Below, in pieces: positions 1 through 64,000 of a stretch of DNA of 64,000 nt. The DNA comes from a virus. The DNA lies in the IMG/VR virus record IMGVR_UViG_3300028394_000059, positions 22,785 to 86,784 of that record; one strand, given 5' to 3'. Below the pieces are notes generated by a model. It saw nothing but the letters and a program-made list of their open reading frames with translations. It searched no databases and was not told the origin of the DNA. Each line of letters begins with the position of its first letter. Positions within the stretch are counted from its first letter, which is position 1. Made by a program: the position numbers and the translations under genes.

Positions 1-677
1 TGCCAAGTGAAAAAACCTATCTCGGTAAAATAGTTGATATACAAGATCCACTTTACCAAGGGAGAGCAAAAATTAATGTTTACGGTATATTTGATGATGT
101 TCCGGTCGAGGACCTCCCTTGGGCCGAGCAGATTGCTGGTATGTCATTCGGTGGAAATTTTGGTGGCGGTAATATATCCATACCTAGATTGGGTTCTGTT
201 GTGGCCGTTAATTTCGAGGAGAATAATTACTATAAGCTACGGTACCATTATATAAAGGAAATGTCTAGGGACCTTAATGAGGAGCTAAAGACAGAGAATT
301 CCTATGAGGGAACGCATGCAATAGTATATGACGGAGAAGCTCTGCCAGGGGTGCTTAAAATGATATATACGAAAAGTAAGGGTCTCGTGCTGTCGCTTGG
401 AAATGCATCTGTTCAGCTGGACACACAAAACGGTGGGGAATTAAGGGTTGTGGTTAAGATGGGAAATGACGAAATACGAATGGAGCAAAGTAAAGTAATA
501 GTTAAGTGTCAAAACATAGAGCTTGGTGAGGGTGCTATAGAAAAATTAGTTAAAGGTAGCACATTCCTCACATATTTCAATTCGCATACGCATCCGACAG
601 GGGTAGGTCCATCCGGGACACCAATAGTGCCAATGGTTGATGCAACCCACCTAAGTCAGGTATCAAAAACTAAATAA
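1..677 (+). CDS. Baseplate hub/spike protein, gp5-like OB-fold domain (5' partial)
   Basis: The reading frame is open from base 3 with no start in view, so the gene begins upstream of the window. The visible N-terminus reads YLGKIVDIQDPLYQGRAKI, then a VYGIFDD-V...LPWAEQI stretch. This is the typical opening of the OB-fold domain of T4 gp5 and related Mu gp45/gpV spike proteins. A Gly-rich loop and a PRLGSVVAV strand follow. The C-terminus carries the SHTHPTG-GPSGTP pattern often seen where the spike beta-helix ends. I see no lysozyme domain like that of T4 gp5 in the visible part. It probably trimerises at the tip of the tail tube. The next gene starts 2 nt after its stop, so the two are probably co-transcribed. 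The family is fairly sure; whether an enzymatic domain lies upstream of the window cannot be seen. Confidence 0.75.
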   Translation, partial: PSEKTYLGKIVDIQDPLYQGRAKINVYGIFDDVPVEDLPWAEQIAGMSFGGNFGGGNISIPRLGSVVAVNFEENNYYKLRYHYIKEMSRDLNEELKTENSYEGTHAIVYDGEALPGVLKMIYTKSKGLVLSLGNASVQLDTQNGGELRVVVKMGNDEIRMEQSKVIVKCQNIELGEGAIEKLVKGSTFLTYFNSHTHPTGVGPSGTPIVPMVDATHLSQVSKTK

Positions 678-679
678 AA

Positions 680-2485
680 ATGGCAGCAGACTGGAAAACT
701 TTTATAAGTAAAGTTAGCGATAAACTGACTTCACAGTCGATCCAATCATACGAGGAAATGGCAGACTTCCTTAGAAATGAATACATTTCTGCGACCGTTG
801 GTAAAGCAGCATCACCATATGGACAAACCCACGTAAAGGGGCAGGATGCCATTATGTTTGATGCATTTAAAAAGGGATTTAAACTACTTTATGAGGGTGG
901 GGATCTAACATTTGAGGAGAAAAAAACTAATCCTGCATACGCTGATTTGGTTGTGGAACCACCTACTATTGATGTATCTGGTGCTGCCGACCAGGTTGAC
1001 ATAGATTTTAGAGAATGGACAGAAGAGAACGAATCAACAATACCGGATTTTACATATTCCCAGTTTTTTTCCCAGTACCCTAATTTTCCAGCAAATAGAA
1101 CCCAAGCAGTTCTTGAAATAGCTAGAAAAATACTACACCAATTCGATGGGACAAGCTCATATTTGCAATGGATGTATACATTAAGAACTGGTGCATACAG
1201 TGATTGGGGAAACCTAATAATGGACCAAGTGGTAAAATTTATCAAATCAGAGGTTGATGCACCTTTGAAAGTTGGTGATGTTGTTAGAGGATATGCAAAA
1301 TACAGGAACACTGATAGTGTATATTTCATTACCTCCCGGAATGGTGATATTAATGCAAATTCATATACCACAACTGAACCTACCAACTATTGGCAGGGAT
1401 CTAATAACTTTACCACTAAGGGGTTGGCTGAAGCATTTAATATAATTAAGGGTGACTTTAATATTGATAGCAGGGATCTTACTAGTTCTGCAATTCAACT
1501 AAGCAAGGAAAATCCACCTTTTGAAAAAAGTGATATTGTGGACGGTAGAATAGTATCAACTTCTTCCGGAAAAATAAGGGTCTCATATTTTAGTAAACGC
1601 TATAACAGAAACTTTATTAAGGAGTTAATTCCTGGAACGGCAAGCAAAAAATTAGATGTGAAGGAAATTGCTGCAAATTTACCTTCCGTTTTATTAAGCG
1701 ATAAAGTGTTACAAGAACAGGATCTTATGAATCCTGATAAAATACCAGATTATTTGACTGCTAGATTTATAACTACATTCACATACTCCCCTAGATATGA
1801 TACCAAATATCTGAGAGCTGTGTTAAATACAAGAGCAAATGATCTTGGTCAGCAAGTAATAAAATCAATAGAAGATGAATTTGACGATTCCTACCAGTAT
1901 GCTGATGAGATAGTTGGTCTATTTTCTGGTAATTCGAAAAGAAGCGGATTTTTTAGGAGAAATATAGGTTATTTTACTGGAACAGGAGGTTTTGATTTCA
2001 ATAGGATAAGATCCCGTAGAGACCAGAATAAAGAAATTGAATATAAGGCGGAGGAGAATAGGTTCAGGGAACTTAAGATCCGTTGGATAAATGAATTAGC
2101 TGATGCTGCTAAAAAAAATGAGGATCCCGATAAACCCGAAGATGGCTATTTTGTGATGGCTAAGGGTGTTATTGATTATTGGAAATCCTGCAGTGTGCAA
2201 CCACTAAGTAATGCACCTGCTGCACCACCCGCAATAATTCCTACCCCTGGTATATACATTAAGATATATTTAGGCAGTCAATCAATGTTGGGAAGCAATA
2301 TCAAAAGAGCATTCAATACGGGAAAAAGAATACCAGAAAAACAGATTGCAGCCAAGATGGTTGCGTCCGCATTGGCATATTCTTTTTCAATGCATCTATT
2401 GGAACTTAAGTTTATTTACTCGGGTGCTATACCTGCTTCACCTGGAACTGCACCTATGATAGGATTCATTCCCCTGGTCTATTAA
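680..2485 (+). CDS. Virion structural protein, baseplate region (unassigned)
   Basis: This 601-residue protein starts 2 nt after the gp5-like gene, behind a TAAAAATG junction. I do not recognise the family. Residues 1-75 are helical in character and end in a KGQDAIMFDAFKKGFKLLYE stretch. The middle has a long mixed region with an aromatic segment (FTYSQFFSQYPNF), and residues 400-490 are charged and probably helical. The C-terminus is hydrophobic and Pro/Gly-rich and ends IPLVY. There is no signal peptide or convincing membrane segment. Tight coupling to the hub gene, and gp25 and gp6-like genes further on, suggest a baseplate or hub component. That role is inferred from position only. Confidence 0.6.
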   Translation: MAADWKTFISKVSDKLTSQSIQSYEEMADFLRNEYISATVGKAASPYGQTHVKGQDAIMFDAFKKGFKLLYEGGDLTFEEKKTNPAYADLVVEPPTIDVSGAADQVDIDFREWTEENESTIPDFTYSQFFSQYPNFPANRTQAVLEIARKILHQFDGTSSYLQWMYTLRTGAYSDWGNLIMDQVVKFIKSEVDAPLKVGDVVRGYAKYRNTDSVYFITSRNGDINANSYTTTEPTNYWQGSNNFTTKGLAEAFNIIKGDFNIDSRDLTSSAIQLSKENPPFEKSDIVDGRIVSTSSGKIRVSYFSKRYNRNFIKELIPGTASKKLDVKEIAANLPSVLLSDKVLQEQDLMNPDKIPDYLTARFITTFTYSPRYDTKYLRAVLNTRANDLGQQVIKSIEDEFDDSYQYADEIVGLFSGNSKRSGFFRRNIGYFTGTGGFDFNRIRSRRDQNKEIEYKAEENRFRELKIRWINELADAAKKNEDPDKPEDGYFVMAKGVIDYWKSCSVQPLSNAPAAPPAIIPTPGIYIKIYLGSQSMLGSNIKRAFNTGKRIPEKQIAAKMVASALAYSFSMHLLELKFIYSGAIPASPGTAPMIGFIPLVY

Positions 2486-2519
2486 CAAAAAACCGGAGTA
2501 ACAAAGGAACTTACGTTGT

Positions 2520-2527
2520 GATATATA
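2520..2527 (+). promoter_or_regulatory. GATATATA late-promoter-like box
   Basis: The octamer sits in the 84-nt gap before the S1-domain gene, 42 nt before its ATG, the longest spacing of the set. It is preceded by TTGT, as is the copy at 56187. Resemblance to the T4 late box TATAAATA is the basis for the call. Confidence 0.5.
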
Positions 2528-2569
2528 GTACAATAAATAATACTTTTAAACACCTTTAAACAAAAAAAT

Positions 2570-3730
2570 ATGGATTTTAATACTGATGAAAATTTCGACT
2601 GGGACGTTACTAATGGATTGGTTGTTAACTCTAAAATAAAAGCCCCTGGGGGTTCAAAGATCTACTCACATGAGTCATATGCTCAAGAATTAGCAGATCT
2701 TTATTTTAAAAGTTATACTGATCTTGATAACGGATCTAAGGATCTTGTTGATGGAGCGGTTTACCCTTGCACAATAATAACACTAAAAGAGGATGAAGCT
2801 TTAGCACAAACAACATCAGGACAAACAATTTATATTGATCTTAAGAGAGAAAGAAGAGATGCTGAAAAACTAAGTTTACAAGGATTAACATTTAACCCTG
2901 GAGAAGAAGTCAACGCTAGAGTTAGAAAAGTTAACGGAAGCTATAATGGATCTGTTATTGACTATTATATACATAGCTTAAGAGCTGAGTTATTCGAGCA
3001 GATCAAGAAGGAAAGTAGCGCATATAGAATCAAAATTCTTAGCGTCAATAAAGGAGGCTATATTGCTGAACTATCAGGAATCAAATGTTTCCTACCTGGA
3101 TCACTTGCTGCTGCGAACAAAATTACTGATTTTGAATCATACATCGGCAAAGAAATGCACGTAATGATAGACGGATATGTTGAAGCGAAAGACATATTCA
3201 TCGTATCGTATAAGAAATACTTAAATAAGATCATGGATTCCAAAATTCAAGAACTTGATCTTACTAAGAAATATAAGGGTTATGTTACTGGAACTAGCGG
3301 ATTTGGTGTTTTTGTTGAATGGGACAGTGTTTATACTGGACTTATCCATAAAACTGAATTCTCTGATGACAACTCATTATCACTACTTAGCTCAGGATCC
3401 GAAATTGAATTCTATGTTAAGGAGATAAAAGATAATAATAGACTTACACTTACTTTAGATAAACCGTTGGAGAGAAACGTTATTATACAAGATTTAGAAA
3501 ATCACGTAAAAGACGGAACAGGTGAGCCATTAGAAGCTAAGGTTAAGCATAGAAGAAAAAATGGAGCTCTTGTTGAGATCGTACAATACGGACTTATGGC
3601 TTTAATACCTCAGGACAGATTGGGTAAGAAAGGTGCTAATATTAAAACTGGAGATGACGTAACCGTTACTCCCTACGAGGTTGATACGATCACCGGAAAA
3701 ATATATGTCGAACTAATAAATGTCGGATAG
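2570..3730 (+). CDS. S1-domain (OB-fold) RNA-binding protein, ribosomal S1-like
   Basis: The 386-residue protein appears to be built from consecutive S1-type OB folds. The clearest spans about residues 225-300, with a KKYKGYVTGTSGFGVFVEW core, a GLIHKTEFSD strand and the terminal VKEIKDNNRLTLTLDK strand. A second repeat at about 150-220 has the form YRIKILSVNKGGYIAELSG, a PGS loop and a VSYKKYL end. The region around 60-120 and the C-terminus look like further degenerate copies. S1 domains bind single-stranded RNA, and in Bacteroidota, where Shine-Dalgarno pairing is little used, S1-type proteins may matter for mRNA recruitment. The gene has its own GATATATA box and its last 11 nt overlap the next gene. 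A role in translation, RNA decay or transcript protection is possible. The fold is well supported; the function is not. Confidence 0.8.
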   Translation: MDFNTDENFDWDVTNGLVVNSKIKAPGGSKIYSHESYAQELADLYFKSYTDLDNGSKDLVDGAVYPCTIITLKEDEALAQTTSGQTIYIDLKRERRDAEKLSLQGLTFNPGEEVNARVRKVNGSYNGSVIDYYIHSLRAELFEQIKKESSAYRIKILSVNKGGYIAELSGIKCFLPGSLAAANKITDFESYIGKEMHVMIDGYVEAKDIFIVSYKKYLNKIMDSKIQELDLTKKYKGYVTGTSGFGVFVEWDSVYTGLIHKTEFSDDNSLSLLSSGSEIEFYVKEIKDNNRLTLTLDKPLERNVIIQDLENHVKDGTGEPLEAKVKHRRKNGALVEIVQYGLMALIPQDRLGKKGANIKTGDDVTVTPYEVDTITGKIYVELINVG

Positions 3731-5126
3731 CAGAACACATTTTGATAAGATACATGCACTTGATTCATCTGTAATAGGATTCGAATTCGAATTCTATACG
3801 AATCTTTTGAAGGGGCAAGCTGCTGATTCATTATCCAAGCTTATCAAGAAAAAAGTTGTGGTTTCTGAAAAGTATCATTCATTAATACCGGTAGACGCAG
3901 ATAATTTTAAGCTTGAACCTGATTACTCGGGAGGTAGTAAAATGATGGAACTTATTACTGGGCCACTTCCCTATAATGAGGCAATGCCAATACTTATAAA
4001 AATATTAAATTGGATTAACGAGAATGGCTGGACCTCAGACAGATGCGCTTTCCAATTTTCTGTGAGCTACGCTAAAAATAGAAGAGACATAAAGGATAAG
4101 ATTGAAAATCTCGATAAGCTTAAGTTTACATTAGGTCTGGATGAGGGATTTATATATTCCAGATTTGGGAGCAGGGAAAAAAACGTCTATGCGAAATCTA
4201 TAAAGAAAGTAATTCCTAGAAATAGATTTTCAATTCTTGAAAATATACAAAGTATAGATCCTAAAATGTACAGAGTACCTGAGGACAAATACTATGGGGT
4301 TAACTTCACAAAGATGCCTAAGGGATATATCGAATTTAGATATTTGGGTAATAGAGATTATCAGAAGAAAACTAAGGAAATCAGAGAGGTAATAGATTAT
4401 ATAATTCTATACCTTTACGATTTACTAAGCCATAGAATAATGGGCTATAGCAAAGATGATTTAGCCACTCTTCAGGGAATGATGAATAAATACTCTAAGG
4501 TTGTTAGATCATTCAGCAATCCTGATTTTTTCTTTAGAAATTATCCGGATTTCCACGTCTTTGTCGACCTTAAAGGGTGGGACGAGAATATTAAAACATA
4601 TTTCCCGATGATAAGAGATAAAATATTTGATCTTATTATAGAGGGAAATATAACTGCATGCTATTTTAATTATGATACCACTACTGGAAGATCACAAGTA
4701 AAGGAGGCAAGATGCAGAAATGCATTTGAAATTGTTGATATGGATCTTATATTTTGCGATATTAAAAATGCTAGTATAAAAAACTGTAACATCTATAATT
4801 GCGACATAAAGAAATCTGCAGTAGAGGATTCTTATATTTTTGCAGGCACAAAGGTTTCATTTTCTAAAATTAAGGCTACAATTGTTGATTATAGTAATGA
4901 TCTTAATGATTGCTTTATAGATTGTGAAGGAAAAAACATAAATTGTAAAATTACTGGTGGTGTTTTAAGAGCTGGACTTATTGGTGAAAATGCTGAGATT
5001 AGCAAAGAAACAATGCAGATAAAGAGTCGAGACGACCAAAGAATGCTTAGATTCGTTACAGATAAGAGACTAAAAGATCTTAATGATAGATTGAATAGTC
5101 CTAAATTTGGTAATATGAATTACTAA
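3720..5126 (+). CDS. Amidoligase-like (glutamine-synthetase-fold) protein with C-terminal pentapeptide-like beta-helix
   Basis: The start overlaps the S1-domain gene by 11 nt, implying translational coupling. The N-terminal part has hallmarks of the putative amidoligase family: GFEFEF at residues 20-25, a D68-YSGG...MELITGPLP block (residues 68-85) matching the D-S-x-x-G-x-E-x-x-S-P motif, FQFSVS at 111-116 where many members have a His-rich strand, and NFTK...GYIEFRYLG near 195-210. Family members are predicted to use ATP to join amines to carboxylates. The last ~110 residues read as short repeats (CDIKNASIKNCNIYNCDIKK and so on), typical of right-handed pentapeptide-type helices. The first two Glu and the late Arg are kept; the usual His is replaced. 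The substrate is unknown. It could modify a virion or host protein, or be a structural derivative that has lost activity. Confidence 0.6.
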   Translation: MSDSRTHFDKIHALDSSVIGFEFEFYTNLLKGQAADSLSKLIKKKVVVSEKYHSLIPVDADNFKLEPDYSGGSKMMELITGPLPYNEAMPILIKILNWINENGWTSDRCAFQFSVSYAKNRRDIKDKIENLDKLKFTLGLDEGFIYSRFGSREKNVYAKSIKKVIPRNRFSILENIQSIDPKMYRVPEDKYYGVNFTKMPKGYIEFRYLGNRDYQKKTKEIREVIDYIILYLYDLLSHRIMGYSKDDLATLQGMMNKYSKVVRSFSNPDFFFRNYPDFHVFVDLKGWDENIKTYFPMIRDKIFDLIIEGNITACYFNYDTTTGRSQVKEARCRNAFEIVDMDLIFCDIKNASIKNCNIYNCDIKKSAVEDSYIFAGTKVSFSKIKATIVDYSNDLNDCFIDCEGKNINCKITGGVLRAGLIGENAEISKETMQIKSRDDQRMLRFVTDKRLKDLNDRLNSPKFGNMNY

Positions 5127-5140
5127 AAAAATAAGAAGCA

Positions 5141-5923
5141 ATGACACAAGACGAATTAGTACAGGAAATAGCAGACGCACTTTCTTTTAGCTGTGCGTTA
5201 CCTTATAATCTTAATGCAGCAGAAACTGAAAGAATCATAAAAAGAGCTAAAGCATGGTTTTATGATAACTATCAGTATGCAGTGGAAGAGAGAGTTTTCG
5301 TTCTTGCGAATGATATTTTTCAGCATAAGGAGTTTAAAAGAACACGTCAAATAAAATTACCAGATTCCATAATAGGTGTTTTTGATGTAAGAGAACTTGG
5401 CGGGTATGGTATATCGGGTAATCCTGATAGGGACTTTGGTGATTCTAAACTTCTTGGATCTGAGCTTCTTCTCTCACCTTTTGTGGGTGATAACTTGGTT
5501 TATAGAACCGTTATGTACTCATATTTTGATTTGGCAAAAGCATATTTATTAAACACATTTGCATTCAAGTATAATAAGAATACGAAATTTTTAACAATAC
5601 TCGGAAGAGATCCTAATAGATCAGGTAAAGGACAGGGACAACTAGCTCAAGGTTTTGGTGTTGGCGGTACTGATGTATCTGTTAGATGCCACGTAGCAAT
5701 ACTTGATGAATATCTATATGACGATGAACTTTTCGTTAGATATTGCATTGCTAAATGTAAAATTGCGCTAGCTAACATGCTTAGTGTATTCACGTATAAT
5801 CTTCCTGGCGGCGTTCAGATAAACTCTTCAGACATAAGATCTACTGGTGAAGCTGAACTTCAGGAGGTGATGGATATGATCAATGGTGAGAACACGCCTT
5901 CCTATTTCCTCCAGTGGAATTAA
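5141..5923 (+). CDS. Virion structural protein (connector/neck-like candidate)
   Basis: This 260-residue protein has no domain I can name with certainty. The first 55 residues are helical (MTQDELVQEIADALS...ERIIKRAKAWFYDNYQYAVEERVF), followed by beta-rich segments and a C-terminal helical stretch (YCIAKCKIALANMLSVF) and FNL-like NLPGGVQIN. Short proteins with an N-terminal helical hairpin and a C-terminal conserved helix occur among head-tail connector and neck proteins of myophages, so that is my best guess. The start is preceded by an A-rich leader, AAAAAAATAAGAAGCA. It lies 14 nt after the amidoligase-like gene and before a promoter box. No membrane segment is present. Confidence 0.45.
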   Translation: MTQDELVQEIADALSFSCALPYNLNAAETERIIKRAKAWFYDNYQYAVEERVFVLANDIFQHKEFKRTRQIKLPDSIIGVFDVRELGGYGISGNPDRDFGDSKLLGSELLLSPFVGDNLVYRTVMYSYFDLAKAYLLNTFAFKYNKNTKFLTILGRDPNRSGKGQGQLAQGFGVGGTDVSVRCHVAILDEYLYDDELFVRYCIAKCKIALANMLSVFTYNLPGGVQINSSDIRSTGEAELQEVMDMINGENTPSYFLQWN

Positions 5924-5942
5924 AAAATTAATAGATCTATTT

Positions 5943-5950
5943 GATATATA
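5943..5950 (+). promoter_or_regulatory. GATATATA late-promoter-like box
   Basis: Located 20 nt after the preceding stop codon and 21 nt before the start of the homing-endonuclease-like gene, within the spacing typical of the set. Confidence 0.5.
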
Positions 5951-5971
5951 CATAAACAATTACTATATTTT

Positions 5972-7171
5972 ATGTGCATATTAGAAAAAATAAAATCATG
6001 GAGAGATAAAAAGGGCCAAGCATTTGGCTCCTATTTACACCAGATATCAAAAACCCAGGACGAACTGGACCAGTTAGAATCTCTAACACAATTTCTTTCA
6101 AATTTCTATGATAATATACCTTTCCAGCAGAGGTTTTATCATGTGTGGTTTAATTTCTATGATATGGAAAAATGCCCATATTGTAACACCCCGAGAAAAT
6201 TTTCAAAGGTTCCCAAATTTTCCATAGATCGTTACGGCGAGTCTGTAACAAATTCTGTTAATTATTATGGCACCTGTATGGCTATTGAATGTCAGAAAAG
6301 ATTTAATTTAGATAGAACACAAAGTGTTCTATTAGAAAAATATGGGACAAAAAATATTATGAAAATCCCAGGTGTTCTGAATAAAATAAAAGAAACTAAT
6401 AATGCTAAGTACGGTTCTGATTTTTTCATGGGAACTGAGGATTTTAAGAATCAGGTAAAAATAACATTTGATTCAAAATATAATGGGCATCCAACAAAAC
6501 TAAAAGAAACACAGGATAAGAAGAAAAAAACAAATCTGGAAAAATATGGTCACGAGCATTCGTTGGATAATGCTGATGTAAAGGAGAAGTCTAGAATTAC
6601 TAATAATTTAAAGTACGGTGGAAATTCCTCTATGTGCTCCGAGGAGACAAAGAAAAAATCCATCGAAACTAATAAAAGAAAGAGAGGCACTGACTGGTAC
6701 GTTCAAAGCGATGATTTTAAGAAAAAATTTAAAGAGACCATGCTTTTAAGATATGGTGTTGAACAGGTTATGCATTATACCCCATCCTTTGAAAAGTCTA
6801 TGGACACCTCATATAGAAAGAAAATATACGCATTCCCGTCGGGCAGGATTGAAAAAATACAGGGATATGAGGGATTTGCAATTAACAATCTTTTGGATTC
6901 GGGTTATCCGGAGGATGATATTATAATATCAAATAGAGAGATAGAAAAATATACTAAAGTTATATATTATAACGATACAACAGGAAAGAGAAGAAAATAT
7001 TATCCTGATGTTTATCTGAGGTCCAAAAACGTAATTATTGAGATCAAATCTAAATATACATATGAAACTAATATCGTTTTGAATAAATTAAAAAAACAGG
7101 CTTGTCTAGATTTGGACCTCGATTTTGAATTTTGGATTTATGATAAAAAAGGTAATAAAATAATAAAATAA
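5972..7171 (+). CDS. Homing-endonuclease-like protein: zinc ribbon, KYG repeats, PD-(D/E)XK nuclease domain
   Basis: The 399-residue protein has three parts. Near residues 69-110 a CPYC motif and a later Cys pair (GTCMAIEC) look like a zinc ribbon. From about 115 to 275 there are roughly five or six imperfect repeats of about 30 residues, each carrying K/R-YG and a Lys-rich K-x-K-x-T-N helix (EKYGTKN, AKYGSDF, EKYGHEH, LKYGGNS, LRYGVEQ). These resemble the DNA-reading repeats of Hef-type phage homing endonucleases. Near 345-365 the sequence YYPDVYL...NVIIEIKSK gives the PD...ExK core of the PD-(D/E)XK (Vsr-like) nuclease fold. It lies between virion genes with promoter-like boxes on both sides, as expected for a free-standing selfish gene. 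The target site cannot be deduced. Confidence 0.7.
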   Translation: MCILEKIKSWRDKKGQAFGSYLHQISKTQDELDQLESLTQFLSNFYDNIPFQQRFYHVWFNFYDMEKCPYCNTPRKFSKVPKFSIDRYGESVTNSVNYYGTCMAIECQKRFNLDRTQSVLLEKYGTKNIMKIPGVLNKIKETNNAKYGSDFFMGTEDFKNQVKITFDSKYNGHPTKLKETQDKKKKTNLEKYGHEHSLDNADVKEKSRITNNLKYGGNSSMCSEETKKKSIETNKRKRGTDWYVQSDDFKKKFKETMLLRYGVEQVMHYTPSFEKSMDTSYRKKIYAFPSGRIEKIQGYEGFAINNLLDSGYPEDDIIISNREIEKYTKVIYYNDTTGKRRKYYPDVYLRSKNVIIEIKSKYTYETNIVLNKLKKQACLDLDLDFEFWIYDKKGNKIIK

Positions 7172-7209
7172 CATATAACATATCCCTTTTATCCCTCTCT
7201 ACACTTATG

Positions 7210-7217
7210 GATATATA
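7210..7217 (+). promoter_or_regulatory. GATATATA late-promoter-like box
   Basis: Found in the gap after the homing-endonuclease-like gene, 17 nt before the ATG of the gp25-like gene. It probably restores late transcription of the baseplate genes downstream of the inserted gene. Confidence 0.5.
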
Positions 7218-7234
7218 AAAGGAATTAATTCCCC

Positions 7235-7606
7235 ATGAGAGAGATTTATAACAGAGACCCGGAGGATCCAAATTACAATCCTTATCAAATAGAGACCACA
7301 GATCCTACTGAGATCTGCGTGGGCCAACTTAAAATGATACTTCTTACCAATAAGGGTGAAGTTTTAGGTGATCCTAAATTTGGTTTAAATCTGGAGGATT
7401 TAATATTTAATCTTGAACTATCGGAATCCAGTATAAGAAAGGAGCTAGATCTTTTTCTGAAGATTTATTGTCCGCTATTTTCTACGCTCAATGGCACGTA
7501 TGATCTTAAATTTTATGTTGGTACACTAAGAGATATTGCTACATTGGATTTTAAAATACCGGAGGATGGAAAATTAAGTCCATTAGTATCATTAAGATTA
7601 ACATAA
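7235..7606 (+). CDS. gp25: Baseplate wedge protein, gp25/gpW-like
   Basis: The length of 123 residues is close to that of T4 gp25 (132). The core reads VGQLKMILLTNKGEVLGDPK, followed by FGLNLEDLIFNLE. This is the family signature of an I-x-x-I/L-L-T-x-x-G-E start, an x-x-x-FG turn and an aromatic-containing helix. C-terminal strands (YDLKFYVGTLRDIATLDFKI) complete the small alpha/beta fold. In T4, gp25 seats the sheath initiation ring onto the wedge core with gp6 and gp53, and the gp6-like gene follows here after 9 nt. It is preceded by its own GATATATA box. Its start codon follows AATTCCCC without a clear Shine-Dalgarno. Confidence 0.85.
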   Translation: MREIYNRDPEDPNYNPYQIETTDPTEICVGQLKMILLTNKGEVLGDPKFGLNLEDLIFNLELSESSIRKELDLFLKIYCPLFSTLNGTYDLKFYVGTLRDIATLDFKIPEDGKLSPLVSLRLT

Positions 7607-7615
7607 GAAATTGAA

Positions 7616-9340
7616 ATGAATATATTTAAGAAGAATAACATCCTGATCAACGGATTGCTAAATGACACTTTTAACTTTTTGCAATCAACTTACAGTCAGA
7701 CAGCAAACGTTTTTACCGTTGCATCTGCTTGGGGACAAATACTATTTGTGCTCCAGAATTTATCGCAACTTATCCTGTATTTTATCGAGGATTCCATCAC
7801 CGAATTGAATATGCAGGAAGCCACTAGGGATTATTCAGTGCGAAGCTTAGCCAGAATCGCTGGATATGATCCTGGACGTGCGAGTGCAGCTCAGGGAGAA
7901 ATAACACTATCCTGGAATACAATACAGGGGGATGTTGGAGGTGGATCTGTTATTATAAAAAATAATTCACAAATTAGATGCCTTCAGAACGGTAAGATTT
8001 ATTCATTGAGATTTGGAAGTCCAGAAGTTACGATTCCGTTAGTAAGAGGTAATGAACTAAGAGCAAAGCTAGCTCAGGGAACCTTTGAAAATGCCGTGGT
8101 AACAGGTACCGGACAAGCTTTACAAAGTTTCAATCTTCCCTCCAGTGCTGGTGCATTCCAGGATCAATTTTATATTGATGTTTATGTTAATGAGGAAAAA
8201 TGGAAAAGATACGACTCAATATATGACATACCTCTAAATGGCAAGGGCTACCTTGTTAAAACCGGTATACAGGAAGGACTAGATGTTTATTTTGGTAATT
8301 CAAATTTCGGAAGGGTGCCTCAAAGGGGTGCAAGAATAAGAATCGAATATTTACAGACTAGTGGAATAAGTGGTAATGCAAATTCAACCAAGGACACTCC
8401 GTTAACATATAAATTTTCTAGTACAGGTACTGATTTATTTGGGGGTGAGATCGATCTTAATCTTTACATTGATATCAAGAATGAGATAGATCCATCATTT
8501 GGAACAAATCCGGAAACGACAAATCTGATAAGACTAGTCGCTCCAAAAACCAGTAGATCTTTTGTTTTTGCTAATGCCCAAAATTATGAGATATTCTTAG
8601 ATAAGCTTGGTATATTTTCACAGATACATGCGTTCTCAACATTTGATGATGACTATTTGGATGACGATAATGTGGTTTACCTATATTTAGTTCCTGATAT
8701 AACTCTGAACCTTTCCTCGAATGAGGATTATTTTAATGTTGCTACACAAAGTTTCCTTCTTACTGTGGATCAAAAAGCTAAAGTTATTAATCTAATAGAA
8801 GGAACAGGATCTATGATCGCAACTACGGTTATAAAGATTGTTCAACCAGTAATAACTAAATATGTTGCAAATGTTATACTTGGAATATTTGAAGGATCCG
8901 ATCCTGCAACAATCAAACAAGCAATCAGAAAGAACATCTCTGATTATATGATAGGCCTTAAAAGAAGAGACAAGATACCAAAGTCAGATTTTATTGCTAT
9001 TATAGAAGGTGTATCTGGTGTTGATACTGTATCGTTTTTCTTTGTCGGCCAAAAGAACGAGGAAAATCAGACAGCTATTAAGGGATTAACTAATGTTTCA
9101 CAACAACAACTGGATGAGGTTATAGGTATGGATCAATTCGGTGATATTATAATCGGAAGAAATGAATTGGTGTTGCTAAGGGGTGGATGGCAAGATAGAA
9201 ATGGCACACAGTACACAGAATCTATCATTGACGGTAAACCAGGACCACTTAATATAACTGTTGCTTCAATAGTTCCTAGAAATTACAGAAGTGATATGAG
9301 TGCGGGTCTTAAAGCACAAATTATAAGTCAGGGATCTTAA
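7616..9340 (+). CDS. gp6: Baseplate wedge protein, gp6-like (baseplate J family)
   Basis: At 574 residues it is slightly shorter than T4 gp6 (660). The N-terminal ~100 residues have the baseplate-J arrangement: a helical start, the RDYSVRSLARIAGYDPGRAS block in which a helix packs before a G-Y-x-P/A turn, then a beta-sandwich opening (AAQGEITLSWN). Further on, GISGNANSTKDTPLTYK fits the central J domain, and residues 410-480 (IKQAIRKNISDYMIG, FIAIIEGVSGVDTVSFFF) match the conserved C-terminal part of gpJ/gp6 proteins in which an I-x-G-V-x-G-V motif precedes a strand. Position directly after gp25 agrees. It should form the wedge dimers of the baseplate ring. Confidence 0.8.
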   Translation: MNIFKKNNILINGLLNDTFNFLQSTYSQTANVFTVASAWGQILFVLQNLSQLILYFIEDSITELNMQEATRDYSVRSLARIAGYDPGRASAAQGEITLSWNTIQGDVGGGSVIIKNNSQIRCLQNGKIYSLRFGSPEVTIPLVRGNELRAKLAQGTFENAVVTGTGQALQSFNLPSSAGAFQDQFYIDVYVNEEKWKRYDSIYDIPLNGKGYLVKTGIQEGLDVYFGNSNFGRVPQRGARIRIEYLQTSGISGNANSTKDTPLTYKFSSTGTDLFGGEIDLNLYIDIKNEIDPSFGTNPETTNLIRLVAPKTSRSFVFANAQNYEIFLDKLGIFSQIHAFSTFDDDYLDDDNVVYLYLVPDITLNLSSNEDYFNVATQSFLLTVDQKAKVINLIEGTGSMIATTVIKIVQPVITKYVANVILGIFEGSDPATIKQAIRKNISDYMIGLKRRDKIPKSDFIAIIEGVSGVDTVSFFFVGQKNEENQTAIKGLTNVSQQQLDEVIGMDQFGDIIIGRNELVLLRGGWQDRNGTQYTESIIDGKPGPLNITVASIVPRNYRSDMSAGLKAQIISQGS

Positions 9341-9357
9341 ACCTAATATAAAAAGAC

Positions 9358-9888
9358 ATGCAAAATTATTCACCATTTTTTGGTAACGAAGACGGATCAA
9401 TAAGTTATACTGTTAGTGGGATAAAACCAAAGACTACTAACACGACTTTCTATGATAGTAAGGACGTTTATCCGAATGCTGATTTAGCTTTATCCCGTGC
9501 TTATAATATTGGATGTTCTGGCTATAGAGCGGTAATTACTAATGCAAATGGACAATATAGCTTTTCCCCTTGTACAAATTCTGCTGATTATAAAAAAATA
9601 ATGAAAGAAATGTCGAAAGTATCAGTAGAAAGAAGATACTATGAATTCGATCCTAATCAGAACATATACGACATAAGGGATAATATAAATAATAATCTCT
9701 ATGAGGGATTTGATTATCAACATCAAATCATGAAGAGATCGCTATCCAATGTTATTTTTAGAGATCCAGTAAAAGAAGGAATTCTTAGTTATTTTGAGAG
9801 AGTAGTTTATGGATTAATAGAAACTACAAAGCAGATAAAGAATTTCTTTAACTATACGGTTAAGAAGAATAACAGAAGGGTTTTTTAA
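9358..9888 (+). CDS. Virion/baseplate-associated protein (unassigned)
   Basis: This 176-residue protein lies between the gp6-like gene and the giant wedge/fibre gene, 17 nt and 6 nt from them. The first ~85 residues are beta-rich with two Cys (IGCSGYRA and SFSPCTN). The second half is helical and basic, ending KKNNRRVF. I do not recognise a family. Position suggests a small wedge or tail component analogous to the small proteins between gp6 and gp7/gp8 in T4-type clusters. No signal peptide or membrane segment is visible. Confidence 0.55.
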   Translation: MQNYSPFFGNEDGSISYTVSGIKPKTTNTTFYDSKDVYPNADLALSRAYNIGCSGYRAVITNANGQYSFSPCTNSADYKKIMKEMSKVSVERRYYEFDPNQNIYDIRDNINNNLYEGFDYQHQIMKRSLSNVIFRDPVKEGILSYFERVVYGLIETTKQIKNFFNYTVKKNNRRVF

Positions 9889-9894
9889 TTTAAG

Positions 9895-12800
9895 ATGGCA
9901 AACGTAAGACTTAATTTTTTTAACAAGGAGGGTAATCCATTAAACTTCGATTATATCGGACCTACCGGACCAACTCCATTGGATTCTAGATTCACATACA
10001 TCACATCAGTATCAGGCTCTGCCAATGCTGGTGATATACATATTGATGATCCAGTATCGCCATCAACCCAATATTCGATAGAGTTGAATATCAATGATCT
10101 TAATGGATTTGATCTAACTGCATGGGCTAACGAAGCGACGGATTTCATATTAAAAGGTGCTGATGTGTATTTAAGCGGAGAGGTAGCAGGAGGGCAAAAT
10201 TTTAGATGGAAGATATTCTCTACATCTATAAGTAGCGGATCAGTTTATGTTGCTGTCGATGAGGATGATTACGAGGGGCAAAGAATAATAAGTCCAGGGA
10301 ATCAGATATACTTTACAACAGCCTATGATAAAAGACCAGGCGGGCATTTTAAAGGAAATATATATTTTGAACCGGTTTCTTCTGGACTGTATGAGAATGA
10401 GCAGATATTCATAGTACAAGAATTTGATACACCATCAGGTAAGCAATATGGCGTGCCTCAGATAGGAGCAACAGGAGCAACAGGATCTCCTAAATGGAGA
10501 ACAAGATGGGCCAATGATAATTATGGGGAGACTGATGTAAGCGAAATTATATTTACGTATGCAATACAGGATGAGTTACCTGGTGGTGATGGACAGCCTT
10601 TGATAGTCAGCTATCCTAATCTTGTCATCCCTGTCATTAAAGATCCCAACTCATATTATACTAATGGGTATATCTACACAACCATCAATTCATCAGAAGC
10701 AATTGCAATAAACGTTGCTACTAATGCACCGGATGAGGCAGGGAATATCTACGAGAGAAAACTTATAGTTGAAGATATTACAACCGGTACCCCCGAAAAG
10801 GTACTGGAAGTGGATTACTATGCTGAGATTGTTGGTGAGGATGAAAGATTCAGCGTGCTTCTTGAAAATCTTGGTCGTGCATTCTACAAGAGCGACTCCG
10901 TGATACTTAGGGATCATGATCCAGCAGAGCCCAATGCAAACTTTTTAGAGATTAACGAGAAAAGAAAGGAGCTATTAGTTACAGGTGAGGATATATTTCC
11001 GTATATAGGAAGTTATAAGGGTCTTATTAATGCTCTTAAGTTTTTTGGTTATCAGGATTTAAGAATAAAGGAATATTGGCTAAATCTAAACTATAAGAGT
11101 TTAAAATTAGAATCACCATTACAACAGAATCAGACTTTTCTTAATGCAATAAAATCGGAGCAATCAAAGGGGTATAGTCAGAGCTATCAGGTTGGCGACG
11201 TTTTGAATAATGAGAATTCTGGTAAATATAAACTAACACAAACATATGGACCTGATAATAAAGGAAATTATGTTCTTAGTGTTACTTCGGAGGATTCATT
11301 GGTACCTAGCCGGACATATAAGAAAACATCACTATTTGGTCTCTATTACGATCTAAATAAACCTACCGATGGCATAGATGAGTTTGGTTATCCTGTTGTC
11401 GTAGATGCCTTTAAATTCACACAAGAGGAGGTTCTAATAAAGATATTTGCTTTAAAGGAAAGGCTTAAAAGGGATTATCTTCCGCTAAATGCAAGAATAA
11501 TTGATATAACTGGTGAGGGTGTATATTTTAGTATTTATAATACACGTTCTTGGACCGATGTCATGGAAAGATTTGATGTCGAATCGGGATTTTATTTTGA
11601 TTTCTATCCCAATCCGGACATGGGGTTTATAGAGGATCTTAGAAATTTTTCAACAAGGAAGCTATCAACAGGTATACAGACACCAAGCTCGTATAATAAT
11701 TCATATAAGACAGGTGTTGATTTTGTTGGTGGTACTGGTAGCGCTATTTCTTTCTCCAACACATTACCATATGGTGTTACTGGATATAATCCAACAATAA
11801 CATTAACAGCAGGGAATGCATACGAATTTGATGTTATTGATAGTGGTGGATATGGTTATGATTTTATAATAACTACTGACCCATCATTAACTCAAGTTGA
11901 TCCTCTTGGTATATCGAATAACGGTGCAACCGGCGGGTATTCTGTTTCTTGGTATATTGAACCCGAACAAACAACTCCGGTTTATTATTACTCATCCAAC
12001 AACCCGCTATTATTAAAGGGTGTTATTAATGTGCTTACCCCGACAATATCTGATCTCGGGAATATAGTGGATCCGCTGGATGTGCAGCAAAATTATAATT
12101 CTGCTCAGAATACATCCCTTTTAGAGGCTATTAAAAATTTCTATGATCTTAAACAGAATGGTGATATCATAGAACTAGGAGACGATAGATTCGATCCTGT
12201 GGCTTATATTGATCCTAATACGGGTCAACCATATCAGCTTCCAATAGGCATGCCTGTTATACTGGAATTGATATTGGATAAATGGCAATGGAACGAGCTT
12301 AATATCGATTGGAATGCTTTAATAATACCAACATTTAAGGTTGGAGATAGAGTCCAATTTAAGAATCCGGAAGCATTCTATAATGGGCTTTTTGGTACGG
12401 TTGATGCGGTAAGCTATTCAACAGGAACATATTCTGTTATGATCGATCCACCTTATGGCTTTTCCATACCTGTAGGAGAGGCAGAATTATATTCATCTAT
12501 TCAGATTTATAATCTGCTTACTTGGGACGTTATAGATTTTTCCAATATGATGGAGATCGAGTGGATCCTGAATAAATCAGCTACTCAAAACGGAACACCA
12601 TATCACTTTGAATTTAGAGGCCCAATAACGGACTTTTATAAGCTGGCACACTTCTTACCTTACACTGGGAATTATCAGGTCATATGCAACATCTATGATG
12701 CTTTTAATGCTAAGACAACAATAATTAAGAATGGTGTAATTACGGTACAACCAAAGACTGTTGATATTGATTCATGGACAAGATTTAGGGAGGTTGAGAA

Positions 12801-14685
12801 TTATCTATGGGATAACGTTGATAGAGGATGGGGAGATTATGATTCAATTTGGGAATATCCCGCAGAAGGTGAAAGTATAGAAATACTAGAGAAATCAATA
12901 CCCCGAGAAATACTCGATTTCGCAACATATGGTAATAAATCGGAGGAGGGTCAAAGCCTTTATGTTAAAGTCAATACCTCACCAATTGGTGCTACCGGGT
13001 CTATCACATTTACACAGACGGTAACCAATATATCGGAGATATATTCTCTTCAGATAGGGGGTACGGGTTCTTCCATATATGGATATGCCACTATATCCAG
13101 TGCTACCCCACATGGATTGGTTGATGGTGACGAGGTAAATATATCCGGCACTGTATCTCAGCTTAATGGGAGATGGTTAGCTATACTCGATGGGGCAACA
13201 AATACATTTAGAATACCAATAGCTCTAAGCTCATCATTTAATGGGATATTATTGGAGACATCACCTGTTAATAGATATGTTACGGATCCCTTGGTGTATA
13301 CTAATCAGAAATTTGGTGGAGCGGGTAGCATAACTATTTACGCTGGTGGAAGATTAATAGGAAAATCAGAAACTGGTGATATCCTATATAATACTGCCAA
13401 TGAAATAACATCCGCAATAAACTCATTCAGAACATACCCTGATTATTTTGCTTCTTGTTTAAATCCTGCTGCTGATCCTGTTACTGTTACTATATCAGCA
13501 CCAAATGAACTTGGAGCCGATCAGAATGGAGTGTTACTGGGATCAACATTAACGGGTTCGCTAGTAACGGTTTCTGCAGATAGCATATTGTCTAACGGTG
13601 TAAGTCCAGCTGATACCTATGTTTACTGGTCGGAGAATGATCCAGATCAACCCAATGCAAATCTTAAGTATTGGGGAACTAAAAGATTAAACTGGGAGGT
13701 ATTTAATAGTACCACATGGGAAAATGGGTATGCACATAGTTGGTATGATTTTGAGTTTAATAATGATTGGCTGGGCGGATACGAGTTGCATACTCTTGTA
13801 CCAGGAGATCATGTTAAGATCAGCACAGGAAACAGCACATATCCGTATCCTGTTGGTGTTACATTTACGAATGGTTTATCAGGTCTAACGATACAAGAAG
13901 CAGCAGACCAGCTTAATAATTCGGATGAACCCCACATAACAAATTTCTATTATAGACCAATGCCAAGCGATGTTGGAGGTTTAAGTACCACAGCGGGAGC
14001 AGTAAATGTCACTTCTGGTAATCACCTTTTATTTAATGGTTTATTTCAACCACCACCATCATTAATTGGAGGTAGCCAGCTATTGATCCCTGGATTTGGT
14101 TATACTGGAGGTGTACAAATAACAACGTCGACGACAACAACGACAACATCAACATCAACAACATCAACAACGACGACGACAACAATAGCACCAACAACAA
14201 CAACAACATCGACGACATCGACGACAACAATATCACCAACAACAACAACAACAACAACGGCTGCCCCTATTTGTACATTAGCAGGAACTGCTACAATGGT
14301 ATACCCAGCGACAACAACGTCTACGACTACGACTACAACAATAAATCCTGCACTAAGTACAGTAACGATTTATTGGAGAAGAATATCGCTTGTTCTAGGC
14401 GGTGAGTACTTTGGCGTGGAGGTAGATGATGGAACTGGTAATATAATCGCTGTATTTAGTGATGATGCATTTGGTAGTACGACTCTTGTTATGCCAGTTG
14501 GTGGTATTATGGTTGCTTATATTGTTACGGGGCCAGGCTCAGTTGGCAGTTCTATAGTTATATACGACAATTATCCAACAAATAATAGTCAAGTAGCATA
14601 TGCCTCTGGTAGTAGCCCTATAACAGACCCTATTACTTTAGTAGCTGGTAAAACATATTACATAGGAGCAGCTGTAGATGTGTAG
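9895..14685 (+). CDS. Giant baseplate wedge/fibre protein with C-terminal Thr-rich mucin-like linkers
   Basis: The 1596-residue protein begins with short Gly-x-Thr/Pro motifs (YIGPTGPTP, later QIGATGATGSP). Around residues 365-395 there is FPYIGSYKGLINALKFFGYQ followed by an RIKEYW strand, and near 515-545 the LKERLKRDYLPLNARIIDIT block. This pair recurs in large wedge proteins of phages of this type, although I cannot assign it to T4 gp7 with confidence. Ig-like and beta-rich domains follow. Residues about 1410-1456 and 1473-1482 are almost pure Thr/Ser with Ala-Pro or Ser-Pro breaks, and a small beta domain of ~110 residues caps the end. Thr-rich stretches in virion proteins usually act as extended, often glycosylated linkers. 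A glycosyltransferase gene lies two genes downstream. Confidence 0.65.
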   Translation: MANVRLNFFNKEGNPLNFDYIGPTGPTPLDSRFTYITSVSGSANAGDIHIDDPVSPSTQYSIELNINDLNGFDLTAWANEATDFILKGADVYLSGEVAGGQNFRWKIFSTSISSGSVYVAVDEDDYEGQRIISPGNQIYFTTAYDKRPGGHFKGNIYFEPVSSGLYENEQIFIVQEFDTPSGKQYGVPQIGATGATGSPKWRTRWANDNYGETDVSEIIFTYAIQDELPGGDGQPLIVSYPNLVIPVIKDPNSYYTNGYIYTTINSSEAIAINVATNAPDEAGNIYERKLIVEDITTGTPEKVLEVDYYAEIVGEDERFSVLLENLGRAFYKSDSVILRDHDPAEPNANFLEINEKRKELLVTGEDIFPYIGSYKGLINALKFFGYQDLRIKEYWLNLNYKSLKLESPLQQNQTFLNAIKSEQSKGYSQSYQVGDVLNNENSGKYKLTQTYGPDNKGNYVLSVTSEDSLVPSRTYKKTSLFGLYYDLNKPTDGIDEFGYPVVVDAFKFTQEEVLIKIFALKERLKRDYLPLNARIIDITGEGVYFSIYNTRSWTDVMERFDVESGFYFDFYPNPDMGFIEDLRNFSTRKLSTGIQTPSSYNNSYKTGVDFVGGTGSAISFSNTLPYGVTGYNPTITLTAGNAYEFDVIDSGGYGYDFIITTDPSLTQVDPLGISNNGATGGYSVSWYIEPEQTTPVYYYSSNNPLLLKGVINVLTPTISDLGNIVDPLDVQQNYNSAQNTSLLEAIKNFYDLKQNGDIIELGDDRFDPVAYIDPNTGQPYQLPIGMPVILELILDKWQWNELNIDWNALIIPTFKVGDRVQFKNPEAFYNGLFGTVDAVSYSTGTYSVMIDPPYGFSIPVGEAELYSSIQIYNLLTWDVIDFSNMMEIEWILNKSATQNGTPYHFEFRGPITDFYKLAHFLPYTGNYQVICNIYDAFNAKTTIIKNGVITVQPKTVDIDSWTRFREVENYLWDNVDRGWGDYDSIWEYPAEGESIEILEKSIPREILDFATYGNKSEEGQSLYVKVNTSPIGATGSITFTQTVTNISEIYSLQIGGTGSSIYGYATISSATPHGLVDGDEVNISGTVSQLNGRWLAILDGATNTFRIPIALSSSFNGILLETSPVNRYVTDPLVYTNQKFGGAGSITIYAGGRLIGKSETGDILYNTANEITSAINSFRTYPDYFASCLNPAADPVTVTISAPNELGADQNGVLLGSTLTGSLVTVSADSILSNGVSPADTYVYWSENDPDQPNANLKYWGTKRLNWEVFNSTTWENGYAHSWYDFEFNNDWLGGYELHTLVPGDHVKISTGNSTYPYPVGVTFTNGLSGLTIQEAADQLNNSDEPHITNFYYRPMPSDVGGLSTTAGAVNVTSGNHLLFNGLFQPPPSLIGGSQLLIPGFGYTGGVQITTSTTTTTTSTSTTSTTTTTTIAPTTTTTSTTSTTTISPTTTTTTTAAPICTLAGTATMVYPATTTSTTTTTTINPALSTVTIYWRRISLVLGGEYFGVEVDDGTGNIIAVFSDDAFGSTTLVMPVGGIMVAYIVTGPGSVGSSIVIYDNYPTNNSQVAYASGSSPITDPITLVAGKTYYIGAAVDV
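14122..14262 (+). repeat. ACA/ACG/TCA trinucleotide tract encoding a poly-Thr/Ser linker
   Basis: The DNA is an imperfect microsatellite of ACA, ACG, TCA and TCG codons, so slippage would change linker length in whole codons without breaking the frame. It encodes Thr and Ser with IAP and ISP interruptions. Confidence 0.85.
14311..14340 (+). repeat. Second ACA/ACG/ACT Thr-coding tract
   Basis: A 30-nt stretch of Thr codons with one Ser, just before the terminal beta domain of the same protein. Confidence 0.75.
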
Positions 14686-14731
14686 GACCTTAAGAACCTT
14701 AAGATTTAAAATGCAATTTAATTAATAAAAA

Positions 14732-15388
14732 ATGGAAACAGCACTAATAACATTAACAACAGCGGGAGCGGACACGGGTTCTTTTAGTTTATCCTCGAAT
14801 ACAACCGGATTTGCAACCACCTTTGAAAGTGGAATATCTAGAGCATCACTGCTAGCTGGATACACATCCAATTTGGTTCCTCCCGGAACAACAACAATCA
14901 GGGTTAAATCAAATTCGGTTGGTTGCAGTAATTTCGTGGATATAGTTGTTGGTGGAATAACGACCACATCCACAACAACAACAACAACATTACCACCATC
15001 CAATTCATTTCTTACTAATTATTCCATAAACGACATTACCATCAGTTTTCAATTATATGCTAAGGCTGGTAGCTCCTCTTATACCCTCTTTTATGCAACA
15101 CCAGCAGCAGTAACTATCTCGAAGGGAGGAACCTATGGATTTAGTACGTCATATCCCGCAGGTTTAGGAAGCGGGACACGTTCTTTTAAGCTTGTGATAT
15201 CTGCGGGAAGCACAGGAATAGTAGCGAATGTATCAGCGTTCTATCTTAATTCAGATTTGGCCTCAACATCAGTGGTGAAATTTTCTGGTAACACTCCGGC
15301 GGCTGGGGCTTTTCAAGCTGTTAGTGTTGTAGAGGCAGGGGATAGCGTATCATTCATAGATGCATATATCACAACTACATTTGTATAA
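14732..15388 (+). CDS. Small Thr-linker virion protein (two beta domains joined by poly-Thr)
   Basis: This 218-residue protein has a beta-rich domain (residues 1-75, ending FVDIVVGG), a Thr/Ser linker at about 77-87 (ITTTSTTTTTTLPPS) and a second beta domain to the end. The layout repeats the C-terminal design of the preceding giant gene: a small beta domain hung on a Thr tract. It may have arisen from it, or may be a separately expressed tip module. No catalytic motif is visible. The 46-nt gap upstream contains a direct repeat of ACCTTAAG. Its role is probably virion decoration or surface binding, by analogy only. Confidence 0.55.
   Translation: METALITLTTAGADTGSFSLSSNTTGFATTFESGISRASLLAGYTSNLVPPGTTTIRVKSNSVGCSNFVDIVVGGITTTSTTTTTTLPPSNSFLTNYSINDITISFQLYAKAGSSSYTLFYATPAAVTISKGGTYGFSTSYPAGLGSGTRSFKLVISAGSTGIVANVSAFYLNSDLASTSVVKFSGNTPAAGAFQAVSVVEAGDSVSFIDAYITTTFV
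14960..14989 (+). repeat. ACA-type Thr-coding tract in the small linker protein
   Basis: Ten codons, nearly all Thr, dominated by ACA. This is the third tract of this kind within 900 bases. Confidence 0.75.
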
Positions 15389-15449
15389 TTTTCATAAAGT
15401 GGAACAGAACGTATTAATTTCCATATAATAATCATAAATAAAATTAGAT

Positions 15450-16415
15450 ATGATTAATAAAAAGATGACATTTATATGTGCTCAGCCGGATGTTCCATAT
15501 TTTCACTGGCAGGTTGAGGTGTTCATTCATAGTGCAATGAAATCTGGGATTAATCCAAACTGGATAGAAATCCTATTTGCGTATGACGAAACACCATCTG
15601 ACGAGGGCTTAAAATTAGCTCAGAAATATCCATTTATTAGATTTTTCTTTTACCAGAAAACTGTGAGCGAAAATTATGGATATATTCCTATATTAAGACC
15701 GGACGTTCTGGAACAACACTTCTTTAAATATCCAGAATTGTCTAACGAGATAATATTCTATCATGACTCCGATATAATATTTAGAGAGCTACCCGATTTT
15801 AATTTGCTAAATGATGATGATTTTTGGTATCTCAGCGATACTATTTCTTATATTGGATCCGATTACATAAAAAGTAAATCTGATAAGTTACTCACCGACA
15901 TGTGTAATATAGCTGGTGTTTCTAGAGAACTTGTTGAGGAAAATAATGCAAACTCTGGTGGTGCCCAATATCTTATGAAAGGCATAGATCATCTTTTCTG
16001 GAGAGATGTTAAATTCGTTTCTCTGGATCTTTATAAATATATGCTTGATGCAGAGATGGCAGAGAGACCAACATTAACAGGGGAGGAGCTAAATACATAT
16101 AATCCCATTCAAAAATGGTGTGCTGATATGTGGGCAGTGTTATGGTGTGGACTAAAGACTGGGCATCAGGTCAGGTTATCGCCTGAACTTGGATTCAGCT
16201 GGGGATCTTCATGGGGATGTCATGAATGGAATCTTCATAAAATAATGCATAATGCTGGAGTAACCGACAACATGGGTGGAAGATGTTTCTATAAGGGAGA
16301 TTATATAAACCAACTCCCTTGGGATGTGGATTTTTCTGGGATTGATCCGCAAAGTAACACATACAACTACGTACAGGCAATTCTTTATGCCAAGGTGATG
16401 CGAACACAACTATAA
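15450..16415 (+). CDS. GT-A-type glycosyltransferase (DxD motif), candidate virion-protein glycosyltransferase
   Basis: The 321-residue protein starts with a Rossmann-like opening (MTFICAQPDVPYFHWQVEVF) and has NPNWIEILFAYDE as the second strand region. Its key site is EIIFYHDSDIIF near residues 108-119, where DSD is the metal-binding DxD of GT-A glycosyltransferases. The NANSGGAQYLMKG segment near 173 is the usual N-S-G-x-Q acceptor-side motif, and the C-terminal half has Trp-rich motifs (WCADMWAVLWCG, GFSWGSSWGCHEW). It resembles peptidyl Ser/Hyp glycosyltransferases more than lipopolysaccharide enzymes, though I cannot place it in a numbered GT family. It lies directly after the two Thr-linker genes and before Gly-x-Thr-rich fibres, so glycosylation of these is the natural guess. 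There is no signal peptide; it should be cytosolic. Confidence 0.65.
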   Translation: MINKKMTFICAQPDVPYFHWQVEVFIHSAMKSGINPNWIEILFAYDETPSDEGLKLAQKYPFIRFFFYQKTVSENYGYIPILRPDVLEQHFFKYPELSNEIIFYHDSDIIFRELPDFNLLNDDDFWYLSDTISYIGSDYIKSKSDKLLTDMCNIAGVSRELVEENNANSGGAQYLMKGIDHLFWRDVKFVSLDLYKYMLDAEMAERPTLTGEELNTYNPIQKWCADMWAVLWCGLKTGHQVRLSPELGFSWGSSWGCHEWNLHKIMHNAGVTDNMGGRCFYKGDYINQLPWDVDFSGIDPQSNTYNYVQAILYAKVMRTQL

Positions 16416-16436
16416 TTTTAAGACCTTCTGATCTGT

Positions 16437-16444
16437 GATATATA
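16437..16444 (+). promoter_or_regulatory. GATATATA late-promoter-like box
   Basis: Preceded by CTGT in the 52-nt gap after the glycosyltransferase gene, 23 nt before the next ATG. Confidence 0.5.
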
Positions 16445-16467
16445 AGGAAGCAATCAATCATTAAAAA

Positions 16468-18321
16468 ATGGCAGATATTCAGATAGGTGTAAATCAAGGA
16501 GACACAGTTTATTATTTTGATCAAAGTATAGGAAACATAGTCTCCAGGGATTGGCTTTTTATTGGTGGAACACCAACAGGTGGGACATCCTACGGACCTG
16601 CAATAAAGTACAATAGTACGAATGCATTGGGATATAATACCTCACTACTTGTTACCGATGCAGCGGGTGTTACTGGTGCAGCCAATAAAACCAATATAAT
16701 TGTGGTTTATCCTGAGGTTATGACAGCACAAATTACTGCTACACCAAATTCTACCTCGATGGATGTCAACGTTATTTATCAGAGTATTGGGTTAACTGGT
16801 AGTGGATATGCTTCATATAATTGGTCAATACCTGGATTAGGAGCAACATCGGGTTCTTCACTGGACTCCGTTACTGGTCCCTACCCCGATTGGTATACTC
16901 TGACAGGATTATACACTGGACTTCCTGGCTCAACATATATAGGAACTGCAACATTATCGGTAACAAGCAACGTTGGTAATAACGCTAATACAGCAACCAA
17001 TGTTACATTTTATAAATATGGACCCTACGAGGATATAAATTATAATGACAATCCATATTATCCTATAACCGGTCCTTATTACACCTGTAGTGTTTTGAGT
17101 GCCAACTCGACAGCCATAGGTTTAGGTGGTAGTAATGTTGTTCTTAAGATAGATCAGAATGGCAGCCATTCTGGACAGATGTGGGATAACTTATATTTTC
17201 ATTCAACAAATGAGTATTGCAACTATTACCCAAACAATGATGATATACTCCAAAGCCAATACGCAGGGCAAACATTTGGGATTATTTCAACCAAGATTAT
17301 ATTTTCGGGAGCTTCATTAACACTTGCTGGTGCTTCATATACACCTGATTCAAAAATAGATCTTGGAAATTATATTACCACTGGATTTATAAACACAAAC
17401 CTGAACGATACATTTTATATAACGGATTATCCGCAGGGAGGACTATTGACTGGCGCTAAAACGGGAAATAGAGAATGGTCTAATGGTGCTATAAATGAAT
17501 ATATGTCAAATAAATATTATTTAACAACTTCCTCAAAATACATAGAGAACGGTGGATTTACATCAGGAAAAATTCCGAGAGTAAATCTAGCCTCCGTGGA
17601 GGCATCAGTTAATCTTGATGCGGGCTCATATAAGTTTGATGGTGGATATGGAGCGGGAGGAACAGCACACGGACCATGTGTACCTAGCTCTAAATTTTTT
17701 GATGATAAATTTGGTGTTAGTGATATAACCGTGGATGTAACAATACAAATTGCAACTGAAAATGCGGTAGCGTACAGCTTTAATGTTACGCTCTCCGATT
17801 CTGATAGTGCTGGTAATACGCCGGATGTTTGGCTTATTACCGCACAGGATACCGCTTATGGAACTGGTACAGGATTGGTTTCTATATTTAACACGGCTTT
17901 AGGATTAATAGGTAGTACTAATAAATTATCCGATTTTATTGGATTTGAACAGTCCCCGTATTTTGCTGCCTACGAAAACGGTGGTGCTTCAAATAATGCA
18001 GCAAAACAATATGACGCTGCAAATTTTCCGGGCATCAGGTTTTATGTTAAAGACCCTGCAGTTGAAAATACAGGAACAGTTTTAGATTCAGAGAATATAG
18101 CATCTGTTAGTATTAGTTGGGGACCCGGCTGGGCGGCTGGTGTTGAGGGACAAGGTTACTTTACTAGTGACAGAAAATTAACATCAGTATTAGGATCTTT
18201 TAAGAGTGATATTGCTTCCTGGATTTCCTGGCTCGGATTCAAGTCAAATTGTGGACTTCCTTCTTCTTTTGTAACGAAGGCTAATTATTTAAGAGGGTGG
18301 AGAATAGGCGGATCCGTATAA
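16468..18321 (+). CDS. Large adhesin-like virion protein with N-terminal PKD/Ig-like domains
   Basis: The 617-residue protein is almost all beta structure. Residues 1-90 (GDTVYYFDQS...WLFIGGTPTGGTS...LLVTDAAG) have the pattern of a PKD-like domain. A second Ig-like domain (ATPNSTSMDVNVIYQS...YNWSIPGLGATSGSS) follows, then a large domain of about 400 residues that I cannot name. It has many Gly, Asn, Ser and Tyr residues and no catalytic motif I recognise. It belongs to the tail-fibre/adhesin block and is probably exposed on the virion, where such domains bind surface polysaccharide or proteins. The start follows an A-rich leader (ATTAAAAAATGG) and its own late-promoter-like box. Confidence 0.55.
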   Translation: MADIQIGVNQGDTVYYFDQSIGNIVSRDWLFIGGTPTGGTSYGPAIKYNSTNALGYNTSLLVTDAAGVTGAANKTNIIVVYPEVMTAQITATPNSTSMDVNVIYQSIGLTGSGYASYNWSIPGLGATSGSSLDSVTGPYPDWYTLTGLYTGLPGSTYIGTATLSVTSNVGNNANTATNVTFYKYGPYEDINYNDNPYYPITGPYYTCSVLSANSTAIGLGGSNVVLKIDQNGSHSGQMWDNLYFHSTNEYCNYYPNNDDILQSQYAGQTFGIISTKIIFSGASLTLAGASYTPDSKIDLGNYITTGFINTNLNDTFYITDYPQGGLLTGAKTGNREWSNGAINEYMSNKYYLTTSSKYIENGGFTSGKIPRVNLASVEASVNLDAGSYKFDGGYGAGGTAHGPCVPSSKFFDDKFGVSDITVDVTIQIATENAVAYSFNVTLSDSDSAGNTPDVWLITAQDTAYGTGTGLVSIFNTALGLIGSTNKLSDFIGFEQSPYFAAYENGGASNNAAKQYDAANFPGIRFYVKDPAVENTGTVLDSENIASVSISWGPGWAAGVEGQGYFTSDRKLTSVLGSFKSDIASWISWLGFKSNCGLPSSFVTKANYLRGWRIGGSV

Positions 18322-18350
18322 TAAAAACAAAAAGTAAACTAAAGATATAG

Positions 18351-21300
18351 ATGGCAAGCTACTATTTAATAATGAATCAGATTGACGTGGACTCGGAATT
18401 CTATGTTTGGGGATCTGGTCAGGATTTAAGAAGATTCGATGGAAATACATGGGAATACTATAATTATACAAATTCTGCAGTTCCTAGTGGTGCACCTTAT
18501 TTCTTAGATACAAGATCAATATCAATAGATCCTGCTGATAGAGTATGGGTTGGATGTGCGGAAGGACCAACATCGGGACTTAATGAAAATGCGGTTTTCT
18601 ATATTGATAGCAATGATGTTAGTATAGGTGATAGTTGGACATTTTCTGATCTTGGTAGTTTTACTGAACCACAGGAAATCTCACATATTTATGCTTGTCC
18701 ATACGGGGATGACATTCTTGCTTTTGCTACACCACTTAATGGTATAGGTGGAACAGGAACTACCGGATACACTCAAATAAATGGCGTTACTGGCGGTAGA
18801 CTTTTCCATTATCTAATTGAAAATGAGGAGTGGAAAGAAACTGTTCCTGAGTACATCTGGCCCCATATATATGATACGATAGCTAAAGGGTATGATGGTA
18901 AGAATTACTTCTATTATGTTGCAACATCGGAGGGTCTTTTTACAATACCGCAGGGTACATTGGAGAAGGAGACTCTTTTGGGTGGATTTGAGATAATAAA
19001 ACAAGCTCAGGTTTATAACACAAAGACCAGTGGGATAATATCAGATAACGTTTATTCTATTGACCTTGACGAGGATGGAAATCTATGGATAGGAACGGAC
19101 GTTGGTCTATCATTCTTTGATGGAACCGAATTCTACAATTACCCCATAGCTACAGGTCCCGTTACCAAAGTTAAATCCAGACCGAACGGGCACGTATTTT
19201 ATTCTTCCGGGGATGGTGAGCTAAATAGCGGTACGGGTCTTTGGCATTTCAACGGAGTGAATTACACACAATACACATCAGCAACTGGTGGTATCGCCAA
19301 TGATAATGTTCTGGATATAAAACTAGTTGAATACAACATAACACAGAACAGCTCGGTTGTTTATGAGGATGGACTCTGGGTTCTTTGTTACAATTATCTT
19401 TCTGATTTTGACTATGACATTCCTCATGTTTATGGATCATCCAAATATGAGGGTGCAACGGGATGGAACTTTACATACTACACACCAGATCAACCAGAAA
19501 TAAATCCAGCTATTCCCAAGATCAATAAATACACATGGTCTTACCCGGAATGGAGAACATACCAGGATGGGTTTCTAAAGTATAAATTTCCAGGACTAGA
19601 TCCAAGAAACCTATTTCTAACTACGGAACTTAGTGATATTGCTGATGGTAAGGCTGGTAAACAACCATATTGGGATAATTGGCCAATTCCATCATATGAG
19701 GAGGAAGTTTTAGTGGAATCGATAGCTGATTATGATTGGGCTGATAATATAGTGATAGGAGCAATCGACTCTTATGGGGGTACTGGAAATATTGCCATAA
19801 CCTCATCAGCAAGTATAAAAACACAATTTGGTACCAAGTACTATGTTGGTGGGTACATATCAGGAAATACAAATGCAAACTTTGGTTACTATAACAACAA
19901 TGATGTAGCTTCAATATCAAATCAAAATCCAACATTAGGTGGCAGATCGGGCGTTGGCGGTTCTAACACTTCCACTGGTGCTCAATCAATGGGATTTATA
20001 ACTTGCTATAACGAAAAAGGGATAGTTGATTCAATTCTCCCTTTCAGAGGTTATTTCACAACAATTGAAGATCTGGCACCTTCCCCGGACGGATCCTCAA
20101 TTATTGCTACTGGACAATTTAAAAGATTTATAGAAAATGGTGATTATGTATGGGATTCAATCGAATTGCTAAATGATACTTTTGAGGGAGGTCCTACAGG
20201 AGCACCTATAGGGGTAACCAATCCTTATATAACTGGATTAACATCCGGATCATATTCGTGGATATATGATCCAACATCACCGGTAACTACATTTAGTGAT
20301 GACTGGTTATTTGATAATACAGTGAATACACCATCTTCCGGTAATTTTGACACGCAGACATTAAATTCTTCTGGACTATATGAGGATGTAACATACATAT
20401 CATTAAATTACACTTCCGATTCCTCTGCTAATCTCACTACGGAACTTGATGCGCTTGTAACCGGAAATACACTGAGCCTATATTCATACTCTCCCGCTTT
20501 GGCTTATTATAGAATTGATCGGATATCAGCATTCTCGGGTGGGCTAAAATTCAACGTTACATACATGTCAGGAGCTACTGGGGCCATTGGAAATTTGAGC
20601 GTCGGTACTGCATTCGCTATTAGCGGATATGATTATACGCCGGATACCTATCCGATGGTAAGGAATCTGCAATATATGACGGATACCCTAAATCAATGGG
20701 AAGCCGGTATAAAAAAAGATGTCCAATCCATAGGCCTATTTGTTACTAAAATAAATGGTGATCTTGGTGGTGTATCTTCATTGGCACCGTTAATAAATTA
20801 TGCTGACTACAATTCCGCGGCACGTAAGTATTTTAGAACCACCGGATTTAGACATTTCCCAAGAGCATCAGTTATGCGTCATTCAGATGGTGATGATGAT
20901 AAACAAATAAAACTGGATGTTACTAGGTATTCTATAAATCTAGGTATAAAAAATGATGAGAACTGGAATAGTATGGGCGGAAATCCGCTTGGAGGATTTG
21001 CAACTCTGAAAAATCTGTGGAATAGAACAAATGATGGATTTTTTACGACCGATTATATTGCACAGAGCAATAGAAATACACTCTATGCATTTAACCAGGA
21101 TACTGTATTCTCGTATGTTAGATTATCGGTTGATGATTTTTCTCTATTATCTACCATAACATCGGAGAGTCTTAACTTCACACCAGTCGGAGCTTTCAAA
21201 ATTGCTAGCGGTCAAATAGGATCTGTAAAATCTCTAAGAGGAGATAATACAACTTTAGTGACTGGATATGTTGATAGATCATTTACTATGGGGGGAATCG

Positions 21301-22466
21301 AGATATCAGCGACAGGATCGGATAGACCTTATTATATAATAATGAATAAGGACGGTGTTGGTGTAACTGGAGCTCTAATATCCGATGGGTATTCGGGTGG
21401 TGCATATAATTTACCAGCAGCTAGTAAGGATGATTCCACATATTACGTTACAACCATATTCGGCGGATCAGGAAGCTATTTTGGTAATGCCTTTGTAGCT
21501 GGATCAACAGGAACCACATATTTGCTAACCGCAAATATAACGGAGCAGGCTGTTTCCAAATCAATGTTTGCTGTCGATCTGGATTTTGAGAATACAAGTT
21601 ACATGAACCTTAATTCCAGCGGACCAATACTTGACGATCAATATTACATGATATATGGAATTTCATTGGGTGCTGCCGGTGTTACTGGAACTAATATTAT
21701 AAAGACAAATCGCAGTGGAAAAATATTAGATAGCATAAATTTTGGAGGAACTGGCGGATATAACCATACCGTTCAGCTCGATGCGTTTTCTGCTAATTGC
21801 GATGTCGATGGTAATCTATTTATAAACGCTGTAAATAGAACAGGAGTTACTGGGAGTGGTTATTATCAATCTAACCCAAAATCAGCATTCTCATTGCTAA
21901 CAGAACAATATCAACCTGAACTAGGTATCAATCTGGGTAATATTATTTCTAGAGCTGGATCGGGAACTTGGACATGGTGCGATGTGCATTCAACAGATAT
22001 GGGTATGCAGGTACCAATTTTATCGACGGTGGTATTTAATAATTACGCTTCAAACCTATACGGAAAACAAAATAATAATTGGATATTAAGTGATTCTAAA
22101 ACTGGAGATGAGTTACTAAATGTAAAGGGAAGCCCTTATTTTATATACACATTTAGCATTGCTGGTAATTACACAATATACAATAGTGTGGAGGATTCGA
22201 TGGGCAATGTCTATATGACAACTAAACCTGGTTATATTGAGGTTATTGACCACAAGATTAAAAGACCTGATGATAAGAATCCTGATGAAGTTGATTCGTT
22301 TGATTATGGGCAACCAGAACCTTTCTATGGAAGGGATTATCAAGCACAGAAACTTGATAAGGATATGTTGATTGAGCAGGAAAAAATATTCAGAGGAGAA
22401 CAGCCTCAATTTGGATCCGAAGTTGTTATACCTAATAACCCTGATGCAACATTTAGAACGGATTAA
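18351..22466 (+). CDS. Giant beta-propeller virion protein (receptor-binding candidate)
   Basis: The 1371-residue protein contains blade-like repeats. The clearest is at about residues 227-258, with ISDNVYSIDLDEDGNLWIGT followed by DVGLSFFDG. This is the Reg_prop signature found in periplasmic sensor propellers of Bacteroidota hybrid two-component systems. Related blades occur at about 50-72 (RSISIDPADRVWVGC) and near 312 (GGIANDNVLDIKLVE). The remainder is a long beta-rich shaft with several G-x-T-G motifs, and the C-terminus is charged. In a phage structural cluster, such a propeller is plausibly a receptor- or glycan-binding module. The stop codon lies inside the stem of the downstream terminator. 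Confidence 0.6.
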   Translation: MASYYLIMNQIDVDSEFYVWGSGQDLRRFDGNTWEYYNYTNSAVPSGAPYFLDTRSISIDPADRVWVGCAEGPTSGLNENAVFYIDSNDVSIGDSWTFSDLGSFTEPQEISHIYACPYGDDILAFATPLNGIGGTGTTGYTQINGVTGGRLFHYLIENEEWKETVPEYIWPHIYDTIAKGYDGKNYFYYVATSEGLFTIPQGTLEKETLLGGFEIIKQAQVYNTKTSGIISDNVYSIDLDEDGNLWIGTDVGLSFFDGTEFYNYPIATGPVTKVKSRPNGHVFYSSGDGELNSGTGLWHFNGVNYTQYTSATGGIANDNVLDIKLVEYNITQNSSVVYEDGLWVLCYNYLSDFDYDIPHVYGSSKYEGATGWNFTYYTPDQPEINPAIPKINKYTWSYPEWRTYQDGFLKYKFPGLDPRNLFLTTELSDIADGKAGKQPYWDNWPIPSYEEEVLVESIADYDWADNIVIGAIDSYGGTGNIAITSSASIKTQFGTKYYVGGYISGNTNANFGYYNNNDVASISNQNPTLGGRSGVGGSNTSTGAQSMGFITCYNEKGIVDSILPFRGYFTTIEDLAPSPDGSSIIATGQFKRFIENGDYVWDSIELLNDTFEGGPTGAPIGVTNPYITGLTSGSYSWIYDPTSPVTTFSDDWLFDNTVNTPSSGNFDTQTLNSSGLYEDVTYISLNYTSDSSANLTTELDALVTGNTLSLYSYSPALAYYRIDRISAFSGGLKFNVTYMSGATGAIGNLSVGTAFAISGYDYTPDTYPMVRNLQYMTDTLNQWEAGIKKDVQSIGLFVTKINGDLGGVSSLAPLINYADYNSAARKYFRTTGFRHFPRASVMRHSDGDDDKQIKLDVTRYSINLGIKNDENWNSMGGNPLGGFATLKNLWNRTNDGFFTTDYIAQSNRNTLYAFNQDTVFSYVRLSVDDFSLLSTITSESLNFTPVGAFKIASGQIGSVKSLRGDNTTLVTGYVDRSFTMGGIEISATGSDRPYYIIMNKDGVGVTGALISDGYSGGAYNLPAASKDDSTYYVTTIFGGSGSYFGNAFVAGSTGTTYLLTANITEQAVSKSMFAVDLDFENTSYMNLNSSGPILDDQYYMIYGISLGAAGVTGTNIIKTNRSGKILDSINFGGTGGYNHTVQLDAFSANCDVDGNLFINAVNRTGVTGSGYYQSNPKSAFSLLTEQYQPELGINLGNIISRAGSGTWTWCDVHSTDMGMQVPILSTVVFNNYASNLYGKQNNNWILSDSKTGDELLNVKGSPYFIYTFSIAGNYTIYNSVEDSMGNVYMTTKPGYIEVIDHKIKRPDDKNPDEVDSFDYGQPEPFYGRDYQAQKLDKDMLIEQEKIFRGEQPQFGSEVVIPNNPDATFRTD

Positions 22467-22487
22467 TTTCTTAATCCGTTCTTTTTA
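22455..22487 (+). terminator. Perfect 12-bp hairpin terminator between convergent genes
   Basis: The stem AGAACGGATTAA pairs with TTAATCCGTTCT around a TTTC loop and is followed by TTTTT. It contains the stop codon of the propeller gene and separates it from the convergent phoH-like gene. Confidence 0.8.
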
Positions 22488-22491
22488 ATTT

Positions 22492-23253
22492 TTATTTGGT
22501 TGTTTTGTAATTATCTTCCCATTCATCGAATGTTTCTTCGATTAATTTCACAATCGGATCTCTAACAATATCATTGATACTAAAGCTCATCGTTCCGATG
22601 TCTTCTTTGTTTTCGAACAGCTTAACTACCAGATCTAATGATGAGAGTTTAGTGTTCTTCATATCGATCTGCTTGGTGTCACCCGTAATGATCATTTTGG
22701 TATCTGTACCGATTCTTGTCATTGTTGATCTCATATTTTTCTGAGTTATATTCTGAGCTTCATCAACAATAATGATTGCGTTGTCTATCGATCTTCCTCT
22801 AATATAAGCTAGCGGTAAAACTTCAATAAATCCCTGATCCAGCATAATCTGAGTTAATCCCTCGCCAATAATTTTTTGAAAGTTATCTAGAAATGAAATG
22901 GTGAATGGCAACATCTTTTCTTTAAGGTCCCCTTTTAGAAATCCAACTTCTTCGCCTTCAAGAACAGTTACACTTTTAACAAGAATTATTTTTTTAAACC
23001 TGGAATCACTTTTTAAAAGTTTTAAAGCCTGAGCACATGCAAGATATGTTTTGCCTGTTCCTGCTGGACCTGCTGCTATTGTTATTTTATTGTCATTTAT
23101 TAGATTCATAAGATTTTTCTGACTTTCATTTTTATACTTATAATCTAGCCTCAATTTCTGCAGATCAAACCTTGACCCATTTTGGTGTTGATGTCCGGAT
23201 GGGAATGTTTCGTAAAACTCTTCGTCAGCGATTCTCTTCTTTCTGTTTGCCAT
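22492..23253 (-). CDS. phoH: PhoH-like ATPase
   Basis: The 253-residue protein shows the PhoH nucleotide-binding core: Walker A GPAGTGKT at residues 62-69, preceded by the typical KITIAA strand, then GEEVGFLKGDLKEKM and the PLAYIRGRSIDNAIIIVDEA segment with the Walker B Asp-Glu, followed by the N-MRSTMTRIG and MIITGDTKQID motifs. Length and order fit phage PhoH proteins. These are widespread in large phages and are thought to act as RNA-linked ATPases or helicases, but the substrate is not settled. It is on the minus strand, alone with one small ORF upstream, so it must use a promoter in the 23.4-23.5 kb divergent region and is probably expressed at a different time from the fibres. Confidence 0.9.
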   Translation of the reverse strand: MANRKKRIADEEFYETFPSGHQHQNGSRFDLQKLRLDYKYKNESQKNLMNLINDNKITIAAGPAGTGKTYLACAQALKLLKSDSRFKKIILVKSVTVLEGEEVGFLKGDLKEKMLPFTISFLDNFQKIIGEGLTQIMLDQGFIEVLPLAYIRGRSIDNAIIIVDEAQNITQKNMRSTMTRIGTDTKMIITGDTKQIDMKNTKLSSLDLVVKLFENKEDIGTMSFSINDIVRDPIVKLIEETFDEWEDNYKTTK

Positions 23254-23257
23254 ATTA

Positions 23258-23431
23258 TTATTTTATTTTTGGGTGGTAATGCTCCGATTTAATACAATTC
23301 GGGTGATTATTGGATTTGTTAAAAAAATTATTGGTATTTTCTGGATTTTTATCGGAATAAATCAATGATTTTGCGCTTAAAGATATATCAATAAAGCGTT
23401 TTTTGTGAGGTTTGATTTTTTGTCCTTCCAT
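23258..23431 (-). CDS. Small basic protein upstream of phoH (unknown)
   Basis: A 57-residue ORF ends 4 nt before the phoH-like start, with MEGQKIKPHKKRFIDISLSA as its N-terminus. A longer reading from base 23509 would run through the divergent promoter and overlap the start of the opposite gene, so I prefer the internal ATG at 23429-23431. The product is rich in Lys, Asn and His, with no recognisable domain. Coupling to phoH is the main argument that it is real. Confidence 0.45.
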   Translation of the reverse strand: MEGQKIKPHKKRFIDISLSAKSLIYSDKNPENTNNFFNKSNNHPNCIKSEHYHPKIK

Positions 23432-23454
23432 ATTTAAGTGTTGTCTGTGACGAT

Positions 23455-23462
23455 GATATATA
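23455..23462 (+). promoter_or_regulatory. GATATATA late-promoter-like box (divergent region)
   Basis: Located 30 nt before the start of the + strand fibre gene and 24 nt from the minus-strand small ORF. The surrounding GATATATATTTC is partly self-complementary. I see no exact copy of the box facing the minus strand. Confidence 0.5.
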
Positions 23463-23492
23463 TTTCGCTTTAAAAAACAAATAAAAAGAAAA

Positions 23493-24401
23493 ATGGCAAC
23501 TGTAAACATTAATGAAATTTTAGGATCAGATTCGATATCTGGATCTAGAGTAACCCTTAACTCAAACTTTTTGATATTACAAAACTGGATAAATGGTTAC
23601 GTAACCGGGTTTGGAATTGATACCGTAAATGGTATTATTAATCTATCTAACGCTTCCACAGGAAGGGTACAGGCAAAGATCGGTAAATTCGATTCAATCT
23701 CACTGCCATCAACTGGAGCTTCCCTAGCATCATTAAGTGCTTTAGGTGCTGCTTCCTTTACTGATGTGCAAACAACAACATTCACAGCTTCTGGAGCTCT
23801 AAATGCAAATTCCGTTGTGACATTCGGAGGTCAATCAGTATTTGTTGTTGGTGGTACAGCTTCTTTTAACGCGAGAACAACCTTTAATTCAGCTAACGTA
23901 CTTGGTGTTCAGGGACATGTAATAAGTCAGAACACAACGTATGCATCAGGAACTGCTGGTACACCATTCCCTTCAAATGCATCAGGCATTGGAGGTGGGG
24001 GAGTATTAACATCAATTAATTCACCCTATGCTATAACTGGATTGGAGGATGTGCTCTATGCAAATTGCGGACCTACTGGATTCTATATGAAGGTTGTTGA
24101 TGGAACTTCACCCGTCGGTGGAACATTACCAAATATACCACAAGGAACTAGAGTTACTATTGTTAATACTTCTGCTGCTACTGGTTATATCTATACTGGA
24201 GTTACTGGATCTACTTCATACTACACCGGATTTAATAATGCTGCATTATATGGTGGATATTCAACTAGTGGTTTAAGTGTAAGCCAGAATAAGTCATACA
24301 GATCATCTGTAACTTTACAATGGGAACCTAGAGTTGGACAGGGACAAGCAACACAGAACGGTTCTTGGATAGTACTGGCATCAACCAATATTACGGTATA
24401 A
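23493..24401 (+). CDS. Fibre-like virion protein
   Basis: The 302-residue protein has an N-terminal anchor-like segment (residues 1-45, INEILGSDSISGSRVTLNSN then FLILQNWI). A low-complexity beta-repeat region follows, rich in Ser, Ala, Thr and Gly (residues 55-130), as in trimeric fibre shafts, and then a C-terminal beta domain containing CGPTGFYMKV. Its N-terminus is similar in style, a short strand followed by an N-F/L-x-x-L helix, to the collagen-like fibre proteins further on. It is probably a short tail fibre or baseplate pin. No enzymatic motif is visible. Confidence 0.55.
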   Translation: MATVNINEILGSDSISGSRVTLNSNFLILQNWINGYVTGFGIDTVNGIINLSNASTGRVQAKIGKFDSISLPSTGASLASLSALGAASFTDVQTTTFTASGALNANSVVTFGGQSVFVVGGTASFNARTTFNSANVLGVQGHVISQNTTYASGTAGTPFPSNASGIGGGGVLTSINSPYAITGLEDVLYANCGPTGFYMKVVDGTSPVGGTLPNIPQGTRVTIVNTSAATGYIYTGVTGSTSYYTGFNNAALYGGYSTSGLSVSQNKSYRSSVTLQWEPRVGQGQATQNGSWIVLASTNITV

Positions 24402-24419
24402 TAAAATAAATAGAAATCG

Positions 24420-26621
24420 ATGGCAAAAACACCATTTATAAGACCTTTACAAGTTCAGGGTGGTACATTCTACACATTCACGTCTTCAGCGGAAGATCTT
24501 TCTTTCACATTCAATAATTCGGTTAATAAATTTAGATTCTCGAAGTTTGCTCTTTTGAATCTTCCTGATATAAACAACACATCAAACGGATCTGAGGATA
24601 ATTTCATAAGATTGAATGGACCTGACGGTGCATTTCTTGATTGGGCTAATGCAACAGGGAATATAATAACTGGTGACGGTAATATCGATTTCTCACAAAG
24701 TTTTCAGAGTTATTGTTTAAATCTGGAGTCAACAATAACGGCAACGGATGAATATGACTCAACACTAAAGCAAAACGTATCGGAAAGAATTTTCTTTAAA
24801 TGGCTTAGAGAGCTCGGAGCAATAAGATTTAGAGGAGCTAATTCCGATGAGGTTGTTCCTACATTGGATCAAACAACCGTTACTACTGTTAATGGTTTAC
24901 CAGTTACGCAAAAGAGATATGCTGAGGGAGATGCACCAGCTGGAACAACTGGAGCATATGGAATGACTGGTGGTTATTATAGTAGAGTAGTCCAATATGT
25001 CGGTAATCTTGATATAGTAAACTCGGTAAAAAACTCCACCAACACTTATTCTGAGGTTTATGTTTACGTTCCGACAAAAGATGGTAATACACCATATGTT
25101 CTATTTAAGAATATTGCCGATAAAAACTATTATCCGGATTATCAATGGACAAACAATCCTAATAATCCTCTGAATGATGAATATCTGGTTGGAAGAAACT
25201 ATGACGAGACAAATCCAAGCGGATTAACAAATCTAGCAATTTTCGATGATGATGTTCTTGGTGTACCTACTGCATCGTATATCGATACAGGTGTTAGTGC
25301 CTCAACAATAGCGGGTAATTGGTATTCTCCAAGAGATACTGCAAACACATATTTTACTGACTCATCTTTTGTCGATCCTTCCAATTACATTCTAACAAAG
25401 ACTGATAATTCTAATAGTTTAACGTACATCAGAAGTAAGCTTGATTCGATAGGTATTGATTTCAATCCTAATTCATACCAGGGTATAATATCTGATCCTA
25501 GTATATCTACGTTGGAGGAGTTTAACTCTACCGCAGGTTCCTCAGACTTTGCGTTTAACGCGGTATTAATCTATTATGATGTATACGACCCTGCTATTCC
25601 TACTGATGTAGCTACGAACTTATATGGTGTTTTATTCCTAGACGATGTCAATACATCTAGCGGTGACATCTTTATCCCTAGACTACCGAAGCATAGACCT
25701 AATCCGGTTACTAAATTAAATGGTAATTCATACGGATTTAAGATAAATTTAAAATTTGATACCGATATAGATCAAACTGGGGTAGAGCAAGCTATAAATG
25801 ACTACTCTCCCTTCTCTTTATCCATGTTTATGGACGCTATGAACGTGTTACAAGACGCTAGCGCAACCTTAAACAATGCCTCAGTTGATTTCATCAATCT
25901 GAGCGATAGAGTCACTAATTTGGAGAATATAACGCTTTCGTCTCAAACCTCAGCTAATTTAGATAGAAGAATAACGGGACTGGAACAAACATTGGCAGCA
26001 AATCAGGCTTTATTTAATAACACACATTCCATAATGGGTCTTATCAATCAGAATTATGATATGGTTAGAGCCATAATCAATAACAAGACGAGCGTGGAGG
26101 TGTCCTATAATTTGGATCTTTTCAAACAAGGAAGTGGAATTTCTCTAGATAGATCAACTCCTAACGAGGTTACTGTTAATAGTATAAATCAAGATTTTAC
26201 CATCGGTAACGATATGGGTAAAGGAACGCTTACACAAAATGGTAATAATGAAATAAATCTACTCAGATTCTCTAATTACTTTAAACACGTAAACAACGAA
26301 AATCCATTAACGTTAACGGGTGACTTAACCATAAGAATAAATGATAATCCAGCAAACTGGAAGAATGGACAGAGGTTTAGATTATCATTTGGTGATATAG
26401 TCTATCCTGGTGAATACTTCATTAACATATTAACAAATTCACAGGGTAAATATCCAATTTCTAATCCAAGTACTGTTAGTTATTCAACTACTATAATCAC
26501 TCTGGATGATGATATGTTTAAAACACAAGGATATAAGCCAGTTTTGGATATAGTTTGTATCGATGAAAACAATTTAGAATTCCAGGTTGATATGATAGGT
26601 AAAAGCTTAACCAACAATTAA
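24420..26621 (+). CDS. Virion structural protein with central coiled coil
   Basis: This 733-residue protein is beta-rich to about residue 450, then has a coiled-coil-like segment around 465-560 (SMFMDAMNVLQDASATLNNAS, DRVTNLENITL, NLDRRITGLEQTLAANQALF), then a small C-terminal beta domain. The architecture suggests a trimeric fibre or pin that oligomerises through the coil. I do not recognise the family. It lies 18 nt after the preceding fibre gene and 22 nt before the next, in one apparent operon from the 23455 promoter box. Confidence 0.55.
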   Translation: MAKTPFIRPLQVQGGTFYTFTSSAEDLSFTFNNSVNKFRFSKFALLNLPDINNTSNGSEDNFIRLNGPDGAFLDWANATGNIITGDGNIDFSQSFQSYCLNLESTITATDEYDSTLKQNVSERIFFKWLRELGAIRFRGANSDEVVPTLDQTTVTTVNGLPVTQKRYAEGDAPAGTTGAYGMTGGYYSRVVQYVGNLDIVNSVKNSTNTYSEVYVYVPTKDGNTPYVLFKNIADKNYYPDYQWTNNPNNPLNDEYLVGRNYDETNPSGLTNLAIFDDDVLGVPTASYIDTGVSASTIAGNWYSPRDTANTYFTDSSFVDPSNYILTKTDNSNSLTYIRSKLDSIGIDFNPNSYQGIISDPSISTLEEFNSTAGSSDFAFNAVLIYYDVYDPAIPTDVATNLYGVLFLDDVNTSSGDIFIPRLPKHRPNPVTKLNGNSYGFKINLKFDTDIDQTGVEQAINDYSPFSLSMFMDAMNVLQDASATLNNASVDFINLSDRVTNLENITLSSQTSANLDRRITGLEQTLAANQALFNNTHSIMGLINQNYDMVRAIINNKTSVEVSYNLDLFKQGSGISLDRSTPNEVTVNSINQDFTIGNDMGKGTLTQNGNNEINLLRFSNYFKHVNNENPLTLTGDLTIRINDNPANWKNGQRFRLSFGDIVYPGEYFINILTNSQGKYPISNPSTVSYSTTIITLDDDMFKTQGYKPVLDIVCIDENNLEFQVDMIGKSLTNN

Positions 26622-26643
26622 TAAAATTAAATAACCAAAGGAA

Positions 26644-29600
26644 ATGGCAGGAACACAAAATTCAATAAGTTCTTTAGTAGCACAGTTTTTAAGACTGCAG
26701 AAAAATTCATTAGAGATAATCAATGGATTAAACGAAGTTGCTGTTTCTACTAATAATACTGTAAGTATAGAAGTCCTGGATGAGCAGGGATTACCAAAGA
26801 ACGCAAATATACCTTCCTATGGATTTCTAAGAGGGGAGATTCAAAGATTAGACAATAATATAAAATCACTTGCTGGAATAGGGGATACCTCAGCTACTGT
26901 TAGAAATCCTGATGGCACTTATTCCCAAGTTTTTAAATATGATATACTAAGAGAACCCAGACCTCTAACCAACTTAGGTGTACCTAGCACTTTTAGTGTT
27001 AAGGATAATTGGTTTTTTGAAAGCTTTCTAAGCCCATTGCTTTATATTAATATAAATGTAACTGGACAGATAGTAGATGCTGCTGATAGAATAGTGGTTA
27101 AGAGAATAATAGCAAACACTACAACAGAAACACAAAAAGCTTATTTTGACAGAGAGCTTAAGGGAAGGAATGATTTAACCTACGATCAGTATATACAGGC
27201 TTTATCCGATAATGGTATACCTTACTTTGTTGATGAGGATATAATACAATTGCCACTAAGAACAATCCGATATATTGGTAATTTCAGTGTTCTTAGCTAT
27301 TATGATGATACCGTTTCAGTAACGGATCAGAATGGTGCTACCGTTCAGGAATTAAGAAGAAATTATAAACTGGACAAGTTAAATTATACGGATACACTTA
27401 CCGATGTTAAGGATGGAAAATCATTAAATGTTAATGATCAAGTTGCTACGCAAGACGGAAGCTTATATCAGATAACATCTATTGATAGGGATCAGGCATC
27501 ATTTCAGGCGAAAAGGATTTCAGGATATCAACCTATTCAGATAGGAGTAAACTCTTTATCCATATCATCAACAGATTTCGGACCTAGATTTGTCCAAGTA
27601 AATGTTGGTTATAATGAGAGACAAGGAGTTTTCTTTAAAACGATAGATGATAATTTTAATATAGTTAGCGCAAGTTGGTCAACGGGGGTTGTTTTCTGGA
27701 GTAATGAATTGCAGACAAAAAATTCAAGCGGTGAATTAGTAACCCTGGAGAAATATTATCTAACTGAGGTTGCAGATTTGGGTAAAGTTTTTCTTGGTGC
27801 TGCCAAGGAGAATAAGATCCCAGCAATACAGGGACTCGAACCAGATGCTCCCCTTCTTACTGATAGTAGTTTTAAGGTCGTACAGATAAACAAACAGGTA
27901 ACTCAATCAACATCGATTAAAGTTGTTTCTGATAAGCTTAACATTAAAACTACACTAAAAAGTGAGATTGATGCACTCGATGAATCAATAAATGACGCTA
28001 GATTACAATTAAATACAGGCTTATCAAGATCTGATACCTATTCAGCACCTTCGAGATTTACCGGGAGAGGGGATGATGACTTTAGCGGAAGAGGATTTTT
28101 TGGAACGAGAAGATTAGCTTATCTTGTTGAAAGTCCATTAACATCACCTAGAGGTATTAATGTAGCTTCCATCAGAGCTAATCTTAATAATTTAATAGAC
28201 GAAAGAACCAAAAAAGCTCAGCTTTATGCATCTTTAGTTGATGAAGTTAGTGTTTTAGTACAAGATGTACCACAAATAATTACACCAGCAAAATATAGGG
28301 TTAGGGGATTTTGGCCATTTCCTGCTCCCAAAGTTGAGCCAGGTTCAGGACCTCAACAGGTTATACAATTCTCTGTTAAATACAGATATCTAAACGATAG
28401 CGGTTCATCGCAACCATCCGAGCAGATAGAGTTTATCGATAATGATGGTGCTGCCAAAAATGCTGCATTTTCTAATTGGACGGAATATAAAACGGATATT
28501 AGAAAGAAAGTTTATGATACAACTAGAGGTGTATATGTTTGGGCTGATGAACAGACATCTGATGCTAATGTTCAGAATATAAACCAGCTTGATATCCCTA
28601 TAACAAAGGGAGAAAAAGTTGAGATTCAGATCGCATCAATATCAGAAGCTGGCTGGCCAGAAAATCCTCTGACCTCTGAATATTCTCAATCTGTTACTAT
28701 ATCCTTCCCCGATAATCTTAGTGTTGATGGTGTTTCTGATACTCTTAAACAGAACAATGAGGATGCAGCGGTAGTTAAAGTTCAAAGAACCCTTGATGCC
28801 CAAGGATTACCAGCCCATTTATCGCAACAGTTTACTTCCGGTGATAATACATATTATCACGACTCAATTGGTATAGCGAGCGGGTTTTATAATAGCGCAG
28901 GAACAGTAATAAATTTATTTGATAAATTAACGGAGCTTCAGAATCAAATAGCTAATCTTTCTGCACAAATATCTACAGCTAAGGGTGTACTTGAAGTTTA
29001 CATAGTGGATTCAAGCAGCAATAAGATTAAGGTTTCTAGAGGATCAACTGTTAAAATAGTTTCTGGTTTCTATAGCGACATATTTTCGGATCCTCTTGCA
29101 GCTGATGCTGGTAAGATTGCTTCGTTTACGTATAGCATACAACTTTATAATGGTAAGGCATCATCGGTTGAATTGGCATCAACTATGCCAGGCGGACTTT
29201 CACAGAAAGTGCCATTTGCCATAACCCCTCAGTCTTATCCAGTGGGATATGACAGCAATCTTAGATACGGGGATTGCCCTATATCAATATCGTCTCTAGT
29301 ATTAGCTGATACGTCGATTGTTGATAATACTTACTTTAGACAAGCCCCACCATTTGCATCAGTTAGCTCATATTCCCAGTTCATATACCCTAGATACAGA
29401 ACTGTTGGATATGATCAGCAGCTTTACACAGGGGAAAGCTTGGGTTCAAGTTTTTCTGCAGTATCGTCAACATCATATACATACGATGGACAGTTAAGTG
29501 TAACTAATTTTGGTATAGCTGGAACATACCCACAGAATGGTACGATAATGATCCCTTATGATCCTACTCAAACAGCAGATTACTTAACTGTTACAGGAGC

Positions 29601-30294
29601 AGCAAATTCGAGTGTATGGAACGGTACATATACAGGGACAGCTCCTAATGGGGGAGGCCTCATATCAGAATTCTGTATAGATAAGACACACCCATATCTA
29701 ATTTCAGTTGGCAACGCATCGTCTTTTGTTGATTATGCAACATTAGTTAAACCATTTGCTACTAATGGTAAGGTGTATCCACCATTTAGACACACACAGA
29801 CTTTCTGGGGTGATACCACGTTAGATTACTATTGGGTGCAACAACAATATAGAACACCAGATACATTTGCAACCGGTGCAACTGCAGCTATATTTGACAC
29901 CATGTATCCGGATAAACTTGGGTTCACTTCAAATGACGAATATCTAATTGGTAAATTCTCCTGCGGATCATATCTTTACTTAGGTCCAGCATCAGGAACA
30001 TCAACGCAAGTACAGGGAACAACATCCCTTTCGACGAGAACCCTTATGGAGGGTGATTCAAATGCTATTAATATACCTCTTGTTTTTCAATTTAGAGCGG
30101 TGGATAAAGCTGGATATATCGGTGGATTCAGAAAATCAGGGAATCTTACAAACATAACATACGCTAAGAAAATTGGTGTGGATATTCAGGTCCAGAATGA
30201 GGATACATTCTCATTTGACGTACAGATCAGCGGATCATATAAGAACGATACTCTTGTTGCACCCAACTTTGACAGTGGACTTAGTTCAGTTTAA
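26644..30294 (+). CDS. Giant virion structural protein (1216 residues, unassigned)
   Basis: The N-terminal 95 residues include a helical coil (LVAQFLRLQKNSLEIINGLN and LRGEIQRLDNNIKSLAG). A repeated theme follows, in which beta domains alternate with short helices (SEIDALDESINDARLQLN and KLTELQNQIANLSAQISTAK). A segment near 575-690 looks fibronectin-III-like (QFSVKYRYLNDSGSSQ, VEIQIASISEAGWP). No catalytic motif is seen. Size, position and domain style indicate a baseplate-attached fibre or tail-surface protein. It is translated from AAAGGAAATGG, one of the few starts here with a purine-rich GGA element. Confidence 0.55.
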   Translation: MAGTQNSISSLVAQFLRLQKNSLEIINGLNEVAVSTNNTVSIEVLDEQGLPKNANIPSYGFLRGEIQRLDNNIKSLAGIGDTSATVRNPDGTYSQVFKYDILREPRPLTNLGVPSTFSVKDNWFFESFLSPLLYININVTGQIVDAADRIVVKRIIANTTTETQKAYFDRELKGRNDLTYDQYIQALSDNGIPYFVDEDIIQLPLRTIRYIGNFSVLSYYDDTVSVTDQNGATVQELRRNYKLDKLNYTDTLTDVKDGKSLNVNDQVATQDGSLYQITSIDRDQASFQAKRISGYQPIQIGVNSLSISSTDFGPRFVQVNVGYNERQGVFFKTIDDNFNIVSASWSTGVVFWSNELQTKNSSGELVTLEKYYLTEVADLGKVFLGAAKENKIPAIQGLEPDAPLLTDSSFKVVQINKQVTQSTSIKVVSDKLNIKTTLKSEIDALDESINDARLQLNTGLSRSDTYSAPSRFTGRGDDDFSGRGFFGTRRLAYLVESPLTSPRGINVASIRANLNNLIDERTKKAQLYASLVDEVSVLVQDVPQIITPAKYRVRGFWPFPAPKVEPGSGPQQVIQFSVKYRYLNDSGSSQPSEQIEFIDNDGAAKNAAFSNWTEYKTDIRKKVYDTTRGVYVWADEQTSDANVQNINQLDIPITKGEKVEIQIASISEAGWPENPLTSEYSQSVTISFPDNLSVDGVSDTLKQNNEDAAVVKVQRTLDAQGLPAHLSQQFTSGDNTYYHDSIGIASGFYNSAGTVINLFDKLTELQNQIANLSAQISTAKGVLEVYIVDSSSNKIKVSRGSTVKIVSGFYSDIFSDPLAADAGKIASFTYSIQLYNGKASSVELASTMPGGLSQKVPFAITPQSYPVGYDSNLRYGDCPISISSLVLADTSIVDNTYFRQAPPFASVSSYSQFIYPRYRTVGYDQQLYTGESLGSSFSAVSSTSYTYDGQLSVTNFGIAGTYPQNGTIMIPYDPTQTADYLTVTGAANSSVWNGTYTGTAPNGGGLISEFCIDKTHPYLISVGNASSFVDYATLVKPFATNGKVYPPFRHTQTFWGDTTLDYYWVQQQYRTPDTFATGATAAIFDTMYPDKLGFTSNDEYLIGKFSCGSYLYLGPASGTSTQVQGTTSLSTRTLMEGDSNAINIPLVFQFRAVDKAGYIGGFRKSGNLTNITYAKKIGVDIQVQNEDTFSFDVQISGSYKNDTLVAPNFDSGLSSV

Positions 30295-30325
30295 TTGGTA
30301 AAATAAATTTTTATAAAAACAATAT

Positions 30326-33300
30326 ATGTCCGGAGCAAAGCTTTTTGATTATAATTCATCATTTTCAGTTATAAGAACAAATCCCAAATTAACCGGGAAT
30401 TTTAGAATAACCGTTGATTCTAATGGTGAGGTTAATTTCAATTCCATGAGTGTTAACCAAACATTAAGTGATAATAGATTTAAGGCATTTAATATTACGG
30501 GGGAGAATAGCTTTTCTCTTGACCTATTCAACTTCTTTGATAAAGGACAAACCCCTTATAATACTATCTTTCAGGTAGGTGAATTTACCAAAGGTGCAAG
30601 ACAGATAGTTAAGGAGTATTCTGAACAATATGATTTCTATTATGCAAGTGGAGCATCACCACTAGCGGATAAAAATTACGGTGAATCATTTAGCTATTTT
30701 GCACCACTGTGGATAAAAAACGAGATACCAGACTATTTTGTTATATTTAAAGTTCCTGGACCGATTGCTTATCCATATTCAAAGAATTATACCACGATAT
30801 CTCCAGGCATTAATTACAAGATAGTCAAGGATTATTATAGCGAGGAAGATTTTAAGATAATATACGGTAAGGACCCTTCAGGTAACGATATAGTTTTAGG
30901 TAGTGGTGATATATTTACCGGTAATAGCGTATATAATACATATACAATAATGAGTGGTGTTGGTAGAGTTGTTATCTACAACGAGCTAGAATATCTTGAA
31001 GAGAGTAATGATATAAACACATTGTTTACACAAAAAATATTACCAAATCTTACCATAGTTAAAACATTCGATATTAGGGAAAATACAAAGATAGGAAAAT
31101 ATATTAGATCAGTATTTAATAACCCTCAATTCTCTAAATCCCCTATAGACGTTAGCTTTGGCCCTAATGCATACACCTATTTCAATGGTGTTTCCGTTAA
31201 GGATGGTATCTATACAAGGAAGGGTGAAATATTATCCACGTATTATTCAGGAGATTCATCGGATAAAATGATGGATTTCGAATCCTATGTAACATCTGGA
31301 TTTTCTAGAAATGGTATGATTTGTCCGAATCTTCTTAATATGGAATTCCTGTTTGATGATGATGACTCCGATATGTATACCATAAATAGATACATGGGAT
31401 TCTATGTATCCAGAAATGATATGGCATCACTGAGATTGGATGGTAATGCATTTTACGAATATAGAAACATGCCGGGTAATAATGATTTACCTAAGCCATC
31501 CAGAAATTCATTTGGATATTATTATGACAATACCACATATGGTGTAACTGCTTCTAACGGGGTCAGATTATTCTATGAGGGTGCTAGCGGGTATCTTCCT
31601 GGATCTTGGGACGTTAATAATTTGGATAGCAATAAGGTATTCTATCTGACCGATAAATATGACAATTTTTACAACCTAGGTAGGGCTAAGGATCTTGCTT
31701 TATTTGATTCGGCCAACAATCCAATACCGGATGTTTCTTATGGACCATTTGATCCAGCTACCGGTGGATTTGTTATATATGGATCTTCGGGAGCAGCATC
31801 GGGTAACGTTCTTCTGCAGGACATGAATGTCGACCTACTTAATTTCACCGGGACGGATAAGAAAGTTGGAACAATACCAGGAACAAGAGCTACATCAGCG
31901 GGTAAAGCATATTGTGAAATAGAATTTACTAAGAACTATGATCTCAATACACCATTAACATTTAAGATATATTGGCCCAATGGTAAAAAGAAGGAGGGAT
32001 CAAAAAGGTATGATATTGTTACTGCTGATGATTTTTCTTCGTCACTGGTATGGGTAGCAGGTTCATATTATTCTACCGGATCTGACTATTATTTTAATGC
32101 AAAGGATGGTACATACGAGGAGATAGCTACATCATTATCCAATCTATTGGATGAAGTTAATTATTCAACATGGGAAACTGGGGTTAATTTGAATTCCACA
32201 ATCATAAGATTAAACGATTCAGGAATATACGGGAATACGGACTATTCCATTAGTGTTTTCGATGATTATGCAGCTTTTGTTTCGTTATTTAGAGGTAATT
32301 GGTCAAACTCATTGTCTTATTCTATAAACGAGATAGTTATCTATAATGGCAATTACTATCAGACAAGCTCAAATATATCAGCTCCAGCCCAGGGTAGCTT
32401 TAATAGCAATCCCGATGCTGCTGCTGGATGGACTCATTATATGACATTTTCTAATCCGGGATACCTTAAAATAAATGGTACCGATGCCTCCGCTATAGGC
32501 AGTGCGGTTTATTTTGAGGGGGGTACTAGGAGCATTAACAATAGGATAATATTCCCTGCGGAATATGATGGATTAGTGGAACCTGGATATTACATCAAAA
32601 CCACTGCGGGATATTCTATTATTACTAGTGTTACCAAATATGTTGATTTACCCAAACTGGATTCAGTAACAAGAAAAATAATAGGGTTTGATGATTTTAC
32701 ATATCTTAGGGTAGCTAATATCGGTGAATCGGTAGTAACCTCGACTAACCGTCTTAACACTCCATTTACACCTATTGTTGAGCTAGGATCGGATAATTCT
32801 TTTAATACATATAAAACCCCCGATTTAAAAATAGGAGTATTTACATTCTTTGATTCTAAGGAATTTGATTTTGACTTTTGGAGTTCTGCTTATGGATATA
32901 CACCAACAGCGGAAACGTATAAATACTTTCAACTACAGCCAGATGTAGCAAATACAATAGTAAAAAATATACCATACGTAATAAAACAGGGTCAAATAAA
33001 TTATGCAGGATCCCTATATGACCAGGGAAACATATTTTATGGTGCTACCGGATATACATCCTTTACTGATGCTAATCCTAATTTATTCAAGGATCTTATA
33101 GTTATACCAGCTCAGTATTCAGATATTGACTATGATCCTTCCGCTTTAAATTATTCACAGATAGGCTATAATGGGGATTTAGATGCTTTTAATGGATTCA
33201 TAGGTATACAGAGTTTAACACCAAATACTCTAGCTGACACAGCATCCAAATTGCAAATATTTAACAGGGGTAAATTAGACACCGAGTATGAATATTTGCA

Positions 33301-35893
33301 GGAAAATTATACCGCGGAGAGAGCCAATGTTTCCAGAATAGTTCCTTTTATAAATAAATGGGCATATACTTCAGGTACAGATTCTAGGGGTAACAATTAT
33401 AGACTTAATGTTAGCCCTGCATTCTCTCCGACAAATTTTTCACCTAGTTTGGATAAGAACGTTCCTGACTCAAGATATGTTACGCATGAGTGGTTCTTAT
33501 TGGAACAGCCGCCCGTAGGATTTCCTGTAGATCAGATGCAGAATCAAAATAGTTATCTTCCGGGAAAGATAGATTTGGATAAAGCTAGAAGTGCAGATCC
33601 TTCGGATTACCTGTACCTTAATTCATATTTTACAGTGGAACCGTCCGATTATGAATCACAATATGTTGATAATACCTCATATACAAAAGAATTATTTACA
33701 CCGTTTAAATATAATAAATCGGATGGATATTACGAGACTCTATTTAGAGGAGTAAAGGTTACTTTAAGGAAAAGATCAAATATCTCGGATGCTTATTCAA
33801 ATTCTGCAGATAAATATATTCCTAAATACAGAGGATATGAGGATTATAAATTTGCTGCTATATTAAGGCCAATAGACGAGAATGACTCCACAATACAGGA
33901 TCCTGTTCGATATGAAATAATAGAAAATCAACAGCAGAAATTCATACTATTTGTTTGTGATGTTTTGATGGGTGATTATAAATCTTTACCAATAGGATAT
34001 ACGGGTGGAACCGGTGGGACAGGTGGGACAGGTGGGACAGGTGGAACCGGTGGATCACCTGTTCTTGATTATACACTATTGTATTCATTAAGTAATAAGG
34101 AAAAATTAAGAAATCCGTTATCCGTTGGTGAAAAATATTATGAGATGGCGGACATAAAGTTAAGCTCAGCTCTAGATCTATCGCTTTCTTCAGGTAGCAT
34201 AGTAGATACATCAAGAAGCCCAGGTATAATAAATTATATACCTAGTAGTACATATGATACTGATCTTAGAGAGGAAATACACACATTTTATGCTGAGAAC
34301 TCTGTTGGTGCAGTTTCTGGACCAAGTCCAACCGGTATCGGAAGCTTCGATGTTCCGTCTATATCAGGAACATATCCTTGGCCCATAGGGGTCGGACCTA
34401 ATTATATCGAATTCGGAAAGGTTGCAACCGGTGCTGCTAACTACACATTTCAGATACCGTTTTCTGCATCCAATCCAGTGACAGTCCCTGTTGGACCAGC
34501 ATCCGTATATAGGGGCAATCCTGTTTTTCAGAAGGGTGGGGGTGAGAATTATTATGATTCTATATTAACAAGAATAACAGCTGCTGATATCTCAGCAAGA
34601 ATAAATAGAGGATCTAAATACATCTTGTATAAAACCTACGTCTGGGATGAAGTAAATTCTGTCACTGTTGAAAAATCTGATGATTTCCAGCTGCGTTTGG
34701 ATAGACCGACAAGGATAGTTAAAGGGAAGGGTACAAGGATAACCGATTTCTACGGGGGTCCACAAACAATCGGGCAATATACACCTACAGGTTACACTAT
34801 TCAATCAAATCAGGATCTTCCCTCAACACTACTTAGGTATTCTGGAGGGTATGAACCTTTATTCAGAAAAGTAATACATTTTGATGGTGATAAAAGTGAT
34901 AAAATATCGGGATATACCGCTTTAGATCTATCATTTAGAAATTGTAATTTTGCACCGAATAAATTATATTTCGGTGTATCAAGAAATCTACAGTTCGCTA
35001 AGGTTTCACCCGATAGCAATATATTATCATTAAGCGAAAATTTACCGGAGGGACCTGTATATCCATTGGTTGGACAGTCACCTATATGGAAGAAAGACTT
35101 TAATTTATTTTCTTCCTCATGGGATCCTGGTTATTACCAAAAATTTACTGGGCCCTCAGTATATACTGATGTAGCGGGTACAAGATCGATGAAAGAATAT
35201 AAAAACTTCTTTGGGTCAAAAATAATGAAGACACCGGATCCTGTTGATTTTGATAATTACATAACCCTGCAGATATCTAGAACTAATGGTAATACCGACG
35301 TTGCAGCACTGAATAATTCTATAGATTCTTACATAAAATCAGTCCAGGAAATATCGCCTACCAATTCGGGGACCGGTATAGGAAGTGTTGGACCATATCT
35401 TTCCGGTGTGGATTATGATAAAATAGATCCTAATATATTTCCTGATGCTGAAATCATTTGGCAATATTTTAAGGAGACGAATCTAATAAAGGGTACGATA
35501 AGGCTAGATAAAATGCTAAGGAGATATCTTCTTAACTCCGGAATAAAACAAGTATTTATAGATAATATGATTTCTGATTTTGGAGTAGGAAGTCCTGATT
35601 CAATAGATGATGATGTTAATACTTATATAGATCTTAATGTATCCCCTTTATATATGGGAAATATTTTTGATCTTTATGTAAATAAAAACGGAACTACTGA
35701 GGGCAAATTAATGGATCCTAACTACATGGTAAGAGGTGATATAACATCGTCGGATAGATATAAAATGGGATATATCAATGAGATCAATTATAAATTAACA
35801 AAAAATAAGGATTTAATTTATAATTTTGAGTATAATCTGGAGAGCAATTATAATTATTCACTGCTCTTTGACCTAGGAATAACTAAGATATAA
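30326..35893 (+). CDS. Giant virion structural protein (1855 residues, largest in the window)
   Basis: The protein starts MSGAKLFDYNSSFSVIRTNP and is beta-rich throughout, with many Tyr, Asn, Ser and Gly residues. It has no catalytic signature I recognise. At about residues 1226-1243 a run of Gly-Gly-Thr triplets forms a flexible hinge coded by near-identical 9-nt units. The C-terminal 150 residues contain helices (IIWQYFKETNLIKGTIRLDK) and end in a Tyr/Asn-rich strand region. It is followed after 6 nt by the first collagen-like gene. Probably a long fibre or baseplate arm. The function is inferred from the cluster only. Confidence 0.55.
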   Translation: MSGAKLFDYNSSFSVIRTNPKLTGNFRITVDSNGEVNFNSMSVNQTLSDNRFKAFNITGENSFSLDLFNFFDKGQTPYNTIFQVGEFTKGARQIVKEYSEQYDFYYASGASPLADKNYGESFSYFAPLWIKNEIPDYFVIFKVPGPIAYPYSKNYTTISPGINYKIVKDYYSEEDFKIIYGKDPSGNDIVLGSGDIFTGNSVYNTYTIMSGVGRVVIYNELEYLEESNDINTLFTQKILPNLTIVKTFDIRENTKIGKYIRSVFNNPQFSKSPIDVSFGPNAYTYFNGVSVKDGIYTRKGEILSTYYSGDSSDKMMDFESYVTSGFSRNGMICPNLLNMEFLFDDDDSDMYTINRYMGFYVSRNDMASLRLDGNAFYEYRNMPGNNDLPKPSRNSFGYYYDNTTYGVTASNGVRLFYEGASGYLPGSWDVNNLDSNKVFYLTDKYDNFYNLGRAKDLALFDSANNPIPDVSYGPFDPATGGFVIYGSSGAASGNVLLQDMNVDLLNFTGTDKKVGTIPGTRATSAGKAYCEIEFTKNYDLNTPLTFKIYWPNGKKKEGSKRYDIVTADDFSSSLVWVAGSYYSTGSDYYFNAKDGTYEEIATSLSNLLDEVNYSTWETGVNLNSTIIRLNDSGIYGNTDYSISVFDDYAAFVSLFRGNWSNSLSYSINEIVIYNGNYYQTSSNISAPAQGSFNSNPDAAAGWTHYMTFSNPGYLKINGTDASAIGSAVYFEGGTRSINNRIIFPAEYDGLVEPGYYIKTTAGYSIITSVTKYVDLPKLDSVTRKIIGFDDFTYLRVANIGESVVTSTNRLNTPFTPIVELGSDNSFNTYKTPDLKIGVFTFFDSKEFDFDFWSSAYGYTPTAETYKYFQLQPDVANTIVKNIPYVIKQGQINYAGSLYDQGNIFYGATGYTSFTDANPNLFKDLIVIPAQYSDIDYDPSALNYSQIGYNGDLDAFNGFIGIQSLTPNTLADTASKLQIFNRGKLDTEYEYLQENYTAERANVSRIVPFINKWAYTSGTDSRGNNYRLNVSPAFSPTNFSPSLDKNVPDSRYVTHEWFLLEQPPVGFPVDQMQNQNSYLPGKIDLDKARSADPSDYLYLNSYFTVEPSDYESQYVDNTSYTKELFTPFKYNKSDGYYETLFRGVKVTLRKRSNISDAYSNSADKYIPKYRGYEDYKFAAILRPIDENDSTIQDPVRYEIIENQQQKFILFVCDVLMGDYKSLPIGYTGGTGGTGGTGGTGGTGGSPVLDYTLLYSLSNKEKLRNPLSVGEKYYEMADIKLSSALDLSLSSGSIVDTSRSPGIINYIPSSTYDTDLREEIHTFYAENSVGAVSGPSPTGIGSFDVPSISGTYPWPIGVGPNYIEFGKVATGAANYTFQIPFSASNPVTVPVGPASVYRGNPVFQKGGGENYYDSILTRITAADISARINRGSKYILYKTYVWDEVNSVTVEKSDDFQLRLDRPTRIVKGKGTRITDFYGGPQTIGQYTPTGYTIQSNQDLPSTLLRYSGGYEPLFRKVIHFDGDKSDKISGYTALDLSFRNCNFAPNKLYFGVSRNLQFAKVSPDSNILSLSENLPEGPVYPLVGQSPIWKKDFNLFSSSWDPGYYQKFTGPSVYTDVAGTRSMKEYKNFFGSKIMKTPDPVDFDNYITLQISRTNGNTDVAALNNSIDSYIKSVQEISPTNSGTGIGSVGPYLSGVDYDKIDPNIFPDAEIIWQYFKETNLIKGTIRLDKMLRRYLLNSGIKQVFIDNMISDFGVGSPDSIDDDVNTYIDLNVSPLYMGNIFDLYVNKNGTTEGKLMDPNYMVRGDITSSDRYKMGYINEINYKLTKNKDLIYNFEYNLESNYNYSLLFDLGITKI
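34003..34054 (+). repeat. GGTGGGACA-type 9-nt tandem repeat encoding Gly-Gly-Thr
   Basis: About five to six units of GGTGGGACA/GGTGGAACC in tandem, in frame, giving (Gly-Gly-Thr)n. It is a likely hinge and could vary in copy number without a frameshift. Confidence 0.8.
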
Positions 35894-35899
35894 AAGAAT

Positions 35900-37447
35900 A
35901 TGCCAAATATCAATATACAGACATTAAACTATACCGATCCTCAATCAGTAGTCATAGATAGATTGAATCATAATTTCGATGAAATCATAGAGGCAAATGG
36001 GGGATCTCAGGGTCTATTTGGACCAACTGGATTTGCTGGTCCTATAGGAGGTAGAGGACCCGTTGGTCCATCAGGATCTGCAGGAATAAGAGGATCGAGG
36101 TGGTACGTTCAGCCAACCACACCACTACAGAGTACCGTCGTAGATGGAGATTTTTGGGTTAATAGTTCATCCGGTGAAATTAATGAATTCTCTGAATCCG
36201 GATGGAATTTTACTGGATATACACTAGCAGCAGACGGAAATATTTTTTTATCCTCTCCATCAACATATACATCGGGTGCTACTGCTGGCTCTTCGATAAT
36301 GCTTGACCGAATATTGCCTGATGATTATCTTTTCGTGGTAGCTGACAAGGTTCCTGAATCCGGGGTTCTTAACGAGAATCTTTCCAAATTTATGATATCA
36401 ACGGATCCCTCCGTAAATGATTCCCCAATACTTGAATTTTCTAGAACTGATCTTGAGAACGGAACAGTTGCTGATTATTCTAAACATCCATTATTCAGAT
36501 GGAAGAATTTTGATGCGGATGATAACTCCGTGATATTTCAAATTCCTGGAGGTGCATTTATTATTGGTGCTTCAGGAGGATTTACCTCCACCTTTAGTAA
36601 TTTAAACGTAGCATCATCTTTATCAACTGACATATTATACGGAGCTACTTCTGGATCCGGAATATATTCAACGGGTGGATTTAATATAAATTCTCCAAGT
36701 GGGCAATTTAATATCATAAGTTCATTCATTAATATTACAGGTGGATCTGGATCTATTTCCGCCCCTGTAAATGCCACTGCAAATTTGGATAGTAATACAT
36801 TATCATCTTATATTTATGCGGGTGGACCAACCGGATCATCCGGTTTAACAACATCCAGAATGAGTGATACGTTTCAAACACTATCTCATTCAGTATACAA
36901 TGTTAGTTTAGAGTCATCCAGTGGGAGGGAATTTTTTATTGATACTAAAGGAAAGGTTAAAACTAATAAATACGAGACCTCAATACAATACGCATCAACT
37001 ACACCTGGTGCAACCAGCGTAATATCGGCTAGGACAGTAAACTGGTATCTCATATCAAGACCAGGAACACCTGTTACGTCATCTGTATTAGAAAATGGTA
37101 ATACCATAGTATTAAATCCATCAGTACCCACAAATACTTATATTGGTGTTGGAATATACAATGGTAACGAATACTCATGGGGAGGGTCTGGAGGACTTGA
37201 TTATGGACAATCAATAGATATAGATGTTCACTTTAGTCCAAATACGGTTCAACCTGGATTTTCTGATGGATTCAGATATATCGGAAAGGGTGCTACCGCA
37301 GGAAATGCAACCAGTGTTATAAATTTACCTTTTGCTGCGGCTACCGTGGAATTTACTGTTGCAAGGGGAGTAACCGGAGGCAATACCTCAGTTTTTTATC
37401 GAGCTTATGGACAAACAGGAGGATCCGGGGGATCTTTTGTTCTTTGA
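35900..37447 (+). CDS. Collagen-like fibre protein, paralogue 1
   Basis: The 515-residue protein opens with a short module (residues 1-33, ending HNFDEIIEANGG). Uninterrupted Gly-x-y triplets follow at about 38-66 (GPTGFAGPIGGRGPVGPSG), then a conserved W-Y-V-Q-P-T-T-P...D-G-D-F-W-V-N-S-S-S-G block, then a long beta-rich region and a C-terminal domain ending SGGSFVL. The Gly-x-y stretch should form a collagen triple helix. Thr in the y position, as in GPT, is a glycosylation site in other bacterial collagens. It shares its whole N-terminal design with the next two genes, so the three arose by duplication. The role is probably a side or tail fibre. Confidence 0.7.
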   Translation: MPNINIQTLNYTDPQSVVIDRLNHNFDEIIEANGGSQGLFGPTGFAGPIGGRGPVGPSGSAGIRGSRWYVQPTTPLQSTVVDGDFWVNSSSGEINEFSESGWNFTGYTLAADGNIFLSSPSTYTSGATAGSSIMLDRILPDDYLFVVADKVPESGVLNENLSKFMISTDPSVNDSPILEFSRTDLENGTVADYSKHPLFRWKNFDADDNSVIFQIPGGAFIIGASGGFTSTFSNLNVASSLSTDILYGATSGSGIYSTGGFNINSPSGQFNIISSFINITGGSGSISAPVNATANLDSNTLSSYIYAGGPTGSSGLTTSRMSDTFQTLSHSVYNVSLESSSGREFFIDTKGKVKTNKYETSIQYASTTPGATSVISARTVNWYLISRPGTPVTSSVLENGNTIVLNPSVPTNTYIGVGIYNGNEYSWGGSGGLDYGQSIDIDVHFSPNTVQPGFSDGFRYIGKGATAGNATSVINLPFAAATVEFTVARGVTGGNTSVFYRAYGQTGGSGGSFVL

Positions 37448-37453
37448 TATATA
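37446..37453 (+). promoter_or_regulatory. GATATATA late-promoter-like box
   Basis: It overlaps the TGA stop of paralogue 1 (the G and A of the stop are the first two bases) and lies 30 nt before the start of paralogue 2. Confidence 0.5.
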
Positions 37454-37483
37454 CAATAACTAATTAGATCAGTAAAGAGCAAA

Positions 37484-39151
37484 ATGGCAGATTTAAAACT
37501 ATTAAGAATTGAAGATGGCGACTCCCAGTCAAATCTAACAGATAAGGCAAATTATAATTTTGCAAGTCTGCTAACATCTGGAGGTGGACCATATGGAAGA
37601 ATCGGACCCATCGGACCTGATGGTGCTAAAGGCCCAACTGGACCTATTGGATCATATGGTTATTTTGGAGGGAGAGGTACAATATGGACTGTTGGTCCAT
37701 GTCAACCAACCGTGACCTCATCTGTTTCTGGTGATTTTTGGATAAACTCGGAAAACTCAAACTCAGTATATCAATTTGGTAACGGTGCATGGTCATTGTA
37801 TGGATTCAATCTTAAATCTCAGGATCTTTTTTCCATAAAAGGACCGATAACAACATCGGCGGGGTTGTCATCTAGATACGGATATTTTCTGTCATCAAAT
37901 ACCCCAATAAACTATACGGTAGTTATTAGTGATAATAAATCGATGAACAGCGGTACTGTGAGTTCGCCAAATGCTTTTGCAAATCCTCAATACTCCAAAT
38001 TCGTAATAGCAACTAATGGTGCTACTGCGGGTAGAAATATACTTGAATTTAGTAAATTCTCATATTCTGCAAGCCCCGCATTTTCCTCATCAACCCCTAG
38101 ATTTAAATGGCTAGCAACTGGAGCTACTGGAGATGATTACGGACTTGGCTTTAATAGTGCGGGTTCATTAAATATTACCATACCGTCTTCAGATTTGGAA
38201 CTTAGATCCACATCAGAATTTGTATATTTTAACTCCATTGGATTTAATTTCTATATGAATAGCTCGCAGGTATTTACAACAAATTCTACAGGGAATACGG
38301 TCTTTGATTTTGGGAGTGGTGTTGCTAGATTTAGCACAAAAAATATATCATATTCTTCGGGTCAATTTAACATTCCAACATCATTTAATACATATACGCA
38401 AAATACAGATTATGATCCTCCACTATCATTATTAACGTACTCATCTTTGGCAGGAAATCTGAGATATTTGTATAACGCAAAATCAAATGCTGATGCTATT
38501 TTATTCAGAAGCGCACAATCAGGAACAACACTATTTTCTGTTTCTGGTAACGGATATGTTTATATGAATAAAAAAGTTAACTCTATACAACAAGAACAGA
38601 CATTAACACAAACCGTACAATCGATACCACTATCAGCTGGGGTAACCGTAAATTGGACAACAATAACACCATCAATATCAGCAACAACCTCAGCAACAAA
38701 CCTTTTTTATGTAAACAACGGCTCTAATTACGTGATAAAAAAATCACCATCAGCAGCAGCCGGCCAGAGAGGAATTTGCTTATGGACTCCTGCAACGGGA
38801 GGATCTTTTGGTAACAATGGGGGTTGGCTGAATCTTGTAGAGAATGGCGAAGCCATCTCATTCAAGGTTCATAGTGATAATCCGGGATCAACTGGCAGTC
38901 ATTTTAAGTACTTGGGTCTGAACACAACTAACAATCCTTTAGGTTCGCCTAATTCATATGGAGGGTATAATTCAGAAATAAGTGAATTACCAAGTGGTGC
39001 TTCTTCCGTTGAATTTACAATAGTTAATATAACAGGAACAGGTGGAACAAGTGGTACTAAAAGATGGTATAAAGTATATTATTCAGCCTGGGGCGGTGGT
39101 TTAACCGGACATTCCTGTGGAGTACTAACAACATACCCATCAACATCTTAA
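37484..39151 (+). CDS. Collagen-like fibre protein, paralogue 2
   Basis: The 555-residue protein repeats the plan of its neighbours: an EDGDSQSNLTDKANYNF start, Gly-x-y triplets at about residues 35-66 (GPIGPDGAKGPTGPIG), then the conserved block with W-T-V-G-P...S-G-D-F-W-I-N-S and a G-A-W-S-L-Y-G-F motif. The shaft is Ser/Thr/Asn-rich beta structure and the C-terminal ~120 residues form a different tip domain (ending TTYPSTS). Conserved stem and divergent tips are what one expects of paralogous fibres adapted to different ligands. It has its own promoter-like box. Confidence 0.7.
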   Translation: MADLKLLRIEDGDSQSNLTDKANYNFASLLTSGGGPYGRIGPIGPDGAKGPTGPIGSYGYFGGRGTIWTVGPCQPTVTSSVSGDFWINSENSNSVYQFGNGAWSLYGFNLKSQDLFSIKGPITTSAGLSSRYGYFLSSNTPINYTVVISDNKSMNSGTVSSPNAFANPQYSKFVIATNGATAGRNILEFSKFSYSASPAFSSSTPRFKWLATGATGDDYGLGFNSAGSLNITIPSSDLELRSTSEFVYFNSIGFNFYMNSSQVFTTNSTGNTVFDFGSGVARFSTKNISYSSGQFNIPTSFNTYTQNTDYDPPLSLLTYSSLAGNLRYLYNAKSNADAILFRSAQSGTTLFSVSGNGYVYMNKKVNSIQQEQTLTQTVQSIPLSAGVTVNWTTITPSISATTSATNLFYVNNGSNYVIKKSPSAAAGQRGICLWTPATGGSFGNNGGWLNLVENGEAISFKVHSDNPGSTGSHFKYLGLNTTNNPLGSPNSYGGYNSEISELPSGASSVEFTIVNITGTGGTSGTKRWYKVYYSAWGGGLTGHSCGVLTTYPSTS

Positions 39152-39154
39152 CAT

Positions 39155-41206
39155 ATGCACTTTAACACTAAATATATTTTCCAGGGGGATTCTCAAAAAG
39201 AGATAGGCAGAAAGATCAACTATAATTTTGATCAGATATTATCTTTTGGGGTTGGTCCGAATGGACACATGGGACCTAGAGGTGCTACTGGATTATACGG
39301 ACCTGCTGGATATAGAGGCACCAAGGGTGCAACTGGTATTCGAGCAAATCAGTGGTTTAAACAACCAGCCCAGCCGCTAAGTAGTCAAACAATACCTTAT
39401 GACGTATGGGTTGATAACTCCTCAGGTGATGGTGATATATACACATTTGGTACTACTGGCTCTTGGAATTATAGCGGATATTCATTCTTTAACTCAACCT
39501 ATTTCAAATCGTACTCTGGGATATTAGGTCCTGGTGGATCTACCGAAAAATATGTTATTGGTATTAACGATGCCGGAGGTTCTGATTTGATAAATTTGGT
39601 TATAAATGATGGCGTACTAAATGCTTCTAATTCTAATCCAAATGCATCAAAGGTCGTAGTATCAACAACGGATCAGATAACCAGGCCCATAATGAGTTTC
39701 GGAAAATCGGGAGCGATATCATCGGGTGTACCCTCATTTTTATGGGACAGCATAGGTTCTTCAACCGGTTTAATCTATAGATCAACGGGATCACTAAATA
39801 TAACATCATACCTTGGTCTATCAATAGACTCCGGACTAGCCAGAACGATATTATTCGGTAATAATTCAAATATATCGGCATCTTCATTTTCCATTAGGGG
39901 CAATGGCGATTTTGATTTATATGCAAATACCACAATCGGAAGCGGATCTATATTTAAACTAACATCCAGGAATCTTGTTACAAGTGCAGCATCTTTCACT
40001 CATCAGGGTCCTATGAAAATATCAACCTATCAATCGGGTACATATTCTCTAAATATTTCGCCAACGACTGCATTATTATCAGCTGGTATATTGAACGATG
40101 TTAATGGCTCTGTTACTAATACATTTTCTTTTAATGATCTTACTGGAAACCCAATTTTATCTGGTAAGCCATATGGCCCGATCGGTACTTCCAAGCACGC
40201 TGAAACCATATTTGGATCCACCGGGGGATTAACTGGGGGTACTGCTGGACCATATTCGTATCATGTTAAGAGAGCAGCAATTGTAGCAAAAGTAACCGAG
40301 ACTGTTCAAAATGTTATCCCGTATCCGGCAAAAACTGGAGGTGTCCAAATTTTTAATGTATTTGATTTAACTGCAACCAGCAATTATAATTCAAATGTTA
40401 TAGTAATTAGACCAACATTATATACAGCACCCTCCTCTATTCTCTATGGGGTCTATATTAGAGTTCCGGCATCGGTATCTCAAAATCTACAACCGGTTTA
40501 TGGCACAGATAAAACAAATATTTATAGGATAATGCTTGATGATAGTGATTATTTTATGCAGAAAATTATAGGTGGTATAATCTTTACATTCACAGACTAT
40601 GGTTCGGGAGGTCTAACGTCAACATCATTCCTTACTTCCGTTACACTACCTACACACGGTGGACCAGGTACTGGATGTAAATATATTGATTTGCATTGGA
40701 TAGCATATGCGAATCCTAACAACTCTAACCCTAGACTTTTCTATCGAACTTGCACAGGAATAGGCGGATATGTAGATCTAACCAATTTGGCAACTGTCGG
40801 TGCTGCGACTAGCTCAGTTACTACCGGAGTTTCCTCAGGGTCTTCAACTGGCTCCTCCTTTTTTGGTAAAATCATATGCAATTTATTATATCGCCAAGGA
40901 TACTTACCTAAAGAAATTTGGGAAGCCGATGAGAAATTTGGTAGATTAATGTTTAAAACAAATAAGAAAGGATTGTTTGGTTATTCAACTTGGGCAAAAC
41001 CTGTGGTTAATTTCTTAACTAAAAACCCACAATATTCGAAATATTTCTACTTAATAGTAAAACCTTGGTCTGAACACATGGCTTATAAGATGGGAGTATT
41101 ACCTAAGGATAATAAACTTGGAAAAGTGATACATTATTTTGGTAATAAATTCTCACTTATGGTTTATAAATTAATAGCATACAAAAAAATAAGAAAGAAA
41201 AAATAA
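39155..41206 (+). CDS. Collagen-like fibre protein, paralogue 3, with extra C-terminal helical domain
   Basis: The 683-residue protein begins three bases after paralogue 2 ends. Residues 9-66 carry the shared module (QGDSQKEIGRKINYNFDQIL and Gly-x-y triplets such as GPRGATGLYGPAG), followed by the conserved QWFKQPAQPLSSQ block. Unlike the other two, it ends in an extra domain of about 110 residues after a Ser-rich linker (residue ~570). This is a helical, Trp/Lys/Tyr-rich segment with YRQGYLPKEIWEADEKFG, W-A-K-P-V-V and KPWSEHMAYKMG motifs, and it is strongly basic at the end (KKIRKKK). I recall similar C-termini on other large phage virion proteins but know no function. It could be a tip, a chaperone or a membrane-active part. 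Confidence 0.65.
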   Translation: MHFNTKYIFQGDSQKEIGRKINYNFDQILSFGVGPNGHMGPRGATGLYGPAGYRGTKGATGIRANQWFKQPAQPLSSQTIPYDVWVDNSSGDGDIYTFGTTGSWNYSGYSFFNSTYFKSYSGILGPGGSTEKYVIGINDAGGSDLINLVINDGVLNASNSNPNASKVVVSTTDQITRPIMSFGKSGAISSGVPSFLWDSIGSSTGLIYRSTGSLNITSYLGLSIDSGLARTILFGNNSNISASSFSIRGNGDFDLYANTTIGSGSIFKLTSRNLVTSAASFTHQGPMKISTYQSGTYSLNISPTTALLSAGILNDVNGSVTNTFSFNDLTGNPILSGKPYGPIGTSKHAETIFGSTGGLTGGTAGPYSYHVKRAAIVAKVTETVQNVIPYPAKTGGVQIFNVFDLTATSNYNSNVIVIRPTLYTAPSSILYGVYIRVPASVSQNLQPVYGTDKTNIYRIMLDDSDYFMQKIIGGIIFTFTDYGSGGLTSTSFLTSVTLPTHGGPGTGCKYIDLHWIAYANPNNSNPRLFYRTCTGIGGYVDLTNLATVGAATSSVTTGVSSGSSTGSSFFGKIICNLLYRQGYLPKEIWEADEKFGRLMFKTNKKGLFGYSTWAKPVVNFLTKNPQYSKYFYLIVKPWSEHMAYKMGVLPKDNKLGKVIHYFGNKFSLMVYKLIAYKKIRKKK

Positions 41207-41268
41207 TTTCGTCGGGATTTTGGAAGCAACAATTAAATAAAATCAGCAAATAAAAAATAAAGATAAAT

Positions 41269-41532
41269 ATGATACAATTATCAGCAGAAGAAAGAGAACA
41301 GATATTAAAATTCTCTAGGGAATTTGTTAATATCCACCAATCGATATTATCGGTTGAAGAAAATATAGCCAAGCTAGAAATAGAGTCATCGAGTCTGATA
41401 TCTCAATTGGAGAAATGCAGGGAAGTTGAAAATGAATTTGTAGAACAGCTGGAAAATAAATACGGTGAGGGAAAGTTAGATCCTATTAATCTAACATGGA
41501 AAAAAGAAATTTTAAATGAAATACATCAATAA
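41269..41532 (+). CDS. Small coiled-coil protein
   Basis: The 87-residue acidic protein is almost entirely one heptad-patterned helix (ILKFSREFVNIHQSILSVEE, then IAKLEIESSSLISQLEKC). The last 17 nt overlap the start of the next, membrane-anchored gene, so they are translationally coupled. The pair may work together, for example in lysis or as a scaffold or chaperone for fibre assembly. There is no signal sequence. Confidence 0.6.
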   Translation: MIQLSAEEREQILKFSREFVNIHQSILSVEENIAKLEIESSSLISQLEKCREVENEFVEQLENKYGEGKLDPINLTWKKEILNEIHQ

Positions 41533-42382
41533 AGAAAATCTAGGAAAAGCAAAGCAAATTTTAGGCAAAGCATCGGATCTATTCAGTAATAGATTTTTCC
41601 TATTAAGTGTAATTGTAGTTATGGTTATGCTTACATTAAAACAGTGCGGTGAGGCAGACCATGCTAAAGCGGAGGCTTTAAGGGAGCATAATAATTATCT
41701 TGCATCACTTGATAGTGTGAGAACTATAAAAAACGAGCTGGGACACATCATACAGGAGAAAGCCACGTATGAACTTAAAGCATCGGAACTTTCCGAGGAG
41801 CAAAAATATTTGATCGCACAATTGGATCTTAAATCTAATGGAAGAGGAAATACACCAAATTCTGTTATTAATATGGTAACGGAGATTAGGGACAGCGTTA
41901 ATGTAGCATCCACAATAGTTAAAGACCCTAATGGTGACGAGTCAATAAACTTTGTACATAATCCACAGATGACGGGAAATAATAAATTGAAAATAACCGG
42001 GAAAACCCCATATGTTATAAATTTGCAGGTCGATCCAGCGGATCCTACTAAATATGCAGCTTCCATTGTTCCTGGGTTAACATCCCTTTTAATGGAACAG
42101 AATATTGACATAACGACGGGAATTTATAGAGATCCCAAAACGAAAAGAATGATGACTAGGGTAAGTACAACCTATCCGGGACTAATTTTTAATGATATAA
42201 ATTCTTTCGATATAACGGATAGCCCGGATACTAGAAAAGCTTTAAAAGCTGCTAGGAAGGAATTCGGTCTGGGAATACAGATTGGCTATGGTCTTTCTGG
42301 GACAAACGCAGGAATAACTCCTGGATTTTATATAGGTGCTGGTATACACTACTCACCAAAATTTTTGCAATTCGGAAAATAA
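41516..42382 (+). CDS. Membrane-anchored coiled-coil periplasmic protein (spanin-like candidate)
   Basis: Of 288 residues, 1-25 are basic and probably cytoplasmic, and 26-41 (RFFLLSVIVVMVMLTL) form one membrane helix. Residues 45-120 are a coiled coil, then come a mixed region and a C-terminal Gly/Tyr-rich beta hairpin (residues 255-288, LGIQIGYGLSG...GFYIGAGIHYS) that resembles an outer-membrane-associated strand pair. The topology inner-membrane anchor, long coil, terminal beta element could span the periplasm as spanins do. Phages of Bacteroidota often carry such proteins next to structural genes. There is no lipobox at Cys44 (preceded by Lys-Gln). The function is inferred from topology. 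Confidence 0.5.
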   Translation: MKYINKENLGKAKQILGKASDLFSNRFFLLSVIVVMVMLTLKQCGEADHAKAEALREHNNYLASLDSVRTIKNELGHIIQEKATYELKASELSEEQKYLIAQLDLKSNGRGNTPNSVINMVTEIRDSVNVASTIVKDPNGDESINFVHNPQMTGNNKLKITGKTPYVINLQVDPADPTKYAASIVPGLTSLLMEQNIDITTGIYRDPKTKRMMTRVSTTYPGLIFNDINSFDITDSPDTRKALKAARKEFGLGIQIGYGLSGTNAGITPGFYIGAGIHYSPKFLQFGK

Positions 42383-42390
42383 GATAAAAA

Positions 42391-44718
42391 ATGGCATTTA
42401 CTACATCATCCAAATACGTTCAAATCACTCCATATCTTTTAATGGAGTACATGTATGCTGATCAACCAACACCAGAGACGCATTTTGTTAATACTGGAAG
42501 CGATGTGGTTGGATACGATAAACTGATAAATGGATACAGAAGTAATGCTGTTCAGGTTTTTAATAAATCAGCAAATTATTCAATAACTCATAATACGACA
42601 GAAAATAATGTTGTTAGAATAAATGAAAGCTCGTTCGTTACATTGGATTCGAACCTAATTATACCTTTCAATGATTATTCAGAGGAGCTAACTAATACGA
42701 TTGATTTACCAATAGTATTTCCTTCTAACCTGCTGGTTATGTATGATACTGTTAGATACCATATTAGAGCAGGATATAATCTTGGTAATATAGATGGATT
42801 AATAATGTCGGTTGAGTACCAGGATCAGAATCTTGAATTTGTTACTGCATCACAGATCCTTATTAAAAAAGGGACAGAGCAAGATTATTATCTCAATCCA
42901 AATCCAGTAACAATAGGATCAAATATTTATGACAAATATTTTGAGATAAAGTTGCCAAATCTGAAGGATATGAATGATAAGTATCTTGCAGCTTCTGCAT
43001 TTTTTAAACCAGAAACATTGGCTTCGCTAATTAGTTCAAGTGGTACTGGATTTATATACAGTGCTCCACTTAGAATCACAGCATGGCAAGTACAGGATAC
43101 TGTTGATTATGCTGGATATTTGAGATATAACTGTGCTAGAATAGCTGTTCTTTCGCTAGAGCAGGAGGATCAATTCGCTAATATAGGTGCAACAATCACG
43201 GAGTCGGAGAAAGGTCAATTTTTTGAATATTATGCCACTGATAACGAGGGATTTGTTGAGGATTTTATATTATTTCAGAACTCCCTAGGTAACTCATATT
43301 ATATAAGTCATCAGATAGAGGTTCTTGAGCAGATTGGTGCAGCACTAATACAGACATCTGGTTTTCAATCTATACAAACAACAGCATACGATATGCCAAA
43401 TTACTATAGACCTATAGTTAGAAATGCTGCTGTTTCATCTAGTTTTACACTTAGATACACGATGTCTTTAATAAATAACGCAGATCAGAGTAGAACAATC
43501 AGAATATCTAGTTACACTTCTATTAACCCTGGACAGTGGGGAACGTCAATAACACCTATTAAATTAAGCACATTCCCTCAGGTACAGAAGATTTACAATA
43601 GGGTATACTCTCAGCCAACAATAACAGTTTCAGGAAACACAACAGCATCTCCAAGGGAGATTATTAAATATACCAATGTATTTATAGATCAAAATTACGT
43701 TACATCATCAGTAAACAATCTGAATTTTACTAATAATACTTTAAAAATAGATACCGGGGCTGAACAGATTACCGCACACGGAACTGGTAAGATGACCATA
43801 TCTATATCCCCTTTTGATAATTATTACAAGTTCAGATTTGTTAAAAGTGGACCATCATCGGATCCTATTCCTATTGACTTAAGCAGCTCCGGACAATTTA
43901 ATATATCTTTCGTTGACCCAATCGGTAATAAGATACAAGTACCCGCATTGGACGATAAGAATATAGCAAATCCTGCATCGGGTGAGCTTGCTTTTAAAAT
44001 AGACGAATCAATAGCAACTAAAGTATTACAAATTAATGACAGAAGATTCTTTATTACAAACGGTACATCAATAAATGTAGCAACAAGCACAGCAACTACA
44101 AAGGATGTTGTTTCGGTTAATCCCGGTGTGTCATCGAATGTGCTGGAGAAAAGATTGGAAGCGGTTGTTTCAAAAAGAAGAGCTGAATCAGCTGCTGTTA
44201 AAGGGTCTAATAATTACGTGAGTATACCTGCCAATAATATACTTCTGCCTTCAAATAATTCTAATTCAGTTATGTATTGGGGCTATTGGAAAAAACAAGG
44301 GGAAGCAGATATGGTTACTGGATCAACTGGTGCAACCGCAGCTTCCCTTGTATTATCAAGCAGCAATGTGGGTATTGGAGTAATCGAAGCACCATCATCT
44401 ATAATTAAAAGCTTGGAGCCATTAAGCTCCACATCGGGAATAGGACCAATAGGAGCTGCTGGCGGTCAATCAACACCTTCGCTTGTTGGATCCGCATTAA
44501 TAGCTGCTTTAAGTGCTGAAATGGCTGGATATAAAGCTACTAAATGGGCGGATCAAACTATAATAAACTATTTCTTGATCCCAGGAAAACCCGGTTATCT
44601 AAAATATCCACGATTAACTAAGGATGAGTTTATAAAGGCTGCGAGTGGGATTTTAGCTCCAGCAAGTTTACTTAAAATTAGATTTAGATCCCGCGGATTC
44701 GGAAGAAATCGGAGGTAA
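42391..44718 (+). CDS. Virion structural protein (775 residues, unassigned)
   Basis: The protein starts MAFTTSSKYVQITPYLLMEY and is beta-rich, with no membrane segment or catalytic motif. The middle includes a strand-rich region with TATKDVV and a helical charged stretch (LEKRLEAVVSKRRAES) near residues 585-605. The C-terminus is basic and ends RSRGFGRNRR. Position after the fibre block and before a tail-tube-fold gene suggests a tail or baseplate component. I do not recognise the family. The following 81-nt gap contains only AT-rich sequence and no exact GATATATA. Confidence 0.5.
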   Translation: MAFTTSSKYVQITPYLLMEYMYADQPTPETHFVNTGSDVVGYDKLINGYRSNAVQVFNKSANYSITHNTTENNVVRINESSFVTLDSNLIIPFNDYSEELTNTIDLPIVFPSNLLVMYDTVRYHIRAGYNLGNIDGLIMSVEYQDQNLEFVTASQILIKKGTEQDYYLNPNPVTIGSNIYDKYFEIKLPNLKDMNDKYLAASAFFKPETLASLISSSGTGFIYSAPLRITAWQVQDTVDYAGYLRYNCARIAVLSLEQEDQFANIGATITESEKGQFFEYYATDNEGFVEDFILFQNSLGNSYYISHQIEVLEQIGAALIQTSGFQSIQTTAYDMPNYYRPIVRNAAVSSSFTLRYTMSLINNADQSRTIRISSYTSINPGQWGTSITPIKLSTFPQVQKIYNRVYSQPTITVSGNTTASPREIIKYTNVFIDQNYVTSSVNNLNFTNNTLKIDTGAEQITAHGTGKMTISISPFDNYYKFRFVKSGPSSDPIPIDLSSSGQFNISFVDPIGNKIQVPALDDKNIANPASGELAFKIDESIATKVLQINDRRFFITNGTSINVATSTATTKDVVSVNPGVSSNVLEKRLEAVVSKRRAESAAVKGSNNYVSIPANNILLPSNNSNSVMYWGYWKKQGEADMVTGSTGATAASLVLSSSNVGIGVIEAPSSIIKSLEPLSSTSGIGPIGAAGGQSTPSLVGSALIAALSAEMAGYKATKWADQTIINYFLIPGKPGYLKYPRLTKDEFIKAASGILAPASLLKIRFRSRGFGRNRR

Positions 44719-44799
44719 GCGTGAATTATTCTCTAATCTTTAATATAATTCAATAAGCTTAATTTAGTAGAGTAATAAAATAAATTCAATAATAGTATA

Positions 44800-45348
44800 A
44801 TGTTATTAAACCCAAAATCTAATAGTTTTTATTTCGTATTTCCGAGGGGATTTTTTCCGGATACCGTTGTTAATAAATATATGCCATATCTAAAGAAGCA
44901 GCCTATACCTTTTGATACCGTTGCGCAATATATAAATAGCACGATAAGATCCATAGGATTTCCTGGTATGTCTATGGATAGCGTTGAGCAAGTAAGAAAC
45001 TTGGGTAAAAAGATAAATTATAAAAGTTCTACCCCTGTCCAGGAATTGTTCTCTAAGGAATTTACAATACAGTTTAAATCTGTTGATGGATTTATAAATT
45101 ATTTTATAATGCTTGATACAATACTACATTTTTTAAACTTCGAGAACCCACAAGTATTTATACAGGATTTACCGGTTAGAATCATGGACAACGAGGGAAA
45201 TATAGTTACATCGTTAACATTCCAGGAGGTTATATTAACTTCATTCTCGGAATTAGAATTATCATACACTTCTAATGCACCACAACCAACATCATTTACA
45301 GTTGGCTTTAAAGCAAACTATATAGATATAGTTTTAGAAGCTAAATAA
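44800..45348 (+). CDS. Tail-tube-fold protein (gp19/gp54-like)
   Basis: The 182-residue protein has a conserved-looking C-terminal half: VQELFSKEFTIQFKSVDGF, an FFIM-type helix, then VFIQDLPVRIMDNEGN, VILTSFSELELSYTSN and SFTVGFKANYIDIVL. This parallels the end of T4 gp19 (a G-x-W/F-P...G-E-L-x-L-D/S...F-E/T-V-x-L/F-x-x-x-Y pattern) and the related fold of gp54/gp48. It may be the tail tube subunit, or one of the tube-initiating baseplate proteins, which would explain its isolation from a sheath gene. The assignment to a fold is moderate; to a specific subunit, low. Confidence 0.55.
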   Translation: MLLNPKSNSFYFVFPRGFFPDTVVNKYMPYLKKQPIPFDTVAQYINSTIRSIGFPGMSMDSVEQVRNLGKKINYKSSTPVQELFSKEFTIQFKSVDGFINYFIMLDTILHFLNFENPQVFIQDLPVRIMDNEGNIVTSLTFQEVILTSFSELELSYTSNAPQPTSFTVGFKANYIDIVLEAK

Positions 45349-45356
45349 GATATATA
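45349..45356 (+). promoter_or_regulatory. GATATATA late-promoter-like box
   Basis: Starts directly after the preceding TAA (the final A is followed by GATATATA) and lies 19 nt before the start of a tagged small protein. Confidence 0.55.
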
Positions 45357-45375
45357 CATTAAACAAAACAACAAT

Positions 45376-45612
45376 ATGAAAACATTTACAAACTTAAAAG
45401 AATTGAATGAAATGAAATATGGTCAGGCTTTATTTAGCGAGAAAGATCATATGAAAAACTTATTGGTTGCTGCTTCTGGTAATGATCAAAGAGTTTTGAA
45501 TGACATTGTAAACTGTTTATCTGACGATCAGATGAAAAAATGTTACGATAAACTTTCTAAGGTTTATGGTTACACAGGAAGTACAGGACAGAAGGTAAGC
45601 GCGAGTATTTAA
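45376..45612 (+). CDS. Small protein with capsid-targeting-like N-terminus (unknown function)
   Basis: The 78-residue protein starts MKTFTNLKELNEMKYGQALF, which has the length and composition of the T4 internal-protein targeting tag. It includes an L-N-E site of the type cut by the T4 prohead protease gp21. The rest is helical (FSEKDHMKNLLVAASGNDQR, DQMKKCYDKLSKVYG) and ends in a Ser/Gly tail. No family is recognised. Its own late-promoter-like box 19 nt upstream, between a tail gene and replication genes, fits a late, abundant virion protein. Confidence 0.5.
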   Translation: MKTFTNLKELNEMKYGQALFSEKDHMKNLLVAASGNDQRVLNDIVNCLSDDQMKKCYDKLSKVYGYTGSTGQKVSASI

Positions 45613-45629
45613 TCACTAAATAAACATTT

Positions 45630-46346
45630 ATGAATTTAGTCGGAATAGACTTTTCATTAAATTCCCCTGCTTTTTGTTGTTTTAAGAATGGTAATTACAT
45701 ATGGGGATCTTTAACAAGATCTGACAGAAAACCGGAATCTCTTATGAAAAATGCTAAGAAGCCTTTTTCAATACTCGATTCTGAAGAGGATTTTAAATTA
45801 TACTTTATTGATAAAAAGGATCTACCCGAGGATTATACTGGTAGAGAAAGAATAAAGATAGTTTATTTCCAGGAAATAGTTGATACCTTATGGGATAATA
45901 TATTAGAGATCATGGGCGACGATGATTTCTATGTTGCTATGGAGGGATTAAGCTTCTCATCTAATGGTAATGCACTAATAGACATATCTATGGCAACAGC
46001 ACTACTCAGGAAGAGAATAATAGATAGAATAGGTGTTGAGAAATTCCACGTGTTTTCACCAACATCGATAAAGAAGTTCGCAATTAAGGGAAATGCTAAG
46101 AAGGACGAATTATATAATGTTCTCTGTAATTTCAGAGAAGATGAAACAAATTTGATAAACTTCAGTAATATATTAGAAATCAACAAGACCGAGTGGATAA
46201 CACCTTCTAAGGTAGTTAACAAACCAATTGATGATATTGTGGACGCAACTTGGATAACATTGTATTTAAAGAAGGAATTAAAAGAATTAAAAGAAAATTA
46301 TGGAATTAAAGGAAATCTTAAACCAGCACTTACAGGAAGCCTCTAA
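45630..46346 (+). CDS. RuvC-like (RNase H fold) Holliday junction resolvase/nuclease
   Basis: In 238 residues the RuvC catalytic pattern is visible: strand 1 MNLVGIDFSLNSPA with Asp7, the second acidic strand YVAMEGLSFSSNG with Glu105, the basic SPTSIKKFAIKGNAKKDEL helix typical of RuvC (K-x-x-x-x-G-x-G/N-x-A-x-K), and the C-terminal PIDDIVDATWI with Asp201, Asp202 and Asp205. It is longer than cellular RuvC (about 170) because of an insertion at residues 35-80. In T4-like phages junction resolution is otherwise done by endonuclease VII, which is not seen here, so this may take that role. The last 47 nt overlap gmhA. Confidence 0.7.
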   Translation: MNLVGIDFSLNSPAFCCFKNGNYIWGSLTRSDRKPESLMKNAKKPFSILDSEEDFKLYFIDKKDLPEDYTGRERIKIVYFQEIVDTLWDNILEIMGDDDFYVAMEGLSFSSNGNALIDISMATALLRKRIIDRIGVEKFHVFSPTSIKKFAIKGNAKKDELYNVLCNFREDETNLINFSNILEINKTEWITPSKVVNKPIDDIVDATWITLYLKKELKELKENYGIKGNLKPALTGSL

Positions 46347-46899
46347 TATATTAAGGGATTTTTCTACAAACACCGATTACCTAAACTCGGTAGTAGAGGC
46401 AGCCGAAATAATTATTACATCTTTAGAATCAGGAAACAAGATCATCTCTGCAGGGAATGGCGGATCCATGTGTGATGCTATGCACTTTGCAGAGGAGCTT
46501 AGTGGAAGATATAGAAATGATAGGAAAGGCCTAGCAGCAGTTTCTATATCGGATCCATCCCATATTACCTGTGTTGGTAACGATTATGGATTCAAACACA
46601 TTTTTTCAAGATACATCGAAGCTCTAGGAAATCCGGGAGACGTTTTCTTTGGTATTACCACATCAGGTAACTCAGAGAACATCATTCGTGCATGTATGGA
46701 AGCAAAGAATAAAGATATGAAGGTGGTTATTCTTACATCCGACACTGAGGGCTATTTACAAGTTGACTACGATGACTTAGTGGATGCTTTCATAAAAACC
46801 CCTGCTAATAGATATGCGGACCGTATACAAGAACTACATATAAAAATAATACATTCCTTGATCAACATGGTGGAGGAAAAATTAATAAAACAAAAATAA
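46300..46899 (+). CDS. gmhA: Sedoheptulose 7-phosphate isomerase (phosphoheptose isomerase)
   Basis: The 199-residue SIS-domain protein matches E. coli GmhA closely along its length: AGNGGSMCDAMHFAEELSGR, ISDPSHITCVGNDYGF, GITTSGNSENIIRA and YADRIQELHIKIIH. The catalytic Glu65 and His180 fall at the same positions as in E. coli GmhA. The enzyme turns sedoheptulose 7-phosphate into D-glycero-heptose 7-phosphate, the first step to ADP- or GDP-heptose for surface glycans. No other heptose gene is in the window. The start overlaps the RuvC-like gene by 47 nt, and the N-terminal helix aligns with the E. coli protein, supporting this ATG. The product could feed virion glycosylation, host surface change or immune-signal (heptose) metabolism; which one is unknown. 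Confidence 0.92.
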   Translation: MELKEILNQHLQEASNILRDFSTNTDYLNSVVEAAEIIITSLESGNKIISAGNGGSMCDAMHFAEELSGRYRNDRKGLAAVSISDPSHITCVGNDYGFKHIFSRYIEALGNPGDVFFGITTSGNSENIIRACMEAKNKDMKVVILTSDTEGYLQVDYDDLVDAFIKTPANRYADRIQELHIKIIHSLINMVEEKLIKQK

Positions 46900-46944
46900 A
46901 ACAAAAATCAAGAGAAACAAAAAACAAACAAAAAGTAAAAATTA

Positions 46945-46959
46945 AAATTAAAAACAATT
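46945..46959 (+). promoter_or_regulatory. A-rich leader AAATTAAAAACAATT before the SSB gene
   Basis: A 15-nt sequence ends immediately before the ATG. An identical copy lies before the histone-like gene at 55485-55499. It contains no Shine-Dalgarno and is probably a translation enhancer of the A-rich type used in Bacteroidota. Confidence 0.5.
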
Positions 46960-47934
46960 ATGAGTAATTTAGACATCTTCAATTTGGACGCAGAAGCGTT
47001 CGTAACGAAAACCGCTCAACAAGGTGGTGGAAAAGACCTTGAATTTTACAAACCTTATCCGGAAGACGGAAAGGACGGAGTTTACAAATCTTTAATTAGA
47101 TTCGTACCAAACCCAGCTGATCCAGCAAAATCTAAAGTTCACAAATATTATGTGTACTTGAACGATCCTGTATCGGGTGATGGTTTCTCTGTAGATTGTC
47201 CTTCAACAGTTGGTAAAAAATCAATTCTAAAGGATCTTTTTTGGAAACTTAAGAATTCGCATTCTGCTGCTGATCAGGAATTATCTAAGAAATTTGCTAG
47301 AAAAGAGGATTTCTATTCTCTTATTCAAATTGTTCAGGATAAAAACAAACCTGAATTGGAAGGTAAAGTCATGATCTTTAAATTCGGTAAGAAATTAAAT
47401 GATATGATCGAGGCACAATTACAGCCAGAATATGGTGATGCATGTAACCCATTTGATCTTTTCGAAGGCCGTGAATTTGCAGTAAGTGTTAGAAAAGTTG
47501 GAGAATGGAACAACTACGATCTTTGCTCTTTTGTTGGTGAGAAAACAGCAATTAAAGTTAGCGGTGCTTCAATGAAGAAAACCAAAGAGGATATGGATAC
47601 AGTATTATCTTACTTAAACGAGGGTCCTAAAAATCTAGCAAGCTTTGATTATAAAGATTGGGATGACGATGTAACTGAAAAAGTTATAACTGTTATAAAG
47701 AATACAATTCCTGAACAAAGACTTATTAATGAGATTGTTGGTGGTGTTGCTAGTTCTAGTACTAAATCAGCTCCTGTACAGCAATCAGCTCCTGTAGCTA
47801 AGCAAAATTCAGAATCTGAATTATATGCTGAAGTAAATCAAACTAAAGTTGCTGGTCACGTGGAGAGAGAAGAATCATCCCCGTCATCAAGCAACAGCTC
47901 ATCCTCTTTAGAGGATCTATATAACGACCTTTAA
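46960..47934 (+). CDS. gp32: Single-stranded DNA-binding protein, gp32-like
   Basis: The 324-residue protein has the gp32 layout: N-terminal cooperativity segment (residues 1-25), an OB-fold core with LIRFVPNPADPAKSKVHKYY, FYSLIQIVQDKNKPELEGKV, FKFGKKLNDMIEAQ and the FDLFEGREFAVSVRKVG...WNNYD block, and a Ser-rich acidic tail (SSSNSSSSLEDLYNDL) used in T4 to recruit replication proteins. The zinc ligands of T4 gp32 (one His, three Cys) are not evident: only one Cys (in FSVDCPS) lies in that region, so this version appears to be zinc-free. It is followed by a strong terminator. An A-rich, SD-less leader precedes it. Confidence 0.85.
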   Translation: MSNLDIFNLDAEAFVTKTAQQGGGKDLEFYKPYPEDGKDGVYKSLIRFVPNPADPAKSKVHKYYVYLNDPVSGDGFSVDCPSTVGKKSILKDLFWKLKNSHSAADQELSKKFARKEDFYSLIQIVQDKNKPELEGKVMIFKFGKKLNDMIEAQLQPEYGDACNPFDLFEGREFAVSVRKVGEWNNYDLCSFVGEKTAIKVSGASMKKTKEDMDTVLSYLNEGPKNLASFDYKDWDDDVTEKVITVIKNTIPEQRLINEIVGGVASSSTKSAPVQQSAPVAKQNSESELYAEVNQTKVAGHVEREESSPSSSNSSSSLEDLYNDL

Positions 47935-47949
47935 TAGATAAATTATAAT

Positions 47950-47981
47950 GGGGTAGTTCCTTAGAAGAACTGCCCCTTTTT
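47950..47981 (+). terminator. Rho-independent terminator after the SSB gene
   Basis: A 10-bp stem, GGGGTAGTTC with GAACTGCCCC (one G-T pair), a 7-nt loop and TTTTT. It ends 6 nt before the primase ATG, so primase needs either read-through or an internal start. Confidence 0.85.
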
Positions 47982-47987
47982 ATTCCT

Positions 47988-49052
47988 ATGCAACCAGAAA
48001 AAGTAGAAGATATAATAAGATTAGCGCTAGCTAAGGAATTTTCAGGTAATCCAGCCAAACAGATAATCTATAAGGCAGGAACCAGATTAAATTTCTCTTG
48101 CCCTTATTGTGGTGATTCCCATGATGCAAGGAAAAAAAGAGGAAATTTTTATCTTGATACCTTAGCATATAAATGCTATAATGGTGGATGTGGTATATTT
48201 AAGGATTTTATTTCATTTTTCAAGGACTTCTCATTATACAATAAATTTAGTGGAGACGAAAGGGAGGAAATAAGAAGCATACTAGAAGATAACAAGGGAA
48301 AGAGAAGGAATGTTTACGGAAAGGTTGATATAAGCTATTTCTTTGATAATGACATAAGCGATATACTTATAGATAGATCAAAGTTTATGAGTCAGCTAAA
48401 TCTGGAAGAAGTCTGGGGATCTAAAATACAAAGATACGTCACCAGGAGAAGCCAAAAAACAGATAAGAAACTTGCATGGGATAATAAGAGAGAACGCTTG
48501 TTTCTGTTCAATCTTACGCCCGATGATAAGATAATAGGGCTCCAGGTTAGAAATATGAATGCCGTCAAAGGTTCGCCCAAATACTTTACATATAAACTAA
48601 GCGGTATATACGAGAAGCTTCTAAAGGTAACTGATGCTGAATTTTTGGAAAGGGCCAGATCAGTTGATCCAATATCTCATGTTTTTGGAATAGGTATTCT
48701 TGACTTCTCTTATTCAATAACAATATTCGAGGGTCCTATGGATTCTTGGTTTTGGAACAATTCTGTTGGTTTATGCTCATTAGAGAATAAATTCCCCTTT
48801 GAAGTTGATAATGTACAATATTGGTATGATTGGGATAAGGCTGGCATAGATAAAACTATGGATTTACTAAGTAAGGGTCAAACCGTTTTTAACTGGGGTA
48901 AATTTTTAGAAGAGAATAATATAAGCAAGAATAGAAAATGGGATCTAAATGATCTCGTGGTACATTTAAGAACAACTGGGAAAAAAATTAGAAGATTAGA
49001 TAACTACTTTACAAATGATGTACTCGACCTTAGATATTTTATCAATGAATAA
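47988..49052 (+). CDS. gp61: DNA primase, gp61-like
   Basis: The 354-residue protein has an N-terminal zinc finger with C38-x2-C41 (CPYCGDS) and C63-x4-C68 (KCYNGGC), matching the T4 gp61 arrangement. A Toprim domain follows: ITIFEGPMDSWFWNN supplies the conserved Glu, and VQYWYDWDKAGI the D-x-D. It makes the RNA primers for lagging-strand synthesis with the replicative helicase, which is not in this window. The terminator of the SSB gene lies just upstream. The gene overlaps the next small ORF by 8 nt (with its most likely start). Confidence 0.85.
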   Translation: MQPEKVEDIIRLALAKEFSGNPAKQIIYKAGTRLNFSCPYCGDSHDARKKRGNFYLDTLAYKCYNGGCGIFKDFISFFKDFSLYNKFSGDEREEIRSILEDNKGKRRNVYGKVDISYFFDNDISDILIDRSKFMSQLNLEEVWGSKIQRYVTRRSQKTDKKLAWDNKRERLFLFNLTPDDKIIGLQVRNMNAVKGSPKYFTYKLSGIYEKLLKVTDAEFLERARSVDPISHVFGIGILDFSYSITIFEGPMDSWFWNNSVGLCSLENKFPFEVDNVQYWYDWDKAGIDKTMDLLSKGQTVFNWGKFLEENNISKNRKWDLNDLVVHLRTTGKKIRRLDNYFTNDVLDLRYFINE

Positions 49053-49302
49053 CAAGAAGACAGTTTCGGATCTGACTGATGCATGGGAGCTTGAACTAAA
49101 AAAGGACGAGATCCCCAAATTAAAATTTCCTATAAAGGTCATAGAGACTGGACTTGATAAGATAGATTTAAACTTCAGTGATCCCATGGTGGATGAACCA
49201 AAGGCTAAAAAAGAAATTAATAAAAATCAAACAGCCAAAACCGTTGAACTTCCTAAGAAAAGAAGCGGAAATAATAAAAAAGACAAATCAAAATTATTCT
49301 AA
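49045..49302 (+). CDS. Small Lys-rich protein between primase and UvsY-like genes
   Basis: The 85-residue ORF is read from the ATG at 49045, overlapping the primase stop by 8 nt; an earlier ATG at 49015 would lengthen the overlap. It has an acidic N-terminal half (SDLTDAWELELKKDEIPK) and a very basic tail (KKRSGNNKKDKSKLF). No domain is recognised. Its stop overlaps the next ATG in TAATG, so it is part of a translationally coupled primase-uvsY operon and probably acts in replication or recombination. Confidence 0.6.
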   Translation: MNNKKTVSDLTDAWELELKKDEIPKLKFPIKVIETGLDKIDLNFSDPMVDEPKAKKEINKNQTAKTVELPKKRSGNNKKDKSKLF

Positions 49303-49745
49303 TGTCGGCAGAAAAAACAGATTTTAATAAGATATTTGAGAATGAAAGAGCAGAGTGGAAAGAGAAAGTCCAGGTTCTAGCTATACAAATGAAAGATATA
49401 AAAACTCTAGCGAAAGCTCAGGTTGATATGTTTAGTAGCAGACAGGTATTATTGGAATATAGCTATAAGCTAGCATCCATTATATCCAAGCTCTCTTCAA
49501 GATACAGATCAGATAAGGCTAACAAGTTGAGACATTATTCTGAAAACAATGATGTTAGATATGGCTCTACTGAAAAAACGGTTCTTATAGAAGGCGACCT
49601 TACAGAGATTACTGAGAAGATAGAACTGGTGGAAGGCCACAGAAAATTCATAGACCAAACCATACAGACGATTGACCATATGCTTTATGGCGTAAAAAGT
49701 CGAATATCACTGGAGGATTACCTAAGAGGATCCACAGTAAAATAA
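49302..49745 (+). CDS. uvsY: Recombination mediator UvsY-like protein
   Basis: The 147-residue protein, similar in length to T4 UvsY (137), is mostly helical and charged. Its central pattern is an aromatic/Arg segment (MFSSRQVLLEYSYKLASIIS), then a basic YRSDKANKLRHYSENND region, TEKTVLIEGDLTEITEKIEL and a final long helix (HRKFIDQTIQTIDHMLYGVK). It follows the order of UvsY secondary structure, including the K-T-V-L-x-x-D motif. Its neighbour is UvsW, as in T4. UvsY loads the recombinase UvsX onto gp32-covered DNA. Similarity is modest, so synteny carries part of the call. Confidence 0.6.
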   Translation: MSAEKTDFNKIFENERAEWKEKVQVLAIQMKDIKTLAKAQVDMFSSRQVLLEYSYKLASIISKLSSRYRSDKANKLRHYSENNDVRYGSTEKTVLIEGDLTEITEKIELVEGHRKFIDQTIQTIDHMLYGVKSRISLEDYLRGSTVK

Positions 49746-49760
49746 AAATAGATAACTGAC

Positions 49761-51317
49761 ATGTTAAAATTTCAAGTTTCAGAAGATCAACAATGGATAA
49801 TTCTAGTCGATTCTCCAGACGAAGTTGAAAAGAAACAAATAGACATCTCGCTAACCAAAAAGATTCACAATTTCTATTTCCATCCTTTGGTGAAGAAGAA
49901 AATATGGGACGGCAACATATGCTTTATTGAGAAAAAAGGAGGATTTTGGAAAATACCAATCGGACTCTGGAGAGAACTTTTGCAGATAGGTGATGAATAT
50001 AGCATAAAAATGGAAATTAATGGTCTGGATCAGATAGTATTAAAAGATCCAACATTGGCTGAATTTACCGAATGGGTTGATGAATTTTTTAAAGATGGTA
50101 TAGGTGGAGATCCCGATAAAAAACCAAGAGACTATCAAATAGAGACCGCATGGAAACTTATCAAATATAGATATTCTGTTTCTGAAGTTGCAACTTCATC
50201 GGGCAAGACGCTTATAGCTTTTATGATATTTGCATACCTTAAATCAAAGGGTCTAATTAAAAAGTTTCTAATGATCGTTCCTAGCACAAATCTTGTTTTC
50301 CAGGGGAGCGATGATTTCGAAGATTATGGTATAGGAAGGATTGGCGTTAAAATACAACAAATAGGCGGGGGAAGCAAAATAAGAGAGGGGTGTGATCTAA
50401 TAATGGGAACATTCCAATCACTGGTTAAACAGGATCCTGAGTTTTTTGATGACGTTGATGTTGTTTTTGTTGACGAGGCTCACCATACAAACAGCATGTC
50501 GATAAAGAAGATTGTTGCAAACTGCATGCATTCAGGATGGAGATTTGGATTAACAGGTACGTTAACAAAAAGAGGAACTGCTGATTATCTTACGATCCAG
50601 CAATTTTTGGGACCTCTAGTTGTTGAGATACCACCTAGCTTTCTTTTTGATAATGACTATGCTACACCTGTTTCGATTAAGGTTGTTATAATGGATTGGC
50701 TAGAGCAGGAGTATAAGGATAAGCTATCTGGGATAAAACTAAACAATAGTAATAAAAACGGAGATAATAAGATAGAAGGCAACGAATTCTATAATATAGA
50801 AAGAAAGCTAGTTATAGAAAGTAAAAAGCGTTTAAATTATGTCGTAGATTTTATTAATAAAACTTCTAAGAACTCGTTAGTTCTTTTTCAATCTGTTAAG
50901 GACGAATACGGTAAACAAATATGGAATCAGCTCCGTGAGAAGAATGCTGAGAAGGAAGTTTTCTATGTTGACGGTGATACGGACGAAAGTTTAAGAGAGG
51001 AATATAAATCCAGAATGTCATCGGGAGGTAATAAAATATTGGTAGCAACTTATGGTACATTTTCTACTGGTATATCAATAAATAATCTTCATAATATATT
51101 TTTGGTTGAGTCATACAAGAGCGAGGTTCTTATAAAGCAGAGTCTTGGTAGAGGTATGCGTAAGATGGAGGGTAAAGATAAGGTCAATGTTATTGACTTT
51201 GTTGATGACTTTAGCACAAACCACTATCAAAATTACTTAATGAAGCACGGGGAGGTGAGAATGCAGATCTATAAGAAGGAGTGCTTCGATTATAAGATAT
51301 TCAGGGTTAAACTTTAA
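49761..51317 (+). CDS. uvsW: UvsW-like SF2 DNA/RNA helicase
   Basis: In 518 residues, the N-terminal ~105 form the UvsW accessory domain (HNFYFHPLVKKKIWDGN and FWKIPIGLW). SF2 motifs follow: the Q-like RDYQIETAW at 123-131, Walker A ATSSGKT at 144-150, DEAHH at 238-242, motif III LTGTL near 266, and the C-terminal motifs LVLFQSVKDEYG, ATYGTFSTGISI and the arginine fingers in KQSLGRGMRK. T4 UvsW (503 residues) remodels branched DNA and unwinds R-loops, ending origin-dependent replication. Length, motifs and position beside the UvsY-like gene agree well. Confidence 0.9.
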   Translation: MLKFQVSEDQQWIILVDSPDEVEKKQIDISLTKKIHNFYFHPLVKKKIWDGNICFIEKKGGFWKIPIGLWRELLQIGDEYSIKMEINGLDQIVLKDPTLAEFTEWVDEFFKDGIGGDPDKKPRDYQIETAWKLIKYRYSVSEVATSSGKTLIAFMIFAYLKSKGLIKKFLMIVPSTNLVFQGSDDFEDYGIGRIGVKIQQIGGGSKIREGCDLIMGTFQSLVKQDPEFFDDVDVVFVDEAHHTNSMSIKKIVANCMHSGWRFGLTGTLTKRGTADYLTIQQFLGPLVVEIPPSFLFDNDYATPVSIKVVIMDWLEQEYKDKLSGIKLNNSNKNGDNKIEGNEFYNIERKLVIESKKRLNYVVDFINKTSKNSLVLFQSVKDEYGKQIWNQLREKNAEKEVFYVDGDTDESLREEYKSRMSSGGNKILVATYGTFSTGISINNLHNIFLVESYKSEVLIKQSLGRGMRKMEGKDKVNVIDFVDDFSTNHYQNYLMKHGEVRMQIYKKECFDYKIFRVKL

Positions 51318-51327
51318 TTTTCTTTAG

Positions 51328-51335
51328 GATATATA
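51328..51335 (+). promoter_or_regulatory. GATATATA late-promoter-like box
   Basis: Ten nt after the uvsW stop and 18 nt before the start of a tagged gene. It probably drives the 51.35-55.45 kb operon separately from the replication genes. Confidence 0.55.
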
Positions 51336-51353
51336 GAAAAATATGTTTTTATT

Positions 51354-51899
51354 ATGAGTATAAAATCCTTTAATGAATTTACCGAAGAAATTGTTAACGA
51401 AAGTGATGTTTATGGTGCTACCGGTAAAACTAAATTTAGTAGATGGTTAAGAAACGTAAATTCCAGAATTAAGCAAGAAATGGGTGATAGCTATTATTCT
51501 AAATATTATGATGATCATAATGACCCATTCAGGACTGCTAAAATGGCAACCAATCTTATACCAAACACTGTTAGATTAATAGCAGGTGCAGGTGCAGCTA
51601 TAGCGGATTTCTTTTCAAAGGGTGATAACAGGGACAGCTTCTCTAAATTGTCCCAATCGGAGCTTAGTGGAAAGAAAAAAGAGGTTATTGACAAATGGGA
51701 GACTGATAACATTGCCAATAAGAAAGTTACTGAAGCTGATGCAGAGAAATTCTATAAATCGGGAGTTCTCAAAGGTAAAAAATATTTTGGTAAAGAATAT
51801 GATCCTGCAAATCCTAAGAATAAAGACGAGGAGATGTACACTGATTACGTTAATGATGTAATGGAGCGTTACCATAAAAAAATGGGAAAGAATGCCTAA
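51354..51899 (+). CDS. Capsid-targeting-tag protein of unknown function
   Basis: The 181-residue protein begins MSIKSFNEFTEEIVNES, one of the eight related N-termini in the window, then turns into a basic region (KTKFSRWLRNVNSRIKQEMG). A short hydrophobic stretch rich in Ala follows (IPNTVRLIAGAGAAIADFF, about residues 68-86) and then a Lys-rich C-terminus. The hydrophobic stretch could be a membrane-interacting helix. No family is recognised. It is the first gene after a GATATATA box and overlaps the nucleotidyltransferase gene by 8 nt. Confidence 0.55.
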   Translation: MSIKSFNEFTEEIVNESDVYGATGKTKFSRWLRNVNSRIKQEMGDSYYSKYYDDHNDPFRTAKMATNLIPNTVRLIAGAGAAIADFFSKGDNRDSFSKLSQSELSGKKKEVIDKWETDNIANKKVTEADAEKFYKSGVLKGKKYFGKEYDPANPKNKDEEMYTDYVNDVMERYHKKMGKNA

Positions 51900-52827
51900 T
51901 AAGGTACTAGATTTTAATAGATTTGTTATGCTTTTCGAAGGTGGAGCAGCTATTAAAAGTGCAAGAAGAATTCGTGAGGATGAATTTCCAAAGACACTTG
52001 AAAGCATAAAATCTATATTGTTTCCTATATTGGGAATAGATCAAACAAAAGCTAACGATCAGTACATCATAATAGGAAGCATAGGTAAAAAGAAAAATCC
52101 TGATGACACATCCGGAGATCTTGATCTTGGTATTGATAGTTCATGGTTTGCTAGAGAACATCAGATAACTGTTAAGGATGTTGCATCTCATATTAAGGGC
52201 TTATTGGATGGTGAGAAGCTGTCTGATGCACTTGGATTTGTCCCGGAGATAAATTATCTTAGAGGTTTAAATATAGTTAGTATAGGATGGCCAGTTCAGG
52301 GAGATCCTAATAAAGGTATGGTTCAGCTCGATCTAATACCGATTTCCAGCATGGAATGGGCAGAATTTATATACTACTCACCCAACTATAAGATAGATGA
52401 AAGTAAATATAAGTCAGCACATCGTAATTGGCTTCTAGCAGCAATATTATCTGAAAGAAGACAGATATTAGATAGTGACGAGAATGGTGACGTTATGGAC
52501 TATGATACGCCGGTTTTAATACTAAGTGACGGTCTATTCTGGCACACGAAGTCATATAAAGGGAAGTTGAAAGCAAGATTAAAGAATGCAAAGAAAATCG
52601 AAGGTAGTGAAAGATTTGTAACCAGAAATCCGCATGAGTTTGTAAAATTTGCACTCGGTAGGGAATATGATATAAATGACGTTAAAACTTTTGAGGATCT
52701 TTTAAGAATCATAGAATCGGATGATTTTGATTTACATGGCAGACTATCTGCCATAATCGAAAAATTCAAAGAATATTTAACTAGAGCAAATTTAGAGATA
52801 CCATCCGAAATAAATCAGTTATCTTAA
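51892..52827 (+). CDS. Pol-beta-superfamily nucleotidyltransferase with capsid-targeting-like tag
   Basis: In 311 residues the nucleotidyltransferase core is clear: GSIGKKKNPDDTSGDLDLGI at 62-81, giving the G-S...D-x-D motif (Asp76, Asp78), and the third acidic residue in VQLDLIPI (Asp147). The C-terminal half is helical with a WLLAAILSERRQIL segment, as in CCA-adding and toxin-type transferases. Residues 1-18 (MPNKVLDFNRFVMLFEGG) fit the tag pattern with an L-F-E-G cleavage-like site. Members of this superfamily add nucleotides to RNA or AMP to proteins. Being next to an RNA ligase-like gene favours RNA as substrate; a head-packaged toxin-like modifier is the alternative. Confidence 0.7.
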   Translation: MPNKVLDFNRFVMLFEGGAAIKSARRIREDEFPKTLESIKSILFPILGIDQTKANDQYIIIGSIGKKKNPDDTSGDLDLGIDSSWFAREHQITVKDVASHIKGLLDGEKLSDALGFVPEINYLRGLNIVSIGWPVQGDPNKGMVQLDLIPISSMEWAEFIYYSPNYKIDESKYKSAHRNWLLAAILSERRQILDSDENGDVMDYDTPVLILSDGLFWHTKSYKGKLKARLKNAKKIEGSERFVTRNPHEFVKFALGREYDINDVKTFEDLLRIIESDDFDLHGRLSAIIEKFKEYLTRANLEIPSEINQLS

Positions 52828-52851
52828 GTATAAATAGTAAATAAAACAGAT

Positions 52852-54903
52852 ATGTCAGGAATAAGTCATTTATATGATATCTATAATAAGAAGGGGAAGG
52901 AATTCATAGACAACCTATTTAATTCTTATGTGACCGTTAATGAAAAGATGGACGGATCTGCATTTGTGTTTGATAGAGACTTAGAAACTGGAAGATTTAA
53001 TTTTTATAAGAGGGATCAAAGAAACCCAATAACATTAGTGGACAGAACACTGATGAAGTATTATGAAAAGCCGATACAATACATCGAATCTTTACCTCCA
53101 CATATTCTGAAAGAAATTCCTAGAGGATGGAAATTTGGATTGGAGTATTTTTCTAATACACAGCCAGTTGAAATAGCATATGATAGACTTCCTAAAAACA
53201 ATCTTATTCTTTCCTATATACATACAAAAAGTGATGATGGTAAACCATCAAGCACGATACAGAACAAAGAGAAGCTTGATACTTGGGCGGATCTTATCGG
53301 AGTAGAAAGACCACCAATCATTTTCCAGGGTTTATTATCCGAAGAGCAAAAAGAAAGCATATCGGATTTTCTTAGAACACCTTTCGAGGATCTAGTTAAT
53401 GAATACAGGACAAGAAGCTTTGTTAGATATATTATTGGGGTGCTTAATCCTGAAGCTAAGGAGAGCGCTTTAAATGCGGACCTGGATAAGCCTATTGAAG
53501 GTATTGTATTTAGATTTGGCGAGGAAGATTCCGATTCCGAGCCTATATTATCTAAGATGGTTGATCCTGTTTTTACAGAGATGGCTAAGGAGAAAGCTAA
53601 AAAAAGATTCACGGAAAAACCTAGTGATTTTCTGGGTATAACTGTACTTGATGTAATGAACTTCATATTGGAAAGAGGAGTTGATAGCTTTAATGTTGTT
53701 GGTGATACTGAAGATCAAAGATACATCTCATTCATATCCGATGTTTTTGCTAAATTCCTAGACGAGAACGGATACAAATATAAAGGTGCTGATTTCCAGG
53801 AGCCTGATTATTTAAAGAAAGATGAGTTTAGATTGAATAAACCTCTAATAAAGGATAGGAGGGTTTTAAGTTATCTTGAGTCTGATGATTCTTATGAGTC
53901 GTTATTTAAGCTTATCCTAAATTCATTCAGAAAAATAAAGAAAAGAGCTGGTGGTATAATAACTGCTGGTATAATAGACCAATTCAATTTATTGGTCGCT
54001 GATATAGAAAGAGCAGTTTCGGCAAAGAAAACTGCAAAGATACAGGAGTCTAGCATGCCATCATTTATGGATTTCAAAAGAAACAATCTTAGCTCCAAAA
54101 AAGTTGAATACACAACATCCGAAAGTGAGGACATGGCTAAGGTGGATGAAGAATATGATCCTTTCTATTCTTACAATGAGTTTATATCAAAACTAGAAAC
54201 TATAGACACCAAGGATAAACCAAACGTTGAAATAACGGAGGATGAAAAACCAGAGGGGAAAGAGGAAATAAAATTGGAGGACGTTAATCTTGTAATAGGT
54301 AGATTTCAGCCATTTCATAACGGACATCTAAAGATGGTTAAGAAAATGATGGAAAAGAACAATCTGCCTAGCATAATTGCAGTGGTTCATCCGGGACACA
54401 ATAAATCTGGTAAATCTCCATTCAACAAAGATCTTGTATCAAAATACATGGAAAATGTTGTTAAGGAAAGCTCAGGCAAGATACAGGGATTTTTTATGAT
54501 AGACAGAGGATTGCTTGGTGTTATTTATGGCAAGTCTAAAGAGCTTGGTTATCTACCTAAAGCAATAGCTGCTGGTGATGATAAGATAGAGGACTACAAA
54601 AAACAATCAGATTACCTTAAAAAAGCCGGCGGTGATTTTCCCGATGATGTGGAAATAATACAGACCTCCAGATCTGGCAGCGGTACCGAGGTAAGGGAAA
54701 AATTAGCTGAAGAAGACTTTCTTGGTTTTAAAAAATTAGTTCCTCCCGGTGTTTCTGCATTCTATAATCAACTACTATCATCCCAGAGAGGCAAAGATAT
54801 AAAGGAATCTATTGTTATTAATTATCTAAATGAATATGGCGACGAGAAAACTGTAGAGGAAGTTAATAATGAAATAGAAGAAATTAAAAATAACGAACAA
54901 TAA
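52852..54903 (+). CDS. Fusion of ATP-dependent RNA-ligase-like domain and NMN-adenylyltransferase-like domain
   Basis: The 683-residue protein has two enzymatic parts. The N-terminal part shows covalent nucleotidyltransferase motifs: I, EKMDG at 31-35 with Lys32 as the likely adenylated residue; III, WKFGLEYF at 93-100; IV, EGIVFRF at 216-222; V, SKMVDP with Lys235. The C-terminal part (from about 477) opens NLVIGRFQPFHNGHL, the H-x-G-H signature of nucleotidylyltransferases, and ends with an SRSGSGTEVREKL motif matching the I-S-x-T-x-x-R position of NadM/NMNAT enzymes. The linker at 400-465 is acidic and contains IQES-SMPSFMDFKRN and YSYNEFISKLE, which resemble the N-terminal tags. It could seal RNA while making NAD. 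Confidence 0.75.
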   Translation: MSGISHLYDIYNKKGKEFIDNLFNSYVTVNEKMDGSAFVFDRDLETGRFNFYKRDQRNPITLVDRTLMKYYEKPIQYIESLPPHILKEIPRGWKFGLEYFSNTQPVEIAYDRLPKNNLILSYIHTKSDDGKPSSTIQNKEKLDTWADLIGVERPPIIFQGLLSEEQKESISDFLRTPFEDLVNEYRTRSFVRYIIGVLNPEAKESALNADLDKPIEGIVFRFGEEDSDSEPILSKMVDPVFTEMAKEKAKKRFTEKPSDFLGITVLDVMNFILERGVDSFNVVGDTEDQRYISFISDVFAKFLDENGYKYKGADFQEPDYLKKDEFRLNKPLIKDRRVLSYLESDDSYESLFKLILNSFRKIKKRAGGIITAGIIDQFNLLVADIERAVSAKKTAKIQESSMPSFMDFKRNNLSSKKVEYTTSESEDMAKVDEEYDPFYSYNEFISKLETIDTKDKPNVEITEDEKPEGKEEIKLEDVNLVIGRFQPFHNGHLKMVKKMMEKNNLPSIIAVVHPGHNKSGKSPFNKDLVSKYMENVVKESSGKIQGFFMIDRGLLGVIYGKSKELGYLPKAIAAGDDKIEDYKKQSDYLKKAGGDFPDDVEIIQTSRSGSGTEVREKLAEEDFLGFKKLVPPGVSAFYNQLLSSQRGKDIKESIVINYLNEYGDEKTVEEVNNEIEEIKNNEQ

Positions 54904-54904
54904 A

Positions 54905-55450
54905 ATGACAAAAATTGTAGAATCATTCGATCAATTTATTGGTAGAATGAACGAATCTGACGGATTTGGTACATCCCCCTTTCTATTAGAAAAAATCGGT
55001 GATGTATACCACTATTTCTTTAATATAGATAAAGAGAAAAGTGACAATCAGAGTGGATTTCATCTAATTGTAGGTAAATATTCGGATCATGAGGTAATAG
55101 AAGGTCCAAAGAATTCCTACTGTGTATTAACAATAAATCAAATGTCACCGGAGCTTATAGATGATATCGCTGTTGACAAGAAGGAAATACCCCAAACTAA
55201 TTCTGATAAGTTTAAGATGGAAGGCAACGAGATATCTAGACTTATGGAAACTGTATTTAAGTGCGTTAATAGCTATTTGGAAGCAAATCCAAAGATTAGT
55301 AGAATGTATGATGAAATGCAAGATAATCTTGAATTTTCTGGTAAGGGCGAGTATATGGAGTATATGAAGTCCATAGCAATATCACAATTAGGAAGTAATT
55401 GGTCAATTCAGAGTGGTTCTAGTAAAAAATCAATTCTTATAAGCAGATAA
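54905..55450 (+). CDS. Capsid-targeting-tag protein of unknown function
   Basis: The 181-residue protein begins MTKIVESFDQFIGRMNESDG, a good match to the tag pattern (F-D-x-F then M-N-E-S), one base after the ligase fusion stop. The rest is mixed: a GSDG-x-F start, VYHYFFNIDKEKS, FHLIVGKYSD strands, a helical ISRLMETVFKCVNSYLEAN segment and a short Ser/Lys C-terminus. I do not recognise a family and see no catalytic motif. It is the last gene of the 51.35-55.45 kb operon. Confidence 0.55.
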   Translation: MTKIVESFDQFIGRMNESDGFGTSPFLLEKIGDVYHYFFNIDKEKSDNQSGFHLIVGKYSDHEVIEGPKNSYCVLTINQMSPELIDDIAVDKKEIPQTNSDKFKMEGNEISRLMETVFKCVNSYLEANPKISRMYDEMQDNLEFSGKGEYMEYMKSIAISQLGSNWSIQSGSSKKSILISR

Positions 55451-55484
55451 TCGGAACAATTAAGTAAAACCAATATATAAATAT

Positions 55485-55499
55485 AAATTAAAAACAATT
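55485..55499 (+). promoter_or_regulatory. A-rich leader AAATTAAAAACAATT before the histone-like gene
   Basis: Identical over 15 nt to the leader of the gp32-like gene, here 4 nt before the ATG. A related AATATATA box lies just upstream at 55472-55479. Confidence 0.5.
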
Positions 55500-55503
55500 T
55501 AAC

Positions 55504-55683
55504 ATGGAAAAATTCGAACAAATTAAAGCTCTTATCGAGCAAACGCAAGGTGACGCTGAAAAATTCTTCAGTAAAGGAAATGGAACAGCTGGTACTAGGG
55601 TTAGACAAGCTATGCAGGAATTAAAAAAACTTGCTCAGGAAGTTAGAACTGAAGTACAAGAAGCTAAGAATAAAAAAGATTAA
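55504..55683 (+). CDS. Histone H1-like (Hc1-type) DNA-binding protein
   Basis: This 59-residue gene was found by reading the gap directly. The protein reads MEKFEQIKALIEQTQGDAEK, then a KGNGTAGTRVRQAMQELKKL block, then QEVRTEVQEAKNKKD. That matches the short Bacteroidota histone-H1/Hc1-like family: an acidic amphipathic helix, a K/G-N-x-x-A-G-T-R-x-R core and a second Lys-rich helix. Such proteins coat and compact DNA. It sits alone between two operons, with an A-rich leader shared with the SSB gene, suggesting high expression. It may help pack the phage genome or displace host nucleoid proteins. Confidence 0.75.
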   Translation: MEKFEQIKALIEQTQGDAEKFFSKGNGTAGTRVRQAMQELKKLAQEVRTEVQEAKNKKD

Positions 55684-55709
55684 TTTATAACCTCTAAAAA
55701 ACAATCTGC

Positions 55710-55943
55710 ATGAGCTATTATTTAGTAAAGGTTAATTTTGAATCTGGTGAAGTTAATAAAGCTGGAGACCCAATTTACAAGAAATCAGAATTTCTTGTTT
55801 CAGGAGACTCAGTAATCGAATGCGAAAAGAAAGTTGCCGAGTATATGGACGGCACTGTCGGAGGATTCGAAACTTTTCAGATCTCTAAAACAAAAATAGA
55901 ATCTGTCATCTATGACAAAGAAAAGTACGAAGATATCATCTAA
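55710..55943 (+). CDS. Small protein, DUF4494-like (tentative)
   Basis: The 77-residue protein has MSYYLVKVNFESGEVNKAGD, a central KKSEFLVSGDSVIECEKKVA segment and a final ETFQISKTKIESVIYD strand-helix pattern. The layout (Tyr-rich first strand, a strand plus S/T-x-x-E helix, then K-x-K-I) resembles the small DUF4494 proteins found in Bacteroidota and their phages, but the match is from memory and weak. It is acidic and soluble. Its end overlaps the next small gene by 32 nt. Confidence 0.5.
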   Translation: MSYYLVKVNFESGEVNKAGDPIYKKSEFLVSGDSVIECEKKVAEYMDGTVGGFETFQISKTKIESVIYDKEKYEDII

Positions 55944-56172
55944 TCCTGCAGACACAAGCTCTTATGTCCCGCCGCAGTCACCCATAGCTATACAGCCAGG
56001 GGATACAGGATTTACTACTGTCGGCAAAGCCTACAATAGATTTATTTGGACATTCGGAGATTGGAACAAACAGAAAAAGAAGATAATAAATCCCGATACC
56101 AATTGGGACTTAAATTCGAAACCCATGACTGATAAGGAATGGGAAACTAAGAAAAAGGACTTATATTTATAA
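55912..56172 (+). CDS. Small protein of unknown function
   Basis: The 86-residue ORF begins with a basic MTKKSTKISSNP, has a Pro/Ser region (SYVPPQSPIAIQPGD) and then an aromatic RFIWTFGDWNKQKKK segment. Its stop codon is built into the stem of a strong terminator, as is common for the last gene of an operon, which supports it being real. The 32-nt overlap with the upstream gene is long, so translation may start at a later codon, though no other in-frame ATG lies close by. No family is recognised. Confidence 0.5.
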   Translation: MTKKSTKISSNPADTSSYVPPQSPIAIQPGDTGFTTVGKAYNRFIWTFGDWNKQKKKIINPDTNWDLNSKPMTDKEWETKKKDLYL

Positions 56173-56183
56173 GTCCTTTTTCT
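56151..56183 (+). terminator. Perfect 14-bp hairpin terminator
   Basis: The stem GAAAAAGGACTTAT pairs with ATAAGTCCTTTTTC around an ATTT loop, with the upstream gene's TAA inside it. The A-run/T-run arrangement could work on either strand. A GATATATA box follows at once. Confidence 0.85.
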
Positions 56184-56186
56184 TGT

Positions 56187-56194
56187 GATATATA
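56187..56194 (+). promoter_or_regulatory. GATATATA late-promoter-like box
   Basis: Preceded by TTGT, directly after the terminator and 19 nt before the CHAP-type gene. This terminator-then-box order is the cleanest example in the window. Confidence 0.6.
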
Positions 56195-56213
56195 GATGAA
56201 AATATAATTACAG

Positions 56214-56981
56214 ATGTCCAATATTTTATCATTTAATCAATATATATTCGAGGGTAAGGGAGATGCATTTGATCCTTTAATTAATGGTTTTTACAATTCT
56301 ATTAAATCAACGCAGGTTGAGGAATCACCAAGGGGATCCAATAGAGGTCCTAATATTGAACCACTTCAGAAAGGGGTTGGTGTAAGTCCTGGTGATCCTT
56401 GGTGTGCAGCATTTATATATGATGTTTTAATCAAATCCGGATTTTCACAGAATATAAAAAATCAAATACCCAAGGATGCAGCGGTTAGGTTTCACTGGGC
56501 AAATTCAGGAGGTAAAAAGATTGAATATAAGCCTAATATGGATATTAATTCTATCCTTCCCGGGATGGCATTTTTTTATTTAAGTAAAGACGGAAAGACT
56601 GGTGGATATCCTGGTAGCGGTCATACCGGAATAATCCTATCTGTAAATAATGTAGATAAAACATGGACTTCAGTAGAAGGTAATGCTAACCCATTAGATG
56701 GAAGCAGGGAAGGATATGGTACATTCATAGTAACAAGAAAACTCTCGGATCCAAGCATATCGAAAGATCGTAAGGATCACCCGCCGAAGTTGCTAGGTTT
56801 TATAGATTACTTTGCTCCATATAGAAATACCGCGGGATTCACGAAAGCGCTTACATCGAAACTGAAATCTTTAACTAATGAACTATTACCAAAAACCAAT
56901 AATGAAATAGCTTATCTCAAAGCAAAACCTAATGTTCTGAAAGATTACGAACAAAATTATAAAAATAGAAATAAATTATAA
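56214..56981 (+). CDS. CHAP-type peptidoglycan hydrolase (endolysin or virion lysin) with capsid-targeting-like tag
   Basis: In 255 residues a CHAP/NlpC-like catalytic domain is visible: SNRGPNIEPLQKGVGVSPGD leads to DPWCAAFIYDVL with Cys64. GSGHTGIILSV contains His137, and SVEGNAN gives the third polar site. The NRGP...WCAAF arrangement is common in small endolysins and amidase-type hydrolases of Bacteroidota and their phages. Residues 1-15 (MSNILSFNQYIFEGK) fit the tag pattern with an I-F-E-G site, so the enzyme may be packaged and cut rather than, or as well as, acting in lysis. The C-terminal ~60 residues are basic and helical, possibly cell-wall binding. There is no signal peptide. Confidence 0.7.
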   Translation: MSNILSFNQYIFEGKGDAFDPLINGFYNSIKSTQVEESPRGSNRGPNIEPLQKGVGVSPGDPWCAAFIYDVLIKSGFSQNIKNQIPKDAAVRFHWANSGGKKIEYKPNMDINSILPGMAFFYLSKDGKTGGYPGSGHTGIILSVNNVDKTWTSVEGNANPLDGSREGYGTFIVTRKLSDPSISKDRKDHPPKLLGFIDYFAPYRNTAGFTKALTSKLKSLTNELLPKTNNEIAYLKAKPNVLKDYEQNYKNRNKL

Positions 56982-56985
56982 AAAT

Positions 56986-57351
56986 ATGCCATCGGTAAGT
57001 ACAGCACAGCAAGCACTAATGGGTCAAGCCTATGCAATCAAAATAGGCAAAATGAAACCTGCAGATCTTGATCCGAAATACAGAAAAAGAATACTAGCTA
57101 TTGCAGATAGTATGACTAAGAAGGAACTAGATGCTTTTGCATCAACCAAACACAAGAATCTCCCGCATCACGTTGACGAGGAACTTTCAGTAAGTTTAGA
57201 ACCGGTTACATCCGGTGATATGCCAAAATTCCAACCTAGCGGACCGGGTAAAATAATACCTTTTCTGGACACCGATGCTAAACAAAAAGCAAAGGGTAAA
57301 AAGAATCTTCAGAATCTTAAGGATTACAGAGACTGGATATCTGGAAAATAG
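56986..57351 (+). CDS. DUF3008-like small basic protein
   Basis: The 121-residue protein begins PSVSTAQQALMGQAYAIKIG and continues through MTKKELDAFASTKHKNLPHH. This is the layout of DUF3008 proteins (S-x-x-Q-Q-x-x-M/A-G-x-A, then S-M-x-x-x-E-L-x-x-x-A-x-T-x-x-x-x-x-P-x-H-V). A second part, about residues 65-121, adds a Pro/Gly linker and a Lys-rich tail (KQKAKGKKNLQNLK). The function of the family is not known; small size and charge suggest nucleic-acid association. It follows the hydrolase gene by 4 nt. Confidence 0.65.
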   Translation: MPSVSTAQQALMGQAYAIKIGKMKPADLDPKYRKRILAIADSMTKKELDAFASTKHKNLPHHVDEELSVSLEPVTSGDMPKFQPSGPGKIIPFLDTDAKQKAKGKKNLQNLKDYRDWISGK

Positions 57352-57365
57352 GATTTAATTAATAG

Positions 57366-58037
57366 ATGGCAAAGTTTCCAGTATCACCTCGTATCGGGCA
57401 AGCATTCCTTGATAGTAATACCCTCTATGTTTGGAGCGGAAGCCAGTGGATTTATATTAATGATTTTAAAATTAGGGGGGATCTTACGGTAGGTGTGGGT
57501 TCAGGCCCCACTGGAGGAAATATAAATCTGTCTCAGGGCACATCAGGTGGCCTTAGCGGATCCAATGTTAACATTGGTGTCTACTCAAGCAAGATAAGAA
57601 TATTCGAGGATGGTGGTGATTACCGGGGTGTTAATATAGACATCAGCAAGGCACCAGCAGGATCTGGCGGCGAGATCTCGTGGAAAGCTAGCGGAATAAC
57701 AAGCTCTGGATATATAATTTCACTCGGTGATATAGGGGTTCAGCTAAGTACGAGTGGAAATAGAAGTTTCCAGATTAGCACTACTGGGTCTAGTATAACA
57801 TCAATGTCTTCCGGATGGACAGTATATGCAGGTACGTCCACCACACAATACTCAGGACAAAGCACCACTATAACCGGCACAATGACGTATATAAAATCAA
57901 CATTTAATTTCGCAGCTGCTGGTGATACGGTGGTTCATCATATAGTGGACTCGACAAACAGTAGACTTTTCCGAATAACTGGTATTATTGGGGCTTCTTT
58001 TAGTAACAACTATATATGCATCGAGAGACTACACTAG
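57366..58037 (+). CDS. Small fibre/spike-like virion protein
   Basis: This 223-residue protein begins AKFPVSPRIGQAFLDSNTLY, followed by VWSGSQWIYIND. Such short starts (P-x-x-x-P-x-x-G-x-x-F/W...Y-x-W-x-G-x-x-W) are common in phage tail-fibre and tail-spike modules. The rest is Gly/Ser/Thr-rich beta structure, with GPTGGNINLSQGTSGG and STTQYSGQSTTITGTM patterns suggesting a beta-helix or triple-beta shaft. There is no catalytic motif. It lies away from the main fibre cluster, in the operon starting at 56187, so it may be a late-added appendage. Confidence 0.55.
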   Translation: MAKFPVSPRIGQAFLDSNTLYVWSGSQWIYINDFKIRGDLTVGVGSGPTGGNINLSQGTSGGLSGSNVNIGVYSSKIRIFEDGGDYRGVNIDISKAPAGSGGEISWKASGITSSGYIISLGDIGVQLSTSGNRSFQISTTGSSITSMSSGWTVYAGTSTTQYSGQSTTITGTMTYIKSTFNFAAAGDTVVHHIVDSTNSRLFRITGIIGASFSNNYICIERLH

Positions 58038-58048
58038 GAAACATTATT

Positions 58049-58056
58049 GATATATA
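58049..58056 (+). promoter_or_regulatory. GATATATA box with unusually short spacing
   Basis: Only 4 nt separate the box from the ATG at 58061. If used as a late promoter it would give a leaderless or nearly leaderless transcript, or it serves only the downstream genes. Confidence 0.35.
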
Positions 58057-58060
58057 GGGA

Positions 58061-58474
58061 ATGAAGAATCTCAAGAAATTTAATGATTATAATCCTGATG
58101 AGGAGTACAAGACAGAGTCTAGAAGATCACTGAATCTTGATTCAATTAGATCCAAAAAGGAATACAAGAGAATAATAGATCTTGGATTCGAAGAGGAGAC
58201 GTCACATCAGCAGGAGATTAATAACACAATGAAATTCATCAGAACTAAGAACAAACAGAAGGAGAAGAATCACGATGATGTTTTTTATACCATCCATCCA
58301 ACCGGAACAGTTCGCAGATATAACCCTATAAAGTCGGAGGAGATTCCACAAGGTAGCGGTAATGATATCAAAAAGTTTATAGAACCTTTTGAAAAACCAA
58401 AGGACTATATCAGAGGACTAAACTATCTTTGGCAATATCTCAAAAGAAAAGAAGCTAACAAAGATTTTAGATAA
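58061..58474 (+). CDS. Capsid-targeting-tag-like small protein of unknown function
   Basis: The 137-residue, strongly charged protein begins MKNLKKFNDYNPDEEYKTES, a weak member of the tag family (K-x-F-N-x-Y, ending T-E-S). It continues as Lys/Arg-rich helices (SIRSKKEYKRIIDLGFEEE, FIRTKNKQKEKNHDD) and a C-terminal RGLNYLWQYLKRKEANKD segment. No domain is recognised. The basic character would suit association with packaged DNA. It is followed after 1 nt by the next gene. Confidence 0.5.
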   Translation: MKNLKKFNDYNPDEEYKTESRRSLNLDSIRSKKEYKRIIDLGFEEETSHQQEINNTMKFIRTKNKQKEKNHDDVFYTIHPTGTVRRYNPIKSEEIPQGSGNDIKKFIEPFEKPKDYIRGLNYLWQYLKRKEANKDFR

Positions 58475-58475
58475 T

Positions 58476-58709
58476 ATGAGCGATTGCGGTTGTGGAAATC
58501 CAGACATTTCAGATTATAGGGAAAGAAGCCATTCCAAGGAGGTGAGTCAAATCCTTAATAAATGGGTTTTAGATAATCTTGGAAGAAGACTACTCATACA
58601 GGATCCAATTTATGATATATACAACGATATCATAGGATACATAACAAAAAATTCGGATGGGAATATAGTTAGAATATTTTCTAAGAACATAAAAGAAATA
58701 ATAGATTAA
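58476..58709 (+). CDS. Small protein with N-terminal CGCG motif
   Basis: The 77-residue protein begins MSDCGCGNPDISD, so Cys4 and Cys6 are close together. The rest reads as a helix (EVSQILNKWVLDNLGRR) and short strands (LLIQDPIYDIYND, IIGYITKNSDGN). No family is recognised. It starts 1 nt after the previous stop and ends 1 nt before the next start, so the three small genes are surely one transcript. Confidence 0.6.
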   Translation: MSDCGCGNPDISDYRERSHSKEVSQILNKWVLDNLGRRLLIQDPIYDIYNDIIGYITKNSDGNIVRIFSKNIKEIID

Positions 58710-58710
58710 T

Positions 58711-59172
58711 ATGTTTTACCCAACACTGAAGAATAGATGCTTAGTTTGCATGAATGACGAGGAGGATGAGATCACTGAAGCAATCAAAGATTGTGACCCT
58801 GATGATGTGGTTGAGATGCTTACTGAATGGCTTAATGAAAAGGGCTATTGTGTAGAAACTAGACAGTTAGATCAATTCCTTGCAGACAAGGGAGTGGTTA
58901 GAAAAATATCAGAGGATGATATGGGAGGTGGAGCACCTGCTGCTGGACTAACTACTCTGGGGAATGTGGGTGGTATGGGTAATCCAACCCCGCCAACAAA
59001 TGACGGTACCAATGCGGGTTTTTATGATGATACCAAATCTGGATCAGGTGATAAGTTCAGTTCACTTACTGTTGGCACACAAGCAGCGGGTTCAAAGAAT
59101 AAGAAAAAGAAGGGGTATAAAAGCCTTATCTCTTATTTGGATTTTGTTGCTAAGAAAGCACCTAAAAAGTAA
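58711..59172 (+). CDS. Small acidic/Gly-rich protein, unknown
   Basis: The 153-residue protein has a Cys-containing acidic N-terminal half (RCLVCMNDEEDE, DCDPDDVVEMLTEWLNEKGY) that looks like a small helical domain. A Gly/Pro/Asn-rich flexible middle follows (residues 70-125), then a basic end (KNKKKKGYKSLISYLDFVAKK). The acidic head and basic tail could make it a scaffold or adaptor, but that is a guess. A good terminator 22 nt later ends the transcript. Confidence 0.55.
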   Translation: MFYPTLKNRCLVCMNDEEDEITEAIKDCDPDDVVEMLTEWLNEKGYCVETRQLDQFLADKGVVRKISEDDMGGGAPAAGLTTLGNVGGMGNPTPPTNDGTNAGFYDDTKSGSGDKFSSLTVGTQAAGSKNKKKKGYKSLISYLDFVAKKAPKK

Positions 59173-59193
59173 TTTAAAAGTTTATATGATGTC

Positions 59194-59219
59194 AAGCCTG
59201 CTTATGCAGGCTTTTTTTT
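59194..59219 (+). terminator. Rho-independent terminator before the dnaK region
   Basis: An 8-bp stem, AAGCCTGC with GCAGGCTT, a TTAT loop and eight T in total. Flanking TGTCA/TTGACA could lengthen the stem. Confidence 0.85.
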
Positions 59220-59361
59220 GACATTTTGACAAATTAATCCCACGTTTATAGACATTTTGTCATTTATTTTTCTCCGGAATAGATTTTGACTTATCCGATT
59301 ATGGAATAATACCAGTGAAACCTTCTATAAAGAAGGAAATATAAAAATAAAAATAAAAAGT
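59218..59361 (+). promoter_or_regulatory. dnaK control region with repeated TGACA/TGTCA elements
   Basis: Together with the terminator, this is the longest non-coding stretch in the window (59173-59361). TTGACA occurs at 59218 and 59226, a small inverted repeat GACATTTTGTC at 59251-59261 and TTTTGAC at 59284. A TATAGA lies 15 nt after the second TTGACA and could form a sigma-70-like promoter. No GATATATA box is present, so dnaK is probably not a late gene. The leader is A-rich (AAAAATAAAAATAAAAAGT). Confidence 0.4.
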
Positions 59362-61248
59362 ATGTCAAAAGTAATTGGAATCGATTTAGGAACAACAAAC
59401 TCATGTGTGTCCGTTATTGAGGGCGGATCACCGGTTGTTATCGTTAATCAAGAAGGAAAGAGAACAACACCAAGTGTGGTTTCTTTTAAAGAAGGTGAGA
59501 TCAAAATTGGGGATCCCGCAAAAAGACAGGCAGTAACAAACCCAACTAACACTGTCTATTCAGCAAAGAGATTTATAGGATCTAACTTTGATGAGATTAA
59601 AAAGGAGGCCAAAAAGATGGCCTATAAAGTTGGTGTGGATAAGGATGGTAAAAAAGTTGTTATCCATGCAAATAATAAGGACTATGTACCTCAAGAGATA
59701 TCTGCAATGATTTTACAGAATCTAAGAAAAACAGCTGAAGATTATCTTGGTGAAGATGTTAAGCAAGCGGTAATTACAGTTCCCGCTTATTTTAATGACA
59801 GCCAAAGACAAGCAACAAAAGAAGCTGGTGAGATTGCTGGATTGGAAGTTTTAAGGATCATTAACGAACCTACAGCTGCTGCCCTAGCGTATGGTCTGGA
59901 CAAAGGAGATAGGGACTTAAAAGTGATTGTATATGACTTAGGTGGTGGTACATTCGACGTATCGGTACTTGAAATTGGATCTGGTGTATTCGAGGTTCTT
60001 TCAACAAATGGGGATACACACTTAGGAGGGGACAATTTTGACGAGGCAATTATAGATTGGATTGTGGAGGAATTTAAAAGCGAATCTGGTATCGATGCTT
60101 CCAAAGATCCTATGGCTTACCAAAGAATCAGAGAGTGCGCGGAAAAGGCTAAGGTTGAACTATCAGCATCATTGGAGACTGAAATTAATATGCCTTATTT
60201 AAGTGCAAATGCTGAGGGAGCTAAACACTTCGTTAAAAAGCTTTCAAGATCCCAATTTGAATCAATGACCAACGATTTAGTTAATAGAACGCTAGGTCCA
60301 TGTAAGAAAGCGTTAAAAGATGCGGGATTAAAGGCATCTGATATCGATGAGGTCATCTTGGTTGGAGGATCAACAAGAATACCTAAGGTACAGGAAGAGG
60401 TTGAAAAGCTTTTTGGCAGAAAACCATCTAAGGGTGTAAATCCGGATGAGGTAGTTGCTATTGGAGCTGCTATACAAGGTGGTGTACTTTCAGGCGAAGT
60501 TAATGATGTACTTCTACTTGATATCACACCATTATCATTGGGTATCGAAACAATGGGAGGTGTATTCACCAAACTCATCGAAGCAAACTCAACAATCCCA
60601 GTAAGAAAAAGTCAGGTCTTCTCGACTGCATCAGATAATCAACCAGCAGTTGATATTCATGTACTACAAGGGGAAAGAGTAATGGCAGCGGACAACAGAA
60701 CTCTTGGGAGATTTCAGTTAACCGATATTCCACCATCACAAAGAGGTGTACCCCAAATTGAAGTTACGTTCGATATTGATGCAAATGGTATCATCAGCGT
60801 ATCTGCTCAGGATAAAGGAACAGGTAAACAACAAAATATCAGAATTGAATCAGGATCTAAGTTGACCGACGAGGAAATTGAGAAAATGAGAAATGAAGCT
60901 AAACTTAACGAGGAAGCTGATAAAGAGAGATTAAAGAAAACGCAAGTTCTTAATGATTCGGATTCGATGGTATTCCAGATTGAGAAAGCGCTTACGGATC
61001 TGGGAGAGAAGGTTAGTGATTCCGGCAAAGAAACACTTAACTCGCTAATTACAGAAATTAAATCTTTGAGAGAAAGCGAAGATATTGAAACACTTGAATC
61101 AAAAATGAAGGAGCTTGGTGACAAGATGAATGAGATAACTGCAGCAATATATGCAGCTGATCAGCAATCACAATCAGAACAACCTGATTCAGAAAATACT
61201 CAGGAATCTGAAGATTTCCAGGAGGTTGAATTCGAGGAGGTTAAGTAA
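59362..61248 (+). CDS. dnaK: Full-length Hsp70 chaperone DnaK
   Basis: The 628-residue protein is complete. The ATPase domain has [15 protein letters not shown] (phosphate 1), [44 protein letters not shown] (phosphate 2) and [13 protein letters not shown] (adenosine). The linker region has [19 protein letters not shown]. The substrate-binding domain (about 390-500) includes [16 protein letters not shown] and is followed by a helical lid. The C-terminus [10 protein letters not shown] resembles the DVDFEEVK end of Bacteroidota DnaK, pointing to acquisition from such a host. No dnaJ or grpE is seen in the window. Roles could include folding of the giant virion proteins or aid to replication. Confidence 0.97.
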
Positions 61249-61270
61249 CACCAAAATAATTAATGATTAT

Positions 61271-61298
61271 AAAACCGGGGTAACACCCGGTTTTTTTT
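61271..61298 (+). terminator. Rho-independent terminator after dnaK
   Basis: A 9-bp stem, AAAACCGGG with CCCGGTTTT, a 6-nt loop and eight T in total. It isolates dnaK as its own transcript. Confidence 0.85.
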
Positions 61299-61311
61299 AT
61301 ACTAAATTCTA

Positions 61312-61319
61312 GATATATA
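61312..61319 (+). promoter_or_regulatory. GATATATA late-promoter-like box
   Basis: Located 13 nt after the dnaK terminator and 21 nt before the next ATG. Confidence 0.55.
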
Positions 61320-61340
61320 ATATAATATAAAAATAATATT

Positions 61341-62318
61341 ATGAAACATTTAATACATCTAAGTCTTTTTGAAAGCCAAAATTCAGAACCCGTTTGCGAT
61401 TACTATGATGATAAAAAACCAGATAGTGGATATTTTGATTTTTGGAGTGAATTCAAGAATCTCAATCCTGAGCAAAAAAAAGCTAAACTTGAGAAAATAA
61501 AACAGGAGATATCTGAATTATTTACACAGAACAAAAAAGAATATATTGACTGGTACTCACACCCGGATACTGTCAGTAAATTCACTAATGCCGAGCAATC
61601 GGTTAGAAAAAATTTGATTTCTTCACTCATACCTAATTTTAAAATTAAGCTAAATACATCTGCGGATCCGAAGGCATCTGAAATGGGAAAAAAATCCTGG
61701 GGATATTGCTCACCCGAAAAAGATCCATTTACCTCATACCTCAATCTTTATAATTTTTATAACGGAAAAGCACAGGGTAATAAAAGCATAAAAGACACAA
61801 TCAAACATGAGATGGCGCATTTAATTGATGGATTTCTTAAGAAAAATAAAGTGTCAACATATATCCCAACACACAGAAGTAATCTTTCTCAGGAGGAATA
61901 TAGCAGAATTTATCTTATAAACGATCGGGACACTTTCTCCCGTTTGAACATTCTTCGTGGTGTAATTAATGCTGGACCTGTGGATACGGGGAAACAGTTA
62001 TTGGACAAGTTTATTAGCGCTTATAAAAGCGGAAAAATAGGATCGGAAAGCTTTACTTTTAATGGGGCAGTGGACAGGGAAAGAAATATTCATATCTTGG
62101 TCATGAAACCTAAATACGCTGAAAAGGGATCCTCATTAGAAACCGTAAAATCAGTTTATAACTTAATGACTGCTAAAAAAGCAATTATGGTTGGGGGCAA
62201 GGAAAACTATAATATAGAGCAATTATTTTCTAATTTTGCAATCCTTAAAAATGGTAATATTTATGTTAATATGAGTGAAATTGCACAGGTTAATTCAACA
62301 AGTAAGAGTATGACTTAG
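61341..62318 (+). CDS. Zinc metallopeptidase-like protein (HExxH) with capsid-targeting-like tag
   Basis: The 325-residue protein contains TIKHEMAHLIDGF, with His156, Glu157 and His160 forming the gluzincin/metzincin HExxH site; the third ligand is not obvious. Residues 35-100 are helical and Lys-rich, and the C-terminal third is mixed. There is no signal peptide. Residues 1-15 (MKHLIHLSLFESQNS) fit the window's tag pattern with an L-F-E-S site. The family is not recognised beyond the metal motif. It could process phage or host proteins after injection, or act on the cell envelope. It has its own late box and stands alone. Confidence 0.6.
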   Translation: MKHLIHLSLFESQNSEPVCDYYDDKKPDSGYFDFWSEFKNLNPEQKKAKLEKIKQEISELFTQNKKEYIDWYSHPDTVSKFTNAEQSVRKNLISSLIPNFKIKLNTSADPKASEMGKKSWGYCSPEKDPFTSYLNLYNFYNGKAQGNKSIKDTIKHEMAHLIDGFLKKNKVSTYIPTHRSNLSQEEYSRIYLINDRDTFSRLNILRGVINAGPVDTGKQLLDKFISAYKSGKIGSESFTFNGAVDRERNIHILVMKPKYAEKGSSLETVKSVYNLMTAKKAIMVGGKENYNIEQLFSNFAILKNGNIYVNMSEIAQVNSTSKSMT

Positions 62319-62324
62319 ATAGTA

Positions 62325-62332
62325 GATATATA
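62325..62332 (+). promoter_or_regulatory. GATATATA late-promoter-like box
   Basis: Six nt after the previous stop and 23 nt before the ferritin-like gene. It is followed by AGGAACA. Confidence 0.55.
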
Positions 62333-62355
62333 AGGAACAAAATAATCATTAAATA

Positions 62356-62928
62356 ATGAGAACATTTAAACACTTCAAAGACAAAACCAACGAGGGTATT
62401 GAGATTGAAAGCATAGAAATAGGATCAGCTCCTGAAATAGTAAATCCTAAGACATTATCATCCGATATAGTTGAAGTGTTTGAAAAAAGACTAGCTGACG
62501 AGTACACTGCACATTACACATATAGAAATGCAGCTAACTGGTGTAGAAACGCAAACTACAAAAAAGCAGCAGCTTATTTCGAAGGTGAAGCAGCGGAGGA
62601 ATTGGAACATGCTAAGGGCTTACAAGATTACCTAACTCAATGGAACATATTACCACAAATACCATCAGTGAGTGTACCAAATGATTTTGATTCACTAGTT
62701 GGTATTATTGACGAGGCTTATGATATTGAATACAAATTATTATTGGAATACTCAGCTATGCAACATGCGCTTTGTGATGTTCATCCTGCAACATTTAACT
62801 TCATTCAGAAATATGTTGATATTCAAAATGAGTCAGTTGGAGGTTATTCGGATCTTTTGAATGCACTCCAGCTTATTAATATAAATAGCAAGCTGGATCT
62901 TTTGTTTTTCGAGGAAAGATATTTCTAA
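62356..62928 (+). CDS. Ferritin-like diiron protein with N-terminal tag
   Basis: In 190 residues, the four-helix ferritin pattern runs from about residue 35. Helix A contains LADEYTAHYTYRNAANW (Glu49), and helix B YFEGEAAEELEHAKGL carries the ferroxidase E-x-x-H (Glu82, His85). Helix C IDEAYDIEYKLL provides Glu120 or Glu125, and helix D QKYVDIQNESVGGYSDLL has Gln157/Glu159. These match the non-haem bacterial ferritin centre. The ~33-residue N-terminal extension is unusual for ferritins and starts MRTFKHFKDKTNEG, another member of the tag family. It may store or carry iron or protect DNA from oxidation. The C-terminus ends FFEERYF. It has its own promoter box and terminator. Confidence 0.78.
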   Translation: MRTFKHFKDKTNEGIEIESIEIGSAPEIVNPKTLSSDIVEVFEKRLADEYTAHYTYRNAANWCRNANYKKAAAYFEGEAAEELEHAKGLQDYLTQWNILPQIPSVSVPNDFDSLVGIIDEAYDIEYKLLLEYSAMQHALCDVHPATFNFIQKYVDIQNESVGGYSDLLNALQLININSKLDLLFFEERYF

Positions 62929-62948
62929 ACAACAATTAAATTATTTAG

Positions 62949-62983
62949 TAAAGCCGGGCCACAAAGCTCGGCTTTATTTTTTT
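62949..62983 (+). terminator. Rho-independent terminator after the ferritin-like gene
   Basis: A 10-bp stem, TAAAGCCGGG with CTCGGCTTTA (one G-T pair), an 8-nt loop and a run of seven T. Confidence 0.85.
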
Positions 62984-63021
62984 ATGCCGGGTATCTTTTT
63001 TATATTTGCTAAAAAATAAAA

Positions 63022-63834
63022 ATGCCAGAAGGACCAGAAGTAAGAAGAATGGCTGAGGGATTAGCCAAAAGAATAGTTGGTAAAGATCTAACTGAGGCTG
63101 AAATACTCGGGGGGAAATGGTTAAAGAAAGAGCCTACTGGAATTCAGACTATTAGAAAGCACCTAGCACCAGGACCGCTCCGTGTGGAATGGGTTAGAGT
63201 TAAAGGCAAGTTTATCTACGCCAAAATAGGTGATCTATTTATGTGGAATACACTAGGCATGAGCGGAGGCTGGAGGGATCTTAGAGGTAAGCATTCACAT
63301 TTTGTTCTTAGATTTTCTGATTCAAGTGAAGTCTTCTTCGAGGATGTAAGAAGATTTGGTAACATTTCTTTCCATTCGGATCATGGGGAGATACAGAAAA
63401 AATTAAATGATGTGGGTCCAGATATGCTAAACGTCGAAGTTCCTTTTTCTGAGTTCTATGCTAGATTAGCAAAATCACCGAATAAGAATATTTGTAAAGC
63501 CATTATGGATCAAAAAGTTATCTCAGGGGTAGGTAACTACATAAAATCCGAGGCACTATATAGAGCTGGCATTTCACCCCACTTAAAGATCTCAGATATC
63601 CCACATGATAGAATGGAGAAGCTATGCGAATGGATAAAGATCATAATTAAAACCTCTTATGAACAGGGAGGAGCAACACTAGCCACTTATACCGACATGG
63701 ACAATAACCACGGTGACTTTGTATTTTCTTTCCATGTTTACCGTAAGGATAAAGATCCATTGGGTAACAATATACTTCATGAAGTTACTGAGGATGGTAG
63801 AATGACACATTGGGTTCCAGAAATGCAAAGCTAA
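63022..63834 (+). CDS. Fpg/Nei-family DNA glycosylase, zincless-finger type
   Basis: The 270-residue protein has the N-terminal PEGPEVRR with catalytic Pro2 and Glu3 (the initiator Met is removed), a VKGKFIYAKIGD strand with the conserved Lys, FEDVRRFGNISF, and the helix-two-turn-helix ISGVGNYIKSEALYRAGISP. The C-terminal finger has hairpin length but no Cys: VYRKDKDPLGNNILHEVTED is followed by GRMTHWVPEMQ, like the zincless finger of NEIL1-type enzymes. It removes oxidised bases and nicks the abasic site. The stop overlaps the start of another glycosylase gene. The preceding 93-nt gap holds the terminator above and an AT-rich leader. Confidence 0.88.
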   Translation: MPEGPEVRRMAEGLAKRIVGKDLTEAEILGGKWLKKEPTGIQTIRKHLAPGPLRVEWVRVKGKFIYAKIGDLFMWNTLGMSGGWRDLRGKHSHFVLRFSDSSEVFFEDVRRFGNISFHSDHGEIQKKLNDVGPDMLNVEVPFSEFYARLAKSPNKNICKAIMDQKVISGVGNYIKSEALYRAGISPHLKISDIPHDRMEKLCEWIKIIIKTSYEQGGATLATYTDMDNNHGDFVFSFHVYRKDKDPLGNNILHEVTEDGRMTHWVPEMQS

Positions 63835-64000
63835 TGGTGGAAAGAGAGATACTAATACAGGAGGATTATCTGAAAGAGCCATGGAAAATGATGGTTTGTT
63901 GTATTCTATTAAATCAAACAAATAATAAGCAAGTAAGACCGATTTTAAGCTCCGTATTTGAACTTATCCCGACGCCCATATCTACTATTGGGTGTGATCC
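63834..64000 (+). CDS. HhH-GPD base-excision DNA glycosylase (3' partial, runs off the window)
   Basis: The ATG overlaps the stop of the Fpg/Nei gene by one base (TAATG) and the frame stays open to the window end. The visible 55 residues read MVEREILIQEDYLKEPWKMM and then VCCILLNQTNNKQVRPIL. That is the N-terminal signature of HhH-GPD glycosylases of the endonuclease III/MBD4 type (P-W-x-x-L/M-V-x-x-I-L-L-N-Q/R-T, then a K-x-x-x-P-V/I-L helix). The catalytic Asp and any Fe-S cluster ligands would lie beyond the window. Paired with the Fpg/Nei gene, it suggests a small base-excision repair operon. Confidence 0.7.
   Translation, partial: MVEREILIQEDYLKEPWKMMVCCILLNQTNNKQVRPILSSVFELIPTPISTIGCD

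Follow-up and report, generated by a model that had tools for sequence, protein, structure and literature searches.

A phage GT-A-fold glycosyltransferase paired with portable poly-threonine tags: a candidate system for O-glycosylation of virion proteins

Introduction

According to three reports, the mycobacteriophages Che8, Corndog and Myrna glycosylate their own capsid and tail tube subunits by means of phage-encoded enzymes (PMC12619734, PMC11652166, PMC12363180, citing Freeman et al. 2023), and the glycans are described as lying at the C-termini of these subunits (PMC12619734).

The locus described here is part of an 86,784 bp viral record, of which a stretch of 64,000 nt (the window) was analysed. 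It carries Thr/Ser tracts in two neighbouring proteins, encoded directly upstream of a glycosyltransferase candidate. We consider it very probable that this enzyme O-glycosylates poly-Thr tags on the phage's own virion proteins. It is also probable that phages of Bacillota and Bacteroidota, together with large aquatic phages, share a hitherto unrecognised system of virion O-glycosylation that pairs a tag with an enzyme, in which the tag has repeatedly been placed on mutually unrelated proteins of the virion (capsid, tail tube, head-tail and baseplate region) and is lost together with the enzyme. No report of an association between poly-Thr and the enzyme was found in a literature search of largely open-access journal papers.

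Results

Gene order and Thr/Ser tracts

The late genes of the window are on the + strand. Baseplate-wedge-type genes (phrog_261 and phrog_219) at 7235-9340 are located upstream of the tract genes and are followed on their 3' side by genes for a 176-aa, a 1596-aa and a 218-aa protein and, after a gap of ~60 bp, by the 321-aa ORF at 15450-16415. The features are as follows:

9895..14685, + strand: large tail/baseplate-region protein, 1596 aa
14119..14259, + strand: Thr/Ser tract 1, aa 1409-1455 of the 1596-aa protein, putative glycan acceptor
14305..14340, + strand: Thr/Ser tract 2, aa 1471-1482 of the same protein, putative glycan acceptor
14732..15388, + strand: 218-aa protein with a conserved N-terminal beta domain, a Thr hinge and a variable C-terminal part
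14960..14998, + strand: Thr/Ser tract 3, aa 77-89 of the 218-aa protein, putative glycan acceptor
15450..16415, + strand: predicted GT-A-fold glycosyltransferase of the phrog_4417 family, 321 aa
15765..15773, + strand: D106-S107-D108 (D-x-D), putative metal and nucleotide-sugar site, both Asp invariant
16248..16250, + strand: H267 of an H-N-A-G motif, nearly invariant in the alignment of homologues
16293-16295, + strand: codon of K282, which forms a conserved motif with H267 and G270

It follows from their position 3' of the baseplate-wedge genes that the 1596-aa and 218-aa products are virion proteins, and this status is also supported by the annotated major tail and capsid proteins that are tagged beside the enzyme in distant phages. 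The arrangement proposed in the sequence-only reading, three Thr/Ser tracts in two neighbouring ORFs with a DxD-containing ORF next to them, was confirmed by the coordinates and by residue shuffles, which yielded a tract in 0/2000 trials for the 1596-aa protein and 2/2000 for the 218-aa protein. When all genes of the window were checked, no such tract was found in any other. The Thr codons of the tracts are mixed (ACA/ACG/ACC/ACT), indicating that they did not arise by a recent single-codon expansion; a degenerate 45-bp repeat was identified at 14121-14258 (TRF). Chance or slippage as the origin of the tracts was ruled out by the shuffles, the mixed codons and the conservation across distant phages.

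Residues 1 to ~1400 of the 1596-aa protein are conserved in all relatives, and the C-terminal extension that contains the Thr tracts is found only where the enzyme is present. Taken as a whole, the model of the 218-aa protein is of low confidence (pLDDT 61), although its N-terminal domain is predicted confidently; the pLDDT of tract residues 75-90 is below 50 and this segment is probably disordered. The tracts of the window phage look like flexible linkers joining beta domains. In one relative (L328:13816-15012) the tract protein is 399 aa long, and its C-terminus, with the last residues ..FANDTLTHNK, is Hint-like (PF07591, E 0.0025), which suggests a self-cleaving region that is absent from the window's 218-aa homologue.

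Fold and conserved residues of the enzyme

The 321-aa product is a member of phrog_4417 (profile match E 6e-63, enzyme residues 6-314 to profile positions 1-291 of 293). The family is annotated as 'unknown function' and in some records as 'prophage pi2 protein 34', and a function or glycosyltransferase label was absent from the annotations and libraries searched. The enzyme has no Pfam family at E <= 1 and matches no NCBIfam model, and a search of PDB sequences with the enzyme family profile found no GT8 or GT24 member; sequence membership of CAZy GT8 or GT24 was rejected on the Pfam and PDB-sequence profile searches.

The AlphaFold2 model, built on 36 natural homologues, has a pLDDT of 93.8 and a pTM of 0.91. 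Foldseek returned 222 PDB matches at E <= 0.001, the top ones being GT-A enzymes; the matches include WbbM, UGGT (GT24), GT8, GT6 and LARGE1, and also TarP (teichoic acid). The TM-scores to GT-A structures are only about 0.4-0.5, with ~10% identity, so that the predicted GT-A enzyme forms a separate family. On the basis of this model the protein can be confidently predicted to be a GT-A-fold glycosyltransferase. The sequence-only reading had considered it more like a peptidyl glycosyltransferase than an LPS enzyme; such a distinction is unreadable from the fold, since an O-antigen enzyme (WbbM) and a protein glucosyltransferase (UGGT) both rank as its best matches in the PDB.

Residues D106, D108, H267, G270 and K282 are invariant or nearly so in 134 aligned rows, and D106 and D108 are invariant in all alignable homologues, as would be expected if the enzyme is active and metal-dependent. 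The H...G...K motif is one that we take to resemble the GT8 H-x-x-G...K metal/phosphate motif.

Distribution of the enzyme and of poly-Thr

In 60 viral loci that contain the enzyme gene, a tract protein is mostly encoded directly upstream. After dereplication of the enzyme loci at 90%, a tract gene was found at most three genes upstream of the enzyme in 67 of the 80 short-form loci; in the control, 4 of 1805 genes of enzyme-negative homologous loci had a tract. Among the exceptions, SAC12B has Thr-rich KPTTVAPTTV repeats in place of poly-Thr, and in four jumbo-phage-type loci the enzyme is away from the tract genes, with poly-Thr proteins encoded elsewhere in the same record, as in L020, L021 and their relatives. 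The apparent lack of a tract in L064 was an ORF-calling artefact. The remaining tract-less enzyme loci are in bacterial genomes, mostly of Bacteroidota, and 15 further long forms of the enzyme (about 490-830 aa), on Bacteroidota chromosomes, are likewise without a tract. Chromosomal homologues, mostly within this size range, occur in Chitinophaga, Pedobacter, Mucilaginibacter and others (L068-L094). As no poly-Thr neighbour was found for the Bacteroidota chromosomal homologues (the 15 long and a few short forms), the family appears to have another substrate too, on which the chromosomal enzymes are likely to act.

A scan from the poly-Thr side detected eight loci with the enzyme, which in all eight is directly downstream of the tract gene. 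Of 26 poly-Thr viral records without an adjoining enzyme, 24 had none elsewhere in the record, some of these records possibly being fragments. Only a minority of poly-Thr phages have a phrog_4417-type or another adjacent glycosyltransferase. Poly-Thr is not sufficient, as most poly-Thr viral records are without the enzyme, and some enzyme-less poly-Thr phages may use other glycosyltransferases. Long poly-Thr proteins without a phrog_4417-family enzyme were found in many viral contigs, among them L124, L136, L146, L162 and L177.

A variant of the favoured explanation is that a second host or phage enzyme places the first sugar on the tract and that the enzyme studied here adds to or elongates it. 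A GT2 gene lies between the tract gene and the enzyme in L059, at least one Bacteroidota long form has an extra C-terminal Glyco_transf_7C-like domain, and GT2 genes are common in the surveyed phages. GT2 genes do not, however, separate enzyme-positive from enzyme-negative phages, and beside the structural genes of the small phages that were examined no other glycosyltransferase candidate was seen; we regard the two-enzyme variant as unlikely.

Joint presence and loss of tract and enzyme

The check put forward in the sequence-only reading, co-occurrence of Thr tracts and this glycosyltransferase in other phages, was carried out with relatives of the tail protein and of a capsid protein, and in both sets tract and enzyme were present or absent together. 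When the count is limited to those relatives of the 1596-aa protein whose downstream sequence was long enough, both are present in 20, neither is present in 47 and no case is mixed; two further tract-positive contigs end before the enzyme position and are outside this count. A tree of 52 relatives shows at least five independent changes of the label, each of them affecting tract and enzyme jointly. The proteins of L352 and L373 share 82% identity over 1391 residues. In L373 the whole tract extension and the enzyme are missing, and the genes that come next are in place. No copy of the enzyme was found elsewhere in 18 enzyme-negative records searched end to end.

The alignment of the major tail protein was too diverse for a scan of the collection and a Firmicutes capsid protein was used instead. 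Of its relatives (~73% identical), three have both tag and enzyme, 60 have neither and none is mixed (Fisher p 2.5e-5, with relatedness ignored and the three positive loci being few). The phylogeny-aware statement is the tree count. The capsid gene is ~2.1 kb from the enzyme gene with other genes between (in L104 there are four genes between the capsid and tail-protein genes), so that simple hitch-hiking of neighbouring DNA fails to explain the link. These comparative tests support tract and enzyme as a putative functional pair.

It could be argued that the enzyme alters a host surface glycan (LPS, teichoic acid or other), leading to superinfection exclusion or receptor change, and that its adjacency to the tracts is incidental. 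The best PDB fold match being the O-antigen enzyme WbbM, the match to TarP and the chromosomal homologues without a tract neighbour are all in keeping with such a role. It does not, however, predict the perfect joint presence and absence of enzyme and tracts, nor the tags on capsid proteins encoded some 2 kb away, nor the fact that phages of Gram-positive and of Gram-negative hosts alike keep the enzyme next to late structural genes; a host-surface role for the phage enzyme is thus very unlikely.

Thr tags in isolates and prophages

Distant relatives of the enzyme, at 31-43% identity, are also accompanied by Thr tags, which take another form. In 16 isolates (phages of Lactococcus, Lactobacillus, Enterococcus, Staphylococcus and Chryseobacterium), Thr-rich tags are found on the major capsid protein (MCP), the major tail protein (MTP) or their neighbours, often with near-identical tags shared by unrelated proteins within a phage. 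In the siphophage/Firmicutes relatives the tag forms the C-terminal tail of a capsid or tail-tube protein, and the MCP and/or MTP is tagged in phiFL1A, 1706, bIL285, iLp84, CHPC836, VPE25, SA2 and others. In Enterococcus phage phiFL1A the MTP has the C-terminus TTTTTSTTTTTTSSTTTTTTTQASSK and the enzyme gene is directly next, while TTTTTTTTTHHD is the C-terminus of both the MTP and a 686-aa head protein of phage 1706. The capsid and tail proteins of iLp84 both end in TTTTTTTSK, and those of CHPC836 end in TTTTTSHA and TTTTTTTHA, respectively. Lactobacillus phage Iacchus has repeats of TTTTTSTTTVKP, and Chryseobacterium phage MA9V-3 has two tract proteins. In Bacillota prophages the tags are simultaneously on capsid, head-tail and tail proteins. 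Poly-Thr also occurs in the prohead protease (an annotated assembly protease) and in tail proteins of staphylococcal phages (L402:1874-2980, L409:47-1159, L410:2-1084).

Tag endings (the residues after the last Thr) were compared in 32 genomes with at least two tagged proteins, and agree in 18 of 54 within-genome pairs vs 151 of 2721 pairs between genomes (permutation p 0.0002). Part of this likeness may reflect copying or relatedness of the sampled phages. The within-genome likeness together with the mixed synonymous codons points to selection on the peptide.

That tract and enzyme are merely a hitch-hiking tail-gene exchange cassette, with plain flexible linkers and no enzyme-substrate tie, accords with the window's clade, where extension and enzyme adjoin and are gained or lost as a single block, but is highly improbable. 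In Firmicutes phages the MCP, head-tail protein and MTP that carry tags are encoded by separate genes, as far as about 2 kb from the enzyme, and all of them change together. Moreover, proteins that are not homologous bear the same tag, and bear it at the extreme C-terminus, a place that calls for no linker.

Sugar donor and G-x-T triplets

A gene for a GmhA-like phosphoheptose isomerase (PRK00414, E 8e-71, just below the curated cut-off) is located at 46300-46899 of the window, adjoining a gp32-like SSB gene, and had been proposed to provide a heptose precursor. It is kept in the window's close relatives and is absent from the enzyme-less sister phages L329 and L330. The SIS isomerase is, though, mostly limited to the window's subclade and missing from most enzyme-positive genomes, including records of 430 kb and 385 kb; no nucleotidyltransferase accompanies the GmhA-like gene in the window, and a sugar nucleotidyltransferase was not found in 18 of 19 records. 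A heptose-donor pathway linked via gmhA is not supported by this distribution. Given the diverse hosts and that no linked donor genes were found, the sugar donor is likely to be a common host UDP-sugar.

The proposal that G-x-T triplets of other fibres are sugar sites, as in BclA, likewise gained no support: relative to the composition-based expectation the triplets are about 1.1 to 2 times as frequent, a slight excess only, and no link to the enzyme was seen. Four neighbouring fibre-like genes (window 34004-34053, 35900-37447, 37484-39151 and 39155-41206) contain a Gly-Gly-Thr repeat and short collagen-like G-x-y runs.

Discussion

The sequence-only reading had the enzyme dedicated to the virion Thr tracts, and for this part there is strong support in the way tract and enzyme occur and disappear together and in the sharing of tags. 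Its arguments from gmhA, G-x-T triplets and fold gained no support. We infer that the enzyme would move a sugar from a host nucleotide-sugar onto Thr, and probably Ser too, of the low-complexity tracts. The tract would be a portable acceptor tag, in many siphophages a C-terminal tail on the major capsid or major tail proteins and in the window's large aquatic phages a mucin-like inter-domain linker on tail proteins. The sugars would probably be added in the host cytoplasm, either ahead of assembly or while it proceeds, and would give the particle a hydrophilic glycan brush, with a possible role in shielding, in preventing aggregation or in adhesion to polysaccharide. The data suggest that many unrelated phages decorate their own particles with sugar through a portable tag and a matching enzyme.

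This proposal gives a testable function to an unnamed protein family of well-studied dairy, enterococcal and staphylococcal phages. It predicts sugars on the heads and tails of many phage particles, for which poly-Thr at capsid and tail C-termini would be a simple sequence marker. If true, there would be consequences for the interaction of particles with hosts, mucus and immune systems, and the pair may provide a way to glycosylate a peptide tag with a single enzyme.

Comparison with known systems

Within PHROG 4417 the window enzyme is a direct sequence member, and its gene is likewise placed beside tail or capsid genes. With GT-A enzymes of the GT8, GT24 and GT6 types (UGGT, LARGE1, alpha-1,3-GalT) it has in common the predicted GT-A fold, the D-x-D and a GT8-like H...G...K, but it matches no Pfam GT family. 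In Bacillus BclA, as proposed for the window, Thr is the O-glycan site of a surface protein; the sites there are in G-P-T triplets, whereas the window's putative acceptors are Thr runs.

The Che8 enzymes are of the GT2 and GT25 types by sequence match, unlike the window enzyme, and the phrog_4417-family profile has no significant similarity to Che8 gp108-gp110. They are encoded in another part of the genome, whereas the window enzyme adjoins the tract genes, and the Che8 capsid and tail C-termini are without poly-Thr. If the proposal is true, phage virion glycosylation would extend beyond mycobacteriophages, to another family of enzymes and to an acceptor of another, portable kind. Mycobacteriophage virion glycosylation is the closest known system, and the window's module, as predicted here, would work like it without being a member.

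Follow-up and report, generated by a model that had tools for sequence, protein, structure and literature searches.

In phage T4, ten residues suffice to target a protein to the capsid, with the targeting information lying mostly in residues 4 and 7; gp21 cuts after L/I-X-E, and a tag left uncut still targets (PMC9026906). Foreign tagged fusions as large as beta-galactosidase have been both packaged and delivered by this phage (PMC9026906). Ferritin has been linked to phage particles from another direction: in the virion proteome of the Vi01-like phage Sajous1, gp217 was called a ‘ferritin’ on the basis of Phyre, and was tied to tails and the Ferrojan Horse hypothesis (PMC10892097). Vi01 itself fails as a precedent, since this relative of Sajous1 has no Pfam ferritin match. 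A search of the PMC open-access subset found no report of a head-packaged ferritin.

The locus described here lies in a 64,000-nucleotide stretch (‘the window’) of an 86,784-base IMG/VR contig (G000), whose major head protein is closest, at about 45% identity, to those of a 462-kb uncultured phage and of Prevotella Lak phages. The host group of this large uncultivated phage is probably Bacteroidota, and the phage resembles the moraphages, DnaK-bearing jumbo phages of aquatic Bacteroidota (PMC12619734).

A ferritin with a complete ferroxidase site

The gene of interest and the parts of its product are as follows.

62356..62928, plus strand: ferritin gene, 190 aa, N-terminally tagged (ORF list, Pfam, model, alignment)
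62356..62394, plus strand: capsid-targeting-like tag, residues 1-13, MRTFKHFKDKTNE; aromatics at 4 and 7 as in T4 IPI, IPII and IPIII; predicted cut after E13
62395..62454, plus strand: disordered linker, residues 14-33 (pLDDT <50 for residues 1-24; block mean 84 by residues 31-40)
62455..62925, plus strand: ferritin fold, residues 34-190 (AlphaFold, pLDDT mostly >90); helices 36-65, 69-95, 114-138 and 144-171, short helix E 179-189
62500..62502, plus strand: E49, ferroxidase ligand (human E27, FtnA E17), invariant
62521..62523, plus strand: Y56, conserved tyrosine adjoining the site (human Y34), invariant
62599..62610, plus strand: E82 and H85, ferroxidase ligands (human E62, H65), invariant
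62728..62730, plus strand: E125, ferroxidase ligand (human E107), invariant where the sequence is complete
62824..62826, plus strand: Q157 (human Q141), from the alignment with FtnA and human H ferritin

The first-pass annotation, made from the letters alone, had called this product a ferritin-like protein, and the identification stands: Pfam Ferritin (PF00210) matches it at E 9.6e-18, its nearest solved proteins are the bacterial non-heme ferritins (E 5e-18), and an AlphaFold model (mean pLDDT 84), for which 13 relatives were used along with the window protein, is a confident four-helix bundle with helix E, five helices in all. The model superposes on ferritin 3qz3 in Foldseek (E 2.2e-9, rmsd 1.4 A), with VIA Z of 22-23 against H-type and bacterial ferritins. 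The roughly 33 extra residues that the annotation saw at the front also agree with the model, which is disordered over residues 1-24 and confident from about residue 34. They are part of the protein: an in-frame stop (62350-62352) lies two codons 5' of the ATG, and the next in-frame start is a GTG at codon 41, within helix A; the start codon is thereby fixed, and the 33-residue extension is therefore translated. The sequence 5' of ferritin starts is A-rich, with no Shine-Dalgarno site evident, as is usual in Bacteroidota.

Glu49, Glu82 and His85 had been named as diiron-site residues. All three are present, and so are E125, Q157 and Y56; structure prediction, proposed at the time as a check, returned the fold with its diiron site complete rather than without it. 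Positions were assigned by alignment with E. coli FtnA and human H ferritin, both sequences having been checked against the PDB; in the human protein, the H-type ferroxidase centre consists of E27, Y34, E62, H65, E107 and Q141. Their phage counterparts E49, Y56, E82, H85, E125 and Q157 do not vary in any complete copy among 52 distinct phage ferritins, gaps occurring only in three truncated ones. Purifying selection on the core is strong (dN 0.06-0.10, dS saturated). Because the six site residues are invariant and the core is so strongly constrained, activity as a ferroxidase is very probable, as judged from sequence. Outside the centre, S160 occupies the position of A144 in human H ferritin and E130 in FtnA, and in the 52-sequence alignment the cavity glutamates of FtnA that form its third site (site C) and its nucleation site (E49 and E126 of FtnA) are not conserved across the phage family.

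Helix E of the model suggests assembly into a 24-mer cage. Dps was ruled out by that helix (179-189) and by the intra-subunit position of the iron site, and bacterioferritin by the absence of the haem-ligand Met from the E-M-x-H stretch of helix B, where the window protein reads E82-L83-E84-H85, L83 being invariant among the first 14 phage sequences. The protein is acidic (pI 4.4); therefore, unlike Dps, it is not expected to bind DNA.

The view that phage ferritins are uncommon holds for catalogued phages, with no match among 50,697 records even at E 5, but in IMG/VR ferritin relatives occupy 61 loci. When the family's conserved peptides were run once against 84,980 species genomes, a scan sensitive to close kin only, no cellular relative came up. 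In a tree of the ferritin core, a single group of 28 (support 87/87) contains every tagged copy, and none of the 21 phage rows outside it is tagged.

A tag shared with other genes of the phage group

The ferritin N-terminus (MRTFKHFKDKTNE/G, the slash here and below marking the predicted cut) begins with MRTFKHF, or in close relatives with MKTFKHF; that of T4 IPI (MKTFKEFTSTTTPVSTITE/A) starts MKTFKEF and is nearly the same. F4 and F7 stand at T4's key targeting positions. The predicted cut site, TNE/G, has T instead of I/L at P3, two residues before Glu13; some orthologues have INE or LNE there. Because of this P3 residue, cutting is less certain than targeting for the window ferritin, and trimming of the window copy may be inefficient.

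A search motif, made up of two aromatics with two residues between them and a later Glu with G, A, S or N after it, was written once tags had been seen; as a control on its specificity, 39 kb of T4 gave matches in 4 of 74 ORFs, three of them being IPI, IPII and IPIII. It is found well beyond chance in the phage group, as the annotation's mention of a shared tag would predict: in 34/616 ORFs of a 430-kb relative (G004; 9.6 expected from shuffles), in 8/70 of the contig's own (1.1 expected), and in 17 of 45 distinct ferritin N-termini (0.33 expected). A stricter form matches 90 of 1281 N-termini of the group against 6.9 expected, related contigs not being independent. P3 lies outside the search motif; I or L nevertheless occupies it in 59 of these 90 tagged proteins, as against 15% of shuffled matches, which is the gp21 rule.

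The tag extends to the surroundings of tagged ferritins. In the flanks of tagged-ferritin contigs 39/151 ORFs are tagged (3.8 expected), and in those of untagged-ferritin contigs 2/161 (2.3 expected); Fisher's test gives p 8e-12, related contigs again not being independent. Some contigs with intermediate N-termini were kept apart in this comparison (11/83 tagged, 1.9 expected), and two near-miss ferritins were counted as tagged. The 6.5-kb flanks of the window's closest relatives contain no tagged gene; therefore the association is one between groups, not one that holds contig by contig. Tagged genes and regulatory features of the window are as follows.

51354..52827, plus strand: two further tagged genes, MSIKSFNEFTEEIVNE/S and MPNKVLDFNRFVMLFE/G (tag motif)
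54905..55450, plus strand: further tagged gene, MTKIVESFDQFIGRMNE/S (tag motif)
56214..56981, plus strand: tagged gene with CHAP domain, endolysin-like, MSNILSFNQYIFE/G, with GATATATA at 56187 (domain match, motif)
61341..62318, plus strand: ORF adjoining ferritin, tag-related N-terminus MKHLIHLSLFE/S, HExxH motif (KHEMAHLID), no Pfam match, with GATATATA at 61312
62325..62332, plus strand: GATATATA, promoter-like element 31 nt before the ferritin ATG, common to virion, protease and tagged genes
62947..62978, plus strand: intrinsic terminator-like hairpin between the ferritin and Fpg genes
63022..63834, plus strand: Fpg/MutM-type DNA glycosylase, untagged (PF01149, 5e-17)

The product of 61341-62318 is a possible packaged metalloprotease, going by its motif. 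Genome-wide in G000 and G004, and at L015:2942-13340 and L008:4586-13022, the T4-like tagged family often forms long runs of adjacent genes (for example MKHIPSFNEFITE/A), and each genome likely encodes dozens of tagged head cargo proteins, if the motif is a guide. Some tagged genes carry envelope-type domains (CHAP, L,D-transpeptidase-like, OmpA), an odd cargo for a head: 56214-56981 in the window, L033:9604-10410 and L032:3451-4143. Two further observations concern enzymes: window positions 52852-54903 encode a 683-aa protein with a nucleotidyltransferase-like motif (GRFQPFHNGH), and a relative has a tagged cytidylyltransferase-like protein (L015:6208-6789).

The coding strand of the contig has 21 copies of the element GATATATA and the other strand none; 14/67 of the contig's genes have a copy at most 60 nt upstream, against 0.44 expected, and the distance to the start is usually 25-50 nt. 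Its sites in the window, which include 62325, 61312, 58049, 56187, 51328, 45349, 37446 and 16437, lie before virion-type and tagged genes. In G004 the element stands before 10 of the 17 genes that match the strict tag motif and before 51 of the remaining 593, the prohead protease among these; the reverse complement, as a control, gives 9 matches. By position and company, GATATATA looks like a late promoter. The T4 late promoter, TATAAATA, is not enriched in the window (16 against 13.7 expected).

An S77 (gp21-family) protease scores above the Pfam cut-off in four longer relatives; in G003 and G009 it is an ORF of 654 to 718 residues immediately 5' of the major head protein gene, and it has the same position in G004. 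This long ORF before the major head protein (650-720 residues; L045:5728-7692, L047:8884-11040 and L037:6176-8140) is perhaps a protease-scaffold fusion. The major head proteins have LNE/S or INE/N at the expected maturation site, and in G000, G003 and G004 the three genes that come after the head protein each begin with a tag or a tag-like sequence. A homing-endonuclease-like gene (phrog_3339; L016:2053-3852) lies directly 3' of the major head protein in G000. No prohead protease was found on the window contig; because that contig begins just before the head protein, the phage's own protease would lie off it.

Taken together, the sequence of the tag, the signature at its predicted cut, its regulatory setting and its distribution over the tree support reading it as a capsid targeting sequence of the T4 type.

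What a tagged ferritin might do

One way to understand this gene is as a T4-type internal head protein with a ferritin as cargo, which the sequence makes likely. Packaging of the ferritin in the phage head is, to judge from its tag, the step in which we have good confidence; size is no bar to it, as T4 packaged tagged beta-galactosidase. The best explanation as a whole, in which we have somewhat less confidence, runs as follows: a complete ferritin of the 24-mer type would be made late in infection; its T4-type N-terminal targeting sequence would carry it into the prohead; cutting after Glu13 by a gp21-family protease of the phage may then remove the tag; the mature ferritin, a cage of 24 x 20.2 kDa or about 485 kDa, would lie beside the DNA in the head; and, whether in the virion or upon entry, this cage would take up and oxidise Fe(II), which, we would guess, prevents DNA-damaging radicals. 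That protection of DNA is the purpose, given packaging, is a tentative proposal; the present results fit it and the supply of iron to the phage's class I RNR equally, and we only lean towards keeping Fe(II) away from DNA. The strongest form of the idea is that an active, possibly iron-loaded cage shares the capsid with DNA by way of the T4-type tag, as one of dozens of tagged cargoes, so that the virion carries an iron-redox enzyme; to this we give a little less than an even chance.

The neighbouring Fpg gene might have suggested a general oxidative-repair operon. This was ruled out: Fpg adjoins the ferritin in the closest relatives (L002-L004) but not in L005 and beyond, and because the terminator-like hairpin follows the ferritin gene, Fpg is probably a separate unit.

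A second perspective supposes that the ferritin works only inside the infected cell, as an auxiliary metabolic gene for iron, the tag being present and packaging nil or slight. Relatives outside the tagged clade carry the same ferritin without a tag, so that a ferritin must be useful without packaging, and the cleavage site of the window copy is imperfect. Within the tagged clade, however, the aromatic pair and NE followed by G, A or S are kept, with variable spacing, while the linker diverges, and the promoter-like element is one common to virion genes. We consider this account unlikely, though the best placed of the alternatives to a packaged ferritin acting in the head.

Hardly less likely than this is a third perspective, which accepts packaging and places the action in the new host: the ferritin would be delivered with the DNA, to serve as an iron source for a class I diiron RNR or as an Fe(II) sink against oxidative damage. 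The T4 tag family does mark host-entering proteins, and the beta-galactosidase fusions were delivered as well as packaged (PMC9026906); moreover, four relatives have a gene for the small subunit of a class I RNR, the copy in G003 lying about 5 kb from the ferritin. But a folded 12-nm cage cannot pass a tail tube, which makes passage of the ferritin as a cage unlikely, and subunits that unfolded would lose any iron core; RNR is also common in large phages, and no conserved linkage between it and the ferritin emerged. The least probable idea, that the tag is some other sorting or assembly peptide of this phage group and like T4's by chance, draws on the envelope-type domains noted above, and is opposed by the match to IPI, by the unselected I/L-X-E signature, by the same NE/S site in the major head protein and by the tagged genes directly after it.

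A further implication of the packaged-ferritin reading, if it is true, is that no earlier ferritin, as far as we have found, has had its way into a phage head defined. Iron in phage particles would then move from tail-fibre speculation to direct test on heads, by iron content and ferritin peptides; and a large tagged-cargo system would exist in huge phages of probable Bacteroidota hosts, with head contents predictable from sequence.

Comparison with known systems

The window ferritin shares with T4 IPI, IPII and IPIII (MKTFKEF / MKTYQEF) the aromatics at 4 and 7 and, as predicted cut site, a Glu followed by a small residue, and its relatives encode a protease of the gp21 family. It differs in its cargo, an acidic ferritin of about 485 kDa if assembled, and in having no I/L at P3; T4, moreover, has its tag on three genes, whereas this phage group has it on tens.

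Among ferritins, the bacterial non-heme type (E. coli FtnA, and those of Vibrio cholerae and Helicobacter pylori) has the same fold, helix E and ligands (E/E/H/E/Q and Tyr); compared with FtnA, the phage protein has 28% identity, a 33-residue N-terminal extension and S at the E130 position. H-type ferritins (human FTH1, mitochondrial ferritin) have the same ferroxidase set and a small residue at 144, but only about 20% identity and no tag. Phage Dps has in common with the window protein the ferritin superfamily, iron oxidation and the idea of DNA protection; its iron site lies at the dimer interface and it has no helix E, in contrast to the intra-subunit site and helix E here. Sajous1 gp217 is alike in the claim of a ferritin in a phage particle; the window protein is a real ferritin with a probable address of the head type.
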